This document shows, piece by piece, positions 1 through 64,000 of a stretch of 64,000 bases of DNA (the first letter of the stretch is position 1; every line of letters starts with the position of its first letter). The position numbers were made by a program, and so were the translations under genes. The notes beneath the pieces are model-generated. The model saw only the letters and a program-made list of their open reading frames with translations, did not search any database and was not told the DNA's origin. Source of the stretch: a bacterium (GTDB lineage Bacteria; Zhuqueibacterota; QNDG01; JAFGCO01); assembly GCA_016932575.1 (NCBI GenBank), contig JAFGCO010000063.1:13316-77315 (forward strand), written 5' to 3'.

Positions 1-1
1 T

Positions 2-2818
2 CCCGATGGAAATTTGCTGGTTTCAAGTTTTCTAAAGGAAGTGCTGGTGTGGGATTTGGTCTCCTTTGAACTGTTGAAGACATTCAAGGTCACTGACTCT
101 GATGAGGTAAAACAAGTTGCTTTCCATGCAAACGGGAAAGAAATTGTGACCGATGGATCGCGGATCTGGACTGCGAGAACAGGAGAATTTATCCGTATGG
201 CGACAGGGGATGATGACTGGTTTCAACTGGACCGTCCCGATAGCGAAGCCACTATGGATAAAGATACACAAATTCTCACCTATGGTAACAAATCTCTGTG
301 GACCGGATCGTTACCTTCAAAAGAACTGACTGACGCTTGTCAGGAACGGCGATTGAATATGAAATATTACGAGGATGGTCATATTTTGGCCTTCCCTGTA
401 AATAACAGCATTTTTTTGGCTGATTTGAATACAGGTAAAATCCTTCGAAAGCTTGAGGGTAAGCACCCTGCAAGTGTTCCCTTTGGAGTACATCCTGACG
501 GTAAATCTCTTCTTTTAAGCGGACGGGGCGGCCATGTTGATCTCTTGCCTTTCGAGACATTTCATTTCAAGTCAAGTCCAACCGGTTATCCCGACCAAAT
601 CGGTGAATTCGTTTTTGATCCCACGGGCCGTTTCATTGTATCCACCAGATCTCCCATTAAAATCTGGGATCGCCTGCAGAAGAAATGGACTGGGACTATT
701 CAACCGGAAGTTTATCCTCAAATATCAAAAGATCAGTGGCCTGACCATTTTCTTAAGGGATTTGATCCAAAAAATAATGGATTGGTGACATGTTATGAAG
801 ATAAAACGGATGCTTCCGAAGACAAATGGGATCCGAGAATGGTGAAGTGGTCTCTAGAAACCGGGAAAAAGCTCAGGACCGGCGGTAAAAACAGATACTA
901 CGGCACCGGGGGCCCATGGGCATCCGATCTTTCCGGTAAATATATGGCTACTGCTATGTATGAGGATATTGAGCTATGGAATGTTAATACGATGAGCAAA
1001 ATTCATAGTGTAGACCTGCCCTGGCAATTTTCAAAATATTACGAAATGAAATCCTTTGCTTTTAATTCCACAGGAACCCTGTTTGCCGCTGGCGGTCAGG
1101 ATGCCAAGATTCGGATCTGGACAACCCAGGGGAAAGGATCGGTTTTTAAGGGTAAGAATCCGCCGGTCAAGTATCTTCTCTCCGGGCATTGGTGGAGTGT
1201 TACAGCCATGGCTTTTGATCCCACAGGTCAAACGTTGGTTTCCGGTGATGCATTCGGAAATGTGATTCTCTGGGATATGAAAACCGGCAGTCAAAAGAAA
1301 AAGCTTTTGGGCCATTCAGGGATGATTTCACAAGTGGCCTTTTCTAAAGACGGTAACTATATTTTTACCCGCGGTGGGGCTGATGGTGTTCTCAATATGT
1401 GGCGGGCGGATAATTATGAGCGGGTTTCCATCCTCATTTCCGGGGAGGATTGGATCATGTTCACACCCGATGGTTTTTTTGATGCTTCCCGCAATGGGGG
1501 TGATCTTATTCGTCTACGAAAAGAATTAACCTCTTTTGGTGTGGATCAGTTTGCCCTGCGTACCAACCGTCCGGATATTATTATGAAGCGAATGGGAATC
1601 GGAAGTGAAGAAACGATTCAGCATTATTATGCCATGTTCCAGCGCCGCCTTCGCAGATCCGGATTTTCTGAGGAAAAATTGTCAGAGAAATTTGAAGTGC
1701 CGGAAGCAGAGATAATCAAAACACAGCAACAGGGTAAGTTTGTGAATCTCCAATTCCAATTAAAAGACGATTTATATAAAATACGACGATACAATATTTT
1801 TATCAATGATGTGCCTCTGTTCGGCGGATATGGGAAAGAGGTGGATGGCAAACATATGAAAATTGACGAGAGAGTCGAGTTGACATCCGGGGATAATAAA
1901 ATTGAAGTCTCCTGTTTTAATGAGATTGGGGCTGAATCTTTCCGATCACTGGTTTCTGTTGAGTATAAAGAGGAGGTGATACCCCATCTCTACTATCTCG
2001 GTTTCGGAGTTTCCCAATACCGCAAGGCGGATCTGAATCTCAATTACGCCCATAAAGACGCTTTGGATCTGGCCAAGGCATTTGAAGGCTATTCTGGTAG
2101 GTTCGGAAAAATCAATGTGAAGACGTTTACAGACGATCAGGTCACAGTCCAGAATATCAGGGATGCCAAAGCTTTCCTGAAAAATGCCAGGGTGGATGAT
2201 ATTTTCATCCTCTTCATTGCCGGTCACGGTATGTACTCTCAAGGTGAAGATGCAACCTATTATTACCTGACATACAATGCGGATCCCATGAACCTATCCC
2301 AAACAGCAGCCAATTTCGATTTGATTGAAGATCTGTTGCAGGGCATAAAACCCCGTAAAAAGCTCTTTCTCATGGATACCTGCGAATCCGGCGAGGTGGA
2401 AGAGGAAGCCCAAAATACTTTTTACGCCATGGCTGACGCCCGGGGCATCAAGGCACGCACCACAAGAGGTGTTGCCATCACACAGCGAAAAGAAAAATCC
2501 AAACGTTCTTACCTGTACCAGAAAGACCGGTTTATTTACAATGATCTGATACGCCGGTCCGGTGCCATTGTTTTTTCATCTTCCCGTGGCGGTGAGTTAT
2601 CTTACGAGAGCGATGCGGTGCAGAACGGGTTGTTCACAGAGGAGATTATTAACTGTATCACCAAGGGTTACGGAGATATGAACCGGGACGGTGTAGTCAC
2701 TACGGATGAACTCCGTGTTCATGTATCCAAAGCAGTGGCCCAGGCCACTGACAATGCCCAGCATCCCACGGTGGACAGGGATAATATTTATCAGAAATTT
2801 GGTTTCCCGGTGAAGTGA
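2..2818 (+). CDS. WD40-repeat protein with C-terminal caspase-like (C14) domain, 5' end cut by window
   Basis: The reading frame is open from the first bases of the window and already inside a WD40 blade (PDGN), so the true start lies upstream. Roughly the first 500 residues are WD40 repeats with recurrent DPTG and IRIW/ILWD motifs, predicting a beta-propeller. A linker with an Ig-like stretch (NIFINDVPLFGGYGKEV) leads into a caspase fold. The His of AGHG is at 2225-2227 and the Cys of MDTCESGE at 2381-2383, so the catalytic dyad is intact. Near the C-terminus DMNRDGVVTTDE fits an EF-hand calcium loop. The protein is closely similar to the gene at 8300 over its last 450 residues. The other members of this cluster have signal peptides, so it probably acts outside the cytoplasm. 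Its substrate is unknown. Confidence 0.9.
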   Translation, partial: PDGNLLVSSFLKEVLVWDLVSFELLKTFKVTDSDEVKQVAFHANGKEIVTDGSRIWTARTGEFIRMATGDDDWFQLDRPDSEATMDKDTQILTYGNKSLWTGSLPSKELTDACQERRLNMKYYEDGHILAFPVNNSIFLADLNTGKILRKLEGKHPASVPFGVHPDGKSLLLSGRGGHVDLLPFETFHFKSSPTGYPDQIGEFVFDPTGRFIVSTRSPIKIWDRLQKKWTGTIQPEVYPQISKDQWPDHFLKGFDPKNNGLVTCYEDKTDASEDKWDPRMVKWSLETGKKLRTGGKNRYYGTGGPWASDLSGKYMATAMYEDIELWNVNTMSKIHSVDLPWQFSKYYEMKSFAFNSTGTLFAAGGQDAKIRIWTTQGKGSVFKGKNPPVKYLLSGHWWSVTAMAFDPTGQTLVSGDAFGNVILWDMKTGSQKKKLLGHSGMISQVAFSKDGNYIFTRGGADGVLNMWRADNYERVSILISGEDWIMFTPDGFFDASRNGGDLIRLRKELTSFGVDQFALRTNRPDIIMKRMGIGSEETIQHYYAMFQRRLRRSGFSEEKLSEKFEVPEAEIIKTQQQGKFVNLQFQLKDDLYKIRRYNIFINDVPLFGGYGKEVDGKHMKIDERVELTSGDNKIEVSCFNEIGAESFRSLVSVEYKEEVIPHLYYLGFGVSQYRKADLNLNYAHKDALDLAKAFEGYSGRFGKINVKTFTDDQVTVQNIRDAKAFLKNARVDDIFILFIAGHGMYSQGEDATYYYLTYNADPMNLSQTAANFDLIEDLLQGIKPRKKLFLMDTCESGEVEEEAQNTFYAMADARGIKARTTRGVAITQRKEKSKRSYLYQKDRFIYNDLIRRSGAIVFSSSRGGELSYESDAVQNGLFTEEIINCITKGYGDMNRDGVVTTDELRVHVSKAVAQATDNAQHPTVDRDNIYQKFGFPVK

Positions 2819-2857
2819 AACACACCTGTGGTTCTCTCAAGGGGGATAAAAAAGGCG

Positions 2858-2895
2858 AACCTCCCGATTCCCGATTAATCGAGAATCGGGAGGTT
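2858..2895. terminator. Perfect 13-bp inverted repeat after the first WD40-caspase gene
   Basis: Arms 2858-2870 (AACCTCCCGATTC) and 2883-2895 are exact reverse complements with a 12-nt loop, 40 bp after the stop codon. There is no T-run on the + side, but AAAAAA precedes the left arm, so on the minus strand it would read as hairpin plus T-run. It may act as a terminator or transcript-stabilising hairpin, or be part of the repeat element that follows. Confidence 0.5.
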
Positions 2896-2915
2896 ATTCA
2901 AATAAAACAGATAGT

Positions 2916-2993
2916 GTCATCTCGAAGGAGTGAAGCGACTGAGAGATCTTAAAAACGCAAGGTTATAAGATCTCTCCCTTCGGTCGAGATGAC
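2916..2993. repeat. Palindromic dispersed repeat, copy A (MITE/REP-like)
   Basis: The ends are inverted repeats: GTCATCTCGA (2916-2925) and TCGAGATGAC (2984-2993). Nested inside are GAGAGATCTT (2941-2950) and AAGATCTCTC (2967-2976). The element can fold into one long hairpin. A second copy lies at 11928-12015, also just downstream of a WD40-caspase gene. No coding capacity. Non-autonomous element or REP-like repeat is an inference from structure. Confidence 0.75.
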
Positions 2994-3032
2994 AGTTTTG
3001 GATTTTATTAGAGTTTTGTGGAGATTAATCAC

Positions 3033-5114
3033 ATGCGAAAAATGATACTTTTATTTGGAATTCTTTTACTGATTCTCCCATGGATTGCTTACGCCCAGGT
3101 GCAACCAATCGTCAATATTGGGCACAGTACGGGTTGGATTAATGACATTACCATTGATTCAGGTGGTCAGTATACCGCAACATGCTGTAAGGATCAGACG
3201 ATTATGATCAGAGACCTGAAAACAGGAAAATTAATAAAAATTCTGAGCGGGGCAAAAGGAGAAATCCGGACGCTTATTTTTCATCCCAATGGGAAATATG
3301 TGATTGCGGGCAGCGGAGAAAATCCTCCCATACTGGTTTGGGATCTTGAAAGCGGTGAGCTTATCAGAAAGTTTAATCCTGAAAGGAATTCTGCTGTTGC
3401 GTTGGCTATGGACCCTGACGGCAAATACCTGGCTGCCGGAGGTTATATTTGGGAGTTTGAAACAGGCGCTATTATTCAGAAATTGGATATGAAAGTAGGA
3501 ACTGTCTGGTCTCTTGCTTTTGATAAAACAGGAAAATCGATTATTGCCGGTGGCTATGGCATCAATGTCTTCAGTGTCAATACAGGGAAATTGATAAGGA
3601 ATTTCTTTGAACGAAAATTCGCAAAAATTATTTCAATTGATCATCAGAACGAAACATTGATCGCTACTGTATCTGAAAGTGGTATCTATCAAATGGATTT
3701 GAAAACAGGAGATCAACTGCATTTTATTCCCGATGATTCTGAGACTGCTTATTCTCCTAATAAAAACATCGTGGTTTATGGCCGATATCCAATCATTTAT
3801 GATTTGTCCCTGAAAAAAGAACTGTGTAAAATTGACTATGAGACCATTGGTCATATGGCCATCGATCCTGAGGGAGACATATTGGTGTCTACCGATGATG
3901 GTGCTTTTTGTTTAAAAGACGGTTCACAGTTGTATTCTTCTCCAAATTGTAATAAAGAGACCAACAGCATGGTTTACGATTCCAGGCAAAATGTGTTGGT
4001 TTGTGCCAGTAATATTAAAGACTGGAATGGATACAGACGGGTTGAAGTCTTGGACCTGGATTCAGGATTATTAAAAAATGCCATTCATTTTAACGAAGTA
4101 GGCTCATTGCAAAGCTTAATGATTGGCGCCAATGTATTGCCTGATGGAAAAAGAGTGGTTTCTGTGTTTGACAAGGGGAAAATCACTTTATGGAATCTGG
4201 AAAATGGAGAGCCAATTATAACCTCATATCTTCGTGAAGAAAATGCGTATATGAATGGATCGAGTATGACATCGGATGGGAACTGTTTGTTCATGTATGG
4301 CGATTGGTGGTTGGCTTCCTGGAAAATAGGTCAGGATAATCAGCTATCCCTTATTAGCAGAGTCAATATTGAAGAGACCTATTGGAAAACAGCGGATTTA
4401 ACCTCCAGCGGGAATTTTGTGGTGACCGGGAACCGGCAAAATCATAAGAAATATGATGAAGTGGTGACACTCTGGAAGTTTCCCTCCCTGAAAAAGTCTA
4501 AAACCCTAAAAGTGAACGCTCAGGGGTGGGATCCCCATCCTTTAGATCTGGAAGTGGATGAAAAGGAAACCTATATTATTGCTGCATGTGAGGATTATAA
4601 AATTCGTGTTTGGGATTTTAAAAGTAAAAAACTGATTGTGACTCTGAGTTCAAATATTGATGGTTTGGTCACTTCGGTTACCATAGATCCACAGGCCAGG
4701 TATTTTGCAGCTGGGGGGAAGGAAGACGGAAATATCCGCATTCTCTCTCTTCCCTATGGGGATTTAATCCGGACATTGGAAGGTCCTGCTGATAAAATAA
4801 AAAATATGGTTTTTGTGAATAATGGAGAAATATTACTCGCTTCGGGTGAATTGCATCCTGATATTACAGTTTGGCGTGTCAATGATGGTAAGCATTTAGC
4901 GACATTGTACTGGTTTGCTGATGCCTCGGTAACCATGACACCTGAAGGCTATTTTGCAGGGACTGGTAATTACAGGGATTATGTCCATTTTGTGAAAGGG
5001 ATGAAAGTTTATCAGAATCAAGAATTGTATGATCACTATGATAGACCTGATTTAATGGGGGATGTACTGGCAGGAAAAGATATGCCTTATATGTGGGCGC
5101 CGGATGTGGAGTAA
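3033..5114 (+). CDS. Secreted WD40-repeat protein lacking the caspase domain
   Basis: The start is set at ATG 3033, nine bases after GGAG (3020-3023), giving a signal peptide (MRKMILLFGILLLILPWIAYAQ). The upstream in-frame GTG at 3018 has no such site. The rest is WD40-like repeats (SGGQYTATCCKDQTIMIRD, WDFKSKKLIVTL). It ends in the same MTPEGYF and DRPDLMGDVL segment that in the neighbour at 5395 leads into the Ig linker and caspase domain, but a stop codon comes 19 residues later. It is therefore a caspase-less paralogue, either a truncated relative or a non-catalytic partner. The 280 bp after it are full of short repeats, which fits loss of a 3' part. Confidence 0.85.
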   Translation: MRKMILLFGILLLILPWIAYAQVQPIVNIGHSTGWINDITIDSGGQYTATCCKDQTIMIRDLKTGKLIKILSGAKGEIRTLIFHPNGKYVIAGSGENPPILVWDLESGELIRKFNPERNSAVALAMDPDGKYLAAGGYIWEFETGAIIQKLDMKVGTVWSLAFDKTGKSIIAGGYGINVFSVNTGKLIRNFFERKFAKIISIDHQNETLIATVSESGIYQMDLKTGDQLHFIPDDSETAYSPNKNIVVYGRYPIIYDLSLKKELCKIDYETIGHMAIDPEGDILVSTDDGAFCLKDGSQLYSSPNCNKETNSMVYDSRQNVLVCASNIKDWNGYRRVEVLDLDSGLLKNAIHFNEVGSLQSLMIGANVLPDGKRVVSVFDKGKITLWNLENGEPIITSYLREENAYMNGSSMTSDGNCLFMYGDWWLASWKIGQDNQLSLISRVNIEETYWKTADLTSSGNFVVTGNRQNHKKYDEVVTLWKFPSLKKSKTLKVNAQGWDPHPLDLEVDEKETYIIAACEDYKIRVWDFKSKKLIVTLSSNIDGLVTSVTIDPQARYFAAGGKEDGNIRILSLPYGDLIRTLEGPADKIKNMVFVNNGEILLASGELHPDITVWRVNDGKHLATLYWFADASVTMTPEGYFAGTGNYRDYVHFVKGMKVYQNQELYDHYDRPDLMGDVLAGKDMPYMWAPDVE

Positions 5115-5126
5115 AAAAGAATTAAA

Positions 5127-5301
5127 AATTATGAATTATGAATTAAGAATTGGGGGGAAAGAAGCAGAAACAAGATTAAAGATTAGAGAAAAAGATAATA
5201 GAGCTCAAACCCCGGATGTTCGAGCGAAGCAAGATCTCCGGGTATTTGAGAATAGTCATGAAATTTCACACACCCGGGGACCTTCGGACACCCGGGGTGT
5301 G
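5127..5301. repeat. Intergenic repeat patch: 7-bp tandem repeat plus CCCGGG-rich palindromes
   Basis: Four 7-bp units AATTATG/AATTATG/AATTAAG/AATTGGG run at 5127-5154. A 15-bp word GAAGCAGAAACAAGA (5161-5175) recurs exactly at 50716-50730. An inverted repeat CCCGGA (5211-5216)/TCCGGG (5237-5242) encloses a TTCGAGCGAAGC segment. The nonamer CACCCGGGG occurs twice, at 5271-5279 and 5289-5297. An open frame across this stretch (5062-5376) is an artefact of the repeats. Confidence 0.6.
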
Positions 5302-5394
5302 ATAAAGATAAAGTCCCTAGATGCTGGTCAGTTGCTAACCGACAGCAGCCAAATTTACAATGCCATTGTATTATAATTTGGGAGGATGATGATA

Positions 5395-8274
5395 ATGAGA
5401 AAATGCATGATTCCTGTTTTTTTCTGCATCATTTCATATTCTCTTTGCTTCGGCTCTGAAAAACCTGAAATTTTTGTACAGATGGGGCATACAGAAGAAG
5501 TAGAAGCCATGGATTTAAGCCCCGATGGCAGATATGCTTTATCCGCGATACATAAGACAATCTATATATGGGAGGTTGAAACAGGGCGATTGGTGAACCT
5601 GTTTGACAAACATAAAGGATCGGTCAGATCAATCCAATTTAGTCCTGACGGAGAAAAGGTGTTATCTCTGGGTCAATATATCTATTTGTGGGATTTTCAT
5701 AGCAGAGAAGTCATTCATCTGTTTAAAGTAGAGGCCTTTAAAAAATTCTATTGTGCCTTTTTCAGCCCTGATGGTGATAAGATATTGGCTCCCAATAACG
5801 AAGGTGACATGGCTCCGAAAGTCTGGGATGTCGAATCCGGGCAGGAATTAAAACCCTGGAAAGGCTATGAGGATGTGATGTCAATATATTATGATCCTGC
5901 CAGGAAATGGCTCATTACCAAATATAACCGCCAGATAAAGATAATGAATTGTGCAAGCAGACAAGTTATCCATTCATTTGATGAACCTTTTTTCATACTG
6001 GATGTCTCACAAAATGACCAATTATTAAGACTGGATGGATTATGGGATATTGATACATGGAAGCAACTGCATAAACTTGAATTCAATCGAAGTCAATTCC
6101 GTGACTTTAAAGGATATTCCACCGGATGTTTCAGCGCAGACGGAAACTCTATTATCCTGTGTGCGTCGGTAGGTTTTACAACTGGACGTAATGCTGTCGT
6201 TCAAAATAAAGGTTATATTTTTGTATATGATGTGAATACGCTGGAACTCACAAGTGCTGTCCCTGTTCGTGATTGTGCAATTAGTCATATCAGGCCTGCA
6301 TCTGATGGACGCCGTGTGCTTGTGAGCGGATATGGAAGGATGAATACCGGACTGATGCTCTTGGTGGACCTGAAAACGGGTCAGGTAGTGAGCCGTTTTG
6401 ATGGTGCCAGTCATAAATCTCGAGCAATTTCCATCAGCTCCGATAGCCGATTGATGGCAACAGGCGGTGATGATGGGTTTATTCATCTTTGGAGTCTGGA
6501 GAGTGGGCAGAAACTGAATAGCAAGGAAATGGTCCATCAATTCGGGATTTATATGATCAGTGATCTGGCTTTCTCATCTGACGGGAGTCAAATATTTTGG
6601 GATGCACTGGCTTCAAACTGGGGTTCATGGGATTTATACGAGAACAGTGAGATTCTTAAATATAAAAATAACAAGTTATTTGAAAAAAATCTAAAACAAA
6701 ATCAGAAGTTGTTCAGATATCAAAGCCGTGTTGTGAATAAAAGAGAACGGAATGTAAAAAAAGGTTTAAAGCTTCAAGTATGGCCCCAGGATGTTTTAAG
6801 AATTAAATACACAAAAACCGAGAAAGAGACACTATTAAAACAATGGGGAGGCGTTTCTTGTGCACAATTTTATCCGGCCGGTGATAAAATTATAACAGGA
6901 AGTCAGTCTGGTGCAACCATAAAACTCTGGGATGCAAAATCAGGCCAGGAGTTGGTAACCTTTTATGTCCTGCCTGATGGCGAATGGGTATCCATGACGC
7001 CCGAGGGATATTTTAATGCGTCTGAAAACGGTTCAAAATATATTCACTGCAGGATTGGTGATAAACTCTACAGCATCGATCAGTTTTTCGAACAGTTCTA
7101 CAGGCCGGATATTGTGGCCGAAGTACTGGAGAAAGGGAAACAGGCGCCCCAAATCGCAGAAATTCCCCAGGCGGATCCGGATAAACTGGTCACTCTGGAT
7201 AAACCAGTCAGGCTGCCGCCTGAGGTACGCATCGTTTCCCCCCATGTTGGGGATGTTTTCGAAAAGCAGGAAGTCGATGTCACGGTGGAGGTGAGGGATA
7301 TGGGAGGCGGCATTGATGAAGTGCGCTTGTTTCAGAACGGCAAGTGGGTGGCCGGCGAAGAACGCGGCATACGGGTCACGCCTCAGTCGGATGTGCTCAT
7401 AAAAACCTGTCGGCTTTTATTGCTGGAAGGAGAGAATCGAATCAGGGTTTTGGCTTTCAGCAGTGACCGTATTGAGAGCAATGCCGATAATATCACCATC
7501 CTGCTCAAGGGACCGGAGAGAACCACGGATTTGTGGCTGTTGACTGTGGGCATTAATGCCTATCAGAATTCAGCACTGAATCTGAATTACGCCGAACCCG
7601 ATGCACACGCGATTCATTCGTATTTTGAAACCAAAGCGGAAAAGCTGTTTCGATCCTTTCATCCGCTTGTCTGTTTAAATCAGCAGGCCACCAGACAGGG
7701 TATTCTGTCGCAGTTTGAAATGCTTGAATCCCGGAGCCGGCCGGAGGATCTGGTCATCGTCTATCTGGCCGGTCACGGTGATGCGCTTGGTGAGGAGTGG
7801 TACTTTATTCCTCATGATCTGGTTTATCCCGAGAATGGAGATCAGCTCAGGGCAACAGGCCTTTCAGCCTCTGAAATTTCGGACATCATGACACGGATCA
7901 GGGCGCAGAAGATCCTGATGCTGGTGGATGCATGTAAATCAGGGCAGGTGCTGGTTGCTTTCCGCGGACTGACCGAACGTAAGGCCCTGCTGCAGCTGGC
8001 CCGTTCTTCGGGGACCTATGTGGTGGCAGCCACGACCAGTGAGCAACTGGCTACGGAGTTTCAGGAGCTCGGGCATGGTGTGTTTACCTATACACTGCTG
8101 CAAGGGCTGAAGGGCGAAGCGGATGGAAGTCCCAAGGACGGACGGGTGACTGTTGAAGAGCTTTCTGCGTATATCAAGGGCACCCTGCCCGAATTGACGC
8201 AGAAATACCGGGGCCAGGCCCAGTATCCGACGAGCAAGGGAACAGGCATGGATTTTCCGCTGATGGTGGAGTAA
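5395..8274 (+). CDS. Secreted WD40-repeat protein with Ig-like linker and caspase-like (C14) domain
   Basis: Start ATG 5395 is nine bases after GGAGG (5381-5385); the ATGs at 5386 and 5389 are too close to that site. It begins with a signal peptide (MRKCMIPVFFCIISYSLCFG). WD40 blades with SPDGR/SPDGE motifs fill about residues 25-540. An Ig-like linker (PPEVRIVSPHVGDVFEKQEV) covers about 600-700. The caspase domain is about 705-959, with the catalytic His of AGHG at residue 794 and Cys of DACKSGQ at residue 847. The caspase part differs clearly from those of the two other cluster members (SGQ versus SGE after the Cys, no EF-hand-perfect loop), so this is an older paralogue. Predicted extracytoplasmic cysteine protease with a propeller for partner binding. 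Confidence 0.9.
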   Translation: MRKCMIPVFFCIISYSLCFGSEKPEIFVQMGHTEEVEAMDLSPDGRYALSAIHKTIYIWEVETGRLVNLFDKHKGSVRSIQFSPDGEKVLSLGQYIYLWDFHSREVIHLFKVEAFKKFYCAFFSPDGDKILAPNNEGDMAPKVWDVESGQELKPWKGYEDVMSIYYDPARKWLITKYNRQIKIMNCASRQVIHSFDEPFFILDVSQNDQLLRLDGLWDIDTWKQLHKLEFNRSQFRDFKGYSTGCFSADGNSIILCASVGFTTGRNAVVQNKGYIFVYDVNTLELTSAVPVRDCAISHIRPASDGRRVLVSGYGRMNTGLMLLVDLKTGQVVSRFDGASHKSRAISISSDSRLMATGGDDGFIHLWSLESGQKLNSKEMVHQFGIYMISDLAFSSDGSQIFWDALASNWGSWDLYENSEILKYKNNKLFEKNLKQNQKLFRYQSRVVNKRERNVKKGLKLQVWPQDVLRIKYTKTEKETLLKQWGGVSCAQFYPAGDKIITGSQSGATIKLWDAKSGQELVTFYVLPDGEWVSMTPEGYFNASENGSKYIHCRIGDKLYSIDQFFEQFYRPDIVAEVLEKGKQAPQIAEIPQADPDKLVTLDKPVRLPPEVRIVSPHVGDVFEKQEVDVTVEVRDMGGGIDEVRLFQNGKWVAGEERGIRVTPQSDVLIKTCRLLLLEGENRIRVLAFSSDRIESNADNITILLKGPERTTDLWLLTVGINAYQNSALNLNYAEPDAHAIHSYFETKAEKLFRSFHPLVCLNQQATRQGILSQFEMLESRSRPEDLVIVYLAGHGDALGEEWYFIPHDLVYPENGDQLRATGLSASEISDIMTRIRAQKILMLVDACKSGQVLVAFRGLTERKALLQLARSSGTYVVAATTSEQLATEFQELGHGVFTYTLLQGLKGEADGSPKDGRVTVEELSAYIKGTLPELTQKYRGQAQYPTSKGTGMDFPLMVE

Positions 8275-8299
8275 ATCGTGAAATAAATGGGGGTGTCTG

Positions 8300-11200
8300 A
8301 TGTGTTTTAGAAAAATTTTGATCATCAGCCTTTTTATTTTTCAGATTGTCTGTGCAGGACAATCAATACCGGTTCATCGGGAAAAGGTTCCTTTTGATCT
8401 GGTTGTTCAACATGGTCACAGCGAGTTGGTGAAAAAGATGGCTATTGGACCGAATGGTCGTATAACAGTAACTGCCAGTGATGATGGTACCATTAAACAA
8501 TGGGATATTCAAACTGGCAAAATGTTGCGTACCTACATCGTGAATGAAAAGGAATTTTCTGCCTATGATGTGGTTATTGATCCAAAAGGGAAATACATCA
8601 TTTCACCGGCGAGAAGAGAAAGTTATGAGTATTATCTAAAAAAATGGGATCTGAAAACAGGGAAGCTTTTATACCCTTTAAATCCTGATGGTATTGAATT
8701 TCAAAATGATATTGATCAAATAAGTATTTCCCCCGATGGAAATTTTATCATAATCTATAGTATTTCAAAGTACTTAAAGATATTAGACATTGAAACATGC
8801 AAATCCCTTTGGGAAATAGGGATGGACGATAAAACTAAAAATGTTTATGGTTTTTCAGTCGACCCAAGCGGACAATATATAATAACTAACCTTTATCTTC
8901 ATGGCAAGAAATCAATACAAATCAGAGAATTGGCGACAGGTAAACTATCTCATACAATAGAATCAAACATCGAAGAACTCAACAATATTGATATTAAATT
9001 TGATCCCTCAGGCAAATACTTTATCGTTTCAGGTACAATAGATAGGTATCTTCCCGAAAATGACATATTATCCATTTCTGTATGGAATTTTCAAGATGTT
9101 AAAAGACTATATTCAATCGATTTGGAATTCGCCGGAAATGCGCCTGTTGTTTTTCACCCATCACAGGAAATGATGATTGTGCCTGATGTAAAGAACAGTG
9201 AATTCATGGTAGTAGAAATCGGTAATGGAGAAGTGAAAAGAAAGTGGAAATACGAGAAGAAACTAAAGACGCTTTATTTCGATAAAAGTGGTCACTATTT
9301 GATGTCCAATTGTACCACTACCAGTAATCGGTATATGAGGCTTTGGGATTATACAACGGGTGATCTGTTAATAATATCCCCCATCCAAAATTATTATGAT
9401 CCATTTGAGGAAGCTCTGTTTGATCCCACAGGAGAATACATCCTCTATAGAGGGAATAAATCGCTGACGGTAATTAGGTTGACAGATCTTAAAATAATAA
9501 AACAAATAAGAATAATACCCGCATGGCTGCACCATATAGCAGCCAGAGACACCAGCGGTCAGTTTTTATATTCATATTTTACACCAGGACACGTCGGTGA
9601 AGATTTTTTGAATAAATGGGAATTGCCGTCTTTAAAAATGGTTAAAAGTATGAGATCAAGATGGTTTCGGACAGATCACCTTCCTGTTGATCCTGATGCA
9701 GAAACTGTATTCACATATGCTGAATTGTATGATTCTGCTCTGGTTTATAACCTGGAATCGGGAGAAATAGTGAAAAAATTGGGTGGAAACCTAAGGGAAA
9801 AGGGATCCTGGATAGGTGATGGTTTGGTAGAAGTCGATCCATTAGGTGAGTTTGTTTTCTGCGCATTTGAAGACCGTATTTATAAATGGCATATTGATAC
9901 GGGTGAATTGGTCAAGACGATAAAACTGCCCGAAAAAGTAAAAATTCCAGGTTATAAAAAACCACAGAAACGATATAACAATTGTCTCGCAATTGATCCG
10001 ACGAGAAAATGGATTATACTCACATATTCAGATGTTATAGATATTTATAAGTTTAAATCAGGTAAATTACACAAAAGAATTTTTACTTATTTTGAACCTG
10101 TTTCCCACTCCAACAATTGTCTTGCCATTGATCCTAATGGCGAATTTATTGTGACTTCTTCAGGATCCCACAATCTTCGATCATGGCGTTTAAACGATGG
10201 CCAAATCATGAATTCAAAATATTTTAAAGGATTTAGTTCTATCAAGCAAATGGCTATTGATTCATCTGGTCAATTACTTATTGCCGGACATGATGATGGC
10301 ATTATTTCGATATGGGATGCAAATACACTCGAACATGTAAACACTAAATTTGAACATACAGATCTAATAGGATCGATTCTATTTATACAAAATACAAATA
10401 TCATGATTACAACAAGTGATGATCAAACAGCCAAAATGTGGAATTTAAATACATGGGAACATGTGACATTAATTGGTAATCAAGCAGGCTGGATTGTTTA
10501 CACCCCAGACGGTTATTTCGACGCCTCCCCACATGGGGGTGATATGGTAGCTATGGTCAGTGGTTTGGAAGCCTTTGGTGTAGACCAGTTCGCGGTGCGA
10601 AATAACCGGCCGGATATTATTCTCAAAAGGATGGGCATGGGCAGTCAGGAACTGATCGACCACTATTACGCCCAATACAAACGCCGTATCCGCCGATTAG
10701 GGATTACAGAAGAACAACTCAGCAGTGATCTGCACGTGCCCGAAGCGGAGATACTGGAATCCAAACAAGACGGAAAATTCGTTTCTGTTCGATTTGCATT
10801 GAATGATGACCAATACCCTATCAAACGCTACAATATTTATGTCAACGACGTCCCTCTCTTTGGAGGTTACGGAAAAGAGGTCTCCGGCCGTTCAGTCCAG
10901 AAAACCGAAAGTGTGGAACTCACAACCGGCACAAATAAAATCGAAGTGAGCTGTTTCAATACAGCAGGCGCGGAATCATTCCGGGCCATCACATATGCCG
11001 AGCATCAGGAAGAAGTGCAGCCGGATTTGTACTTCCTTGCTTTCGGCGTCTCCCAATATCAAAATTCCGATCTGAATTTGAGTTATGCCCACAAAGATGC
11101 GCTGGATCTGGCAGACGCATTTCAGGGCTTGTCTGGCCAATTCGGAACGGTGAATGTCAAAACATACACAGACGATCAGGTCACTGTTCAGAATATCCAA

Positions 11201-11866
11201 AATGCAAAAGATTTCCTGAAAGGTGCCAAAACCGATGACATATTCGTGCTTTTTATCGCCGGTCACGGTATGTATTCTCAGGGTGATGATGCCACCTACT
11301 ACTACCTGACCCACAACACCGATATTGCCAATCTGTCCCAAACGGCAGCCGATTTTGATCTGATTGAGGGTCTGCTGCAGGGCATCAAATCCAGAAAGAA
11401 GCTGTTTTTGATGGATACCTGCGAATCGGGTGAAATTGATGAGGAGAAACAGAGTACTTATTATGCGCTGGCAGATTCCAGAGGAATCAAGGCCAGAACG
11501 TCCAGAGCCGTGGTGTTTAAGGAAAGAACCGAACAACACAAACGCTCGTATCTGTACCAGAAAGACCGGTACATCTACAACGATCTGATCCGCCGATCCG
11601 GAGCCATTGTATTTTCATCTTCACGTGGCGGCGAGTTTTCCTATGAGAGCGATGCTGTACAGAACGGGCTGTTTACCGAAGAAATTCTTAAGTGTCTGAC
11701 TGAGGGCGTTGGAGATTCGGATGGCAACGGAATCGTGTCCACCGATGAACTCCGGGATCATGTATCCAGAGCCGTAGCAGAATCCACAGAAGACGCTCAG
11801 CATCCCACCGTGGACCGGGATAATATTTATCAGAAATTCGGATTTCCAGTGAGTAAAGAAAAATGA
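8300..11866 (+). CDS. Secreted WD40-repeat protein with caspase-like (C14) domain, 1188 residues
   Basis: ATG 8300 lies six bases after GGGGG (8289-8293) and 25 bp after the preceding stop, so the two genes are probably cotranscribed. A signal peptide (MCFRKILIISLFIFQIVCAGQ) precedes about 700 residues of WD40-like repeats, many of them degenerate. The C-terminal 450 residues match the gene ending at 2818 nearly motif for motif, including DVPLFGGYGKEV, AGHGMYSQG (His residue 989) and LFLMDTCESGE (Cys residue 1041). The near-terminal loop DSDGNGIVSTDE fits an EF-hand calcium site. Since metacaspases are often calcium-dependent, calcium control is plausible but not shown. The substrate is unknown. 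Confidence 0.9.
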   Translation: MCFRKILIISLFIFQIVCAGQSIPVHREKVPFDLVVQHGHSELVKKMAIGPNGRITVTASDDGTIKQWDIQTGKMLRTYIVNEKEFSAYDVVIDPKGKYIISPARRESYEYYLKKWDLKTGKLLYPLNPDGIEFQNDIDQISISPDGNFIIIYSISKYLKILDIETCKSLWEIGMDDKTKNVYGFSVDPSGQYIITNLYLHGKKSIQIRELATGKLSHTIESNIEELNNIDIKFDPSGKYFIVSGTIDRYLPENDILSISVWNFQDVKRLYSIDLEFAGNAPVVFHPSQEMMIVPDVKNSEFMVVEIGNGEVKRKWKYEKKLKTLYFDKSGHYLMSNCTTTSNRYMRLWDYTTGDLLIISPIQNYYDPFEEALFDPTGEYILYRGNKSLTVIRLTDLKIIKQIRIIPAWLHHIAARDTSGQFLYSYFTPGHVGEDFLNKWELPSLKMVKSMRSRWFRTDHLPVDPDAETVFTYAELYDSALVYNLESGEIVKKLGGNLREKGSWIGDGLVEVDPLGEFVFCAFEDRIYKWHIDTGELVKTIKLPEKVKIPGYKKPQKRYNNCLAIDPTRKWIILTYSDVIDIYKFKSGKLHKRIFTYFEPVSHSNNCLAIDPNGEFIVTSSGSHNLRSWRLNDGQIMNSKYFKGFSSIKQMAIDSSGQLLIAGHDDGIISIWDANTLEHVNTKFEHTDLIGSILFIQNTNIMITTSDDQTAKMWNLNTWEHVTLIGNQAGWIVYTPDGYFDASPHGGDMVAMVSGLEAFGVDQFAVRNNRPDIILKRMGMGSQELIDHYYAQYKRRIRRLGITEEQLSSDLHVPEAEILESKQDGKFVSVRFALNDDQYPIKRYNIYVNDVPLFGGYGKEVSGRSVQKTESVELTTGTNKIEVSCFNTAGAESFRAITYAEHQEEVQPDLYFLAFGVSQYQNSDLNLSYAHKDALDLADAFQGLSGQFGTVNVKTYTDDQVTVQNIQNAKDFLKGAKTDDIFVLFIAGHGMYSQGDDATYYYLTHNTDIANLSQTAADFDLIEGLLQGIKSRKKLFLMDTCESGEIDEEKQSTYYALADSRGIKARTSRAVVFKERTEQHKRSYLYQKDRYIYNDLIRRSGAIVFSSSRGGEFSYESDAVQNGLFTEEILKCLTEGVGDSDGNGIVSTDELRDHVSRAVAESTEDAQHPTVDRDNIYQKFGFPVSKEK

Positions 11867-11889
11867 GAAACGGAGTTTCTCTGAAAAAT

Positions 11890-11919
11890 CTCGTTCCCAA
11901 ACCGGAGTTTGGGAACGAG
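11890..11919. terminator. Perfect 13-bp inverted repeat with 4-nt loop after the third WD40-caspase gene
   Basis: Arms CTCGTTCCCAAAC (11890-11902) and GTTTGGGAACGAG (11907-11919) enclose CGGA. A second small hairpin, GAGAAAC/GTTTCTC with loop GGA (11865-11881), overlaps the stop codon of the gene just before. No T-run follows. It may terminate the WD40-caspase transcript or be a dispersed palindromic element. Confidence 0.5.
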
Positions 11920-11927
11920 GGGAATCG

Positions 11928-12015
11928 GTCATCTCGAAGGAGTCTACCAAGGGTGGACGACTGAGAGATCTGAAAATGCTTACCTTAAAAGAACTCTCGC
12001 TCCGCTCGAGATGAC
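11928..12015. repeat. Palindromic dispersed repeat, copy B (MITE/REP-like)
   Basis: Same termini as copy A: GTCATCTCGA at 11928-11937 and TCGAGATGAC at 12006-12015. It shares CGAAGGAGT and CGACTGAGAGATCT with copy A. Copy B carries extra bases (CTACCAAGGGTGGA) in its left half and has a less exact inner stem. It lies in the convergent gap before the endoglucanase gene. Confidence 0.75.
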
Positions 12016-12156
12016 ACTTTTTATATAATACAAATGAATGCCATCTTGATTCCGATGTATCTGAAGAGAAATCTTTAAACAAAAACAATACCTGTTTCGA
12101 TGTCTTGTCAGCGGTTCTGAATTCCGGCGAAATCAAATGTGATATTCAAATCCATC

Positions 12157-13134
12157 TTATTTATTGAATCGCCGTATAAACTCCCTCGCTTTCACCCCCG
12201 ATTCCGAAAGCTTATCCAAAGACCAGCCGCCTTTGGGATCCGCACCGGGTCTGAGAGCCGAACAGGTCTCCTGTTTATCCGAAATCGACCATTTGACCCA
12301 GCTGATCTGATTTTTTCCCATCCAGTCGATCCAGAGATTCCATTCTTCCATATCCAGTTTATCCTGTCCGGATGAGTTGCAGCCGTCCGATTCAGAAACG
12401 AAAATAGGAATCCCTTTCGACAAAGCATAATCTCCCCGGTCTCTTAACCATTGCCGGTGAGTTACAGCGTAAAAATGCAAGGTATACATTAAATTTATAT
12501 GTTCCCTGATCGGATCATCAGCCACAATATGCACATCCTGATCCCAGTGAGGATTTCCGATTAAAATAATATTGTCCGGATCATACTGACGAATCGCTGT
12601 GATGAGTGTGTCAGAATAGGCTTTCACAAGGGCCCAATCCTGTCTGACAGGTTCATTATAAATTTCATAAATTATATTCGGATGCTCTCCATATGCCTTT
12701 GCCATGTCAATGAAGAAGGCTTTGGCTTCTTCTATATGATTTTCAGCGTGATGATCGTGCCAGTCGATGATCACATAAATTCCCTGGTCGATGCATGCTT
12801 CCACCACGGTTTTCATCAGGCCTTTGGCATGTTCCGGCATGTCCAGATAAGCGCTGTCCGGCTCAATGCCCATGGCTGCGCGAAGAACGGTAATCTTCCA
12901 ATCATCCCGAAGCCATTTTACCGCATCCGCATTCCAGAATTTCGGCCACCAGTTATGCCAGCCCAAACTGACACCGCGCAGTACAACCGGGTCGCCATTA
13001 GCATTCAACAGCCGGGTGCCTTTGACTGAAAGCCGGCCGTGCTGCTTGACAACCGACTTTTCATGGCAGAAGTTCAATATCAAACCTCCGGTGATAAACA
13101 GTACTAAAAAGATAATGGGATAGTTATTTTTCAT
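12157..13134 (-). CDS. Glycoside hydrolase family 5 endoglucanase (GH5_2-like)
   Basis: 325 residues. The N-terminus has one hydrophobic segment (IIFLVLFITGGLIL) ending near Cys23, a signal peptide or poor lipobox, so the enzyme is exported. GH5 hallmarks are present: RAAMG, IIDWHDHHAE, the acid/base Glu161 in IYNEP, the nucleophile Glu248 in IFVSESDG (usually a Trp follows this Glu, here Ser), and the signature WSISDKQETCSALRPGA typical of subfamily 2 cellulases. Predicted to cut beta-1,4-glucans. It stands alone, convergent to the WD40-caspase cluster, without a carbohydrate-binding module or sorting tail. Confidence 0.88.
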   Translation of the reverse strand: MKNNYPIIFLVLFITGGLILNFCHEKSVVKQHGRLSVKGTRLLNANGDPVVLRGVSLGWHNWWPKFWNADAVKWLRDDWKITVLRAAMGIEPDSAYLDMPEHAKGLMKTVVEACIDQGIYVIIDWHDHHAENHIEEAKAFFIDMAKAYGEHPNIIYEIYNEPVRQDWALVKAYSDTLITAIRQYDPDNIILIGNPHWDQDVHIVADDPIREHINLMYTLHFYAVTHRQWLRDRGDYALSKGIPIFVSESDGCNSSGQDKLDMEEWNLWIDWMGKNQISWVKWSISDKQETCSALRPGADPKGGWSLDKLSESGVKAREFIRRFNK

Positions 13135-13503
13135 TTAAGTCTCTTTTTTAAATCAGCGCCTTAAAAACGTTGGGTCATTGTATCTTTGGACTATCGGGTT
13201 CCATAGATATTAGAATATTATCTCAATAAATATAAAATAAACAAAGTTTTTTCAGCAGGCAAATTAAAATTGCAATTTAACAAATTTTAACATAATCAAT
13301 ATCTGATCAAAACAAATAATTTTCAACATAAGAAAAATAAAAAAAAATGATTTTTTGCTTGTAAATTTTAACGGGAATTTGTATTCTTGGATCGATTATC
13401 AATCAATTTGAGAACAGCAGATTCTGAGTGATCAATGCAATTTGAAATTTTATTATCAGAGGAGTATTATCGAGTTTAAAGGAAGCAGGAATTTTAAAAA
13501 ATC
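13135..13503. other. AT-rich divergent intergenic region (369 bp)
   Basis: The gap separates the divergent endoglucanase and yciO genes. It holds A/T-rich sequence with no open frame worth calling. The only regulatory candidate seen is a sigma-70-like promoter at 13359-13387 pointing at yciO. Confidence 0.6.
13359..13387 (+). promoter_or_regulatory. Putative sigma-70 promoter of yciO
   Basis: TTGTAA (13359-13364), 17-bp spacer, TATTCT (13382-13387). Both boxes match consensus at four or five of six positions. The predicted start near 13394 would give a leader of about 110 nt. Confidence 0.35.
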
Positions 13504-14115
13504 ATGACGCAATATTTTAAAATACACAATATCACTCCTCAGAATCGGCTAATTGAAAAAGCTGTGGATATTGTGCGTAACGGTGGTGTGATTGTATATC
13601 CAACAGATTCCACATATGCTTTAGGCTGTCATATGGAAGACAAGACTGCTTTACATCGCATCATCCGGATTCGCCATCTTGATGCAAAACATCATTTTAC
13701 TCTGGTTTGCCGGGATTTATCTGAATTGTCAACATATGCCAGATTTGATACACCGGCGTATCGGTTTTTAAAATTTCATACACCGGGGCCCTATACGTTT
13801 ATCCTTCCTGCAACCAGAGAAGTGCCAAGGCGATTGCTTCATCCCAAACAGAAAACCGTTGGCCTCAGGGTGCCTGATCATCCCATTACTCATGCGCTGC
13901 TGGAATGTCTTAATGAACCCATGATGACTACCACACTGCTTCTTCCGGGAGAAGAGTATCCATTGAATGACGGAGAAATGATTCGGGACCGTTTGTTTCT
14001 GCAAGTTGATTTGGTGATTGACGGAGGGGCGTGCGGTACAGTACCGACAACACTTGTGGATCTTACAGGAGAAACTCCAATTCTGTTACGGGTAGGTAAG
14101 GGGGAGTTGGGATAA
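13504..14115 (+). CDS. yciO: YciO, Sua5/YrdC-family protein
   Basis: 203 residues, the size of E. coli YciO, which it resembles along its whole length: GGVIVYPTDSTYALGC, RIRHLDAKHHFTLVCRDLSE, TPGPYTFILPATREVPRRL, KQKTVGLRVPDHP and DGGACGTVPTTLVDLT. The fold is that of threonylcarbamoyl-AMP synthases, but the YciO branch has weak or different activity and its role is uncertain. The substitution of the usual KxR motif by RIRHLDAKH also marks the YciO branch. No tsa partner genes are nearby. Confidence 0.9.
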   Translation: MTQYFKIHNITPQNRLIEKAVDIVRNGGVIVYPTDSTYALGCHMEDKTALHRIIRIRHLDAKHHFTLVCRDLSELSTYARFDTPAYRFLKFHTPGPYTFILPATREVPRRLLHPKQKTVGLRVPDHPITHALLECLNEPMMTTTLLLPGEEYPLNDGEMIRDRLFLQVDLVIDGGACGTVPTTLVDLTGETPILLRVGKGELG

Positions 14116-14164
14116 AGGACCAGGAATCGGAATTGAAGAATTGATATTGGTATTGGGGAAAGAT

Positions 14165-14255
14165 GGTAATAGGGTAATTGGGTAATAGAGTAATTGGATA
14201 ATTGGGTAACAATATATTGAATAAGTCGTTGTGTCATTGAGTCTTAGAGTCAAAA
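14165..14255. repeat. Two adjacent arrays of 8-bp tandem repeats
   Basis: Array 1 (14165-14212) has six units: GGTAATAG, GGTAATTG, GGTAATAG, AGTAATTG, GATAATTG, GGTAACAA. Array 2 (14224-14255) has four: AGTCGTTG, TGTCATTG, AGTCTTAG, AGTCAAAA. They sit in the gap between yciO and the sigma-54 regulator. No spacers of the CRISPR kind. Confidence 0.75.
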
Positions 14256-14348
14256 GTGGAAGAGTAGACAAATAATCATAGAAAAAATTAATTCCTCATT
14301 TAAAGTAAATCAGCGGGATGTTGTTAACAATATTAAAGGATTGATTTT

Positions 14349-15758
14349 ATGAGACAGATTCTTGTCTGTTCGGCGATGAATCGTGCCATTCAGATGATTC
14401 GTGACAGTTTTAAAAAGCCGGACCGTGTGACGGCATTGAATGATTTTAAGGTGTGCCATGAAGCGTTAAATGAAAAAAGATACGACTTTTTGTTTATTGA
14501 TGCCGGATTTTTCTCTCCAGCAGAAAATATCAAAGGATATCAGGAACAGCTGAATCCCTTTTGGGAAAAAAATCCAACACTGGAAATTGTTATTTTAACA
14601 ACCAAGGAAACCATACGCCGTACTGTTCATCTTGTGAAAGCCGGTGCAAGCGATTACCTGACATTTCCTCTTGATCCTGTGGAAATCCATTACGTCATGG
14701 ATTCCATTTCACAAGATCTGCAAATTTACTCGGAAATCAAGTACCTCAGGGATCAGTTCTGGCACCGGGATTCTTACGCAATTCTGAAAACGAAAAATTC
14801 AAAAATGCAGGATGTTTTTGAGAAAGTAAGGGCTGTGGCACCTACTGAAAGCACAGTGCTTTTGCTGGGAGAAACCGGAACAGGAAAGGGCGTGATTGCA
14901 AACCTTATTCATCGGCACAGTCCACGCAGTGATAAGCAATTTATCCAGATTCATTGCGGTGCAATTTCAGATTCTATTTTGGAAAGCGAAATGTTTGGTC
15001 ATGAGAAGGGTGCATTTACCGGAGCGACTCGTAGAAAACTGGGAAAGTTTGAAATAGCCAATGGGGGAACACTGTTTCTTGATGAAATCGGTACCATCTC
15101 TCCTAATATGCAGGTAAATTTGCTTCATGTATTGCAGGAACGGTCTTTTCAGCGCGTTGGCGGTGAATTGGATATCCATGTCAATGTCCGCCTGATTGCT
15201 GCCACCAATTCTAATTTATATCAGTTGTCTCAGGAGGGACAGTTCCGTCAGGATCTGTATTTCAGGTTGAATGTCTTTCCGATCATGATTCCGCCTCTTC
15301 GTGAGCGCAAGGAAGATATCCCTATTCTGGTTCGGACATTTTTGGATACCCTGAATCAGGCTTCTGCGAAAAAAGTAAGAGAGTGTGATCCGGCTGTATT
15401 CGAGGCCTTGCATAATTATAACTGGCCGGGTAATATTCGTGAACTTGAAAATGTGATTGAACGGGCTTTTGTTCTTGCCGAAAAAGATCATTTAACCGTA
15501 GAGTGCCTTCCTGCAGAACTGGCTATGGTTTCTGATCCAAATTCTGTTTTTTCCTTCCAGAATTCAGATACTTTGGAAAGTGCAAGAAACCGTGCTGTGC
15601 AACTGGTTGAGAAAGCTTATCTTACCGAGTTACTCACACGGTACCATGGGCGAATTAACCGATCTGCGTCCGCAGCCGGCATTGGCGTTCGGCAGCTTCA
15701 TAAACTCATGACAAAGTATGGACTCGATAAATCTCAATTTAAAGAAATTCATTTTTAA
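14349..15758 (+). CDS. Sigma-54-dependent transcriptional activator with degenerate receiver domain
   Basis: 469 residues in NtrC order: receiver (1-125), AAA+ ATPase (about 145-375), and helix-turn-helix (about 410-465). The ATPase has Walker A (GETGTGKG), the sigma-54 contact loop GAFTGA (residues 221-226), Walker B (GGTLFLDEIG) and the arginine-finger region (FRQDLYFRLNVFPI). The receiver keeps Asp51 (LFIDAG), but the acidic pair after strand 1 is missing (ILVCSAM instead of ILIVDDE) and the conserved Lys is replaced (YLTFPLDP). Classical phosphorylation is therefore doubtful. No kinase is adjacent. A -24/-12 promoter lies 270 bp downstream, so the genes at 16084 and 16415 are the likeliest targets. 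Confidence 0.93.
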   Translation: MRQILVCSAMNRAIQMIRDSFKKPDRVTALNDFKVCHEALNEKRYDFLFIDAGFFSPAENIKGYQEQLNPFWEKNPTLEIVILTTKETIRRTVHLVKAGASDYLTFPLDPVEIHYVMDSISQDLQIYSEIKYLRDQFWHRDSYAILKTKNSKMQDVFEKVRAVAPTESTVLLLGETGTGKGVIANLIHRHSPRSDKQFIQIHCGAISDSILESEMFGHEKGAFTGATRRKLGKFEIANGGTLFLDEIGTISPNMQVNLLHVLQERSFQRVGGELDIHVNVRLIAATNSNLYQLSQEGQFRQDLYFRLNVFPIMIPPLRERKEDIPILVRTFLDTLNQASAKKVRECDPAVFEALHNYNWPGNIRELENVIERAFVLAEKDHLTVECLPAELAMVSDPNSVFSFQNSDTLESARNRAVQLVEKAYLTELLTRYHGRINRSASAAGIGVRQLHKLMTKYGLDKSQFKEIHF

Positions 15759-16083
15759 TCCATAATTCGGAACTAAAAGTTCCTGTTTAATAACAATCGG
15801 TCCTGCAAATTCCTTTTTTTTATTTCACATCATTTGATAATCTTATAATATCATAAATAACAAATAATTAAAACTATATCCATTTGTTAAATTTAAACAA
15901 TTGTCCCCATATTTGAACTCAATATATATCAAGATTTTTCTTCCGTATTGAAATTCGGGCTTCAGAGTTCCGGTCTGCGATTTTTTTATCAAGCGATATA
16001 ATATCATTAAAATTAAGCAATTAAGATATTTGGCATTTCTTTTGCCTTGATGTTTCTGTGAATCAATTATGCACGGAAACGGA
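15759..16083. other. Intergenic region with short hairpin and sigma-54 promoter (325 bp)
   Basis: A 6-bp inverted repeat GGAACT/AGTTCC (15769-15783) follows the regulator gene. The middle is AT-rich without a convincing gene. The end holds the sigma-54 promoter at 16031. An upstream activator site pair is expected here but none was recognised with confidence. Confidence 0.6.
16031..16045 (+). promoter_or_regulatory. Sigma-54 (-24/-12) promoter
   Basis: TGGCATTTCTTTTGC matches the consensus TGGCAC-N5-TTGC with exact spacing, the only deviation being T for C at the sixth base. The invariant GG and GC doublets are present. Predicted transcript start is near 16057, 27 bases before the ATG at 16084. 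It is the only good match noticed in the intergenic regions of the window, and it follows a sigma-54 activator gene. Confidence 0.75.
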
Positions 16084-16437
16084 ATGTCAAAAGCCAAAGA
16101 GATTGTCCGTCTGACAGGTGTCATTACAGTCACGGAAAGTGATCGTAAAGGAAAACCTCTTGAGATTGGGATTGAGACCGATGATTTTTTGACTTATGTG
16201 ATCACCTGTAAGAGAAAAGGCCGGGAGCTGTTTAAACACATCTCAAAAAGAGTCTCGATCACCTGTAAGATTGAAGGTAAAAATTATTTTGGAAACGCGC
16301 TGATTTCGGTTATCGACTATTTACTTTTAAAAGAAGGCAATTCTTCGGTATATCGAATGAATATCCAGGACAATCATATTAAAAATCAAATAGAAAACAA
16401 AAAGGAGATGGATCATGAGAGAAAGAAACGCGTTTGA
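16084..16437 (+). CDS. Small protein of unknown function under a sigma-54 promoter
   Basis: ATG 16084 (MSKAKEIVRLTG) is preferred over the in-frame ATG at 16069 because it follows GGAAACGGA and suits the predicted transcript start. 117 residues, with no signal peptide or membrane segment. The first 85 residues alternate short beta-like stretches (VRLTGVITVTES, LEIGIETDDFLTYVITCKR, RVSITCKIEG), which could be a small beta-barrel such as an OB fold; this is a guess. The tail is charged and ends KKEMDHERKKRV. The last 23 bases overlap the next gene. I do not recognise the family. Confidence 0.7.
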   Translation: MSKAKEIVRLTGVITVTESDRKGKPLEIGIETDDFLTYVITCKRKGRELFKHISKRVSITCKIEGKNYFGNALISVIDYLLLKEGNSSVYRMNIQDNHIKNQIENKKEMDHERKKRV

Positions 16438-16573
16438 TGAAGATGAGGATTGGAATTCATCAAAGAGAAAAAAAAAGAATGTGCGGGATGACTGGGATGA
16501 TAAGCATTGGGAAGAGGATGAATACGATCAGGAAGAGGATGATGAATGGGAAGACGCGCAGGAAGATTTTTAG
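16415..16573 (+). CDS. Very acidic 52-residue protein
   Basis: ATG 16415 lies six bases after AAGGAG (16401-16406) and overlaps the end of the preceding gene. The product (MRERNAFDEDEDWNSSKRKK to EDAQEDF) is about half Asp/Glu with five Trp and one Lys/Arg patch, and would be unstructured in isolation. Its ribosome site, overlap and position behind the sigma-54 promoter argue that it is real. Such proteins can be nucleic-acid mimics, chaperone-like or metal binding; nothing chooses among these. Confidence 0.65.
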   Translation: MRERNAFDEDEDWNSSKRKKKNVRDDWDDKHWEEDEYDQEEDDEWEDAQEDF

Positions 16574-16722
16574 TTTATCGCGGTGGGGGTTTTGAAATTC
16601 GCTGTATTTTCACCCATCCGGTATCAATGTAAAAAATATTATTGAATAATGATATTCTTTATTTTAATAGCGGGATATCAATAGAAAACACCTGATTGTT
16701 CAATGAAACACAGGAGAATTTG

Positions 16723-17793
16723 ATGAAAATCGCAGTGGCTTACAGCAGTAAAAAGGGCCTTATTCAGGAATACCGTAAACGAAAACAAATTCAAAAAATA
16801 CCCGGCGATGAATATTTTGCCGAAGGGGATTCCATTAAAACGATTCAGGCTGTGATAGAAACCCTTTTAAAGATGGGCCATCAGGCTGTGGGCATTGAGG
16901 CGGATAATAATGCTTTTCAGAAATTGTCTGCAGAAGAACCGGATCTTGTTCTGAATATATCTGAAGGATTGACCGGAGATTTTCGCGAGTCTTATATTCC
17001 AATGCTCTGCGAACGTCTGAATTTGCCTTATACCGGTTCGGATCCGCTGACACTTGGTTTATGTCTGAATAAAATGCGAACCAAGGAGATCCTGGGATTC
17101 TATCAAATCCCTACGCCTGCCTTTCAGGTGTTTTATTCTGATAATGCTATGGCAACAGAACATCTTATTTATCCGGTCATTGTCAAGCCCATTGCAGAGG
17201 GCAGCAGTAAAGGAATAAACAATCGATCCGTGGTGAATGATCCGACTGCAGCCAAGTCCGTCATTGCAGAAAAATTATTGAAGTATGAACAGCCGGTGAT
17301 CGTTGAATCCTTTTTGACAGGAGCCGAGTTTACAGTGGCACTTTGGGGCAACGGTGAAGAAGTTGAAGCCCTGCCCATTGTGGAAATCTGTTTTGAGGAA
17401 TTACCCGAAGGCGCCTGGCCCATGTATTCCTATGAAGCCAAATGGGTCTGGGATTCACCTGACAAGCCGCTTCAAATTTTTCAGTGTCCGGCAAAAATTG
17501 ATGCGAAATTAAATCAGGAAATTGTCTCAGTAGCCAAACGCGCTTATTATATTTTGGGCATTCGGGACTGGTGTCGCATTGATATCCGGCTCGACCAGGA
17601 AGGGGTTCCCAATATTCTCGAATTGAATCCATTGCCAGGCATTCTGCCGGACCCGAAAGAAAATTCCTGTTTTCCCAAATCTGCCCGAACTGCCGGATAT
17701 TCGTATTCGGACATGATCGGGCGGCTCATTTCTATTGCCTGCCGACGTGTCGGCTTGATTGAGAATATCAATGCGCCTGTTTATCGTTCATAG
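16723..17793 (+). CDS. D-Ala-D-Ala-ligase-like ATP-grasp protein (first of pair)
   Basis: ATG 16723 follows AGGAG by six bases; the open frame extends to a TTG at 16696 without a site. 356 residues. The ATP-grasp motifs are VIVKPIAEGSSKGI (nucleotide-binding Lys), the Ddl-like VLNISEGLTGDFRESYIPML and PYTGSDPLTLGLCLNKMRTKE, and the metal site IDIRLDQEGVPNILELNPLPG. It should join an amino acid carboxylate to an amine through an acyl phosphate. It is the first gene of an overlapping run with another ATP-grasp enzyme, a GNAT and lysine 2,3-aminomutase, so a role in cell-wall D-Ala-D-Ala synthesis is less likely than a pathway-specific ligase. Confidence 0.85.
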   Translation: MKIAVAYSSKKGLIQEYRKRKQIQKIPGDEYFAEGDSIKTIQAVIETLLKMGHQAVGIEADNNAFQKLSAEEPDLVLNISEGLTGDFRESYIPMLCERLNLPYTGSDPLTLGLCLNKMRTKEILGFYQIPTPAFQVFYSDNAMATEHLIYPVIVKPIAEGSSKGINNRSVVNDPTAAKSVIAEKLLKYEQPVIVESFLTGAEFTVALWGNGEEVEALPIVEICFEELPEGAWPMYSYEAKWVWDSPDKPLQIFQCPAKIDAKLNQEIVSVAKRAYYILGIRDWCRIDIRLDQEGVPNILELNPLPGILPDPKENSCFPKSARTAGYSYSDMIGRLISIACRRVGLIENINAPVYRS

Positions 17794-18769
17794 TGCCCCG
17801 GAGGAATCCGGGACGGATGACGATCCCGACTTGATATCCTCGGTTGCGATTCTTGACCAGGCAAGGGCGGTTCATCAGGCTGCGATTGAATTGGGTTATC
17901 AGTCCCGCTGTTATCCCGTCATTGAAATCACTGAAACCATCCATGACATTATTCATGCAAAACCGGATGTAATATTCAACCTCTGTGAAGAGTATCAGGG
18001 GAGGACCCGTTATGAGTTGAACATCGCCTCTCTGTGGGAACTTATAGGGATTCCTTATACGGGTAATCCTCCACTGACATTGGGACTTGCCCAGGATAAA
18101 GTGATGACAAAACGTCTGCTCCAGGGCAAAAACATCCGGACTCCCGCCTATCAGGTTTTTAAATCTGTCCCTGAAAATGTAATGCTCGAGTTTCCTCTGA
18201 TCGCCAAGCCATCCTGCGAAGATGCCAGCCTGGGGATCATCAGTACACGCGCAGTCAGTTATTCACTTTCTGAATTAAAGAAAAATGTGGAAATTCTGCT
18301 CGAAAAATACCGTCAACCGATTCTGGTAGAACGGTATATTTCGGGACGTGAATTCAACATCAGTGTTTTTGGAATGCCGCCCAAAGTCCTGGCAGTCTCG
18401 GAGCTTGATTTTTCTGAACTTTCTGACACAGAAGCAAAAATCGCCAGTTATGAAGCGAAATGGATGCCGGATCATCCTGCTTATCAAAAAACACCGGTTC
18501 ACTGTCCTGCTGATATTCCTGATGAGCTCAGAATCAAAATTGAAGATGTTGCTACTCAGGTTTTTACTTTACTGGGGGGGCGGGATTACGGACGGGTGGA
18601 TATGCGGATGGATCTGCAAGGAAGACTGTATGTGCTCGAATTTAATCCAAATCCGGACATATCACCGGATGCAGGATTCATCAAAGCGGTCCGGGCATCG
18701 GGATTATCCTATTCTGATTTTGTCGAAGAACTGATCCAGGTTGCTTTTCTCAGGGAGAAAAATGATTAG
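17771..18769 (+). CDS. D-Ala-D-Ala-ligase-like ATP-grasp protein (second of pair)
   Basis: ATG 17771 (MRLFIVHSAPEES) overlaps the preceding gene by 23 bp, indicating translational coupling. 332 residues. Same layout as the upstream enzyme: VIFNLCEEYQGRTRYELNIA, PYTGNPPLTLGLAQDKVMTK, FPLIAKPSCEDASLGI and the metal-binding DMRMDLQGRLYVLEFNPNPD. The two are distant paralogues rather than recent copies. Two different ligases in a row suggest two successive amide bonds or a heteromeric enzyme; the substrates cannot be read from sequence. Confidence 0.85.
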   Translation: MRLFIVHSAPEESGTDDDPDLISSVAILDQARAVHQAAIELGYQSRCYPVIEITETIHDIIHAKPDVIFNLCEEYQGRTRYELNIASLWELIGIPYTGNPPLTLGLAQDKVMTKRLLQGKNIRTPAYQVFKSVPENVMLEFPLIAKPSCEDASLGIISTRAVSYSLSELKKNVEILLEKYRQPILVERYISGREFNISVFGMPPKVLAVSELDFSELSDTEAKIASYEAKWMPDHPAYQKTPVHCPADIPDELRIKIEDVATQVFTLLGGRDYGRVDMRMDLQGRLYVLEFNPNPDISPDAGFIKAVRASGLSYSDFVEELIQVAFLREKND

Positions 18770-19247
18770 ATTACGGGACATACGGCCTGAAGACCGATTG
18801 CTGATTAAGCAGATGCTGAAATCCACCCGGCATTTTACGGGGACTGAAATAGAGACTGCACTTGAATTGGTTGATGCTTTTATTCAAAAGACAGATCTTA
18901 GCTATCAGTTCATTGTTGCTGAAAACACGGGAGGTGACTTTGTCGGATATGGATGCTGGGGTCAGGCGCCATTTACTTACGGAACGTATAATATTTACTG
19001 GATAGCGGTTTCACCCGAAAGCCAGAAGAAAGGTGTGGGCAGCAAAATTCTATCTTACATGGAAACTCAAATTATGAATGCACACGGGAGATTAATTTTA
19101 ATCGAAACCTCTTCAAGTAAAGCGTACCGGGATGCCCGTGCTTTTTATGAAAAGAAGGGATATACAATGGAATCCCGGATTAGAGATTTTTACAAGCCGA
19201 AAGACGACCGGTATATTTATGTTAAACGATTCGACGTTTTCTACTAG
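18762..19247 (+). CDS. GNAT-family N-acetyltransferase
   Basis: ATG 18762 overlaps the preceding stop (ATGATTAG), giving 161 residues. The acetyl-CoA loop is SPESQKKGVGSKILSY and the C-terminal motif is YRDARAFYEKKGYTMESRI. It lies 12 bp before the lysine 2,3-aminomutase gene. In known abl operons an acetyltransferase (AblB) modifies the side-chain amine of beta-lysine, but AblB is larger (about 270 residues) and follows the mutase, so equivalence is only a possibility. Target is probably an amine made in this cluster. Confidence 0.85.
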   Translation: MIRLRDIRPEDRLLIKQMLKSTRHFTGTEIETALELVDAFIQKTDLSYQFIVAENTGGDFVGYGCWGQAPFTYGTYNIYWIAVSPESQKKGVGSKILSYMETQIMNAHGRLILIETSSSKAYRDARAFYEKKGYTMESRIRDFYKPKDDRYIYVKRFDVFY

Positions 19248-19259
19248 GAGAATTAATCC

Positions 19260-20357
19260 ATGGAATCATGGCAATTGCAATTACGTCGTAGTCTTACTGA
19301 AGTAAAAGATCTTCCGGATCATTTCAATATGTCTGTGGAAGATTTGTTTGGTGTGACGCAGGTGTTCAGTATGAAAATTACACCCTATTATCTTTCTCTG
19401 ATTCAAACTGTCGGAGATCCGCTGTTCAAGCAGGTGGTTCCGGATTGCCGCGAACTTGAGAATCATGGTCTGTATACGGATCCTTTATCAGAGGACCGAG
19501 ATTCACCTGTTGCGAATATTGTCCATCGATATCCGGACCGATGTCTGTTTTTAATTTCCGCAGAATGTGCCAGTTACTGCAGGTTTTGTACGCGTAAGCG
19601 TAAGGTCGGGGATTCGAAAAAAATTAATCGGAATCTGATTCATGAAGGGATTCGTTACATTCGTGATCATTCGGAAATTCGAGACGTGATTCTATCCGGA
19701 GGAGATCCGCTGATATTGTCGGATCAGCGGCTGGAAAGCATTCTGCGGGAAATTCGGGCGATTCCTCATGTGGAAATCATCCGTATCGGATCGCGAGTCC
19801 CCTGTTTTCTGCCGCATCGCATCACGCCTGAAATGACGCAGATGCTGCGAAAGTACCATCCGTTATATATGAATGTGCACTTTAATCATCCGGCTGAGCT
19901 CACTCCGTTGGCAATAGAAGCCCTGGGACGTCTGGCCGATGCGGGTATTCCCCTGGGCAATCAGACAGTTCTTTTAAAGGGTGTGAATGATAATCCTCAG
20001 GTCATGCGGCTTTTGATGCAGAAACTGCTCATGGCACGGGTACGTCCTTATTATATTTACCAGGCGGATATGGTGTTCGGCACTGAACATTTCAGAACCA
20101 CAATCCGTAAAGGCCTTGATATTGTACGCGCACTGCGAGGATGGACGTCCGGGCTGGCTGTGCCTCATTATGTCATCGACGCACCGGGCGGAGGCGGAAA
20201 AATTCCTTTATTACCGGAATATGTCAAGAAAATAACGGATGATTCTGTGGTTCTTCGCAATTATCGTGGTAAAACATATGTTTATAAGCAAACCGGGGAT
20301 GTCTCTCAGCATCAGTTGTTGAATGAGGATGCTTGTTTTTTAAAAAGGGAGCAATAA
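19260..20357 (+). CDS. kamA: Lysine 2,3-aminomutase (KamA/AblA family radical SAM)
   Basis: Converts L-lysine to L-beta-lysine using SAM, a [4Fe-4S] cluster and PLP. The cluster motif is CASYCRFC (Cys103, Cys107, Cys110). The PLP lysine is Lys314 in PGGGGK. The two Asp residues that bind the lysine side-chain amine in the clostridial enzyme are conserved (YQAD, Asp270; VIDAPGGGG, Asp307), so lysine is the likely substrate. At 365 residues it is shorter than clostridial KamA (416) and lacks that enzyme's C-terminal zinc cysteines; the size is closer to EpmB, but no EF-P or EpmA gene is near. ATG 19260 follows AGGAG by eight bases. Confidence 0.9.
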   Translation: MESWQLQLRRSLTEVKDLPDHFNMSVEDLFGVTQVFSMKITPYYLSLIQTVGDPLFKQVVPDCRELENHGLYTDPLSEDRDSPVANIVHRYPDRCLFLISAECASYCRFCTRKRKVGDSKKINRNLIHEGIRYIRDHSEIRDVILSGGDPLILSDQRLESILREIRAIPHVEIIRIGSRVPCFLPHRITPEMTQMLRKYHPLYMNVHFNHPAELTPLAIEALGRLADAGIPLGNQTVLLKGVNDNPQVMRLLMQKLLMARVRPYYIYQADMVFGTEHFRTTIRKGLDIVRALRGWTSGLAVPHYVIDAPGGGGKIPLLPEYVKKITDDSVVLRNYRGKTYVYKQTGDVSQHQLLNEDACFLKREQ

Positions 20358-20552
20358 TAAATAGGCGGGTATTTCCATGTCTCTGGTTCTTTCAATATAT
20401 ATACAAAGAATCAATGATTTAAAGTTCGATGTTTTTACTTTTTTCTTGATTGTTGATTCAGGATTTTTTTATTTGACATTTCTCTGCATCTTACCGGTTA
20501 ACCAAAGCACTTTTTTTAATTTTAATTCAATGATTTAACCGATTGTCATCCT

Positions 20553-22298
20553 ATGTTTCGAATCCGACGTATATACGATGATGCATTGCCGGTGAACCGG
20601 GCCGCGATCAGTCAGGTTCAGGAGATCCTGAGAATTCAATTTCCATTGGTGAGTGAAAAAGAAGTTCGTCTATTGCCGGACAAATTGCGGAATCCAATGA
20701 AACACGGATTTCGTGCAGTGCTTCTGGTCGCTGAGGATGGTCGGGGACGAGTCAAAGGATTTGCACTTCTTTATCATGAGCCTATTCTCAGGTTTTGTTA
20801 TCTTGATTATATTTCCTCGACCAGAAAACTGACAGGACACGGTATTGGCGGCGCATTATATGAACGGATTCGCCAGGAAGCCGCGTCTCTGGGTACGATA
20901 GGCCTTTTTTTTGAATGCCTGCCCGATGATCCCAGATTATGCGGGGATCCTGAGATATGCAGGCAGAATCGGGCACGTCTGAAATTCTATGAACGATACG
21001 GAGCATATCCAATCGTTGGAACAAAGTATGAAACGCCGGTTCAGCCAGGTGATGATAATCCGCCCTATCTGATATATGATGCTTCAGGATACGGCAAACC
21101 CTTAAGAAAGCGGCATATCAGGCAAATTGTCCGCGCCATATTGGAACGTAAATATCATGATATTTGTCCCGTATCCTATATCGATATGGTCGTTAATTCG
21201 TTTCAGGATGATCCGGTTCGGATGAGGGAACCACGATATATTCGGATTCTGATGCCTTTGCCGGTGAAGGCAGAAATCACAGATGACCGGAAGATATTAC
21301 TTATCATAAGCGATGTTCATGAAAATCATTATATTCATGAGCGTGGATATGTGGAAGCACCGGTCCGTATAGGGGCGATTTTAAAGGGTATTGAATCCTC
21401 AGGATTATTTAAACAACAAAGAGCAGGACATTTCTCTGAATTTCATATTCGGGCGGTGCATCATCCGGGTTTTGTGGAATATCTGCGCCGGGTATGCCGT
21501 CATATTGAATCCGGGCAATCTGTATATCCGTATGTCTTTCCTTTGCGCAATCAGACCCGTCCGCCTGTGGATTTGCCGATTCGTGCGGGGTACTATTGCA
21601 TGGATACATTCACTCCGATTCATAAGGATGCATTCCGCGTAGCCAAACGTGCTGTGGACTGCGCATTAACCGGGGCAAGGGCGCTTCTGGAAGGTTATCA
21701 GATTGCTTATGCTCTGGTACGCCCCCCCGGGCATCATGCGGAAAAAGCCGCATTTGGCGGATTCTGTTATTTTAATTCAAATGCGGTCGCTGCCAATTAT
21801 CTCAGTGCGCATGGCAGAGTGGCTATTCTGGATATCGATTACCATCATGGCAACGGCCAGGAGGATATTTTTTATGAGCGTGCAGATGTGCTTACTGTGT
21901 CCATTCACGGAAATCCGAAATTCGCGTTTCCTTATTTTACAGGATTCAGGGATTCCAGGGGGCTGGGATACGGAGATAAATTCAATGTCAATTTTCCGCT
22001 TCCGGAAATAGTGGACGGTCAGGTATATCGAATCACTCTCGAAAAGGCCCTGCGAAGCGTGAGGCGATATAAGCCCGCTTTTCTTATCATTGCTTTGGGG
22101 CTGGATACCAGTCAAGGGGATCCGACCGGCTCATGGTCGTTAAAAACATCAGATTTTGAGAAAAACGGAAAAATGATTGGCGACATGAAGCTTCCGGTTC
22201 TTGTGGTCCAGGAAGGCGGATACAACACAAGGAAGCTTGGTGCGAATGCACGCGCGTTTTTTACCGGTCTCTGGAAAGGGATTTACGGTTTTACCTGA
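20553..22298 (+). CDS. GNAT acetyltransferase fused to HDAC-family deacetylase (acetylpolyamine amidohydrolase-like)
   Basis: 581 residues. The first 200 form a GNAT domain (KLTGHGIGGALYERI as acetyl-CoA loop, RLKFYERYGAYPIVG). From about 245 it is a class II HDAC/acetylpolyamine amidohydrolase domain: active-site His394-His395 (RPPGHHAEKAAFGGF), zinc ligands Asp429 and His431 (DIDYHHGNG) and Asp518 (GLDTSQGDP), and the catalytic Tyr557 (EGGYNT). All catalytic residues are present. A single chain able both to add and to remove an acetyl group suggests a protecting-group logic in the pathway, or two steps on different amines. There is no clear ribosome site; start chosen as the first ATG. Confidence 0.88.
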   Translation: MFRIRRIYDDALPVNRAAISQVQEILRIQFPLVSEKEVRLLPDKLRNPMKHGFRAVLLVAEDGRGRVKGFALLYHEPILRFCYLDYISSTRKLTGHGIGGALYERIRQEAASLGTIGLFFECLPDDPRLCGDPEICRQNRARLKFYERYGAYPIVGTKYETPVQPGDDNPPYLIYDASGYGKPLRKRHIRQIVRAILERKYHDICPVSYIDMVVNSFQDDPVRMREPRYIRILMPLPVKAEITDDRKILLIISDVHENHYIHERGYVEAPVRIGAILKGIESSGLFKQQRAGHFSEFHIRAVHHPGFVEYLRRVCRHIESGQSVYPYVFPLRNQTRPPVDLPIRAGYYCMDTFTPIHKDAFRVAKRAVDCALTGARALLEGYQIAYALVRPPGHHAEKAAFGGFCYFNSNAVAANYLSAHGRVAILDIDYHHGNGQEDIFYERADVLTVSIHGNPKFAFPYFTGFRDSRGLGYGDKFNVNFPLPEIVDGQVYRITLEKALRSVRRYKPAFLIIALGLDTSQGDPTGSWSLKTSDFEKNGKMIGDMKLPVLVVQEGGYNTRKLGANARAFFTGLWKGIYGFT

Positions 22299-23234
22299 AT
22301 GAAATCAGAGACTGACAAGAAAATCCTGATTGCCGCAGATTGGGAATATGACACGGATTTTATCAGTTTTCTGGATGCATCTCTCCATGAATATTGTGTT
22401 CATTCGGCGGTTGTACGTGCAGACAATTTAACTTCAGTGATACGTGATATTCAATCCGGACAACTGAAGGTCCTGGCGCTGATTGATCGTGCTTCTGATA
22501 CGAATTCTGCATTTATTCAGCTTCAATCGCTTCTGCATGAAAATGGAGTTCCGATTATTGATCCTGTCGAACAGGTTCACTGGGTATCGGACAAAGCGAC
22601 AATGCATCTCGAATTCCTGGCTGCGGATATTCCCACACCGTATACATTGATCTTGCCTCCGTATGAGGAAAAGAACACACCTGCATTGCATGTGGATGAT
22701 CTGGCAATTCTTGGCCGGCCATTTGTGATTAAGCCGGCCAATACGACCGGAGGGGGGATTGGTGTGGTGGATGGTGCGGAATCCCTTCAGGAAGTTTTGC
22801 ATGCGAGAACTGAATTCAGGTCGGATAAATATCTTATTCAGGAAAAGATAATACCAATTGAAAAAGAAGGGTATCGATTCTGGTTCCGGTCTTTTTATGC
22901 GGGAGGGCAAATTTTCTCAGCCTGGTGGCACGATGAAACGCACAGGTATATGGTGATTGATCATATGCTTATCGAACCGTTCGGATTACATGCGATCTCA
23001 CGAATTATGCGAAAAATTGCCAGGGTGGCAATGCTGACTCTTTTTTCAAGTGAGTTGGTCTGCTGTGCAGATGGCCGATGGGTTGTGGTTGATTATGTCA
23101 ATGAATCCTGTGATATGCGTATTCAGTCAAAACATTGGGATGGTGTGCCGGACAACCTCGTAAAACAGATTGCTGCGGCAATTGCAAAACATGTGGTCTG
23201 TGTTTCACGGTCCAAGATTGATACACTTTCGTGA
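22299..23234 (+). CDS. ATP-grasp protein, third ligase of the cluster
   Basis: The ATG abuts the stop of the fusion gene (TGAATG), so the two are translated together. 311 residues. The ATP-binding strand is PFVIKPANTTGGGIGVV; IQEKIIPIEKEGYRFWFRSF lies on the hinge; the C-terminal metal site is degenerate (WVVVDYVNESCDM, with Asp and Asn where Glu-x-Asn is usual). It is not Ddl-like and belongs to a more general RimK/carboxylate-amine ligase-type group. Substrate unknown. Confidence 0.75.
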   Translation: MKSETDKKILIAADWEYDTDFISFLDASLHEYCVHSAVVRADNLTSVIRDIQSGQLKVLALIDRASDTNSAFIQLQSLLHENGVPIIDPVEQVHWVSDKATMHLEFLAADIPTPYTLILPPYEEKNTPALHVDDLAILGRPFVIKPANTTGGGIGVVDGAESLQEVLHARTEFRSDKYLIQEKIIPIEKEGYRFWFRSFYAGGQIFSAWWHDETHRYMVIDHMLIEPFGLHAISRIMRKIARVAMLTLFSSELVCCADGRWVVVDYVNESCDMRIQSKHWDGVPDNLVKQIAAAIAKHVVCVSRSKIDTLS

Positions 23235-23301
23235 AAACGGCATGGGTGGATTATTATAATATTTTCTCTAACTTTTTTTGAATTAAAAACGGAGGTGCAT
23301 G

Positions 23302-23505
23302 ATGAGTAAGATTAAAATCATTCTCATTTCGGTGATTGTTATTTTATCACTGATCATTATTCTGCAAAATATGAAGGCAGTTGAGACAAAAATACTGTTT
23401 TTCACAATCATCATGCCGAGGATTGTGTTTTTGCTTTTCATGATGGGGGTCGGCTTTATTTTGGGAATTATTTATATGAAGAAGAAAGGGCAGATAACTG
23501 AATAA
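23302..23505 (+). CDS. Small LapA-like two-helix membrane protein
   Basis: ATG 23302 is five bases from GGAGGT; the ATG three bases earlier is too close. 67 residues with two membrane segments (IILISVIVILSLIIIL and IVFLLFMMGVGFILGIIYM), a QNMKAVETKILFF loop and a charged end, the layout of LapA/DUF1049 proteins. Function in this organism is unknown. Confidence 0.75.
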   Translation: MSKIKIILISVIVILSLIIILQNMKAVETKILFFTIIMPRIVFLLFMMGVGFILGIIYMKKKGQITE

Positions 23506-23512
23506 TACTGTA

Positions 23513-24436
23513 TTGCTCATTATCGGACTCGGTTTACTGATACTGGGAGCTGAGGCACTTGTGCGCGGCAGTTCAGCCCTGGCCCTTCATCTTGGCATGC
23601 GGCCTTTGCTGATCGGCATGACCGTGGTGGCCTTTGGGACCAGCATGCCAGAGATGGTCGTGAGTGTGCAAGCTGTATTCTCCGGACAGGCAGGGATCGC
23701 GCTCGGCAATGTCATTGGCTCGAATATTTGCAATCTGGGATTGATCCTGGGATTGTCTGCTGTCATTCGTCCGCTTGCAGTTCAATCTCAAACGATACGG
23801 CTGGATGTACCCGTGATGATTGTTAGTGCGATTATTTTGATTCTTTTTCTTTTTTCCTCGGGATTATCACGACTGGAAGGGATTGTTCAACTTGCATTCA
23901 TGGGACTGTTTCTCGGATATTCGATTGTAAATGCAGGCAAGGATTGTATTCATATCCATTCTGCAGATCTGGGTGTGGGTGATATCCGGCACTGGTCGTT
24001 CATCAGGATCATTTCATATATTCTCTGCGGTCTTGTCGGACTCATTCCGGGTGCACATTTATTGATTCGCGGTGCTGTCGGACTGGCTAGATCGTGGGGT
24101 GTTTCGGAAACTGTCATCGGATTGACGCTTGTGGCTGTGGGGACAAGTCTGCCGGAACTGGCGACTTCACTGCTGGCTGCATTTCGAAGAGAATCGGATA
24201 TTGCGGTAGGTAATGTGATCGGATCCAATATTTTTAATACACTGGCAATACTTGGTGTGGCCTCAATCATTAAGCCGTTTCCAGATTTGAATATATCATG
24301 GTCAAGTCTTGGAAGTATGCTGATACTTTCATTGTTATGCTTGCCTTTTTTTAAATCGGGATTTAGGTTAAGCCGTATCGAAGGATTTATTTTAATTATC
24401 ATTTACGGATTATATTCATTTATCATGTTTTATTGA
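23513..24436 (+). CDS. Calcium/sodium antiporter (CaCA family, YrbG-like)
   Basis: 307 residues, ten predicted membrane helices in two inverted halves. Each half has the alpha-repeat motif: VAFGTSMPEMVVSVQA with GNVIGSNICNLGLILG, and VAVGTSLPELATSLLA with GNVIGSNIFNTLAILG; the ion-binding Glu of each PE is present. There is no ATG near the N-terminus. TTG 23513 is used here; CTG 23498 has a better-placed AAAGGG site and would overlap the preceding gene by eight bases, so the true start may be there. Confidence 0.9.
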   Translation: MLIIGLGLLILGAEALVRGSSALALHLGMRPLLIGMTVVAFGTSMPEMVVSVQAVFSGQAGIALGNVIGSNICNLGLILGLSAVIRPLAVQSQTIRLDVPVMIVSAIILILFLFSSGLSRLEGIVQLAFMGLFLGYSIVNAGKDCIHIHSADLGVGDIRHWSFIRIISYILCGLVGLIPGAHLLIRGAVGLARSWGVSETVIGLTLVAVGTSLPELATSLLAAFRRESDIAVGNVIGSNIFNTLAILGVASIIKPFPDLNISWSSLGSMLILSLLCLPFFKSGFRLSRIEGFILIIIYGLYSFIMFY

Positions 24437-24792
24437 ATTTTTATACAAAAAAATATAACAGTATTATAATTTTTATTGCATAAAATTCATTTGATTTATT
24501 ATATTTATATAATTACATTTTTTCTTGTTTTTTACCTATACCCTACAGCCTAATATTCAGCGACCGACAGGGAGAACAGCAGAGGCTTATATCGGGATAC
24601 CATGTGTGTCATTAGGTTATCTTATCAAGATAAAAATGTACTACCATCACCTTTTACCTGAAATTCCTTTTTATCTGCTGTTTTAACATTTTTCCATATT
24701 TAGAATCAGGAAAACGCATAATTCGTTTTCAATGTGTTCTCCAGCCTTAGGGGAAGTGTTGTCGAATTTTGCATCAAGGATGGAAGAACCGA
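24437..24792. other. AT-rich region before the NRPS island (356 bp)
   Basis: No gene is apparent. A weak promoter-like pair (TTGCAT 24476-24481, 17 bp, TTATAT 24499-24504) is the only candidate for the NRPS operon promoter. No hairpin terminator with a T-run was found behind the exchanger gene. Confidence 0.5.
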
Positions 24793-25473
24793 ATGATAGC
24801 GAATATATTGAATAACGTGCAGGATCAATACCCGAGACTGGCATTTGCCGAACAAGCGATTCATTCAGTAAAGGGAACCCTGTTTCCCCAGGAACAAGTT
24901 TTTATTCAAAATGCGGTTTTTAAAAGGCAGAGCGAATTTATTGCGGGGAGGATTCTTGCACGACAGGCAATGAAGCAATTGGGATATCCGGAATTTTCTC
25001 TGCCTGCAGACACTCAGCGTTGTCCGGTCTGGCCCGAGGATATTGTCGGTTCTATTTCACATACAGATCATTATTGCGGCGCCGTTGTCGGGGCCTCTTC
25101 ACACTATCGAAGTATTGGTTTGGATATTGAACAGATCTCCAGGATAAATAAAGCGCTTTGGCCGGTCTTCTGCACCCGGAATGAATTGAACAATTTATCC
25201 AAACTGCCAGTATTAAAACAACAAAAGCATGCTGCCCTTGTGTTCAGTGCCAAAGAAAGTTTTTATAAATGCCACTTTTATCTCCACCGCGTTTTTTTTG
25301 TTTTTCAAGATATTGAAATTGCCTGGAATTGGAAGCGTTCACGATTTTATGTTTCTGTTCTCAATAAGGCTGTTCCTTTATTGCCTTTTAGTTGTCCGGT
25401 TGGATTTTTTACCCTGGCTCGGGATGAAGTATTTACTTTGACGATTCAAAAAACAAATATGACGACCTGTTAA
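24793..25473 (+). CDS. Sfp/EntD-type 4'-phosphopantetheinyl transferase
   Basis: Transfers phosphopantetheine from CoA to the carrier-protein serines of the NRPSs downstream. ATG 24793 follows GGAAG by six bases; an upstream TTG at 24769 is also open. 226 residues with the family motifs in order: FIAGRILARQAM, GSISHTDHYCGAVVG, the magnesium-binding IGLDIEQ, and FSAKESFYK. It resembles the EntD branch. It lies 23 bp before the first NRPS gene. A separate AcpS at 42743 presumably serves fatty-acid synthesis. Confidence 0.92.
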   Translation: MIANILNNVQDQYPRLAFAEQAIHSVKGTLFPQEQVFIQNAVFKRQSEFIAGRILARQAMKQLGYPEFSLPADTQRCPVWPEDIVGSISHTDHYCGAVVGASSHYRSIGLDIEQISRINKALWPVFCTRNELNNLSKLPVLKQQKHAALVFSAKESFYKCHFYLHRVFFVFQDIEIAWNWKRSRFYVSVLNKAVPLLPFSCPVGFFTLARDEVFTLTIQKTNMTTC

Positions 25474-25496
25474 TATCATTGGAGAAATAGAGTATA

Positions 25497-28400
25497 ATGA
25501 ATTCTCAGTTAAAAATGTATCCGCTCACTCATGCGCAAAAACGCATTTGGTACGCTGAAAAAAAATATTCGGATTCGAATTTATGGAATATCATTTTTAC
25601 ACATGATTTTTTGGGTGCGGTTGATGTGGATTTAATGAGAAGGGCCATTATGACCTGTATCCGATCGAACGATGGCCTGCGTTTGCAGTTTAATGAAGCC
25701 AATGGAAATGTGCAGCAGTATGTCAGCGAGGTGGAACCGGAATGTATTGAAATATTTGAATTTGAGAATGAAGTCGAGAAGGATCTCTTTTTAAACAATC
25801 TTTCTGCCAAACCTTTCCATGTCATGGATTCGAATCTTTATTATTTTTGTATTTATAAAGTGAAGTTTCATATCGGTTTTTATATGAAGCTGCATCATAT
25901 TATCTGTGATGCCTGGACAGTTCGCCTCATTTGTGAACAAATCTGGGGCAATTATCAGCAATTTGTCACTGGTGAGTATCATACCGAATCCTATCCATCC
26001 TATATTGATTATTTGACCAGCGAAGCAAAATATTTACATTCACCGGTCATGGAAAAAAATCGCTGTTACTGGCTGGATCTGTTAAGAAATATGCCTGCCA
26101 GCCTCAAACTCAGTCGTCTAACCGTAAAAAAAGGAACTATCGATTCTCAGCGACTGAATTTTTACCTGTCTGAAGACATGACTGATGCCATCCGTGATTT
26201 CTGTGCAGAACAGACTATGCAGCCTTTCCACTTTTTATTTTCAGCATTTCTTTGCTGTTTAAGTAAATGTTCCCTTCAGAAGGAGTTTGTGTTAGGGACT
26301 GTGGTACATAACAGAACCGGACGGAAAGAAAAAAAGACAGTGGGTATGTTTGTAAACACAGTACCCTTTCGTGCTTCGTTGAATGATTTAAATTCATTTA
26401 TTGACCTGGTTCAATCAGTCACAAAAAATATTAAAAGTCATTTGAGACATCAAAAATATCCTTTTGATTTATTATTGACGGATTTAAAAGACACCTACGG
26501 TTATTCCACAGACTGGATGGAAGTGGTGTTTTCTTATGACACCTTCACTCACCCTCTGCCCAATCAATGGCACGCGAATGACAAAGAAATTGTCCCTCTG
26601 GTGCTTCATGTGACAGAGCGGGAATCGAAGACCAAATTAAAGTTCGAATTTGATTTTCATACGGCGGTTTATTCTGAAAAGGAAGTATCCCGGATTTTCG
26701 AATTCATCAAAAATATTATCAGTGAAGTGATCAAAACACCTCAGATTCAATTGAGTGAAATTGAAATGATCAGCAAAGAAGAAAAGACATGCCTGCTGTC
26801 GCATTTTAATCATGAAACACGGCCTCTGGATGACTTTCAACCCATCCATCAGCTCATCTCGAAGCAGGTCAGATTAAATCCGGATCAGAGAGCAATTGTC
26901 ACTCACGATCAAGAGATCACATTCAGGGAATTGGATCAACGGGCGAATTGGATTGCAAACTCAATAAGGCAAAAGGGAATCGGTCCGGGAGATTGTGTGG
27001 GTTGCCTGTTCGATCGGTCTGTTGAATTGATTGTCACTTTACTGGGAATTATGAAGTCAGGAGCCGCATATGTGCCTATCGATCCCTCCTATCCTTCGGC
27101 ACGCATTCTGCATATGATTAAAGCCAGCAGTATGACATGTCTTGTTACTGATGCAGGGCATCGCAATGCCATTGGATCCCGGGTTGAAATAATTGAATAT
27201 CCCTCCGATCCCCAGTCGCAGATTCTTGCTTATTTTCAGGCGCATGAGCCGGATCCGCATGACTTATTATATGTTGTTTTTACGTCCGGCTCAACCGGAG
27301 AGCCCAAAGGCGTGATGGTCGAACACCTGGGATTTTTCAACCTTCTCAAAGTGCACCAGGAAACTTTCTGCACGGCTTCCAGCGACCGGATGACTCAGGT
27401 TGCCAGTCCCGGATTCGATGCTATGGCATTTGAGATTTGGCCCTGTCTTTCAAGAGGAGCAACGTTGTATATTGTCCCGGATATCATTCGAACGGATCCC
27501 TATTATTTAAAATCCTGGATGATTGATCACAAGATTACTTTCACTTATCAACCGACAGCTATCGCTGAGTTTTTAATTCATGAGGAGTGGCCCGACAAAA
27601 CATATTTAAGATGCCTGACCACTGCAGGGGAGAGATTGAAGAAATATCCAAAATCCGAATTGCCATTTCGATTTTTCAATTTGTACGGACCTACCGAGGA
27701 TTCTGTTTGGACTTCGATTGCAGAAATTAAAACCGACAACAAACAATCTGAAAGATATCCTTCTATTGGAAATCCAATTATGAATCATCAGATTTATATT
27801 ACAGATCATGAATTACATTTACAACCCATTGGCATATCGGGCGAACTTTGTATTTCGGGCACCGGATTGGCTCGTGGATATATCAACCGGTCCGAATTGA
27901 CGGATGAACGTTTTATTTCCAATCCTTTCGAACCGGGAGCCCGTCTTTACAGGACGGGTGATTTGGCTTACAGGACATGGGATGGATCCATTCAGTTTAT
28001 CGGGCGGAAGGACAATCAGGTACAAATTCGCGGATTCCGTGTGGAATTGGGAGAAATTGAACATCATTTGCAGAATATGCCCGGTGTCCGCGATGCAGCC
28101 GTACTTGCAGATACAGATAAAAGAAAACAATCCCGGCTTTTGGCTTATCTTGTAGGAGATAATGCTTTGACCGAGCAGCACATCCGCCAGTATTTGCATC
28201 ATCATTTGCCGGATTATATGATTCCAGCCTTCATTCGGCTGTTGGATGAACTGCCCAGAAACGAACATGGCAAATTGAATGTGCAAGCACTTCCGGCACC
28301 GGACAACAGACAAAAGAGCCGGCACATTGCTGCTCCGGAAAATAACATTCAACGTCACCTGGTATCCGCATTTAAAAAATATTTAGATGTCCCTGAGATC

Positions 28401-29987
28401 AGCATTCTGGATCATTATTTTGAATTGGGCGGGGATTCCATCAAAGCCATTCAAATCTCTTATGAAATGCAGAAACTGGGCTATGAAATGCATGTGGCTG
28501 ACTTATATGAACATCCGACGATCGAGTCAATCAGCCGCAAGATCGTACACTTAAAGAAAACAATTCATAAGAAGCATAAGTATCAGGAAATTCCTCTGAC
28601 TCCGATCCAATGCTGGTTTTTTCAACAGAATTTAAAAGATCAGCATCAATGGAATCAGACATTGACCCTTCGTTCAATCCGCCGTCTTCATCCCGAAATG
28701 GTACAAATCGTGATGATAGATCTGATTCGTCATCACCAGACACTGCAATATATTTATTATCAGGATCACAATAAATGGATTCAGGAATTATCCAAAGAAG
28801 GCCACCAGCTCTTTGATTATTTTTTTGAAGATCTCCGTTATACAGATGCTTATGTAGATCATATGCAGGTTCATGTCCATGAGTTACAAAGAAGCATGAA
28901 TATTAAAACAGGCCCTCTGGTAAAATTGGGACATTTTCGTACTTCAGACGGAGATTTGCTGGTTTTTATCATTCATCATCTTGCCGTGGATGGCATTTCA
29001 TGGCGAATCCTTTTGGAGGATTTTATAGAAGGCTATGAGCATGAAATTCAAGGCTTGTATGATCAATATCGACTGCAGACATTGCCGTTCGCGGATTGGT
29101 CTCATCACTTAACGGATTACGCTAAAAATCCATTATTATTTAAGGAATTATCTTACTGGCAGGGCATCGGGTCGGCCCATTCGGCTGTGTTGAGTAAAGA
29201 TCAAATTGTTGGATCCCGGCTGGCGAAAGATATGCTCACGAAAAAAATTATTCTATCAGAATCGGACACCGGGCAGCTTTTAAAAGAGGTTCATCGTGCC
29301 TTTCATACCAATGTCGAGGATATTTTACTGGCATGTCTTGGTTTATCTCTCTATAAATGGCAGGGAATTGAACAGATACGGTTGCATTTGGAGGGTCACG
29401 GCAGGCACCCAACATTTACCGAACTCACAGTATCAAGAACCATTGGCTGGTTTACTTCCATATATCCGGTTCTACTATCAGTGAAAGAGCCGGATAATAT
29501 CGCCTATCATATCAAATCCACAAAAGAAACACTTCGGCAGGTTCCAAATCATGGAATGGGTTACGGAATTCTGAATTATTTGACGCCATCTGACTTGAAA
29601 CGCAACTGGCAAATAGTTAAAATACCAGAAATATGCTTTAATTATCTGGGTGAGCTGGATGCTTCTCTGAAGGACAATTCTCTTGATTTATCTCTGGTGC
29701 TATTTGAGTTGTTCACAAGTCCCGAATCTGAAAAAAGGTACGCTTTGGAAGTCAACAGTATGGTGAGGAATGGTCAACTGGAGATATGGTTCGAATATCA
29801 CAATCAGGAGTTCCGCGAAAAGAACATACAATATCTGACGGATATTTTTTATGACAACTTAATTCGAATGATTTGCTTTTGTCTGGATAAACACGAGACT
29901 GAGTGGACGCCCAGTGATTTTGGAGATGCCACACTGTCTATTGATGATCTTGATACAATCAATCAAATGATTGATTGTATTGAATAG
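25497..29987 (+). CDS. Non-ribosomal peptide synthetase, C-A-PCP-E (initiation module with epimerase)
   Basis: 1496 residues. The N-terminal C domain (1-440) opens YPLTHAQKRIWYAEKKY, like acyl-starting C domains of lipopeptide synthetases such as SrfAA, and has HHIICDAW at residues 133-140. The A domain (about 450-960) has FTSGSTGEPKG (near 595), FDAMAFEIW and NLYGPTEDSVW. Aligned by eye to GrsA, its pocket reads D-A-F-Y-T-A-L-V-W-K, which matches no code I know. The PCP serine is Ser981 in GGDSI, the form found before epimerase domains. The E domain (about 1035-1490) has HHLAVDGISW (His1160-His1161), EGHGRHP, TIGWFTSIYPV and FNYLGEL. Product: an N-acylated D-aminoacyl thioester. Confidence 0.93.
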   Translation: MNSQLKMYPLTHAQKRIWYAEKKYSDSNLWNIIFTHDFLGAVDVDLMRRAIMTCIRSNDGLRLQFNEANGNVQQYVSEVEPECIEIFEFENEVEKDLFLNNLSAKPFHVMDSNLYYFCIYKVKFHIGFYMKLHHIICDAWTVRLICEQIWGNYQQFVTGEYHTESYPSYIDYLTSEAKYLHSPVMEKNRCYWLDLLRNMPASLKLSRLTVKKGTIDSQRLNFYLSEDMTDAIRDFCAEQTMQPFHFLFSAFLCCLSKCSLQKEFVLGTVVHNRTGRKEKKTVGMFVNTVPFRASLNDLNSFIDLVQSVTKNIKSHLRHQKYPFDLLLTDLKDTYGYSTDWMEVVFSYDTFTHPLPNQWHANDKEIVPLVLHVTERESKTKLKFEFDFHTAVYSEKEVSRIFEFIKNIISEVIKTPQIQLSEIEMISKEEKTCLLSHFNHETRPLDDFQPIHQLISKQVRLNPDQRAIVTHDQEITFRELDQRANWIANSIRQKGIGPGDCVGCLFDRSVELIVTLLGIMKSGAAYVPIDPSYPSARILHMIKASSMTCLVTDAGHRNAIGSRVEIIEYPSDPQSQILAYFQAHEPDPHDLLYVVFTSGSTGEPKGVMVEHLGFFNLLKVHQETFCTASSDRMTQVASPGFDAMAFEIWPCLSRGATLYIVPDIIRTDPYYLKSWMIDHKITFTYQPTAIAEFLIHEEWPDKTYLRCLTTAGERLKKYPKSELPFRFFNLYGPTEDSVWTSIAEIKTDNKQSERYPSIGNPIMNHQIYITDHELHLQPIGISGELCISGTGLARGYINRSELTDERFISNPFEPGARLYRTGDLAYRTWDGSIQFIGRKDNQVQIRGFRVELGEIEHHLQNMPGVRDAAVLADTDKRKQSRLLAYLVGDNALTEQHIRQYLHHHLPDYMIPAFIRLLDELPRNEHGKLNVQALPAPDNRQKSRHIAAPENNIQRHLVSAFKKYLDVPEISILDHYFELGGDSIKAIQISYEMQKLGYEMHVADLYEHPTIESISRKIVHLKKTIHKKHKYQEIPLTPIQCWFFQQNLKDQHQWNQTLTLRSIRRLHPEMVQIVMIDLIRHHQTLQYIYYQDHNKWIQELSKEGHQLFDYFFEDLRYTDAYVDHMQVHVHELQRSMNIKTGPLVKLGHFRTSDGDLLVFIIHHLAVDGISWRILLEDFIEGYEHEIQGLYDQYRLQTLPFADWSHHLTDYAKNPLLFKELSYWQGIGSAHSAVLSKDQIVGSRLAKDMLTKKIILSESDTGQLLKEVHRAFHTNVEDILLACLGLSLYKWQGIEQIRLHLEGHGRHPTFTELTVSRTIGWFTSIYPVLLSVKEPDNIAYHIKSTKETLRQVPNHGMGYGILNYLTPSDLKRNWQIVKIPEICFNYLGELDASLKDNSLDLSLVLFELFTSPESEKRYALEVNSMVRNGQLEIWFEYHNQEFREKNIQYLTDIFYDNLIRMICFCLDKHETEWTPSDFGDATLSIDDLDTINQMIDCIE

Positions 29988-30176
29988 AGAATGTTTGCAC
30001 TTATATGATGCATCGTTTGGAAGACTAAAATCAAAGAAGTTAAATTCGGTCCTATCAATGATTGGCTTATCGGTTTATAAATGCAACATTTTTATGCGGT
30101 CTTTTTTATTCGGAGAACTGATAATTTTCTGAGCTTTTTTGGTGATATCTGACAAATTATCTATATCAGGAATCAG

Positions 30177-33100
30177 ATGAACAATTCAGCAAAAATACAG
30201 CATATATTGCCCTTGACGCCGATGCAGGAAGGTATCCTGTTTAATTATCTGCAATCGCCGAATTCTGAAGCTTATTTTGAGCAGACGGCTTTTAATATTC
30301 ATGGCGATATTGATATGGAAACTGTATTTCACAGCTTTGAAATATGGGTGAAACGGCATGATATTTTCAGGACGCTGTTTATATACAGGGATGTGGAAAA
30401 ACCAAAACAGATCGTGCTTCATCATCGGAAATGCACTGTATTTTTTAACGATCTTTCGTCGGAAGATGAAACAGGCATCGGCGCCCTCATCGAGGCCTAT
30501 CAAAAACAGGACAGAAAGCGGGGTTTTGATTTAAGCCGCGATATGCCTATTCGTCTGGCTGTATTCAGAATCGGAAAAGAAATTTACCGCTTCATTTTCA
30601 GTTTTCATCATATAATTTTGGATGGCTGGAGTTTCGGGCTTTTGATGAGTGAATTTTTTGAGATTTATCAACCGTTGCGTCAGAATCAGAAAGTCCATTG
30701 TGAAAAGAATCATTCGTTCAGGCAGTATGTCTTGTGGCTGCAAAAACAGAACTTCAATCATGCCTATGCTTATTGGACCCGTTATTTGAATGATTATGAG
30801 AATCCAGTGAAATTACCCGGCAGAATGACAACCAGGTATTCCTCTTCTTCATACGACAGGCAGGTGAAAGACATTGCATTTACAAGGGCTGTTTGTCAAT
30901 CGATTCAAGAGCTGACAAGAACAAACCAGATTACCCTGAATACCTTCATTCAGGCCATCTGGGGAATTCTTCTGCAGCGATATAATAATACAGACGATGT
31001 GGTTTTTGGTACGGTCGTGTCGGGCCGGCATGCCGAGATAGACAATATTGATCGTACTGTCGGGCTGCTGATCAATGCGGTTCCTGTTCGGGTTACAGCT
31101 TCACCGCAAATGACGGTTACCGACCTGTTTCAAGCTATACACACGCGATATGCCGCTTCCAGCCAATATGATTTTTGCAGCTTGTCAGAGATACAATCGC
31201 GGTCTGGTTTTTCAGGCGATTTGATCAATCATGTACTGGTTTTTGAAAACTACATGAAGGCAGATGTAGTGAAAGCATTCCTGGGTGATACACATGAATT
31301 TCCTTTTTATATCAGCGATGTGTCCTTATTCGAACAGACCAATTATGATTTTAATCTGCTTGTGATTCCTGGTGAGCGGTTGCAGATTAAAATTATTTTT
31401 AATGCGAAGATTTTTTCTTCACAGACTATTGAACGCATCCTGGGACATTTCCGAAAGACGGTTCAGGAAGTGCTGAAGAATCCGAAAATCAAGATTCATA
31501 TGCTGGATATTCTTCCTGATACAGAAAAGAAGCAATTGATGCAGAATTTTCAGGCAGAAACCGTAAACATGCCTCCTTTTAAACCGCTTCAATGCTGGTT
31601 TGAGGAGCAGGCAGAGAAATCGCCTGACAGAACGGCTGTTTGCGATGAATCAGGAGAAATCACCTACGGCGAGCTTAATACCCTCGCCAATCAATGGGCC
31701 TGGTATTTGAAAGAGCTGGGTATCGGTCCCGAGGTGATTGCCGGTGTTTTCATGGAGCGCTCCATTGATCTTATTGTCGGAATGCTGGCCGTTCTGAAAG
31801 CGGGCGGCGCTTATTTGCCTCTGGATATCAGTACACCCAAGGCGCGTGTAAAAAAGATCCTTCGGTCCAGCCGCATGAAGTGCATGCTGACGCAAGCGTC
31901 GCATGTTGATAAGATATCTTCTGAGATTCCAATAGTGATTATTGATCATGTGAAAGATATTTCCGGGTATTCTGTTGAAAACCCTCCGGTTTCTGCTGAA
32001 GCCGGTCATCTGATGTATGTGATCTATACATCCGGCTCCACAGGCGAGCCCAAAGGGGTAATGGTCGAGCATGGCGGATTTCATAATTTGCTTTGCAACC
32101 TTAATTATCTTTTTCATCTTTCTCCTGAGGATCGATGCTCGCAAGTTGCCAGTCCTTCATTTGACGCGATGGGATTTGAAATTTGGCCTTGTTTTACCAA
32201 TGGCTCAGAACTATATTTTGTGCCAGGCCATATATGTAAAGATCCTATTCAAATATTTCAATGGATCAAAGACAATAATATAACATTTTCATTTCAAGTC
32301 ACAGCCATTTCTGAATTATTAATTTCAATGGATTGGCCTGATTCATCATGTCTGCGTATTTTATGCACAGGGGGTGATCGTTTGAAAAAATATCCTCCAA
32401 GAAATTTACCCTTTAAATTATATAATGTATATGGACCTACGGAAGATTCTGTTGTCACATCCTGTTGTGAAATTCATGCCTGTGATTCTAAATTTTATAC
32501 ACCGCCCATTGGATATCCTTTAAATGATCATTTTATATATATATTGGATAATTTTAAAAGAATACAACCGATTGGCTGTGAAGGTGAGTTGTTTATAGGC
32601 GGCGCTGGATTGGCGAGAGGATATATTAATGATGAAAAGCTGACAAAGCAGAAATTTATTCAGATCCCCATTTTTAAAAATGGACGATTATATAAAACAG
32701 GGGATATTGTCAGCTGGCTTGAAAATGGTGCCCTTGAATATATTGGAAGAAAAGATTTTCAGGTGAAGATAGGCGGCCATCGTATTGAATTGGGAGAAAT
32801 TGAATCACTTCTTATGAACATGCCCGGAATCCAAGATTGTGTTGCACATGTTATGCAAAATGATTCAGGCATTGTTTCTCTTGGCGCCTATTACAGCGCA
32901 GATCGGATTTATGAATACAAAGATCTAAAATCATATTTACAAAAAGAACTTCCTATTTATATGGTTCCTGATTATTTTTTTCAACTTGAGCAATTGCCTT
33001 ATAACACGAATGGGAAAATCGACCGGAAAATGCTGCCTAAACCCCGGAGATTATCCTCCGGTCCTAAGAATCGGCAAGGACCCCGCAATGCTGTTGAAGC

Positions 33101-34559
33101 CACGCTGTGCAACCAGTGGAAAGCAGTTTTGATTATCGATGCTCCGAGTATTAACGATGATTTTTTTAAATGCGGAGGCAATTCCGTTAAAGCCATACAG
33201 CTGCAGGCGCGTCTATCGGCGCAATATCATATGAAGATTCAGGATATATATGACTGCCCCACAATTGCTCTCCTGGCTGAAAGAGTCACAAAAAAGCCGG
33301 AAGATTTCACTGTCTCTGCCAAATCGATAGCAAATAAGCTTGAAAGCATAGACCGGGAATCCCTGCAGTCATCTCTGGGACCAGCCATACGGCAATATAA
33401 AAACAAAGTGCATCAGGAACTCCCCGATAAAATGACGAAACCTGATTATCCGGAAAATATTTTCTTTACGGGTGCCACAGGATTTTTAGGGGCACATCTG
33501 TTTTATGACTTGCTTCATTTCACCCGGGCGAATATTTATTGTCTTATTCGGGGGCCGGAGGAGAAGGTAATTGAACAACGCTTGAAAGACACATTGGCTT
33601 TTTATTTTAATACAAATATCGGCTCTCAGTTCAGCAGTCGTATTAAGCTATTTGCAGGAGATATAGGGCAAGAAAAGTTCGGACTGGATTTGGATCAATA
33701 TCATCGGGTGGCTTCGGATGTGGATTGTATTATCAATACTGCGGCCAATGTCAAGCACTTCGGTCCGGTCGAATCGTTTTCAGGACCCAATGTGGCTGGC
33801 GTGTCAGAATTGCTGCGGCTAATGTCAATGGGACGTTCAAAGATTCTGCATCATATATCGACAACAAGTGTGGGCATGGCCTATTCGGATCGCGATCAAA
33901 GCATACTTTTTACGGAATACCATGAAAATGAACAGTTATCTCATGAGAACCCATATATCCATTCCAAGCTTCAGGCGGAAAATCTGATATTTCAGGCAAG
34001 AAAAAACAATCTGGATGCAAGAATCTACCGTGTTGGCAATCTGGTCTTTCATTCCAAAACCGGGCAATTTCAGAAAAATATTCAAGACAATGCCTTTTAC
34101 CAGGCCATACGGGCATTATTACTTTTGGGTATGATTCCCGATATTCCCCGTCTGCCGCTTGAATTTTCTCCTATTGATGCTGTCAGCAGTGCATTAATGA
34201 AGCTGTTTTTTCAAAAAGCATATTTTCAAAAGACCTTTCATGTTTATCATCCTGATATGATAGAAATTGGAAAACTGGGGAACTGGTTCAATCAATGGAA
34301 TCCGGACATCCGTGTTTTACCCGGAAAATTATTTTTCGATGAATTGTATCGGATGATCGAGAAGAATGGTCAATCTCTCTCTTTTCATGCAATCCTTCAA
34401 TATTTTCAAATATTAATCCGTAATGACGTGACTCATTGTATCCCCAGTAACTATAAAACGAATGTCATTTTGAAAAATTTGAATTTTCAATGGCCTGTCA
34501 TCTGTGAGGACCATGTTTTCAGAATGCTCAAGCATGGGCGTTCTGTTAATTTTTGGTGA
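30177..34559 (+). CDS. Non-ribosomal peptide synthetase, C-A-PCP-reductase (termination module)
   Basis: 1460 residues; ATG 30177 is five bases after AGGA. The C domain (1-440) has FHHIILDGW (His144-His145), the form of C domains accepting a D-residue donor, which fits the upstream epimerase. The A domain (about 470-960) has YTSGSTGEPKG (near 617), FDAMGFEIW and NVYGPTEDSVV; its pocket aligned to GrsA reads D-A-F-F-C-G-V-V-V-K, suggesting a bulky aliphatic residue. The PCP serine is Ser1003 (CGGNSVKA). The last 365 residues are an NAD(P)H thioester reductase: TGATGFLGAHL (from 1098), ISTTSVG and the YIHSK catalytic pair. Release would yield an aldehyde or alcohol; there is no thioesterase. 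Confidence 0.93.
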   Translation: MNNSAKIQHILPLTPMQEGILFNYLQSPNSEAYFEQTAFNIHGDIDMETVFHSFEIWVKRHDIFRTLFIYRDVEKPKQIVLHHRKCTVFFNDLSSEDETGIGALIEAYQKQDRKRGFDLSRDMPIRLAVFRIGKEIYRFIFSFHHIILDGWSFGLLMSEFFEIYQPLRQNQKVHCEKNHSFRQYVLWLQKQNFNHAYAYWTRYLNDYENPVKLPGRMTTRYSSSSYDRQVKDIAFTRAVCQSIQELTRTNQITLNTFIQAIWGILLQRYNNTDDVVFGTVVSGRHAEIDNIDRTVGLLINAVPVRVTASPQMTVTDLFQAIHTRYAASSQYDFCSLSEIQSRSGFSGDLINHVLVFENYMKADVVKAFLGDTHEFPFYISDVSLFEQTNYDFNLLVIPGERLQIKIIFNAKIFSSQTIERILGHFRKTVQEVLKNPKIKIHMLDILPDTEKKQLMQNFQAETVNMPPFKPLQCWFEEQAEKSPDRTAVCDESGEITYGELNTLANQWAWYLKELGIGPEVIAGVFMERSIDLIVGMLAVLKAGGAYLPLDISTPKARVKKILRSSRMKCMLTQASHVDKISSEIPIVIIDHVKDISGYSVENPPVSAEAGHLMYVIYTSGSTGEPKGVMVEHGGFHNLLCNLNYLFHLSPEDRCSQVASPSFDAMGFEIWPCFTNGSELYFVPGHICKDPIQIFQWIKDNNITFSFQVTAISELLISMDWPDSSCLRILCTGGDRLKKYPPRNLPFKLYNVYGPTEDSVVTSCCEIHACDSKFYTPPIGYPLNDHFIYILDNFKRIQPIGCEGELFIGGAGLARGYINDEKLTKQKFIQIPIFKNGRLYKTGDIVSWLENGALEYIGRKDFQVKIGGHRIELGEIESLLMNMPGIQDCVAHVMQNDSGIVSLGAYYSADRIYEYKDLKSYLQKELPIYMVPDYFFQLEQLPYNTNGKIDRKMLPKPRRLSSGPKNRQGPRNAVEATLCNQWKAVLIIDAPSINDDFFKCGGNSVKAIQLQARLSAQYHMKIQDIYDCPTIALLAERVTKKPEDFTVSAKSIANKLESIDRESLQSSLGPAIRQYKNKVHQELPDKMTKPDYPENIFFTGATGFLGAHLFYDLLHFTRANIYCLIRGPEEKVIEQRLKDTLAFYFNTNIGSQFSSRIKLFAGDIGQEKFGLDLDQYHRVASDVDCIINTAANVKHFGPVESFSGPNVAGVSELLRLMSMGRSKILHHISTTSVGMAYSDRDQSILFTEYHENEQLSHENPYIHSKLQAENLIFQARKNNLDARIYRVGNLVFHSKTGQFQKNIQDNAFYQAIRALLLLGMIPDIPRLPLEFSPIDAVSSALMKLFFQKAYFQKTFHVYHPDMIEIGKLGNWFNQWNPDIRVLPGKLFFDELYRMIEKNGQSLSFHAILQYFQILIRNDVTHCIPSNYKTNVILKNLNFQWPVICEDHVFRMLKHGRSVNFW

Positions 34560-34602
34560 TTTTTGTTCGTGTATGATAAAAATTCTCATCGTTATTGCAT
34601 AT

Positions 34603-34631
34603 TTGACTTGCAATTTTCAATAAATTTTATT
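34603..34631 (+). promoter_or_regulatory. Weak sigma-70-like promoter before the TonB receptor
   Basis: TTGACT (34603-34608), 17 bp, TTTATT (34626-34631). Good -35, poor -10. It would let the receptor operon be expressed apart from the NRPS genes. Confidence 0.3.
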
Positions 34632-34704
34632 AATAAATAAATAATATTATCGATCTTCCTTGATCAGCATAGCAATTTTAAATCATCATCGGAAGGAGGG
34701 GAAG

Positions 34705-36885
34705 ATGGAGCGTAAGAAATATTTTGCGGGATTATTTGCTCTGATAATGTTTTTTACGGGATTTATCTTCTTTGCAAGAGCCGGATGGAAAGATAGCGTT
34801 CAGCCGGAGGAGCTCTTTGCCATGTCTCTCAGAGAGCTGATGGATGTAGAAATGGAAATTGTAACTGCAGGAAAAATCCCTGAGAAAATCGGAGAAGTAC
34901 CGGCCAGTGTTGTTCTGATCGAAAGGGAAGATATTGAAGCCACCGGTTTTCAAACTCTGGCCGATGTGTTGAGCCATATTCCCGGGCTTTTCCCCATTGA
35001 TGATTATTCCTATGACGGTGTCAATTTCGGAGTGCGGGGATTCTGGACCGGTGTTGTCAACCGCAATATTATTATTCTGGTAAACGGAGTCAATCAATTG
35101 TCGGATTACGGTGCCAATTTTCCCCTGAATAAAATCAATGTACCAGTGGAGGCCATTGACCGGATTGAAGTGATCCGGGGTCCAATGTCCGTGGTTTACG
35201 GTACAGGCGCGTTTTTCGGTGTGATCAATATAGTCACAAATGAAATCAATAAAGGCAATACTGTCAGTCTGTTTTCGGTTTCAGGCGGTTCGCAGGGTCA
35301 AAAAAAGGCGGTTTTGAGGATTTCGGATAAAATTGAAAGTTTTCAATATGTGGTCAATGCATCGATTTATCAAACAGAGGGTCCGGACGTTCCTTTTACA
35401 AAATTAATGAATCATCCAGAAAGTTTGGTGAATTATAATCTGTCAAAAGATCATACCACTCACAAACAACTGGAGAATGTTAAAAAATATTTCAATGTTT
35501 CCGGAAGATCGGATCAAATATTTTTTGATTTCAGTTTTGCTCAGACGGATAAAGAAATATATATGGTATATCCGTCCTATTCCGACGGATCACTGTTTAC
35601 TTCGACGGCTGTGAACATGGCTATCGGATATAAAAGACCATTTAATAAGTTCATTTCACTGAATTCAAGATTGAGTTATCATTATGCGCGGTATGGAGTT
35701 GACTGGAATTTTTTTATGGATCATTTTGATATGCAGCAATTCCTTGGAGAATCCGCATATGAGTTCGAATGCAATATCAATTATCATGCAAATGACAAAC
35801 TCGATATTACCACCGGCCTGCAATACCGCTCTTCTTTAGATATTGATAATACAGTGAGCGCTCCTTCCATAGGTGACCCGGGTATGTTGCATACGCGATT
35901 TTATCTATATGACGACTCGAAAATAATCACACGCGCTTTGTTTTCTCAAGCCAATTTCACACCAATCAGCCGGCTCAAAGTCGTTGGGGGACTCCGGTTG
36001 GAACAAATGCCGGATCACAGTATCGGATACAGCCTGGCCCCTTCAGAAGCCGGCCAGCCGGCTTCTGTCAGTCAGCTCAAATACAGCTATAATACATGGG
36101 AAGCCATTCCCAGAGCGGCAGTGCTTTACAATATCAATAAAAACAATATTGTCAAATTGTTGTATGGCGAAGCGATCAACCGGCCTTCATTCCAGCAGTA
36201 CATCGATAATTTCTTGGGCATTCAAAAAAGTCTCAAACCAGAAAAGATTAAAACCTATGAAATAAATTACATGGTATCGTTGTTCTCAGGTTTTACCGCA
36301 GGCATTAATATCTTCAGAAATGAAATGACGGACCTGCTCAGCCGTGATCAGGGTTTCAACCCAGGCTATTACTCCTTCTTTTCAAATGTGGGTAAAATGA
36401 GAACACATGGCACTGAAATCACAATTATCGCGGAATCCGTCGATAAAAAACTCAATGTTGAAGCCAGCATTACATATCAGCAAACCGAAGATCAACGACA
36501 GCCGGATATTGATGTGGCCTATTCGCCCAACTGGCTGGGATATCTCAAGGCCACGTACAAACCGATGGAAAATTATACATTCTCCCTGACTGCCCGATAT
36601 GTGGACCGCATGCTGCCGTACTGGGATTCAAGTCCGTTGGATACATCAAATTCTGAAAGTCCGCCTGTAGGCCGCATAGGAGATTCCGTCAAAGGGTATG
36701 TCAATGTGGGTGCGAATTTCCGTGTGGATCATTTATTGAATACGAAATGTTATTTGAATATTCGCGGTTCAAATCTTCTGAATACTGAGATCTATTATCC
36801 TACCTTTACAAACAACCGATGGGCAGATCGGGGGACTTTAGGAGAACCGCGAACATTTCTGGTTACGTTCGGAATACAATATTAA
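34705..36885 (+). CDS. TonB-dependent outer-membrane receptor
   Basis: ATG 34705 follows GGAGGGG by four bases. 726 residues with a signal peptide (YFAGLFALIMFFTGFIFFARA). A short LRELMDVEMEIVTAGK segment leads to the plug domain (VPASVVLIEREDIEATGFQT to IEVIRGPMSVVYGTGAFFGVINIVT), then a 22-strand-type barrel ending in TFGIQY with the terminal aromatic. Plugs of this type occur in receptors without a CarboxypepD domain. It follows the NRPS genes by 145 bp, so import or sensing of the peptide product is a natural hypothesis. Energy would come from the ExbBD-TonB operon at 58144. Confidence 0.92.
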   Translation: MERKKYFAGLFALIMFFTGFIFFARAGWKDSVQPEELFAMSLRELMDVEMEIVTAGKIPEKIGEVPASVVLIEREDIEATGFQTLADVLSHIPGLFPIDDYSYDGVNFGVRGFWTGVVNRNIIILVNGVNQLSDYGANFPLNKINVPVEAIDRIEVIRGPMSVVYGTGAFFGVINIVTNEINKGNTVSLFSVSGGSQGQKKAVLRISDKIESFQYVVNASIYQTEGPDVPFTKLMNHPESLVNYNLSKDHTTHKQLENVKKYFNVSGRSDQIFFDFSFAQTDKEIYMVYPSYSDGSLFTSTAVNMAIGYKRPFNKFISLNSRLSYHYARYGVDWNFFMDHFDMQQFLGESAYEFECNINYHANDKLDITTGLQYRSSLDIDNTVSAPSIGDPGMLHTRFYLYDDSKIITRALFSQANFTPISRLKVVGGLRLEQMPDHSIGYSLAPSEAGQPASVSQLKYSYNTWEAIPRAAVLYNINKNNIVKLLYGEAINRPSFQQYIDNFLGIQKSLKPEKIKTYEINYMVSLFSGFTAGINIFRNEMTDLLSRDQGFNPGYYSFFSNVGKMRTHGTEITIIAESVDKKLNVEASITYQQTEDQRQPDIDVAYSPNWLGYLKATYKPMENYTFSLTARYVDRMLPYWDSSPLDTSNSESPPVGRIGDSVKGYVNVGANFRVDHLLNTKCYLNIRGSNLLNTEIYYPTFTNNRWADRGTLGEPRTFLVTFGIQY

Positions 36886-36909
36886 TTATTAAATTAATAA
36901 TGAGAAGGG

Positions 36910-37488
36910 ATGAGCAGAAGATTTAATTACAAGTCACAAAGCAGAAAACGGGTGATTCTCTGCTTTTTGTTTATGCTGTTTGGTGAAATCATACCCGGTT
37001 TCTCACAGCCGAGTGAGTATTTGTTAAAAGCTGTTTTTATTGAGAAATTTACTCGTTTTATTGAATGGCCTGAGTGTCATCAATTGGAAGATTCCTCAAA
37101 ATCATTCATTATCGGCATTTTGGGTGAGAATCCTTTTGACGTGAATTTGGCAGCGCTGTATAAAAACCAGAAAATTAAAAATAAACCTGTTGAAATCCGG
37201 CATTTTAGGCAAGTTGACAATATACGTGGATGTGATTTGCTGTTTATCTCAAAGTCGGAAAAAAACCATATTCAGCAGATTGTGGATTATCTGGACGAAA
37301 AACCAGTACTGACAGTGGGTGATTCGGATGCTTTATCTGGAAAAGGTGTGATTATCAACATGTTTGTTTCTGATAACAAGATACGTTTTGAAATCGACGA
37401 GAGGGCGATGAACAGAGCAGGATTTCGTGTAAGTTATTTGTTGCTGAAAGAAGCGGTTATTGTCAATTCAAATCGAGACATGAGATGA
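36910..37488 (+). CDS. YfiR-family periplasmic protein
   Basis: 192 residues with a signal peptide ([18 protein letters not shown]). Family features: [19 protein letters not shown] at the mature N-terminus, [12 protein letters not shown], and the C-terminal [20 protein letters not shown] and [18 protein letters not shown]. YfiR-type proteins control membrane signalling partners from the periplasm; in Pseudomonas the partner is a diguanylate cyclase. Here the partner is probably the histidine kinase whose ATG overlaps this stop (ATGA). TonB receptor, YfiR and kinase as a trio is a recurring arrangement. Confidence 0.88.
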
Positions 37489-38828
37489 GAATTCTGCATA
37501 ATATCCCGATCAAGTATAAAATTGTGATTATCATTCTGTCCATTACCTTACTGGTTATTGGGTTGGGTTTTTACATCGGGATGTTTCATTATGAGCGGAA
37601 TTTAAAAACCGATCTGATTCATAATATGGAAGTGAATGCCAAGCTGATCGGGGAATATTGTGTCACACCTCTGGCATTTAATGATTCTAACGGCGCGGAA
37701 AGAGTGCTAAGTAAGCTTCAAGCCATTCCTTTTGTTGTTTACGGCGGAATATTTAATGAACAGGAAGACATATTTGCTTCCTATAAAAAATTGGAAGAAA
37801 TTACTGATCCTCCGTTTCCGGTGTACGGTAATAAACATATCTTTGACGGTCGTTATCTTCATGTGATTCAACCCATTGAATATGAAAATATATTATATGG
37901 TCATATTTATCTGGTCGGCTCGTTGGCTTCACTGAACAAAAAAATTCAAGAAGCAAAAACCTTTATGATTGCTCTTTTCGGTGTTTTAATCCTCTTTAGT
38001 TTTATCCTGGCGATCAAACTGCAAAATTTGATCTCTCAACCGATATTAAAGCTTGCGCAGGTTACTGAGCAGATCTCCAATGAAGCGGATTTATCCATGC
38101 GGGTCAAGAAAAAAGGATCCGATGAATTGGGGCTTCTTTATGACGGTTTTAATGCCATGATGGAACAGTTACATCAGCGGGAATTGGAGCGTGATCGAGC
38201 AGAGGAGGAGATTAAATCATCTTTGAGAGAGAAAGAGGTGATGCTCAAAGAAATTCATCATCGGGTAAAAAATAATTTACAGATAATTTCAAGCCTGCTC
38301 AGCCTTCAATCCAATCATGTTCATGATGATAATGCATTGGCCATGTTTATCGATTGCCAGAATCGTGTGCGATCCATGGCTCTTGTGCATGAGAAACTTT
38401 ATCATGCTCCCGATCTGGCCAGCATCAATTTTTCCGATTATGTTGAAACGCTGATTATGGGTCTGCAAACCACCTATCGTTCTGATTTTCACCGTATTCA
38501 ATTTGATATTGATATCATTGATGTCGCGCTGGCCATAGACCAGGCCGTACCATGCGGATTATTGATACATGAACTGGTGTCAAATTCAATCAAACATGCT
38601 TTCAATTCGCATGCTGAAGGGCTTATTCAAGTGAAGCTTCGCAAGAATGACAACGGCGATTTATGTTTGTCTGTCCGGGATAATGGAGAGGGGATTCCGG
38701 AGGATATGGATTTCAGGAATACGGATTCTCTGGGATTGCGATTGGCAGTTGTACTGGCGGAAAAACAGCTTAAAGGTTCCATTACATTGGATAGAACCAG
38801 CGGAACGGCGTTTTATATACATTTTTAA
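37485..38828 (+). CDS. Membrane sensor histidine kinase, HisKA_2 type
   Basis: 447 residues. TM1 is about 12-32, then a periplasmic CHASE8-like sensor ([20 protein letters not shown] to [10 protein letters not shown]), and TM2 about 160-180. A HAMP segment ([18 protein letters not shown]) is followed by a coiled coil and the HisKA_2 dimerisation helix [20 protein letters not shown] with phospho-acceptor His258/His259. The ATPase has [20 protein letters not shown] and DSLGLRL. Cytoplasmic output partner not in the window. It overlaps the convergent ccsBA gene by four bases at the stop codons. Confidence 0.92.
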
Positions 38829-41800
38829 AAATTCCATCCCTTTCTGACACGTACTGTCGCAGTAATACTCATTAGTAGCTGCAAACCCATAATGATATAA
38901 ATGACATTTGGCAGCGGTGATGCTTCACCTGCGGCATAAGAATGAATGCCGGACAAGTAGAAATTAACGCCAATATAGGTCATCAGAACGGTCCAGATAC
39001 CGAGTGTCGAACCAATATTTATTGAGAGAACTACGGATATTCCCGATATCAGTCTTAGATGCAGAATGATTGCATAAGTCAGAATCACGATCAATGTCCA
39101 GGTTTCTTTTGGATCCCAGCCCCAATAGCGTCCCCAGGATTCATTTGCCCATATCGCGCCCAGTAAATTTCCAATCGTGACCAATGTTAAGCCTATGATC
39201 ATCGATCGTTCATTGATCCAGGTCAGTCGCTGAATCAACCGAGTTGAATAATTGTTTTTTTCTGAAAAGCTGATCATTGTTAGGGTAAACATGCCCAGTA
39301 TGGCGGATAGACTGAAAAATCCGTAACTTGCGGTGATGACGGAAACATGTGTAAGCAGCCAGTGTGATTTTAAAACCGGTATGAGGTTGGTGATTCCGGG
39401 ATCGGCCCATGGCATATGTGCAGCCCTGAGAACACCACTCGAAAGAACAGCCGCCAAGGATATTGGAAACCGGCTATTTTTTAGAAAAATTACACCGGAA
39501 AACATGATGGTCCAGGTGATATAGATCATGGATTCATATTTATTGGTCCAAGGCGCGTGTGCTGAGGCAATCCATCTCAGGATAAGTCCTGTCGTTTGTA
39601 AACCGAATCCGATAAGCAACAATCCGGTCAGGATCTTACTGACGGTTTCGATGCGCCACTCCGGTTTTATTATGATGATGGTCATCCAAACAAACAAGAG
39701 TATGCCGGACCATAGAAAATACGGAGAGAGCCGTTGAAATATATTTATTTCATTGTAAAAAATTTCTACGTCACGCCTAAGAATCGAGGGCAGGATGGCT
39801 TTTCCGTGTTTCTGCTGGTAAATGTCAATTTTATTAAGCAGCTGATCCGCCATAGACCATTGGGACGATCTGATGGCTTGTTTATAGTCGTGGATCAGTG
39901 AACCGGTCAAAGGCTCCAGTCTTTCGTCTGTATCAGAAATCCATCGGTCCGGGTTTTTTGGCATGGGAAATAATCGAAATAGGCCGCCTGCTCTAATATA
40001 CTGAATTAACTTTAACTGATCTTGAGTCTTTAAAACTGCTTTGTCCAAATTTGACCGGGAATGCTTTGAAACTGATTCGGCACGGCGAACCCAATTTTCC
40101 AACAGGAATTTCCCATTTTTTGAATAAAAAACCGATGGCGGAGCGAATTTTGATTTTGAAGATATTCCCAACCGGTTATTGATTTCAGTATGCACCAGAG
40201 GTATCATGGGTAAATTTTGAATTGATTCAGGGTGGGTATATACGAAGAGAATCCATTGACTCGGGGACAGACTTAATGCTTGCTCCGGATGATCAAGATC
40301 CCTAAGCAATTCCTTCGCCATTGAATGAACAGGTTTCATGCGGCCTCGTTCATCCTGAACCATGAGTTTTGTAAATTGACCGGCATGGTGCGGATTGATG
40401 TAGAAATTGAAATCGACAGAATTTCGGGCATACAGATGATTAAGCGGGAACAGCAGAACAATCAATGTAAGCATAAAAACTGTACGAAGAAGGCATCCTA
40501 TTTTTTGAAATCGACTTTTTGGATTGAAGAGGTTGAGGAATAAACAGATCATCAGGATTGCATAACCGACATAGGTCATCGGCGTACCCGGATCCCTTGC
40601 TACAGAAAGAATGGAGCCTTTTTCGTCTTCATCATAAGACGTCTGGTAAAAACGGAATCCATGATATTTCAGTATATGATTCATATAGATACGGTAAGAC
40701 TTTTCAACTTCGGATTCAGAATCGATTATGGTAACCTGACTTTCATATGTAGAGGGCATTCGGGATCCGGGATATCGTTCGATGATGAAATCGTTTAATC
40801 GAAGCTGGAATGGCAATGTTGTGACTAGGGATCCGTAGGTGAAAGCAAATTCTGTCCCATCAATAATAATTTTCTCAGGCACCCCTTCCATGTCAGGTCC
40901 TCCGAAAAGGGTGACCTGATGCGTTTTTGATTTTCCCGAAATGTTCAGGATAATTGCGCTGTAAGATTCAGTACCCGAAAAATTATTTTCAACGGGCACA
41001 GCAGTAATCATGCCATGAGGAGTGTATGAATGCAATGCAAAGCGCACATTTTTCTGCTGAAACAGCAGTCCAGATTCCAGCATAGTCGATTGATTGACCG
41101 GAAGAAACATATGTTTTCTGTTTTTCATGTCGATCACGGAAAGTGCTTCGTTCGATCGGATTGTGGGCTGATTGTTTATTAAGGTTATAGAAATATATGT
41201 ATCTTGAAATGTCTTTGGTTCTTCAAATGCGAATAAAATTTGATCGATTTTTTCATGCTCTCCGGGGCGGAGATATAGCGGGACAGGCCGATCATCGTCC
41301 AAGCTGACTGTCAATGTGATCACAGGACCGCCTTGAAGGTTTTCGACAACATTCGGAACCGCTTTTGGCAGATATTGATTGAGATGAATATGCAGGGATT
41401 TAGATCCGGTTTTGATTGATTTTTGCCAGGGATTGTCAGTCATGGCAGAAAGCATGAGTGGAAAAGTATTTGTTTCTGTTTTATCACCCTTGGTTGCTTG
41501 AATGCTTAAATAGGCTTTATCTGATAGAAGCCTGCCTGTTGTTTCGCCTTCACGGAAATGCAGGAGTCCCCGGTATCCTGAATATCTTGTGATCGCGGCT
41601 CCGATCAGGATGAGTATAAATGCCGTATGAAATAATCCGATAAGCCATTTTTCCCTGCGCCATAATCGAAAACGGATGATGTTGGCAATAAGATTTGTTA
41701 ACAGGAACAGATACAGCACTTCCAGCCATCGGGAATTGTAAATCAGGGCACGGGCAGTTTGTGTATCATATGTATCTTCTATAAATGTGGCAGCTCCAAG

Positions 41801-41869
41801 TGCAACTGCATAAATTCCCGAGAGTATGATCATGAACTGCATCGAAAAGAAAAAACGGATTATTTTCAT
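38825..41869 (-). CDS. Fused ResB-CcsA cytochrome c maturation protein (CcsBA)
   Basis: 1014 residues, the usual size for the fused form. The N-terminal half is ResB-like: membrane helices around residues 5-110, then a large periplasmic domain with beta segments ([36 protein letters not shown]). The C-terminal third is CcsA-like with helices and the haem-handling motif [13 protein letters not shown] near residue 915, plus conserved His in HAPWTNKYE and [13 protein letters not shown]. It exports haem and ligates it to apocytochrome c (system II). No cytochrome gene is nearby. It probably shares a transcript with the ECF sigma gene 60 bp upstream. Confidence 0.9.
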
Positions 41870-41929
41870 AATGACTCGCAGTGATATTATACAGAATTAT
41901 ATTTTCAAATCATGATCCCCTGGCTGGTT

Positions 41930-42496
41930 CTATTCTTCCTGCAGACATCGCTTCAGCATTTCGCGGGCGCGAAAGATGCGTGCTTTAACAGTGCCCAGCG
42001 GGATTTTCATCATTTCACTGATCTCTTCGTAGGATCGTTCTTCCTTGTGCCTCAATATAATCACTTGTTTATATCTTTCAGGCAAGCACCCAATGGCCTC
42101 ATTGATCTGTTTTCGTTTTTCTGCAAATAGTATTTCCTTTTCAGGGCTGGTGGAATCGTCCCTGATTTCCTGCTGAACCTGACCTTCTTTGGTCTTGATA
42201 GGTTTGTCAAGGGGATAGGTTTTTAATTTCTTTTTCCGGATGGAATCGATGCAGTTGTTGAAGGCAATTTTATAAAGCCACGTGGAAAATGCGAATTGGT
42301 CATTATAACTGTCCAGTGCATTGAATGCTTTAATAAATGTTTCCTGGACAAGATCTTCAGTTTCCTCCCTGTTCTTGACCATCTGATATATCATGTTGTA
42401 TATACCGCGCTCGTATCGCTTGAGAAGAGCTTTATATGCTTTTTCATCGCCCTGTATGGCGCGTTTTATATTTTTCTGAATTTCTTCCGTTTGCAC
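41930..42496 (-). CDS. ECF-type RNA polymerase sigma factor
   Basis: 188 residues. Region 2: YNMIYQMVKNREETEDLVQE and FSTWLYKIAFNNCIDSIRK. Region 4: LPERYKQVIILRHKEERSYE with the helix-turn-helix EISEMMKIPLGTVKARIFRA. RpoE-like overall. No anti-sigma factor gene is adjacent, which is unusual. The gap to acpS holds a 17-bp near-palindrome that might be its own or another regulator's site. Confidence 0.92.
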   Translation of the reverse strand: MQTEEIQKNIKRAIQGDEKAYKALLKRYERGIYNMIYQMVKNREETEDLVQETFIKAFNALDSYNDQFAFSTWLYKIAFNNCIDSIRKKKLKTYPLDKPIKTKEGQVQQEIRDDSTSPEKEILFAEKRKQINEAIGCLPERYKQVIILRHKEERSYEEISEMMKIPLGTVKARIFRAREMLKRCLQEE

Positions 42497-42665
42497 AATG
42501 CGTCCTGAAATAAATTCAACTGGTTACCCTTTGATAATCAGATACAGGGATTCCTGAATGATTGATTTCGTAATAAATGATAATCTTTTGAAAATACAGG
42601 AAATTTATCCGGGAATCAAGAATTTTTTCTTGCAAATCGCATAAGAATTGATTTTATTGATTTAA

Positions 42666-42682
42666 ATGTCATTCAACGACAT
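42666..42682. promoter_or_regulatory. 17-bp near-palindrome between the ECF sigma and acpS genes
   Basis: ATGTCATTCAACGACAT; the outer five bases of each arm are exact complements and the core is nearly so. It sits in the shared upstream region of two divergent genes. Operator function is inference. Confidence 0.35.
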
Positions 42683-42742
42683 GTTTATATAAAGTGTTCC
42701 AGCTGGTTTTTTAATGATTTGATTTTTAACAGGTTACTTATT

Positions 42743-43114
42743 ATGATCCGTGGTGTTGGTGTTGATCTTGTCGAAAAATCAAGAGTCGAACGTGCATTAG
42801 AGCGTTTCGGAGACCGTTTTGCCCGCCGGGTTCTGACAGAACTGGAGTGGTCGCTTTGTCAAAACAAAGGGGATTCAACCGGATCTGTTGCGGCGCGAAT
42901 TGCTGCCAAAGAAGCAGTGTTTAAAGCGCTGGGAACTGGCTGGGCAAAAGGTGTTGGCTGGCATGATGTCGAGGTAGTCAATGACAGTCAGGGCAAACCT
43001 CTGATCCGGCTTTACGGTGAGGCAAGCCGGCGAGCCGACGGATTCAGATTGCATTTGTCGATTTCTCATGCACGGGAATCAGCCGTTGCATTTGCAGTCA
43101 TGGAGGAAGTTTAA
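42743..43114 (+). CDS. acpS: Holo-[acyl-carrier-protein] synthase
   Basis: ATG 42743 (MIRGVGVDLVEKSRVE) gives 123 residues, the normal size; the open frame back to 42719 starts with TTG and adds an unlikely extension. Motifs: GVGVDLVEKSRVERAL (magnesium-binding Asp), FARRVLT, ARIAAKEAVFKALGTG and LHLSISHARESAVAFAVME. It loads phosphopantetheine onto the fatty-acid ACP. It stands before nnr, a frequent pairing. Confidence 0.95.
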   Translation: MIRGVGVDLVEKSRVERALERFGDRFARRVLTELEWSLCQNKGDSTGSVAARIAAKEAVFKALGTGWAKGVGWHDVEVVNDSQGKPLIRLYGEASRRADGFRLHLSISHARESAVAFAVMEEV

Positions 43115-43168
43115 TTGGCGGCTGAAATATGTAATCGGTGATCGCGTGTTTGATTCAGGAGAATTCAT

Positions 43169-44716
43169 ATGGAAATGCTATTAACAACTGCAGAAATGCG
43201 GGAGATGGATCGGAAAACCATTGAGGAAGTTCATATTCCGGGACTCTTGCTGATGGAACATGCAGGAGCAGCTTTAGCTGAATGTGTTTTAGAGATTCTG
43301 GAAGAAACAGACGGACAACATGTGGGCGTTGTCTGCGGTAAAGGGAATAACGGGGGAGATGGGTTTGTAGCGGCAAGACTGCTTTTTACACAGGGATGGG
43401 CCGTATCAGTTTTTTTAGCTGGAAATCCGAAGGAGATCCGAGGAGACGCGTTGGTTAATTTTCAGGCACTGAAAGGTTTAGAGATTGATATATTTCCGTT
43501 AGAATCAAAAAAAGATCTGTCAAAGCTGCACCATCTGGATTTGGTGATCGATGCATTACTGGGTACTGGAATCAGCGGTGAAGTTACCGGCTTTATTGCG
43601 GAAATCATCGATACTTTGAACCAAATCGATGTGCCAGTCGTGTCTGTTGATGTACCGTCGGGTTTGCATTGTGATGACGGGCAAGTTTCAGGAGCATGTA
43701 TTGAGGCAGATGCCACCGTTACTTTTGGGCATCTGAAACGGGGCCTGGTTGTTCCGCCGGGGCGCGATCTTGCAGGAATTGTTGATGTTGCTGATATTGG
43801 GATTCCTTCCAGTGTTACTGATTCTGTTGATATTAAAACCTGGTTATTTGAATTGACTGATTGTTTGGAGAGTCTCCCCTCACGTCCAGCATCCGCACAT
43901 AAAGGCAATTTTGGCAAAGCAGCGGTTTTGGCTGGTTCGAGAGGTTTGACCGGTGCTGCTGCGTTGGCCTCATTGGCTGCACTAAAAGCGGGTGGCGGTC
44001 TTGTGGTTCTTGGCTGCCCGGTTGGTGTCAATGCTATTCTGGAAAGCAAACTCACTGAAGTGATGACACGGCCGCTTCCAGAAACCGAACAGGGCACTCT
44101 TTCATTGTCCGCAGAGGTTGAAGTTCAGCATTTACTGGATTGGTCGGATGTTCTGGCCATTGGTCCCGGTTTGTCGCAGGAAATGGAAACCCAGGCTTTG
44201 ATACGCAAGACCATTGTCGATTTTAAAAGGCCAGCAGTGGTGGATGCGGATGGATTAAACGCAATTGCCGGACATACTGATCTGTTCAAGGATTGTCAGT
44301 CGCCATTGATTATTACACCGCATCCAGGTGAACTGGCCCGTCTCACGGATGTTCATATTTCTGATATTGTCAGTAATCCTATTGAAGTTGCCAGGAAATG
44401 GTCGGTGGAATGGCAATGTGTGCTTGTTCTGAAAGGTGCTCCGACTGTAATAGGTCTTCCGGACGAACACGTGTATGTCAACAATTCCGGAAATTCTGGG
44501 ATGGCGACGGCAGGTTCGGGAGATGTGCTGACAGGCCTGATAGCCGGTTTGCTGGCACAGGGGTGTTCCGTTCGTGAGGCCAGTCTTTGCGGTGTATATT
44601 TACATGGACTGGCCGGAGATTTAGCAGCCGAGCATATTACAGGTCGAGCAATGGTTGCCGGAGATATCATTGCTGAAATCGGTGCGGCTTTTAAAAAGAT
44701 CGAGGCCTGTGTATGA
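43169..44716 (+). CDS. nnr: Bifunctional NAD(P)H-hydrate repair enzyme (epimerase/dehydratase)
   Basis: 515 residues, full length. The N-terminal YjeF epimerase domain (1-215) has GNNGGDGFVAARLL and VVSVDVPSGLHCDDGQVSG. The C-terminal ADP-dependent dehydratase (230-515) has KGNFGKAAVLAGSRGLTGAA, VDADGLNAI, ITPHPGELARL, LKGAPTVI and NSGMATAGSGDVLTGLIAGL. It repairs hydrated NADH and NADPH. Cotranscribed with acpS (54-bp gap) and overlapping the next gene (ATGA). Confidence 0.95.
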   Translation: MEMLLTTAEMREMDRKTIEEVHIPGLLLMEHAGAALAECVLEILEETDGQHVGVVCGKGNNGGDGFVAARLLFTQGWAVSVFLAGNPKEIRGDALVNFQALKGLEIDIFPLESKKDLSKLHHLDLVIDALLGTGISGEVTGFIAEIIDTLNQIDVPVVSVDVPSGLHCDDGQVSGACIEADATVTFGHLKRGLVVPPGRDLAGIVDVADIGIPSSVTDSVDIKTWLFELTDCLESLPSRPASAHKGNFGKAAVLAGSRGLTGAAALASLAALKAGGGLVVLGCPVGVNAILESKLTEVMTRPLPETEQGTLSLSAEVEVQHLLDWSDVLAIGPGLSQEMETQALIRKTIVDFKRPAVVDADGLNAIAGHTDLFKDCQSPLIITPHPGELARLTDVHISDIVSNPIEVARKWSVEWQCVLVLKGAPTVIGLPDEHVYVNNSGNSGMATAGSGDVLTGLIAGLLAQGCSVREASLCGVYLHGLAGDLAAEHITGRAMVAGDIIAEIGAAFKKIEACV

Positions 44717-45090
44717 AGCATTCCTTGGTTAGGATCTATGGACCAGCAGCCATGTATATGATCCTGATTTTTATTTTGTCTTCAATACCTTCGGTGAAAC
44801 CACCCGATCTGGGAATTAATGCTGAAGATAAAATTGCGCACGTGCTGGAATATGCAGTGCTGGGCACTTTGCTTGCCCGGACTGCTCATTTCAAATACCC
44901 TTTTTCTTTCCGGCTTTTTTTAATGATATTTTTCATTGGTGCGCTGTATGGAATCAGCGATGAAATCCATCAGGCGTTTGTTCCTAACCGGTTTTCTTCT
45001 CCATGGGATGCACTGGCTGACGCGGTGGGAGTATTCGTGGGGCAAGCGATATACTGGAAATGGAAAATGCGCCGTTCCAGTATGCAATAA
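44713..45090 (+). CDS. VanZ-family membrane protein
   Basis: 125 residues, four hydrophobic segments. VanZ features: SSIPSVKPPDLG, DKIAHVLEYAVLG, and GISDEIHQAFVPNRFSSPWD followed by ALADAVGVFVG. Start overlaps the nnr stop. VanZ proteins give low-level teicoplanin resistance in some hosts, but most members have no known role. Confidence 0.9.
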   Translation: MKHSLVRIYGPAAMYMILIFILSSIPSVKPPDLGINAEDKIAHVLEYAVLGTLLARTAHFKYPFSFRLFLMIFFIGALYGISDEIHQAFVPNRFSSPWDALADAVGVFVGQAIYWKWKMRRSSMQ

Positions 45091-45209
45091 TATATTTTCT
45101 TATTGACTTTTTTACTGCTTTTATTAATTTAATAAGTGCATTTTTGGATACGGTTATTCCAGGGATTATTTATGAAATTCGAATTATCTTACCAGTCAGG
45201 AGGAGAGTT

Positions 45210-46424
45210 ATGACAACACTTCATTTTAATTTCAAAGATATGTTTCGTTCGGTGAGACTGGCTTTCAGTCTGCAAAGGATCTGGATTCAATTTGTCGGAC
45301 TATTGGGAGCTTATATCGGTTATTTCATTTTAACTTATCTGGCTTTCCTGATTTCTGGAGAGGGGATAGTTGGTGTATGGCACCGGTATGGTTTGCTGCC
45401 TGTAATTCCAGGGACATATGTACCTGTTCAGGGAATTATTGTCTATGGCCTGGCTGTTTTTGTCCTTGTATATGGTTATATGATTACGGCTACTGGAGTC
45501 GCCAGAGCTGTTTATATGAACCTGAAGGGAAATACATTTTATACCTGGAAAGAGGCATTGGCCTTTGCTTTTAAAAAGAAATTGTCCATTTTGGGAACCC
45601 CTTTTTCCTTAGCTGTTATGATAATGTTATTTGTATTGGGAGGCGGTTTAATGGGGCTGATTGGGAAAATACCCTATGCCGGTGAATTGTTTATGTCCGT
45701 ATTTTCGATTTTCTGGATTTTAGCAACGCTGTTTTTGGTGTTCGTTGGCATTGCTTTGATTGTTTCACTGTTTCTAACACCGGCCATTCTGGCCACAACG
45801 GACGATGACGCATTTGAAGGTATTTTTCAAAGTTTTTCGATTGCATTTACCCAGCCCTGGCGTCTGTTGATTTATCAAATTCTCAATGTTGTCACATCTG
45901 TTTTTGGATTGATTACATTTACATTGCTGATTAAATATTCCTGGAAATTGTTGAATATTATTTTTACCTGGAGTATGGGGGATAAATTTGTACGTGTCGC
46001 CACTGCAGCTTCCTATTACGTACAAAGCTTGACGTATCCCTTTGTTCTCTTTTATAAAGATGTTTTAGGAGATTACGGCAATATTTTCTTTTATACGCAT
46101 CGTTTTACGAGTGAGGCTCTTGAAGCACTTCACTCATGGTCGGAGGGAACATCGGCGATTATTCTTGCAATTGTATTAATAATTCTGGGTGGATATGTCA
46201 TGTCATTTCCCTTGGCTGTTTTCAATACGGGACATACACTTGGTTTTTTAGTGATTAAGAAATTCAAGGATGATGAAAATTTGCTGGAACGTAAAGACAG
46301 GGAGGAAGAAGATGATGAGGAGGACGAGGAAGTGAAATCCATTGAAGAAGAAAAACCGGCAGAAGAAGTAAAAAAGAAAACAGAAGCCAAGAAAAGCAAG
46401 GGCAAAAAGAAGAAGGAAGAATAG
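45210..46424 (+). CDS. Polytopic membrane protein with highly charged C-terminal tail
   Basis: ATG 45210 (MTTLHFNFKDMFRSVRLAFS) follows AGGAGGAG by about five bases; the open frame runs back to 45060 through the end of the VanZ gene, where no coding signal is expected. 404 residues with about six to eight membrane segments, one long (LSILGTPFSLAVMIMLFVLG). After residue 345 the tail is almost only Glu, Asp and Lys (KDREEEDDEEDEEVKSIEEE to KKSKGKKKKEE). The arrangement is known from uncharacterised FCB and Planctomycetes proteins. Function unknown. Confidence 0.8.
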   Translation: MTTLHFNFKDMFRSVRLAFSLQRIWIQFVGLLGAYIGYFILTYLAFLISGEGIVGVWHRYGLLPVIPGTYVPVQGIIVYGLAVFVLVYGYMITATGVARAVYMNLKGNTFYTWKEALAFAFKKKLSILGTPFSLAVMIMLFVLGGGLMGLIGKIPYAGELFMSVFSIFWILATLFLVFVGIALIVSLFLTPAILATTDDDAFEGIFQSFSIAFTQPWRLLIYQILNVVTSVFGLITFTLLIKYSWKLLNIIFTWSMGDKFVRVATAASYYVQSLTYPFVLFYKDVLGDYGNIFFYTHRFTSEALEALHSWSEGTSAIILAIVLIILGGYVMSFPLAVFNTGHTLGFLVIKKFKDDENLLERKDREEEDDEEDEEVKSIEEEKPAEEVKKKTEAKKSKGKKKKEE

Positions 46425-46942
46425 TCAATATTCAAAGAAAAATCATCATGAATATTGAGTGGTTTTTGATAAACGCCGGGCTGTCGCCCGGCGTTTATTG
46501 TTATGGATATAGTCTTTGCTTATCGATATTCGGACAGCATATTCAACCAGCTGTTTGGGGATCGATAATATCAGATTTTTTGATATTTTTAATTACCCTG
46601 TTTCCGCGGATTGGGAGTGCCGAATCAATCAAATATTTGCAAAAAATCCGGGATCGAAAACCATCTGCCCAGGATTTAGTGCTTCAGATTGTACACATGG
46701 TTGCGGCGGCCATTTAATACATATGAAATTTGATTATTGTCACTTTCTCAGCGGGTGTGTTTTGTTATATAACTTACTTTTAATATATGCCAATTGTCCG
46801 AAGAGCCATATACTGGGTGTAGGATTGACGTGCACAGCGATTTTTTTATGAAAAACCGGTTGATTTGAACGCCCTGGTTTGCTAAATTGCAAATAGTTAA
46901 TTTCGAAAATCTTTGATGTTTATCCAACCTGAAGATGAATTC
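46425..46942. other. Long intergenic region with terminator and no convincing gene (518 bp)
   Basis: After the terminator at 46471-46496 two overlapping frames (46448-46717 and 46516-46851) are open, but neither has a ribosome site or a recognisable composition; one crosses the terminator hairpin. The stretch may be a decayed gene: its bases are less AT-rich than other gaps here. Nothing else was identified. Confidence 0.5.
46471..46496 (+). terminator. Hairpin terminator after the membrane protein gene
   Basis: AAACGCCGGGC (46471-46481) and GCCCGGCGTTT (46486-46496) pair perfectly with loop TGTC. The GC-rich stem and terminal TTT support intrinsic termination, although the T-run is short. 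Confidence 0.75.
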
Positions 46943-47536
46943 ATGCGCAACGGACTTGTCGTTTTCATATTGATGATTTTTTGCATCACTGCCTGTGAGC
47001 ATCCGTTTTCATCACGCAAGCCGGAATTTCCCAATACGAGTCAGTCTTTGTGGTTTCCTCCGCATACGCCTGAAGAAGTTCTTACCAATTTGAATTATGC
47101 CATTCAGGAAAGAAATTCTGAAAATTATATGCGTTGCTTTTTAAATGAACCGGAATCACAGAGATCATTTCGATTTATTCCGGATCCGGAAGGTGCCGCA
47201 CTATATCCGCATCTTGTTCAATGGACATGGAACCAGGAAGAAACCATGATTCAGGAAACCTTTTCTCTTGTACCGGAAGATTCCAGTATATTACTTCAAT
47301 TCACGGAGAATATTCGGGATGTCATTGCCGCTGACAGTGCTGCCCTTGTTCGTCAATACCACTGGGTGATCCATCATAACGATCCTTCACTGCCCAGAGA
47401 GCTGGAAGGGCAGGTGGAATTACGGATGGCTGAAAATGCTGTTGGGGAATGGGGTATCTATCAATGGATTGATAACAGTATTTCTGAAACGCCTTCATTC
47501 AGCATATGGAAAGCAGATTTGGGAGCGGCGCAATGA
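46943..47536 (+). CDS. Lipoprotein of unknown function
   Basis: ATG 46943 (MRNGLVVFILMIFCITACEH) gives a lipoprotein signal with lipobox ITAC; the frame is open back to 46913. 197 residues. The region from PPHTPEEVLTNLNYAIQERN to YMRCFLNE resembles the short helical start of SnoaL/NTF2-like proteins in many lipoproteins of this group, and the second half (VRQYHWVIHHNDPSLPRELE, WGIYQWIDN) fits a small beta sheet. It overlaps the next gene (ATGA), so a joint envelope role is likely. Confidence 0.75.
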   Translation: MRNGLVVFILMIFCITACEHPFSSRKPEFPNTSQSLWFPPHTPEEVLTNLNYAIQERNSENYMRCFLNEPESQRSFRFIPDPEGAALYPHLVQWTWNQEETMIQETFSLVPEDSSILLQFTENIRDVIAADSAALVRQYHWVIHHNDPSLPRELEGQVELRMAENAVGEWGIYQWIDNSISETPSFSIWKADLGAAQ

Positions 47537-48654
47537 AGTTATCCTCTCCTTCCGATCAATCGCAAATACGCCTGTTTTTTGAAAGCGTTTGGGCGCCTTT
47601 TTTGGCTGGTGGATTGATTATTCTGTTTTTAATTGCAGGCCGTATTATTATGGATGCCTGGATTGAAAAGTCTCATGAACCAACCCTCCAGGCAGGTCCA
47701 CCTCTGAAAGAAATAAAGCAGCGGGTTAGCGATGTTCTTGTGGCACATGAAGTGCAGTGGAAAGAAATCTCAAATCCTGCCGGTTCATTGCAACACTGGG
47801 AGGTTAAGATCCCGGCCGATCTTCCAGAAAGTGATCTGTATGTTTCATTACAGGGGGGATTATTCGATATTGGGGCTGAAGTGATTTATTCACATCATGA
47901 TCCCAGATCCGGACAACTTCGATTAAATCTGGGATGGGCCGATTCCTGTCTGCTGGTTCTGCAGTTGGTTCCGGCAGCCTATAAGCGACGAGCAGGACAT
48001 ATTGCCATTTTAATAGATGATTTTGGCGATCGGTGTGATACATTTACAAAATCCTTTCTCGATTTGGATGCGGATATTACTATTTCTATTATTCCCGGAC
48101 TGTCGCACAGCAGAGAGATGGCAAATCAAGCGTTTTTGCAGGGATGCGAATTTGTTATGCACCTGCCCATGGAACCCCTAAACGGCGATTATCCGGATTA
48201 TGGATATACCCTGATCACAGAAATGTCTCAAAAACAGGTGGAAGAAATATTTGAAAAATCGATGAGAAATCTACCTCAAGCGGCAGGTGTGAATAATCAT
48301 ATGGGATCTAAAGTGACATCGGATCGTCGGATTATGGGGTATTTGATGAATGCCATTAAGCCGAAAAATCTTTATTTTTTAGACAGCCGTACGACGGCTG
48401 CCAGCGTAGCCTATGATGTGGCACTTTTCACAGGATTGCGATGTGCCAAGCGGGACGTGTTTTTAGATACAGATTCTGAAAAACAAGCTATCCGACGAAA
48501 GCTGATTGAGCTGGCTCAGAAAGCGGAAGATAAAGGAACTGGTATTGGTATAGGACATTGTTATCGTAATACACTGGAAGTACTTCGAGAAGAGATCCCT
48601 GAACTTCAGAAACAGGGATTTCAGTTTATTCATTTATCGCAGGCTGTAAGATAA
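47533..48654 (+). CDS. Divergent polysaccharide deacetylase family protein (YibQ-like)
   Basis: ATG 47533 overlaps the lipoprotein stop; 373 residues. One N-terminal membrane anchor (FLAGGLIILFLIAGRIIM). A linker domain is followed by the deacetylase barrel: IAILIDDFGDRCD (metal Asp pair), EFVMHLPMEPLN (His), AAGVNNHMGSKVTSD, LYFLDSRTT and GIGIGHCYRNTLEVL. These match the family called divergent polysaccharide deacetylase, often near peptidoglycan hydrolase genes. Substrate unknown. Confidence 0.9.
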   Translation: MKLSSPSDQSQIRLFFESVWAPFLAGGLIILFLIAGRIIMDAWIEKSHEPTLQAGPPLKEIKQRVSDVLVAHEVQWKEISNPAGSLQHWEVKIPADLPESDLYVSLQGGLFDIGAEVIYSHHDPRSGQLRLNLGWADSCLLVLQLVPAAYKRRAGHIAILIDDFGDRCDTFTKSFLDLDADITISIIPGLSHSREMANQAFLQGCEFVMHLPMEPLNGDYPDYGYTLITEMSQKQVEEIFEKSMRNLPQAAGVNNHMGSKVTSDRRIMGYLMNAIKPKNLYFLDSRTTAASVAYDVALFTGLRCAKRDVFLDTDSEKQAIRRKLIELAQKAEDKGTGIGIGHCYRNTLEVLREEIPELQKQGFQFIHLSQAVR

Positions 48655-48657
48655 ATC

Positions 48658-48678
48658 AAATATTAAATATCAAATATC
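48658..48678. repeat. 7-bp tandem repeat before the pdxJ-like gene
   Basis: Three 7-bp units AAATATT, AAATATC, AAATATC just after the stop codon of the deacetylase gene. Similar short-period arrays lie at 5127, 14165, 14224 and 50746. Confidence 0.55.
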
Positions 48679-48779
48679 TAAAAGAAAAAAAATCAAAAAT
48701 CAAGACAACTGCATTTGTATTTTTAATTTGTCATTTATGATATTTACATTTTGCTTTTTCATTTTTTATGGGAGGTGCT

Positions 48780-49490
48780 ATGGCGCGATTGGGCGTGAAT
48801 CTTGAAGCGATTGCAATTCTCCGTGAGAATGGTGTCAGCGGTGCTGATCCGTTGATGACTGCGATGCTGGCTGAACTGGGCGGTGCAGATGGTATTGTAT
48901 GTTCGTTGCGGGAGGATTTGCCTTATATTAAGGAAAGGGATTTACAATTATTAAAAGAATTGGTCAAAACACATCTGAATATTCAAACACCTGTGGATGA
49001 ATCCCTGATTAACCAAGTTCTCTCGATACATCCGGATATGATTACTTTGGTTCCCGGAAACAAACCAGGCAGCACACCAGGTGGCGGACTGGATGTTCTG
49101 GGTCAGGGAAGCAAATTGGTAAAATTGATGCAGGAGCTTCGTGATCAAGACGTCGTGATCTGTATGCTGATAGAACCAAATATTCATCAGATCAAAGCAG
49201 CCGCGAAAATCGGTGTGGATTATGTGGAATTACATCTGGGGCTTTATGCCAAAGCAGACGATTTAAATGAACGCAATGATCATCTTGAAAATATCAGCAG
49301 TGTGAGTCTGGCTGCCCAGAAACTGGGACTGGGTGTGGCAGCAGGTCAGTATGCGGATTATCAAAATGTGATGGCGATTTCTGCGATTAACTCTATTGAG
49401 GAAATCAATGTAGGACGCGCTATTATAAGCAGAGCCCTAAGTATAGGGATGGAGTCAGCCGTCCGGGATATGGTGGCGCTGGTACATTGA
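48780..49490 (+). CDS. PdxJ-family protein with catalytic residues replaced
   Basis: ATG 48780 follows GGGAGGT by four bases; 236 residues. The PdxJ barrel is plain from end to end: GVNLEAIAILRE, ADPLMTAMLAELGGADGIV, LREDLPYIKERDLQLL, LVPGNKPG with GGLDV, IHQIKAAAKIGVDYVELH and INVGRAIISRAL. Yet the E. coli active-site residues are absent: His45 is Ser42, Glu72 is Gln69, His193 is Gln190, His215 (GHAII) is Arg, and the DH of GVNIDHIATLR is EA. It is unlikely to make pyridoxine 5'-phosphate; the fold may serve another reaction. No pdxA or dxs is near. Confidence 0.85.
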   Translation: MARLGVNLEAIAILRENGVSGADPLMTAMLAELGGADGIVCSLREDLPYIKERDLQLLKELVKTHLNIQTPVDESLINQVLSIHPDMITLVPGNKPGSTPGGGLDVLGQGSKLVKLMQELRDQDVVICMLIEPNIHQIKAAAKIGVDYVELHLGLYAKADDLNERNDHLENISSVSLAAQKLGLGVAAGQYADYQNVMAISAINSIEEINVGRAIISRALSIGMESAVRDMVALVH

Positions 49491-49671
49491 TGGAAAAATG
49501 ATGATACAGAAAAATGAAGGCGCAAATATAACAACAAATATTCATGAGATTTAAGACAATGATTTGACAGGCTCAGGATAAAACTTGACTCAAAATCATG
49601 ACAGGTGATGGAAAGAAAGACCGTATAAAAAGTCAGTTCGGATGAATATTGGATGATGCATACAAATCCAT

Positions 49672-50709
49672 ATGAAAAAAAAATACAACATTGGTATTAT
49701 CGGTATGGGCATGATCGGGGATGTGCATCTGGAATGCATCCGGAAGGATGGCAGGGGAGAAGTGACCTGGATAGCAGCACGATCGGAAGAAACGCTCAAT
49801 AAGAAATTGAATAAATATCGTGTGCCCCATGGCACTACGGACTATCATGATATGCTTAAAGATCCATCTGTCAGTGCGGTAATCATTGCCAGCCCGCCGT
49901 TTACGCATCTGGAAATAACCAAATCTGCTTTAAAAGCCGGAAAACACATACTACTTGAAAAACCCATGGTTGTAAGTCCGGACGAATTGGATACACTGCT
50001 AAAGCTCATTAAAAGATATCCAGATCTATTGGTATTGGAATGCTCTTGCAGGCATGCGCGACTGCAGCCCAAGTTTAAATATGTCCGAAAAATAATCAGA
50101 GACGGCGTACTGGGAGAAATTTATCATATCCATCATCAGCACTTAACAAGGTCCACATTTATCGAGTACAATCCGGCAGGGATCTGGGCACACCAGAAGG
50201 CGCTGGCCGGGGGCGGACCATTGATCGACTGGGGTGTCTATGATCTGTCTTTTCATCTGGGTATTCTGGATGATGTTCCGAATCCAGTCACGGTTGAATC
50301 TTTTACCCGGAATGATTTAAAAGAATACGACCTTTGTGATTTTAAATCTGATATTGAGGAACACGGTGCGGCTTTTATGACCTTTGATACTGGACTTACC
50401 TACTATTATGAACGGGGTGCGGGTGTGCATTTTGAAGCGCCCAACCAAACGAGGATTCATGGAAGCCGAGGAGGGCTGCAATTCTCCTTTTGTACCTGGG
50501 ATGCTCCTGAAGTTACGCTGTTTTATTTGGATGCTTCCGGAAATGAAGCAAAAACAGTTATTATTCCGGAAGGCTTAGCTGATCACGATGATAATCTGGC
50601 TTTAACCTCACATTTTCTGGATTTTCTAGAAGGCAGAGTGAAACCTCAGATGACTGTATCCTTGGCAGCCAAGTATCTGCGGATTCTGTTTAGGATTATC
50701 AAAAATTGA
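49672..50709 (+). CDS. Gfo/Idh/MocA-family oxidoreductase
   Basis: 345 residues. The Rossmann start is IGIIGMGMIGDVHLECI; DPSVSAVIIASPPFTHLEIT and AGKHILLEKPMVVSPDELD contain the EKP catalytic lysine. The C-terminal alpha/beta domain has ALAGGGPLIDWGVYDLSF with the usual active-site Asp; a His typically follows four residues later, and here HLG follows after SF. NAD(P)-dependent oxidation of a sugar or cyclitol is expected. No clear ribosome site; the gene stands alone. Confidence 0.88.
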   Translation: MKKKYNIGIIGMGMIGDVHLECIRKDGRGEVTWIAARSEETLNKKLNKYRVPHGTTDYHDMLKDPSVSAVIIASPPFTHLEITKSALKAGKHILLEKPMVVSPDELDTLLKLIKRYPDLLVLECSCRHARLQPKFKYVRKIIRDGVLGEIYHIHHQHLTRSTFIEYNPAGIWAHQKALAGGGPLIDWGVYDLSFHLGILDDVPNPVTVESFTRNDLKEYDLCDFKSDIEEHGAAFMTFDTGLTYYYERGAGVHFEAPNQTRIHGSRGGLQFSFCTWDAPEVTLFYLDASGNEAKTVIIPEGLADHDDNLALTSHFLDFLEGRVKPQMTVSLAAKYLRILFRIIKN

Positions 50710-51113
50710 AAGAATGAAGCAGAAACAAGAAATATGATATGAGAGTGTCATAGGGTCGTTGGGTCTTTTGAATCGTCGGTTGAGAGACTGAAATGGAGCA
50801 CGGGGGGATCGGAGAAACGGAGAAGAAGTAAGAAAAAAGAAACAAAACAAGACAAAGCAAAAAACAAAGAAGATGGTCAAGAAACGATTGGACATTAAAA
50901 ATACTTGACAAAATGGAAACGATTCCGTATTTTAAACAATCAAAAAAGGAGGTTTCTATAAGCTCTTGGTAATGGTTGATGGGTGATACTTATATTTGTA
51001 CAGGAGAGCATATAGAGATCATGTTTGCCGAATCATTGTGGATTGTTATATCCATGGGAAGATTCGGTTTTTTTATGCCTATTTTTACAAATGGTGAGTG
51101 AAGGAATGCGATT
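50710..51113. other. Intergenic region with repeats, promoter and possible leader peptide (404 bp)
   Basis: It begins with the word GAAGCAGAAACAAGA (50716-50730), also at 5161, then 8-bp-phased units TGTCATAG, GGTCGTTG, GGTCTTTT (50746-50769), then A-rich sequence. A promoter lies at 50905-50933. A strong GGAGGT at 50948-50953 has no start codon at the right distance. A 26-codon frame at 51021-51101 (MFAESLWIVISMG) follows CAGGAGAGC loosely and may be a leader peptide or chance. Confidence 0.55.
50905..50933 (+). promoter_or_regulatory. Sigma-70 promoter with LacI-family-like operator
   Basis: TTGACA (50905-50910), 17-bp spacer, TATTTT (50928-50933). The spacer contains TGGAAACGATTCCG (50914-50927), a near-palindrome centred on CG like sites of LacI/GalR repressors. 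GAAACGATT recurs at 50881-50889, 35 bp upstream in the same direction. A repressor there would block the operon starting at 51114. Confidence 0.55.
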
Positions 51114-52268
51114 ATGAGGTTGAAAATATTTATCGTGACAACTGCTCTGTTGGGGATTGTACTGTGCTTTCAATACTGTGAAGTCCGCAATCCTGCTGAT
51201 GAGAGATATTTTTATCCGGAAATTGATAATATAACAACTCCTCGAACAGTCGCCCTTCAGGGGGATATGCTATATTCCATCTATGTCACTGTATCAGATC
51301 CACAAGGTCTGGAGGATATCGCATATGTTCAATTTTCATTATCGGACAGTCTGGAGGATTTCAATTTACATGATAACGGACATGACGGAGATTTAATTCC
51401 TAAGGATGGATCATACAGTGGCCGGTTTTTACCTGAGTTATTTAGTGGAAAGCAAGGGGCTTATCAGTTACAAATCACTGCTCAGGATCATGAGGGAAAT
51501 ATGACAATGGCATTCAGTGATACGATTTGGGTGGAAGATACCGTGCCAGATCAAGCTCCGGTTCTCCATCATCCGGTTGTGTCTGATACTGTGGCAGTAG
51601 AAGAACTGACGAATTTTTATCTTTCCATTCATGCCTATGATGGTCAAGGTCTGGATGATATTGATTCGCTGGTGTATCAGATTTATCCGCCTCTGAGCAC
51701 AAAGCCAATATACCAGAGCATATTAAGAGATGACGGAACCGGCGGAGACATAGCGGCAGGAGACAGCGTCTTCAGTATTTGCGCTGATCTTTCAGATACA
51801 CTGAAAGGACTGGGACCGCATCAAATTCGTTTTCAGGCAAAAGATATTCATGGCAATCAAAGTGTGCCTTTGGTTGTTACGTTTTTCATCGCAGGTATCA
51901 ACGATGAACCGATACTGTCTAATTTAAACGCTCCAGTTGTAATCAACAGGCTTGATCCGACCCCAATTGTCATTACAATTCAAGTAACGGATCCACAAGG
52001 TCCTGCGGATGTCCGTAAGGTCTATTTCAACAGCATCAAGCCAAATGGATTTCCTGCAAGGGGAAATCCATTTATTTTACGGGATGACGGAAGTGAAGAC
52101 TGGGGTGATGAGAAAGCTGGAGACGGGATATACTCAATCGCGATTGTGATTTCATCAGACAATCAATTGGGAAGATATACATTTTCGTTCTATGCTCAGG
52201 ATCTTGCAGGAGATCTCAGTGAACCCAGGGTGCATTATTTGGTCGTTATGGAAGAGGAACTTAATTGA
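51114..52268 (+). CDS. Exported Ig-like-repeat protein (probable lipoprotein)
   Basis: 384 residues; the signal segment LLGIVLCFQYC ends in Cys with a non-standard lipobox. Three tandem Ig-like repeats of about 115 residues each share V-x-D-PQG-L/P-D-I/V near their start and a D-D-G-x-x-x-D-x-x-x-G-D-x-x-Y/F-S motif (NGHDGDLIPKDGSYSG, DGTGGDIAAGDSVFS, GSEDWGDEKAGDGIYS). The aspartates look like calcium ligands. This is the choice-of-anchor X type of repeat. Its stop overlaps the start of the next gene, a predicted secreted cargo, so both belong to the cell surface. Confidence 0.8.
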   Translation: MRLKIFIVTTALLGIVLCFQYCEVRNPADERYFYPEIDNITTPRTVALQGDMLYSIYVTVSDPQGLEDIAYVQFSLSDSLEDFNLHDNGHDGDLIPKDGSYSGRFLPELFSGKQGAYQLQITAQDHEGNMTMAFSDTIWVEDTVPDQAPVLHHPVVSDTVAVEELTNFYLSIHAYDGQGLDDIDSLVYQIYPPLSTKPIYQSILRDDGTGGDIAAGDSVFSICADLSDTLKGLGPHQIRFQAKDIHGNQSVPLVVTFFIAGINDEPILSNLNAPVVINRLDPTPIVITIQVTDPQGPADVRKVYFNSIKPNGFPARGNPFILRDDGSEDWGDEKAGDGIYSIAIVISSDNQLGRYTFSFYAQDLAGDLSEPRVHYLVVMEEELN

Positions 52269-53737
52269 TGAAAAGATTGATATTTTTATATTGGATTATT
52301 ATGTCGGTGAGTGTGACTGCCGGACAGTGGCATGAGAATAGCTATCGGTTATCCCACAATGTATCCCAAGGACCTGCGGGAAATGGTATTATTAATCTTT
52401 TAATTCGGGATGATGTGCTGTATGTCGGCGGGGATGAAGGGATGGCTATGACAGAGGATTTAGGGCAAACCTGGTTTCGTTCGACGCATGAGAACGGCAT
52501 TGGCAAAGGCGGTGTGAGCGCTCTGGATGTCCGTGATGATATCATCTGGATAGCGACTGGATTTGATACATTAATCGATCAGGAATATTTGCCTGCCGGC
52601 GGTGGCGTTGGTTATTCTGAAGATCGCGGAGAATCCTGGTATTGGTTTAAACAGCCAAAGGATTTAAAAATCGAAGAATCCTACAAACCCACGACCACCC
52701 ATGTACAAAACATCACTTACGATTTGGCTGTTACTGAAGATGCGGTCTGGATCGCCAGTTTTGGCGGCGGATTGAGAAAATTTATCAGTGACGAAAACAG
52801 ATGGCAGGTGGTAACCGTGGATGGATATCCGTTTGATGCGCTGGGTAATTTATCGCATCGGGCATTTTCTGTGATTTACGACGGAGAGGCGCTATGGGCA
52901 GGAACAGCCGGAGGTGTTCATAAGTCCTATGACGGCGGCTTGAACTGGGTTACTTTCAGTCATCAGAATCAGGATCAGCCGATTTCAGGTAACTTTATTG
53001 TGGCGATGGCCAAACAAAAAACGGCCACTCGTGAACTGATTTGGGCAGCGACATGGCCAACAACCACGGAATCAGGAGATGAAACCGAATTCAAAGCAGT
53101 CAGCAAGTCGGAAGATGGCGGATTGACATGGACGACAATACTGAAAAATGAATCCGCCCACAATTTTGCATTCCGTGATTCGATTGCATATATCGCCACA
53201 GATAATGGAGTTTTCATGTCTCCTGACTATGGAAAAACCTGGGCGATTTATCCTATTATTTATGATGCCAAAATCAATCGAACCCTTTATGACAATGAAA
53301 TTAATTGTGTGGCTGCAGGACCGAGTGAATCATTATGGATAGGCACTTCTGATGGCCTGGGGATGACACTTGACAATGGATTGACATGGTCTATTTTTCA
53401 GGCACATGTAATTCCGGGAGAGGCAGGAGAGCCCAAGACCTATGCCTGCCCCAATCCGTTTGCTTCGCTGCCCCATGGCGAGTCCTCCGATGATCTCCGA
53501 TGCCGGTTTGTTTATCATGCGAATCATGTTACAAAGGTGAAGGTTTCTATCTATGATTTTGGTTTGAACCTGGTCAAAACGCTCAATTACGACGTGGCCT
53601 CACCCGGATTGCAGGCGGAACCGGCGTGGAACGGCACAAATGATCTTGGAGACCGGGTATCCAACGGTGTGTATTTTTATTGCGTGAAAGTCACAGGTGA
53701 AGGGGAGTATTGGGGTAAAGTGATGTTGGTCAACTAA
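52268..53737 (+). CDS. Secreted BNR/two-component-propeller protein with FlgD-like C-terminal sorting domain
   Basis: ATG 52268 overlaps the TGA before it; 489 residues. Signal peptide LIFLYWIIMSVSVTAG. The body has repeated DLGQTWFRS, DRGESWYWF, DGGLNWVTF, DGGLTWTTI, DYGKTWAIY and DNGLTWSIF motifs, the Asp-box pattern of beta-propellers. The last 95 residues (YACPNPFASL, VKVSIYDFGLNLVKTL, PAWNGTNDLGDRVSNGVYFY, GKVMLVN) form the FlgD-like/type IX sorting domain found in FCB exported proteins. It should be carried across the outer membrane and attached to the surface. No enzymatic residues are evident. Confidence 0.88.
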   Translation: MKRLIFLYWIIMSVSVTAGQWHENSYRLSHNVSQGPAGNGIINLLIRDDVLYVGGDEGMAMTEDLGQTWFRSTHENGIGKGGVSALDVRDDIIWIATGFDTLIDQEYLPAGGGVGYSEDRGESWYWFKQPKDLKIEESYKPTTTHVQNITYDLAVTEDAVWIASFGGGLRKFISDENRWQVVTVDGYPFDALGNLSHRAFSVIYDGEALWAGTAGGVHKSYDGGLNWVTFSHQNQDQPISGNFIVAMAKQKTATRELIWAATWPTTTESGDETEFKAVSKSEDGGLTWTTILKNESAHNFAFRDSIAYIATDNGVFMSPDYGKTWAIYPIIYDAKINRTLYDNEINCVAAGPSESLWIGTSDGLGMTLDNGLTWSIFQAHVIPGEAGEPKTYACPNPFASLPHGESSDDLRCRFVYHANHVTKVKVSIYDFGLNLVKTLNYDVASPGLQAEPAWNGTNDLGDRVSNGVYFYCVKVTGEGEYWGKVMLVN

Positions 53738-53851
53738 ATGCTTGACATGCAACGAAATGAATATCAATGCCGAACGGCTGATTGCTTCATTGTGATAGAC
53801 AGGCTGTCAGCAGATGAATAATTTACCTGTAAAATTTGGAATAAAATTAAT

Positions 53852-54826
53852 ATGATTAATCGAAAAAAGATACTCGTCAGTTTGATCGTTTTATTCACCA
53901 TTCAGGGCATGGCGACTGATATTGGCAGAGGCGGTATGGCAGGCAGTTTTTTACGCATGGGGATCGGAGCACGTATGCTGGGTATGGGGGGTGGCTCTGC
54001 TGCCTTGACCGACGATGGTCATACTTTGTATTACAATCCTGCTGGCCTGGTCTTTCTGCAGGATCGCTGGATCACCCTGGCACTGCATAATATGGCGCTG
54101 GACCGCCATCTGATGTTTTTAGGATACGCTCAGTCTATCGGTCGTGAAGAACAGTCAAAACGCGGTATGCTGCGCGGTGGATTTGGCCTGGGATGGCTTT
54201 CGGCTGGTGTAAATGACATAGACCAACGGGATGAAAACGGAACACACCAAGGGACACTGTCGCACGGAGAGCACTGTTTTTATTTTTCATTTGCCGTGAA
54301 TCCACATTCCAGATTTTCAGTCGGATTAAGCGGAAAACTTCTTTACAGCCGTTTTCCGGATATTGCAAAAAAAGGGGGAGCGTTTTCGTCCGCGGGATTT
54401 GGCTTTGATTTTGGAGTGGTTTTTCGTCCGTTAAGTACAGTGACTTTCGGCGCCGCCCTGCGTGATGTGAGGACCAGATTGACATGGAATTCGCAGGAAG
54501 TGTATGATCAGGGGATTCAGGTGACGGATTATTTTCCGAAAGTGATGCAACTGGGCCTGGCCTGGCGCGGATTGTCAGAAAAAATGATACTGCATGCAGA
54601 TTATCAAAAAATTGAAGACATGCCGGGTATTGTATTATCCGGTATGGAATATACAATTTTGTCTCAATTTTTTCTTCGAATGGGCATAGATGACAAAGAA
54701 CCCGCCTTTGGTTTGGGTTGTTGCGGGGAAGTGTTTTCAAAAGGATTCAGGCTGGACTATGCTTATGTTTCGGACCCTGTCGCACCAAGAAACAATCACG
54801 TAATGACCTGTGCGTTTTATTTTTAA
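53852..54826 (+). CDS. PorV/PorQ-family outer-membrane protein
   Basis: 324 residues with a signal peptide (ILVSLIVLFTIQGMA). The family opening is GSFLRMGIGARMLGMGGGSAALTDDGHTLYYNPAG, followed by a FadL-like barrel with alternating strands (FSVGLSGKLLYS, FGAALRDVRTRL) and terminal aromatic residues (CAFYF). PorV is the shuttle component of type IX secretion; other members have unknown roles. Its place behind a gene with a sorting domain supports a secretion role. Confidence 0.88.
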   Translation: MINRKKILVSLIVLFTIQGMATDIGRGGMAGSFLRMGIGARMLGMGGGSAALTDDGHTLYYNPAGLVFLQDRWITLALHNMALDRHLMFLGYAQSIGREEQSKRGMLRGGFGLGWLSAGVNDIDQRDENGTHQGTLSHGEHCFYFSFAVNPHSRFSVGLSGKLLYSRFPDIAKKGGAFSSAGFGFDFGVVFRPLSTVTFGAALRDVRTRLTWNSQEVYDQGIQVTDYFPKVMQLGLAWRGLSEKMILHADYQKIEDMPGIVLSGMEYTILSQFFLRMGIDDKEPAFGLGCCGEVFSKGFRLDYAYVSDPVAPRNNHVMTCAFYF

Positions 54827-54907
54827 TATATTCGTCCTTGCATTCCGTTTTCAATTGAGCGAACACGATATTTGAAAGTTTTTATCATAATTCAACAGAG
54901 AGATCCC

Positions 54908-55789
54908 ATGAAAACAAATCGACAAATTTTTATTGCATTGTTATTCACTGTTGCTCAGCTTTCGGCAAGTGGATTTGCCACATTGAAAATGGGAAGTGAT
55001 GCTAAGACTGGTGGTATGGGCATGGCTGCCACCGCTTTGGCCGGAGATGGATCAGCAACGTTTTATAATCCTGCATCTGCCGGCATGGTTCGTGGTCACG
55101 ATCTGGTACTATCCCTTCATCAATGGATGGATGACCTGCAAAGTGAGTTTGCCGGTTTGGTGATTGGAAGCGGAAATCAGGGTGTGGGATTATATGTTTT
55201 GTTTACTGAAATTGGTCAATTGGAACATCGATTGGTTCCATCAGAGACTCCACTTGGAACATTTTCAGCACATGAAATGTGCATCGCTTTATCGTACGGA
55301 CGACGGATTGCATCAAATTTACGAATCGGTCTGTCCTTCAAGGGATATTATGAGAAAATTTTTATTGATGATACATGGGGGCTCGGTGGTGATATAGGTA
55401 TTTTATACGATATACCGTTTTACAGTCTTCGAATCGGAGGTGTACTGCAAAACATGGGTGACACCGGACGATTTAATCATCAATCAATCCCGCTTCCACT
55501 GACAGGAAGACTGGGTTTTTTCCTTCCGGTCTCCCTTTACGGTGGATCTTGGATTATCACACTGGATGGAGTGAAGGAAGAAGGATTCCCCGTACATGTC
55601 CACACCGGAACAGAATATTGCTGGCGTAAAACAATTGCTCTGCGCTTGGGTATGCAGACCGGATATGAAACAAGGAGTATATCAGGCGGTTTTGGAATTA
55701 TTTATCATCGGTTCCGTCTGGATTACAGTCTGATGCCCCTTTCCATGTTGGGTGACAGCCATCGATTGTCACTTGGTATATCATGGTAA
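54908..55789 (+). CDS. PorV/PorQ-family outer-membrane protein, second copy
   Basis: ATG 54908 (MKTNRQIFIALLFTVAQLSA) gives a clear signal peptide; the frame is open back to 54872. 293 residues. Family motif: FATLKMGSDAKTGGMGMAATALAGDGSATFYNPA. Barrel strands follow to LSLGISW. It is a distant paralogue of the upstream protein (shorter; the G-rich opening is KTGGMGM rather than RMLGMGG), nearer the PorQ type. It probably shares the upstream transcript. Confidence 0.85.
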   Translation: MKTNRQIFIALLFTVAQLSASGFATLKMGSDAKTGGMGMAATALAGDGSATFYNPASAGMVRGHDLVLSLHQWMDDLQSEFAGLVIGSGNQGVGLYVLFTEIGQLEHRLVPSETPLGTFSAHEMCIALSYGRRIASNLRIGLSFKGYYEKIFIDDTWGLGGDIGILYDIPFYSLRIGGVLQNMGDTGRFNHQSIPLPLTGRLGFFLPVSLYGGSWIITLDGVKEEGFPVHVHTGTEYCWRKTIALRLGMQTGYETRSISGGFGIIYHRFRLDYSLMPLSMLGDSHRLSLGISW

Positions 55790-55880
55790 AAGATATACAG
55801 AAACGGTTTCCAGGATTCCGCATTTTTTTATTAGACAGAATAATAGAAAGTCATCCATATTCAATAAGTTGAGGTAGGAT

Positions 55881-58034
55881 GTGAAAATTTATCTGGCCAT
55901 TGGCATCCATAATCATCAGCCGGTCGGCAATTTTGATTTTGTCCTCGAGGAAGCCTATGAAAAATCTTATCTGCCATTTTTCGAGCTTATTGAAAAGTAT
56001 CCCAACATTCGTTTGGCCATGCATTTTTCGGGCATTCTCCTGGAATGGATTGAAAAACATCATCCCGATTACATTGAGCGTATGAAAGCACGTGTTCATG
56101 CCGGTCAAATTGAGATGATGACAGGTGGCTATTACGAACCAATTTTATCAGTTATTCCTGAAAATGATTGTCAGGGGCAGATTGAAAAGTTGACTGCATA
56201 TATAAAGAAAAAAACAGGTGATACACCACAGGGGCTTTGGTGCGCTGAACGTATCTGGGAGCCTCAACTGGCAGGTCGCCTTGCAAAAGCCGGTGTAGAA
56301 TATTCAATTCTTGATGATACACATTTTAAATGTGCCGGATTGAGAGATGAACAGCTCTATGGCTATTTTATCACAGAGGAACTGGGAGCACCTCTGCGTC
56401 TTTTTCCAATCAGTGCAAAACTCAGATACACGATTCCTTTTCAGGATCCGTATGTTACCATTGATTATTGCCGGCATGTGGCTGAGACCAGGGATAATTT
56501 ACTATTGGTTTTCGCTGATGATGGAGAAAAATTCGGAGTCTGGCCAAATACTTATGATCATGTTTTTACGAATGGCTGGCTTGAATCTTTTTTTCAGGCA
56601 CTTGAAGAAAACAGCGACTGGCTTCAATTAATCCATTTTCGCGATGTGCTTAAGCAATTACCGCCACACGGCAGGGTTTATCTACCCACGGCTTCATACA
56701 TGGAAATGATGCAATGGACATTGCCTGCGGCTGGTTATCGTGAGTATGAAGATTTTGAAAATCGTCTGAAATCTGAAGGCTTATGGGACCAATACGGAAT
56801 TTATGTTCGTGGAGGCATATGGCGCAGTTTTTTGGCCAAGTATTCGGAATCCAATCATATGCATAAAAAGATGATCCGTGTCAGCCGTAAACTTTCAACA
56901 GCGACACTGACGAAGAAAGAGAGAATCGCTGCACAGGATCATTTATGGGCCGGACAATGCAACTGTCCTTACTGGCATGGTGTTTTTGGGGGATTGTATC
57001 TTCCACATTTGCGGCATGCCAACTTTAGCGAGCTGATTCGTGCGGAACATATCATTGATCATGCCACTCATGATGAAGAGAATTGGGTGCAGGCAGAAGT
57101 TACGGATTTTGACTCTGACGGGCATGATGAAATCATTTTAGAGAACGATTGTATCAATGTTTATTTTTCATCTCTGGGCGGCCGTATAATCGAATTGGAT
57201 GACCGTCAAATTGCGCATAATTATCTGAACCTGCTCAACCGTCGGGAGGAAGGATATCATCGAAAATTGCTGGAATTGACTCAGGACATGTCTTCTCAGA
57301 AACAAGTTTCCAGTATTCACGATATCGTATCTGCAAAAGAAGAAGGCTTGGATCGTTATTTGGTTTTTGATCCATATCGTCGCGGAAGCTGGATCGATCA
57401 TTTTCTCGGTGAAGTGACGACTCTGAAAACCTTTTCATCTGGCAACTATCCTGAAACGGGAGATTTTGTGGATTCACCTTATAAGCACATGATTAAAACC
57501 AAAAAGTCTTTGGTGACACTCATGTTATCCAGAAATGGCAGCGTCGAAAATAAAGGTGGATTATGTCCTGTCAGTATTGAGAAGCGGTTTATTATGAAAT
57601 CCGGCGCTTCTAAAATTAAAGTTGATTATCAGATTACAAACTTGTCCGAGGAATCTATTTCTTTATGGTTTGCCATTGAACATGGATTCGCCTTTCATGC
57701 GGGCAATGATCCAAAACGCTTTTACAGAATTAACCGGAGATCTCCTGAAAATCCTTCTCTGAGCGGCATCGCCGAAGAAAGCGGAGTTACCCATTTTTCT
57801 CTCTCGGATAACTATTTGAATGTTACGATTACACTGACATGGAATAAGCCTGCGGATTTGTGGCGCTTTCCTATAGAGACTGTTTCCATGTCGGAAGCCG
57901 GCTTCGAGCGTGTATATCAGGGATCCGTAGCGTTATGTCATTGGAAACTTGAGTTATCCCCCGGAGAAGCTCAAAAGCTGGAACTTGTTGAACAAATTGA
58001 AAATAGCTCTCGGGGTCAATTAAAAAATAGTTGA
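55881..58034 (+). CDS. GH57 4-alpha-glucanotransferase/alpha-amylase-like enzyme
   Basis: 717 residues, start GTG 55881 (GAGG eight bases before). GH57 motifs in order: HNHQP (10-14), GGYYEPI (82-88), the nucleophile Glu123 in WCAERIWEP, the acid/base Asp214 in FADDGEKFG, and HLWAGQCNCPYWHGVFGGLY. Both catalytic positions have the same residue numbers as in the Thermococcus litoralis glucanotransferase. The C-terminal DUF1925/DUF1926 beta domains are present (SMSEAGFERVYQGS). No signal peptide, so it acts on cytoplasmic alpha-glucans such as glycogen. Confidence 0.93.
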   Translation: MKIYLAIGIHNHQPVGNFDFVLEEAYEKSYLPFFELIEKYPNIRLAMHFSGILLEWIEKHHPDYIERMKARVHAGQIEMMTGGYYEPILSVIPENDCQGQIEKLTAYIKKKTGDTPQGLWCAERIWEPQLAGRLAKAGVEYSILDDTHFKCAGLRDEQLYGYFITEELGAPLRLFPISAKLRYTIPFQDPYVTIDYCRHVAETRDNLLLVFADDGEKFGVWPNTYDHVFTNGWLESFFQALEENSDWLQLIHFRDVLKQLPPHGRVYLPTASYMEMMQWTLPAAGYREYEDFENRLKSEGLWDQYGIYVRGGIWRSFLAKYSESNHMHKKMIRVSRKLSTATLTKKERIAAQDHLWAGQCNCPYWHGVFGGLYLPHLRHANFSELIRAEHIIDHATHDEENWVQAEVTDFDSDGHDEIILENDCINVYFSSLGGRIIELDDRQIAHNYLNLLNRREEGYHRKLLELTQDMSSQKQVSSIHDIVSAKEEGLDRYLVFDPYRRGSWIDHFLGEVTTLKTFSSGNYPETGDFVDSPYKHMIKTKKSLVTLMLSRNGSVENKGGLCPVSIEKRFIMKSGASKIKVDYQITNLSEESISLWFAIEHGFAFHAGNDPKRFYRINRRSPENPSLSGIAEESGVTHFSLSDNYLNVTITLTWNKPADLWRFPIETVSMSEAGFERVYQGSVALCHWKLELSPGEAQKLELVEQIENSSRGQLKNS

Positions 58035-58059
58035 CTTTTATGGTGAAATTGGTTATAAT
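58031..58059 (+). promoter_or_regulatory. Near-consensus sigma-70 promoter of the exbB operon
   Basis: TTGACT (58031-58036), 17-bp spacer, TATAAT (58054-58059). The -35 box overlaps the stop codon of the GH57 gene. Predicted start near 58066, about 78 nt before the exbB start. Confidence 0.75.
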
Positions 58060-58143
58060 CTACGGATATATTTGTTGAGTATTTTTACATTCGTTTATTT
58101 AGCGTTATAATTTTTTACAACCCAATTATGGAGGTTATTGGAT

Positions 58144-58755
58144 ATGGTAGAAAGATTTGTTGAAGGCGGCGCTTTTATGTATCCGATTCTGTTTTGTCTG
58201 GTTATTGGCCTGGCTATCAGTATCGAGCGTTTTATATCGTTATCCCGCGCAAGTGTAAATACCAAACAATTTTTAAGTGACGTTATTTCAGCAATGGATA
58301 AGGGCGGCACTGAACAGGCTGTGAATGTTTGTCAAGAGACCAAAGGACCGGTAGCTGCTATTTTTCATGCGGGATTGTCCCGGGCTGAACGTGGACTGGA
58401 AGCTGTTGAGAAAGCCATTACAAATGCCGGAACCATTGAAATGGCTTTTCTGGAAAGAGGGATGATCTGGCTGTCCACATTTATAACAGTTGCACCAATG
58501 CTCGGATTTACTGGAACCGTAGCCGGAATGGTAACGGCATTTGATGATATTGCTAAAGCCAATGAAATTTCACCTTCAGTCGTGGCCGGTGGTATCAAGA
58601 TTGCGTTGTTGACTACGTTGTTTGGTTTGATTGTTGCGATTCTTCTTCAGATTTGTCATAATTATTTTATCTCTAAAATCGATGCTCTGGTCATCGATAT
58701 GGAGGAAACGTCAGCTGAATTGGTTGATCATCTGGTCGCTCACGAAAAAAGATAA
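58144..58755 (+). CDS. exbB: MotA/TolQ/ExbB proton-channel protein
   Basis: ATG 58144, nine bases after GGAGG (58130-58134). 203 residues, three membrane segments (MYPILFCLVIGLAISI, LSTFITVAPMLGFTGTVAGM, ALLTTLFGLIVAILLQI). The TVAPMLGFTGTVAGMVTAF stretch is the family core. With the two ExbD proteins it converts proton flow into movement of TonB, here for the TonB receptor at 34705 and others. Confidence 0.93.
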   Translation: MVERFVEGGAFMYPILFCLVIGLAISIERFISLSRASVNTKQFLSDVISAMDKGGTEQAVNVCQETKGPVAAIFHAGLSRAERGLEAVEKAITNAGTIEMAFLERGMIWLSTFITVAPMLGFTGTVAGMVTAFDDIAKANEISPSVVAGGIKIALLTTLFGLIVAILLQICHNYFISKIDALVIDMEETSAELVDHLVAHEKR

Positions 58756-58769
58756 GGGAGGTTCTTGTC

Positions 58770-59171
58770 ATGCTGCTTGAAAAAAAGCGAGAGCGAATAG
58801 TCCAGATCCCCACAGCTTCTATGGCTGATATTGCATTTCTTCTGCTCACATTTTTCCTGGTTACTACCAGTTTGGACCTGGATAAAGGGTTGCAGCTGGC
58901 ACTTCCGCCAAAAGGAGAGGTCGCACCCATGTCACAGGACAAAATTGCAACCCTCTTTGTAAACGCGGCCGGTGAAGTTTTGCTGGATGAGGAAGAAATA
59001 CCGATGAATTTGATAAAGGACCGGTTAAAGGTTCGTCTCGCCAGGAAACCGGATTTAATTATTTCAATTAAAACTGACAGTGAAACACCATATCAAGCAT
59101 TTATGAGTGTGCTGGATCAGGTTCAGTTGGCTGAAGCCACATTGATTTCTATTGCAGAACCTGAGACTTAA
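58770..59171 (+). CDS. exbD: ExbD/TolR-family protein, first copy
   Basis: 133 residues. The single membrane segment with the proton-carrying Asp is ASMADIAFLLLTFFLVTTSL. The periplasmic domain (LPPKGEVAPM, VNAAGEVLLDEEEIP, IISIKTDSETPYQAFM) is complete. It lies 14 bp after exbB with a GGGAGG site. Confidence 0.92.
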   Translation: MLLEKKRERIVQIPTASMADIAFLLLTFFLVTTSLDLDKGLQLALPPKGEVAPMSQDKIATLFVNAAGEVLLDEEEIPMNLIKDRLKVRLARKPDLIISIKTDSETPYQAFMSVLDQVQLAEATLISIAEPET

Positions 59172-59188
59172 TCCGCAGGAGTTCGATT

Positions 59189-59599
59189 ATGGCCATACAG
59201 AAAAAATCAAAAGCAAGTCAGGAAATTCCAACTGCATCCATGCCGGATATTGTGTTCATGTTGCTTCTCTTTTTTATGGTGACCACTGTTTTTCGACAAA
59301 GTACAGGATTGCCTATTGAGTTGCCTAAAGCCAAAAAGATTCAAAAACTTGAAGCAAAAAAGAATGTTGTGAGCATTTGGGGCAATGAACAGCAAGACAT
59401 TTCCATTGACGACAAGCTGGTTGATAAAATGTCAGACATCCGACGAATTATGTACGAAAAGATGATTGAAAATCCACGTATTGTCGTTTCCCTGAAGATT
59501 GATAAAGCTGCCAATATGGGAATGGTCAATGATATTCAGCAGGAACTGCGGGAAGTGAATGCCCTTCGAGTTAATTATACTGCCATTTATGGCGATTAA
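59189..59599 (+). CDS. exbD: ExbD/TolR-family protein, second copy
   Basis: 136 residues. Membrane segment with Asp: ASMPDIVFMLLLFFMVTTVF. Periplasmic part PIELPKAKKIQKLEAKKNVV and VVSLKIDKAANMGMVNDIQQ. Paired ExbD proteins are common in FCB bacteria and suggest a heteromeric motor complex. Confidence 0.92.
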   Translation: MAIQKKSKASQEIPTASMPDIVFMLLLFFMVTTVFRQSTGLPIELPKAKKIQKLEAKKNVVSIWGNEQQDISIDDKLVDKMSDIRRIMYEKMIENPRIVVSLKIDKAANMGMVNDIQQELREVNALRVNYTAIYGD

Positions 59600-59614
59600 G
59601 AGAGGTGATTTTAA

Positions 59615-60253
59615 ATGAGAGATAGCCCAACCAAACAACTTAAGCTGCAGTATAAGAAGAATTTGGAAGTGGGTCTGGTTGTTTCCCTGATAGTGATCAC
59701 TTTTTTATTGCAGGCCTTTAAAAAGTTTGAAGCAACCTCAAAATTAACAAAAACCAAGATGTCAAAATTGGAAATTCAGGAGGTTCCTCAGACACAACAA
59801 CAGAAACAGGCTGCAGCACCCTCGCGTCCGACAGTTCCGATCGCAACGGAGGATGAAGATCTTATTGGAGATGAAGATATTGATTTTTCAATGTTTGATT
59901 TTGATCAGGAACTCGAACTCCCGCCGCCACCGGAAGAAGACGATGATATGTTTGTGTTTGTGCCTTATGATGAACCCCCTCAACCCATAGGTGGATTTGC
60001 GGCTATTCAGAAAAAACTCGTCTATCCAGAAATCGCAAGAAAAGCGGGAGTAGAAGGACGTGTCACTGTACAAGCCCAAGTTGATGTGGATGGTTCAGTG
60101 ATTAGGACTAAAGTTGTCCAATCATTGGGACCGAACGGATGTGACGAAGCAGCTATTGAAGCCATTCGATCGGTTAAATGGAAACCGGCTAAACAGCGTG
60201 ACAGAGCAGTAAAAGTCTGGATCGCAGTGCCGGTAGATTTTAAGCTGAGATAA
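59615..60253 (+). CDS. tonB: TonB-like energy transducer
   Basis: 212 residues. One N-terminal membrane anchor (VGLVVSLIVITFLLQAF), an acidic and Pro-containing linker (EDEDLIGDEDIDFSMFDF, ELPPPPEEDDD) in place of the usual Pro-Lys/Pro-Glu repeats, and a full C-terminal TonB domain (GGFAAIQKKLVYPEIARKAG to VKWKPAKQRDRAVKVWIAVP). The very acidic linker is unusual. Last gene of the operon; terminator at 60372. Confidence 0.92.
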   Translation: MRDSPTKQLKLQYKKNLEVGLVVSLIVITFLLQAFKKFEATSKLTKTKMSKLEIQEVPQTQQQKQAAAPSRPTVPIATEDEDLIGDEDIDFSMFDFDQELELPPPPEEDDDMFVFVPYDEPPQPIGGFAAIQKKLVYPEIARKAGVEGRVTVQAQVDVDGSVIRTKVVQSLGPNGCDEAAIEAIRSVKWKPAKQRDRAVKVWIAVPVDFKLR

Positions 60254-60333
60254 ACCTTTTTGATTCAATGCAATCCTGTAATTTTAAATACAGGGGCGTA
60301 TTGATATGAATGATTTAATTTGTTGAAAATGAA

Positions 60334-60362
60334 TTGACAAAGATTACGTTATTATATGTAAT
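60334..60362 (+). promoter_or_regulatory. Sigma-70-like promoter immediately before a terminator
   Basis: TTGACA (60334-60339), 17-bp spacer, TGTAAT (60357-60362). ATTAC (60343-60347) and GTAAT (60358-60362) form an inverted repeat inside it. The predicted start near 60369 is only a few bases before the terminator at 60372, so either obg is controlled by attenuation or one of the two elements is not functional. Confidence 0.4.
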
Positions 60363-60371
60363 GGAACAAGC

Positions 60372-60399
60372 AAGGCAGTGCATGACCACTGCCTTTTTT
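60372..60399 (+). terminator. Intrinsic terminator between tonB and obg
   Basis: AAGGCAGTG (60372-60380) and CACTGCCTT (60387-60395) pair perfectly with a 6-nt loop, followed by TTTTTT overlapping the stem end (60394-60399). A textbook intrinsic terminator, 17 bases before the obg start codon. Confidence 0.85.
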
Positions 60400-60416
60400 A
60401 ATATGGGCGGCTGAAG

Positions 60417-61409
60417 ATGGATTTTGTTGATGAAGTTCATTTTGAAGTTCAAGGTGGGCGAGGTGGAAAAGGGTGTGTCAGTTTCAGGCGGGAAAAATAT
60501 GTTCCGAAAGGGGGACCGGATGGAGGTGATGGAGGAAAGGGGGGAGATGTTGTTATTAAAGTTGATTCCCGGTTTTCCACATTATTTGACCTGCGCCGGA
60601 AGAAATTATACCGGGCTGGCAATGGCCTGCATGGAAAAGGCAAGAACATGCATGGAAAACAAGGAAAAGATGTTGAAATTCATGTTCCTCCAGGTACGCT
60701 GGTTTATGATGAAGAAAATTGTATGTGTTTGGGAGACCTTAAAAATGAGCATGAGGTTCTCATTGTAGCTCGGGGAGGAAAAGGAGGAAAAGGAAACGCC
60801 CGTTTTGCGTCAGCGACATTTCAAGCACCTGATTTTTCTGAAGAGGGATTGCCGGGATTCAGACGCAAACTTCGTCTTGAATTGAAACTCCTGGCGGATG
60901 CTGGATTGGTTGGATGGCCGAATGCCGGGAAATCTACATTGCTTGCTGCTTTGTCAGCTGCAAGACCCAAAATCGCGGATTATCCATTCACCACTCTGGC
61001 TCCCAATCTTGGCGTTGTTACACTTGGTGATTATCGCCAGTTTGTGCTGGCGGATATTCCGGGATTAATACCGGGTGCTCATTTGGGAAAAGGATTGGGT
61101 GATCGATTTTTACGACATATTGAAAGAACACGCGTACTAATTTTTATGCTGGAGTGTACTGATGATCAATACCTGGATACTTATTCATCGTTAATTAGAG
61201 AACTCAAGCAATTTAACGATTCCTTATTGAAAAAGCCCCGGTTGATCGTATTTACAAAGATTGATGTTTTAACCGGGGAGCAAAAGGATCAGTTACCAGA
61301 AAAAATTGATGGGAATATCTGTTTTCCGATATCATCAATTTCGCGGGAGGGCCTTGAATTATTGAAAAAAGGTATTGCGGTCCATCTGGAGTATCATCAT
61401 AATGCATGA
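60417..61409 (+). CDS. obg: GTPase Obg/CgtA
   Basis: 330 residues. The glycine-rich Obg fold (VQGGRGGKGCVSFRREKYVP, GGPDGGDGGKGGDVV, ARGGKGGKGNARF) is followed by the G domain: G1 GWPNAGKST, G2 DYPFTTLAPN, G3 ADIPGLIPGAHLGKGLG, G4 FTKIDV and G5 SSISREG. There is no C-terminal OCT domain, as in many FCB members. It acts in late 50S ribosome assembly and stress response. It overlaps dprA by eight bases. Confidence 0.96.
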   Translation: MDFVDEVHFEVQGGRGGKGCVSFRREKYVPKGGPDGGDGGKGGDVVIKVDSRFSTLFDLRRKKLYRAGNGLHGKGKNMHGKQGKDVEIHVPPGTLVYDEENCMCLGDLKNEHEVLIVARGGKGGKGNARFASATFQAPDFSEEGLPGFRRKLRLELKLLADAGLVGWPNAGKSTLLAALSAARPKIADYPFTTLAPNLGVVTLGDYRQFVLADIPGLIPGAHLGKGLGDRFLRHIERTRVLIFMLECTDDQYLDTYSSLIRELKQFNDSLLKKPRLIVFTKIDVLTGEQKDQLPEKIDGNICFPISSISREGLELLKKGIAVHLEYHHNA

Positions 61410-62490
61410 ATTGGTTCATTTACTTCAACTTATTTCTGTGCCCGGGATTGGAAATCAGAGAGCACGGAATCTCATTCAGCGATTCGGATCTCCTCAAAAT
61501 GTGATGAAAGCGGATATTCATGAGTTGCGTGAAGTGGGTTTGGTGGATGAAAAGACGGCGAACAGCATTCGACAAGGAATGAATGCAGACTATGCAGAGA
61601 AACAACTCGAATCTGCCGAAAAATTGGGTGTTGATTTCTGTTCGATCTGGGATGAAAAATACCCGGAATTGCTTAAAAAAATACATGATCCGCCTGTTCT
61701 TCTTTTTACAAAAGGGAATGGCAATTTTTGTGTGGAACGTTCCATTGCAGTTGTAGGCACCCGTGCCCCTTCGGCCTATGGAAGACGCATGTCAGAATTA
61801 TTGGCTTCGAATCTTGTTCAGCACCAGATTACAGTAGTCAGCGGCCTGGCGCGCGGTATTGATACTGCTGCTCATTCTGGTGTACTGAAGAGCGGCGGTA
61901 AGACCATCGCAGTGTTAGGCTGCGGCATAAATGTCGTTTATCCTCCTGAAAATATAAAGCTCTATGATCGTATTCAGGAAGAAGGACTATTGGTTTCGGA
62001 ATTTCCATTGGATGAGCAGCCCTTGGCGGGACATTTTCCTCGAAGAAATCGGATTATTAGTGGATTGAGTTTAGGTACCGTTGTCATCGAAGCCGGAGAG
62101 AGGAGCGGAGCATTGATTACAGCATACATGGCACTTGAACAGGGACGTGAGGTGTTTGCTCTGCCAGGTCATGTTGGACAAAAATTAAGCAGAGGACCGC
62201 ATCGGCTGATCAAAGAGGGTGCAAAATTAATTGAATGTGTGGAAGATATTATCGATGAGATCCCGTCTTTAAAATCCGAGGTACAAGAAAAAAGGCGGAA
62301 TCATATTGTTAATAATCTTTCTGTCATTGAAAAAAAAATCTGGCAGGCTTTATCCGATGAACCCAAACATATCGATGCTGTTTCGGCAGAACTTGAACTT
62401 TCGACATCAGAATTGCTGGCCTATCTTTTATCAATGGAATTGAAAAATTATATTCGTCAATTAAGTGGAATGAAGTTTGTGAGGCAATGA
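61402..62490 (+). CDS. dprA: DNA-processing protein DprA
   Basis: ATG 61402 overlaps the obg stop. 362 residues in three parts: an N-terminal SAM/HhH-like domain (ISVPGIGNQRARNLIQRFGS), the Rossmann core (AVVGTRAPSAYGRRM, VVSGLARGIDTAAHSG, AVLGCGINVVYPPEN, FPRRNRIISGLS and VIEAGERSGALITA) and a C-terminal winged helix (VIEKKIWQALSDEPKHIDAV). It loads RecA on incoming single-stranded DNA, so this organism may take up DNA; no com genes lie in the window. Confidence 0.95.
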   Translation: MHELVHLLQLISVPGIGNQRARNLIQRFGSPQNVMKADIHELREVGLVDEKTANSIRQGMNADYAEKQLESAEKLGVDFCSIWDEKYPELLKKIHDPPVLLFTKGNGNFCVERSIAVVGTRAPSAYGRRMSELLASNLVQHQITVVSGLARGIDTAAHSGVLKSGGKTIAVLGCGINVVYPPENIKLYDRIQEEGLLVSEFPLDEQPLAGHFPRRNRIISGLSLGTVVIEAGERSGALITAYMALEQGREVFALPGHVGQKLSRGPHRLIKEGAKLIECVEDIIDEIPSLKSEVQEKRRNHIVNNLSVIEKKIWQALSDEPKHIDAVSAELELSTSELLAYLLSMELKNYIRQLSGMKFVRQ

Positions 62491-62491
62491 T

Positions 62492-63610
62492 ATGTCTACT
62501 GTTTCTATTGTCCGATGCTCGGACTATGACCGTAGCCGTGTATTTCAGTCGGTGCATGAAGCATTGGATGCAATCGGTGGAATATCCGAATATGTCAAAA
62601 GAGGGCAAAAGGTATTATTGAAACCCAATATGCTATCTGCAAAAGCACCGAAGCGGGGAATCACAACTCATCCAGTGGTGCTCGAAGCAATGGTTCGAGA
62701 AGTGCAACAAGCCGGCGGTATTGTCTGGATTGGCGATAGCCCGTCTGGCGCATTGAAAGGCGTGAAGCGCTGCTGGGAAAATACTGGTTTTTTGGAAGTT
62801 GCTGAAAAGACAAACAGTAAACTGATTAATTTTGAAGCGGAAGGAAGCAGGGTACGGGAGAAAAATGGACGCAAATACCATATCGCCAAAGCTGTGCTGG
62901 AAGCAGATGTGGTGATCAATCTTCCCAAGTTTAAAACCCACGGATTTACTCTCTATACGGGTGCAATTAAAAATCTGTATGGTACCCTGCCCGGTTTTCA
63001 GAAAGCGAGTTATCATAAAAAATTACCGCAGCCTCATAAGTTCAGCCAGGTTTTGGTCGATATATATTCCCTAGTCAAAGCCAGATTACACGTTATGGAT
63101 GGTATTCTTGGTATGGAAGGTAATGGACCGGCCACTGGAGATCTTAGAGAAGTAAAACTCCTGCTGGCAAGTAAAGATGGTGTGGCTCTCGATGCAGTTG
63201 CATCGGCAATAATGGGATTCAAAACCGGTGAAGTGGATGCTGTGCGTTTAGCAGAAGCGGAAGGATTGGGAGAAGCGAAGCTGGAGCAGATTAAAATACC
63301 TCAGGGTAATATTGCAGATTATGCGATTCCGGATTTCCATCTGCCTTCCAATCGGCTGATGAAGTTTGTACCGTCATTTTTGGTGAAATGGGTCGGCAGA
63401 TTTCTGTGGGTTCGTCCAAAAGTGGATGACAGCAAGTGCACAGGATGTGCCATATGTGCCAATGGATGTCCGGTGAGTGCCATCGAAATGATTAATAAGC
63501 ATCCGGTGATGGATTATAGTAAATGCATCAATTGCTTATGCTGTAATGAATCGTGTCCTGAAGAAGCTGTTTATCAGGAACTGAGCTGGCTGGCACGACG
63601 AATTTCCTGA
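62492..63610 (+). CDS. DUF362 protein with two [4Fe-4S] ferredoxin motifs
   Basis: 372 residues, start one base after the dprA stop. DUF362 part: VLLKPNMLSAKAPKRGITTH, GDSPSGALKGVKRCWENTG, VINLPKFKTHGFTLYTGAIK, NLYGTLPGFQKASYHKK and VMDGILGMEGNGPATGD. The C-terminal ferredoxin domain has CTGCAICANGCP and CINCLCCNESCP. Such proteins are frequent in anaerobes, and their redox reaction is not settled. Operon position with obg-dprA implies cotranscription, not function. Confidence 0.92.
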   Translation: MSTVSIVRCSDYDRSRVFQSVHEALDAIGGISEYVKRGQKVLLKPNMLSAKAPKRGITTHPVVLEAMVREVQQAGGIVWIGDSPSGALKGVKRCWENTGFLEVAEKTNSKLINFEAEGSRVREKNGRKYHIAKAVLEADVVINLPKFKTHGFTLYTGAIKNLYGTLPGFQKASYHKKLPQPHKFSQVLVDIYSLVKARLHVMDGILGMEGNGPATGDLREVKLLLASKDGVALDAVASAIMGFKTGEVDAVRLAEAEGLGEAKLEQIKIPQGNIADYAIPDFHLPSNRLMKFVPSFLVKWVGRFLWVRPKVDDSKCTGCAICANGCPVSAIEMINKHPVMDYSKCINCLCCNESCPEEAVYQELSWLARRIS

Positions 63611-63789
63611 AAACAACTTAACAATGAGAAAAATGTTGATTTGGCAACAGAAATTATGTATATTGGCTCTGCTCGTTTTTCAAGCTGATTCATGATGAAA
63701 TCTATGAATCAGGAATAGAGGGTAGAGACCGGAAAATTTTTAAGGTCAGATCAAGGACGAAAGATATTTAAAGAGATATAAAAGATCGA

Positions 63790-63872
63790 GGAGGGCTAGT
63801 CCTAATGGTAAGGCGGCGGTCTTGAAAACCGCTGGGTTCACGCCCTTGGGGGTTCGAGTCCCTCGCCCTCCG
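63790..63872 (+). tRNA. tRNA-Ser (anticodon TGA)
   Basis: Acceptor GGAGGGC (63790-63796) pairs with GCCCTCC (63865-63871), discriminator G at 63872. Anticodon stem GCGGT/ACCGC encloses the loop CTTGAAA with anticodon TGA. A long variable arm, as in serine tRNAs, and T-loop TTCGAGT are present. CCA is not encoded. Confidence 0.93.
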
Positions 63873-63913
63873 CAAGTATAATTAAGGATATCAACTTTTA
63901 TCATGTCATTTCA

Positions 63914-64000
63914 GGAGAGGTGGCCGAGCGGCTGAAGGCACAGGTTTGCTAAACCTGCGTAGGGGCAACTCTACCGAGGGTTCGAATCCCTCCCTCTCCG
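63914..64000 (+). tRNA. tRNA-Ser (anticodon GCT)
   Basis: Acceptor GGAGAGG (63914-63920) pairs with CCTCTCC, and the discriminator G is the last base of the window. Anticodon stem CAGGT/ACCTG encloses TTGCTAA with anticodon GCT. Variable arm and T-loop TTCGAAT as in serine tRNAs. 41 bp after the first tRNA-Ser, so probably cotranscribed. Confidence 0.93.

Follow-up and report, generated by a model that had tools for sequence, protein, structure and literature searches.

A conserved gene set of ATP-grasp ligases, a lysine 2,3-aminomutase and acetyl-transfer enzymes, and its possible role in the synthesis of an acetylated beta-lysine amide

Six adjacent genes of an uncultured bacterium, in a window of 64,000 nucleotides (the whole stretch of DNA that was analysed), include a set of five that combines ATP-grasp ligases, a KamA-type aminomutase and acetyl-adding and acetyl-removing enzymes. 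The set is real, widespread and conserved, and is found in about nine phyla. From its clustering and co-occurrence and from the catalytic and substrate residues of its products, we consider it slightly better than an even chance (about 0.55) that it encodes a pathway, independent of non-ribosomal peptide synthetases (NRPS), to an acetylated amide containing beta-lysine, either a peptide or a peptide-polyamine. The enzyme families are known; to our knowledge, their combination is not. No description of the module was found in the open literature searched, which did not include the likeliest place for one, the work of Iyer et al. 2009 (Mol Biosyst) on amidoligases, and the novelty of the module is not certain.

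Gene organization and upstream region

The ORF listing of the window confirmed all six genes on the + strand (16723-23234), here designated A to F. A (16723..17793) and B (17771..18769, with its frame open from TTG 17759) encode putative Ddl-like ATP-grasp amide ligases, each of its own clade. These are followed by C (18762..19247, open from TTG 18741), a RimI-like GNAT acetyltransferase; D (19260..20357), a KamA-type lysine 2,3-aminomutase of a module-specific clade; E (20553..22298), a fusion of a GNAT to a zinc deacetylase of the acetylpolyamine amidohydrolase group; and F (22299..23234), a third, accessory ATP-grasp protein. A/B and B/C overlap, C and D are 12 nt apart, E and F touch, and a gap of 195 nt separates D from E. 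The gene content given by an earlier, sequence-only reading of this DNA is upheld by the ORFs, by Pfam and by predicted structures, and its description of the genes as mostly overlapping or nearly touching agrees with these spacings.

A sigma-54-dependent response regulator of the AtoC/NtrC type (14349..15758, +), identified with Pfam and NCBIfam, lies upstream and likely controls the operon; homologues of it also neighbour A at a number of loci within the phylum. Between regulator and operon is the single exact match in the window to the sigma-54-type core TGGCAY-N5-TTGC (TGGCAT-N5-TTGC at 16031..16045, +; 0.49 expected). Because no such site was found upstream of A in 11 relatives, this motif is a weak candidate for the operon promoter. 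A 122-aa ORF between motif and A (16069..16437, +), with no match in Pfam or NCBIfam and no counterpart in related loci, possibly heads the transcript. Within the window's phylum the module is found together with F and with a sigma-54 response regulator, to which a PAS histidine kinase is added in some cases, and it is probably under the control of this two-component system there. Such control would make a stress metabolite or solute the likeliest role of the module.

Downstream (24769-34559), a PPTase gene precedes two NRPS genes, one encoding C-A-T and a second condensation-type domain, the other C-A and a terminal NAD-binding reductase, which indicates that their product is probably a reductively released dipeptide; genes for a TonB receptor, a YfiR-like protein and a histidine kinase come after. 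The NRPS genes (25497-34559) were set aside as part of the pathway, since no NRPS family recurs beside the module elsewhere.

Conservation of the gene set

When 84,980 species genomes were scanned with E, at least 584 relatives came up. The best 80 loci were analysed further, and in all of them the whole fused protein was matched at 54-63% identity. A, B, C and D were all found with E in 33 of these 80 best loci, with genes mostly overlapping or nearly touching, a clustering far beyond chance. Five gene orders occur among the 33 clusters (D-A-B-C-E, D-A-B-E-C, A-B-C-D-E, E-A-B-C-D and D-E-A-B-C). The clusters come from Chloroflexota, Myxococcota, Thermodesulfobacteriota, Pseudomonadota, Planctomycetota, Bacteroidota, Acidobacteriota and Ignavibacteriota. 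The phylum of the window itself comes in addition, and it also contains a MAG whose record names it candidate division KSB1. Phylum names follow the source records, nearly all of which are MAGs, some possibly misbinned. E and C form one ORF in 6 of the same 80 loci. When 957 neighbour ORFs were clustered, the families of A/B (73 members), D (29) and C (25) stood out, the next family having 6; no other neighbour recurred to a like extent.

Co-occurrence extends beyond physical linkage. In 39 genomes the module is missing from the E locus; 30 of these have a full-length A (>300 bits) elsewhere, mostly adjoining a second ligase. Of 247 Desulfobacterota genomes, 83 have A, 22 have E and 21 have both (Fisher p=2.8e-10, counting species, which are not independent events); among the window's relatives the co-occurrence count is 8 of 8. 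The co-conservation check proposed with the sequence-only reading thus came out in its favour, with linked sets in eight named phyla and the window's own and with A in 21 of 22 genomes having E. The six-gene unit with three ATP-grasp proteins stands only in part: A-B-C-D(-E) recurs across phyla. The first searches gave 118 loci, and F was present at 3, each from the window's phylum; it is an accessory seen with the module only there.

Most genomes of the window's phylum carry A-B-C with D, with or without E, and A-B-C occurs without a nearby KamA in three of them (G028, G035 and G036). Pairwise distances, in which species kinship is included, correlate at 0.94 for A-D, 0.82 for B-C and 0.79 for A-B, and at 0.32-0.61 for E against the other module proteins, A and D giving the lowest value. 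A-B-C makes up the core of the module, and D is usually present as well; E, a strong partner, is sometimes unlinked or absent.

Relatives of the ligases were also seen in other settings. In locus L184 (8545-10422), an A-like ATP-grasp domain is fused to a domain of peptidase S58, the family of beta-aminopeptidases, and adjoins a stand-alone deacetylase; this fusion is possibly an independent link of A-like ligases to beta-peptides. Other genomes of the window's phylum encode a methyltransferase domain fused to a Ddl-like ATP-grasp (L186:6732-8651; L188:7010-9007), and in Desulfobacterota A or B carries an N-terminal extension of about 260-410 residues that matches nothing in Pfam (L212:2197-4404; L214:3740-5527). 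A solitary A-like gene lies on the symbiotic plasmid pNGR234a (L221:8893-9903), and similar genes lie on three other rhizobial plasmids; no module partners are annotated beside them in the stretches viewed, for which the gene table is incomplete, and a plasmid search with E gave matches to its deacetylase half only. Four contigs of a viral collection (L217-L220) likewise carry A-like genes.

Sequence features of the encoded enzymes

A and B match Dala_Dala_lig_C of Pfam (124.5 and 100.8 bits), and in a tree they form two separate clades with similar internal groups, far from the Ddl of the same genome. Residues were read from an alignment with E. coli DdlB and are given in DdlB numbering. The ATP/Mg residues K97, K144, E180, E187, K215, R255, D257 and N272 are invariant in both ligases, and E270 is kept in 59 of 60 aligned sequences, one B having D. 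The substrate side has changed. Both ligases have lost Y216. In A, its place is taken by W, E, R or K in nearly all sequences and that of L282 by D or C; position 150 is S/T, and S281 and E15 are retained. In B, every sequence has W at 216, L282 is replaced by G, nearly all sequences have Ala at 150 and most have Ala at 281; E15 varies there, in an N-terminal region whose alignment is uncertain. In DdlB, E15 is the donor-amine glutamate, S281/L282 form the acceptor-carboxylate site and E15/S150/Y216 a triad. This pattern suggests that A still joins two amino acids, with B using different partners.

D consists of Radical_SAM and LAM_C domains (Pfam) and aligns with the lysine 2,3-aminomutase of C. 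subterminale (2a5h) at E 6.5e-113. An alignment of 50 KamAs, 48 belonging to the module set, shows no variation in the CxxxCxxC motif, R112, D270, D307 or K314; in the 2a5h enzyme these positions include the Fe-S cysteines, the PLP lysine (K314) and the two Asp for the lysine side-chain amine. The residues that had been described as intact in this one protein are hence constant throughout the alignment, which supports D as a lysine-type KamA.

C matches Acetyltransf_7 (Pfam). E matches Hist_deacetyl at 242 bits and, weakly, a GNAT family (Pfam), with the GNAT at about residues 1-180, recognized as such by predicted structure (Z up to 15), and the zinc deacetylase at residues 267-572. The latter is nearest to acetylpolyamine amidohydrolases (6phr, E 3.9e-63) and has the His-His, Asp-X-His, Asp and Tyr catalytic set of that group; of the 88 sequences compared, 97% or more have H394, H395, D427, D429, H431, D518 and Y557 at each of these positions, bearing out the intact deacetylase site attributed to the fusion. 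Opposite activities joined in E, together with the E-C fusions, point to acetylation and deacetylation around one substrate, on which the acetyl group may shield an amine while ligation proceeds, cap the finished product or serve in recycling. F has no Pfam match; its predicted structure (pLDDT 88) is that of an ATP-grasp protein, with Ddl as the nearest in Foldseek (E 2.6e-14), followed by LysX/ArgX.

Proposed pathway and alternative explanations

In the proposed pathway, D would convert L-lysine to beta-lysine, as its invariant residues suggest. A would then join two amino acids, one probably beta-lysine, given that it keeps the donor-amine glutamate and the acceptor-carboxylate serine of Ddl and loses other D-Ala residues. 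B, in which the acceptor-carboxylate contacts are mostly lost, may extend the product with a partner possibly without an alpha-carboxylate; we infer this division of roles between A and B from sequence alignment. C would acetylate an amine, and E, through its deacetylase and second GNAT, may strip acetyl groups from a lysine- or polyamine-like tail or attach them to it, whether as protection, as activation or in recycling. The pathway is consistent with the observations that the genes cluster and co-occur, that E and C are fused in some loci, that A, B, C and D diverge in parallel, and that intact catalytic residues are combined with altered substrate residues. Counting against it, E is often unlinked and its distances correlate poorly with those of A and D (0.32). 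Moreover, the three genomes with A-B-C and no adjacent KamA indicate that beta-lysine may not be essential to the A-B-C core.

The individual enzymes could instead serve known functions. A reading of A and B as D-Ala-D-X ligases, whether ordinary or of the resistance type, is scarcely credible: the solved structures nearest to them are indeed Ddl, but they score 144.1 and 119.1 for the Ddl subfamily TIGR01205 (NCBIfam; curated cut-off 245.65), a canonical Ddl is encoded on a separate contig of the same genome (C67, 428.8 bits), and D-Ala residues are lost in both. Judged from these scores and residues, A and B are not cell-wall Ddl, which answers the doubt raised with the sequence-only reading. 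An abl-like pathway, in which D, C and E would make the osmolyte acetyl-beta-lysine and A and B would act separately, is improbable. A KamA and a GNAT do resemble ablA-ablB, and acetyl-beta-lysine is a known solute (PMC1224877), but D falls short of the AblA equivalog (472.9, cut-off 525.4; NCBIfam), C has no match to AblB (TIGR03827) at E<=0.001, and a complete operon, with AblA at 784 bits and an adjoining transporter and AblB (327.6 bits), lies on contig C24; in addition, A diverges in step with D. D and C were set aside as AblA and AblB on these grounds, and the distinction from abl that had been drawn earlier holds. The distinction from EF-P lysylation is less firm. EpmA is encoded in the genome, on another contig (339.8 bits, above its cut-off), indicating that some KamA probably supplies EF-P, and neither D nor two paralogues scored full-length with NCBIfam pass the EpmB cut-off. 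Nevertheless, it is very improbable that D is the EpmB of this organism and its neighbours incidental, as D scores 235.8 for the EpmB equivalog (cut-off 369.3; NCBIfam), about half its AblA score, clusters with A-B-C across many phyla, and has no efp beside it at the locus. The genome has a further short KamA paralogue on contig C6, of a type carried by relatives without the module; in a quick tree with some long branches, the module KamAs form two groups apart from AblA and from the C6 paralogues, and we are unsure how many origins these would represent. The C6-type KamA is a likelier candidate for supplying EF-P than D, for which EF-P modification is unlikely; D was accordingly not retained as EpmB.

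A further alternative concerns the product. B might ligate a beta-lysyl donor to a polyamine, C and E then acetylating and deacetylating the polyamine part of a beta-lysine-polyamine conjugate. The kinship of the E deacetylase with acetylpolyamine amidohydrolases and the loss of S281/L282 from most B favour this; no polyamine-synthesis gene recurs among the 957 clustered neighbours, and deacetylases of this group also act on acetyl-lysine. We regard such a conjugate as unlikely beside the broader acetylated beta-lysine amide that we prefer.

Significance and comparison with known systems

Taken as a whole, the module may constitute an undescribed, horizontally spread pathway of mostly anaerobic bacteria, in which two dedicated ATP-grasp ligases and a cycle of acetylation and deacetylation yield a new class of acetylated peptides or polyamine conjugates of beta-lysine; this fuller picture we hold tentatively, at a little under even odds. 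Ligase A is present in about a third of the Desulfobacterota sample and the set in many other groups. If the proposed pathway is right, a metabolite common among bacteria of sediments and the subsurface has so far escaped notice, and ligases A and B are new tools for making beta-amino-acid amides. Pseudodesulfovibrio pelocollis SB368, a named strain, carries the gene set, making the idea directly testable.

The module shares features with several known systems. Like the abl operon, it has a KamA adjoining a GNAT, around lysine and beta-lysine, but it adds two or three ATP-grasp ligases and a deacetylase, its C is not AblB, and its D belongs to another clade in a genome with a separate abl. EF-P beta-lysylation by EpmA and EpmB also employs a KamA-family enzyme making beta-lysine, whereas D is not EpmB by score and stands apart from both epmA and efp. 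With Ddl, A and B have in common the ATP-grasp fold and the ATP/Mg residues; they differ in their D-Ala specificity residues and in being two paralogous clades that travel as a pair. The C-terminal domain of E has all the catalytic residues of acetylpolyamine amidohydrolases, from which E is set apart by its N-terminal GNAT, conserved with the whole length of the protein in all 80 kept relatives. Synthesis of N-acetylglutaminylglutamine amide, an acetylated dipeptide made without NRPS, likewise relies on a GNAT and an ATP-grasp ligase; its asparagine-synthetase-like amidotransferase has no counterpart among the six proteins by Pfam, and the module differs from it in using lysine instead of glutamine chemistry.
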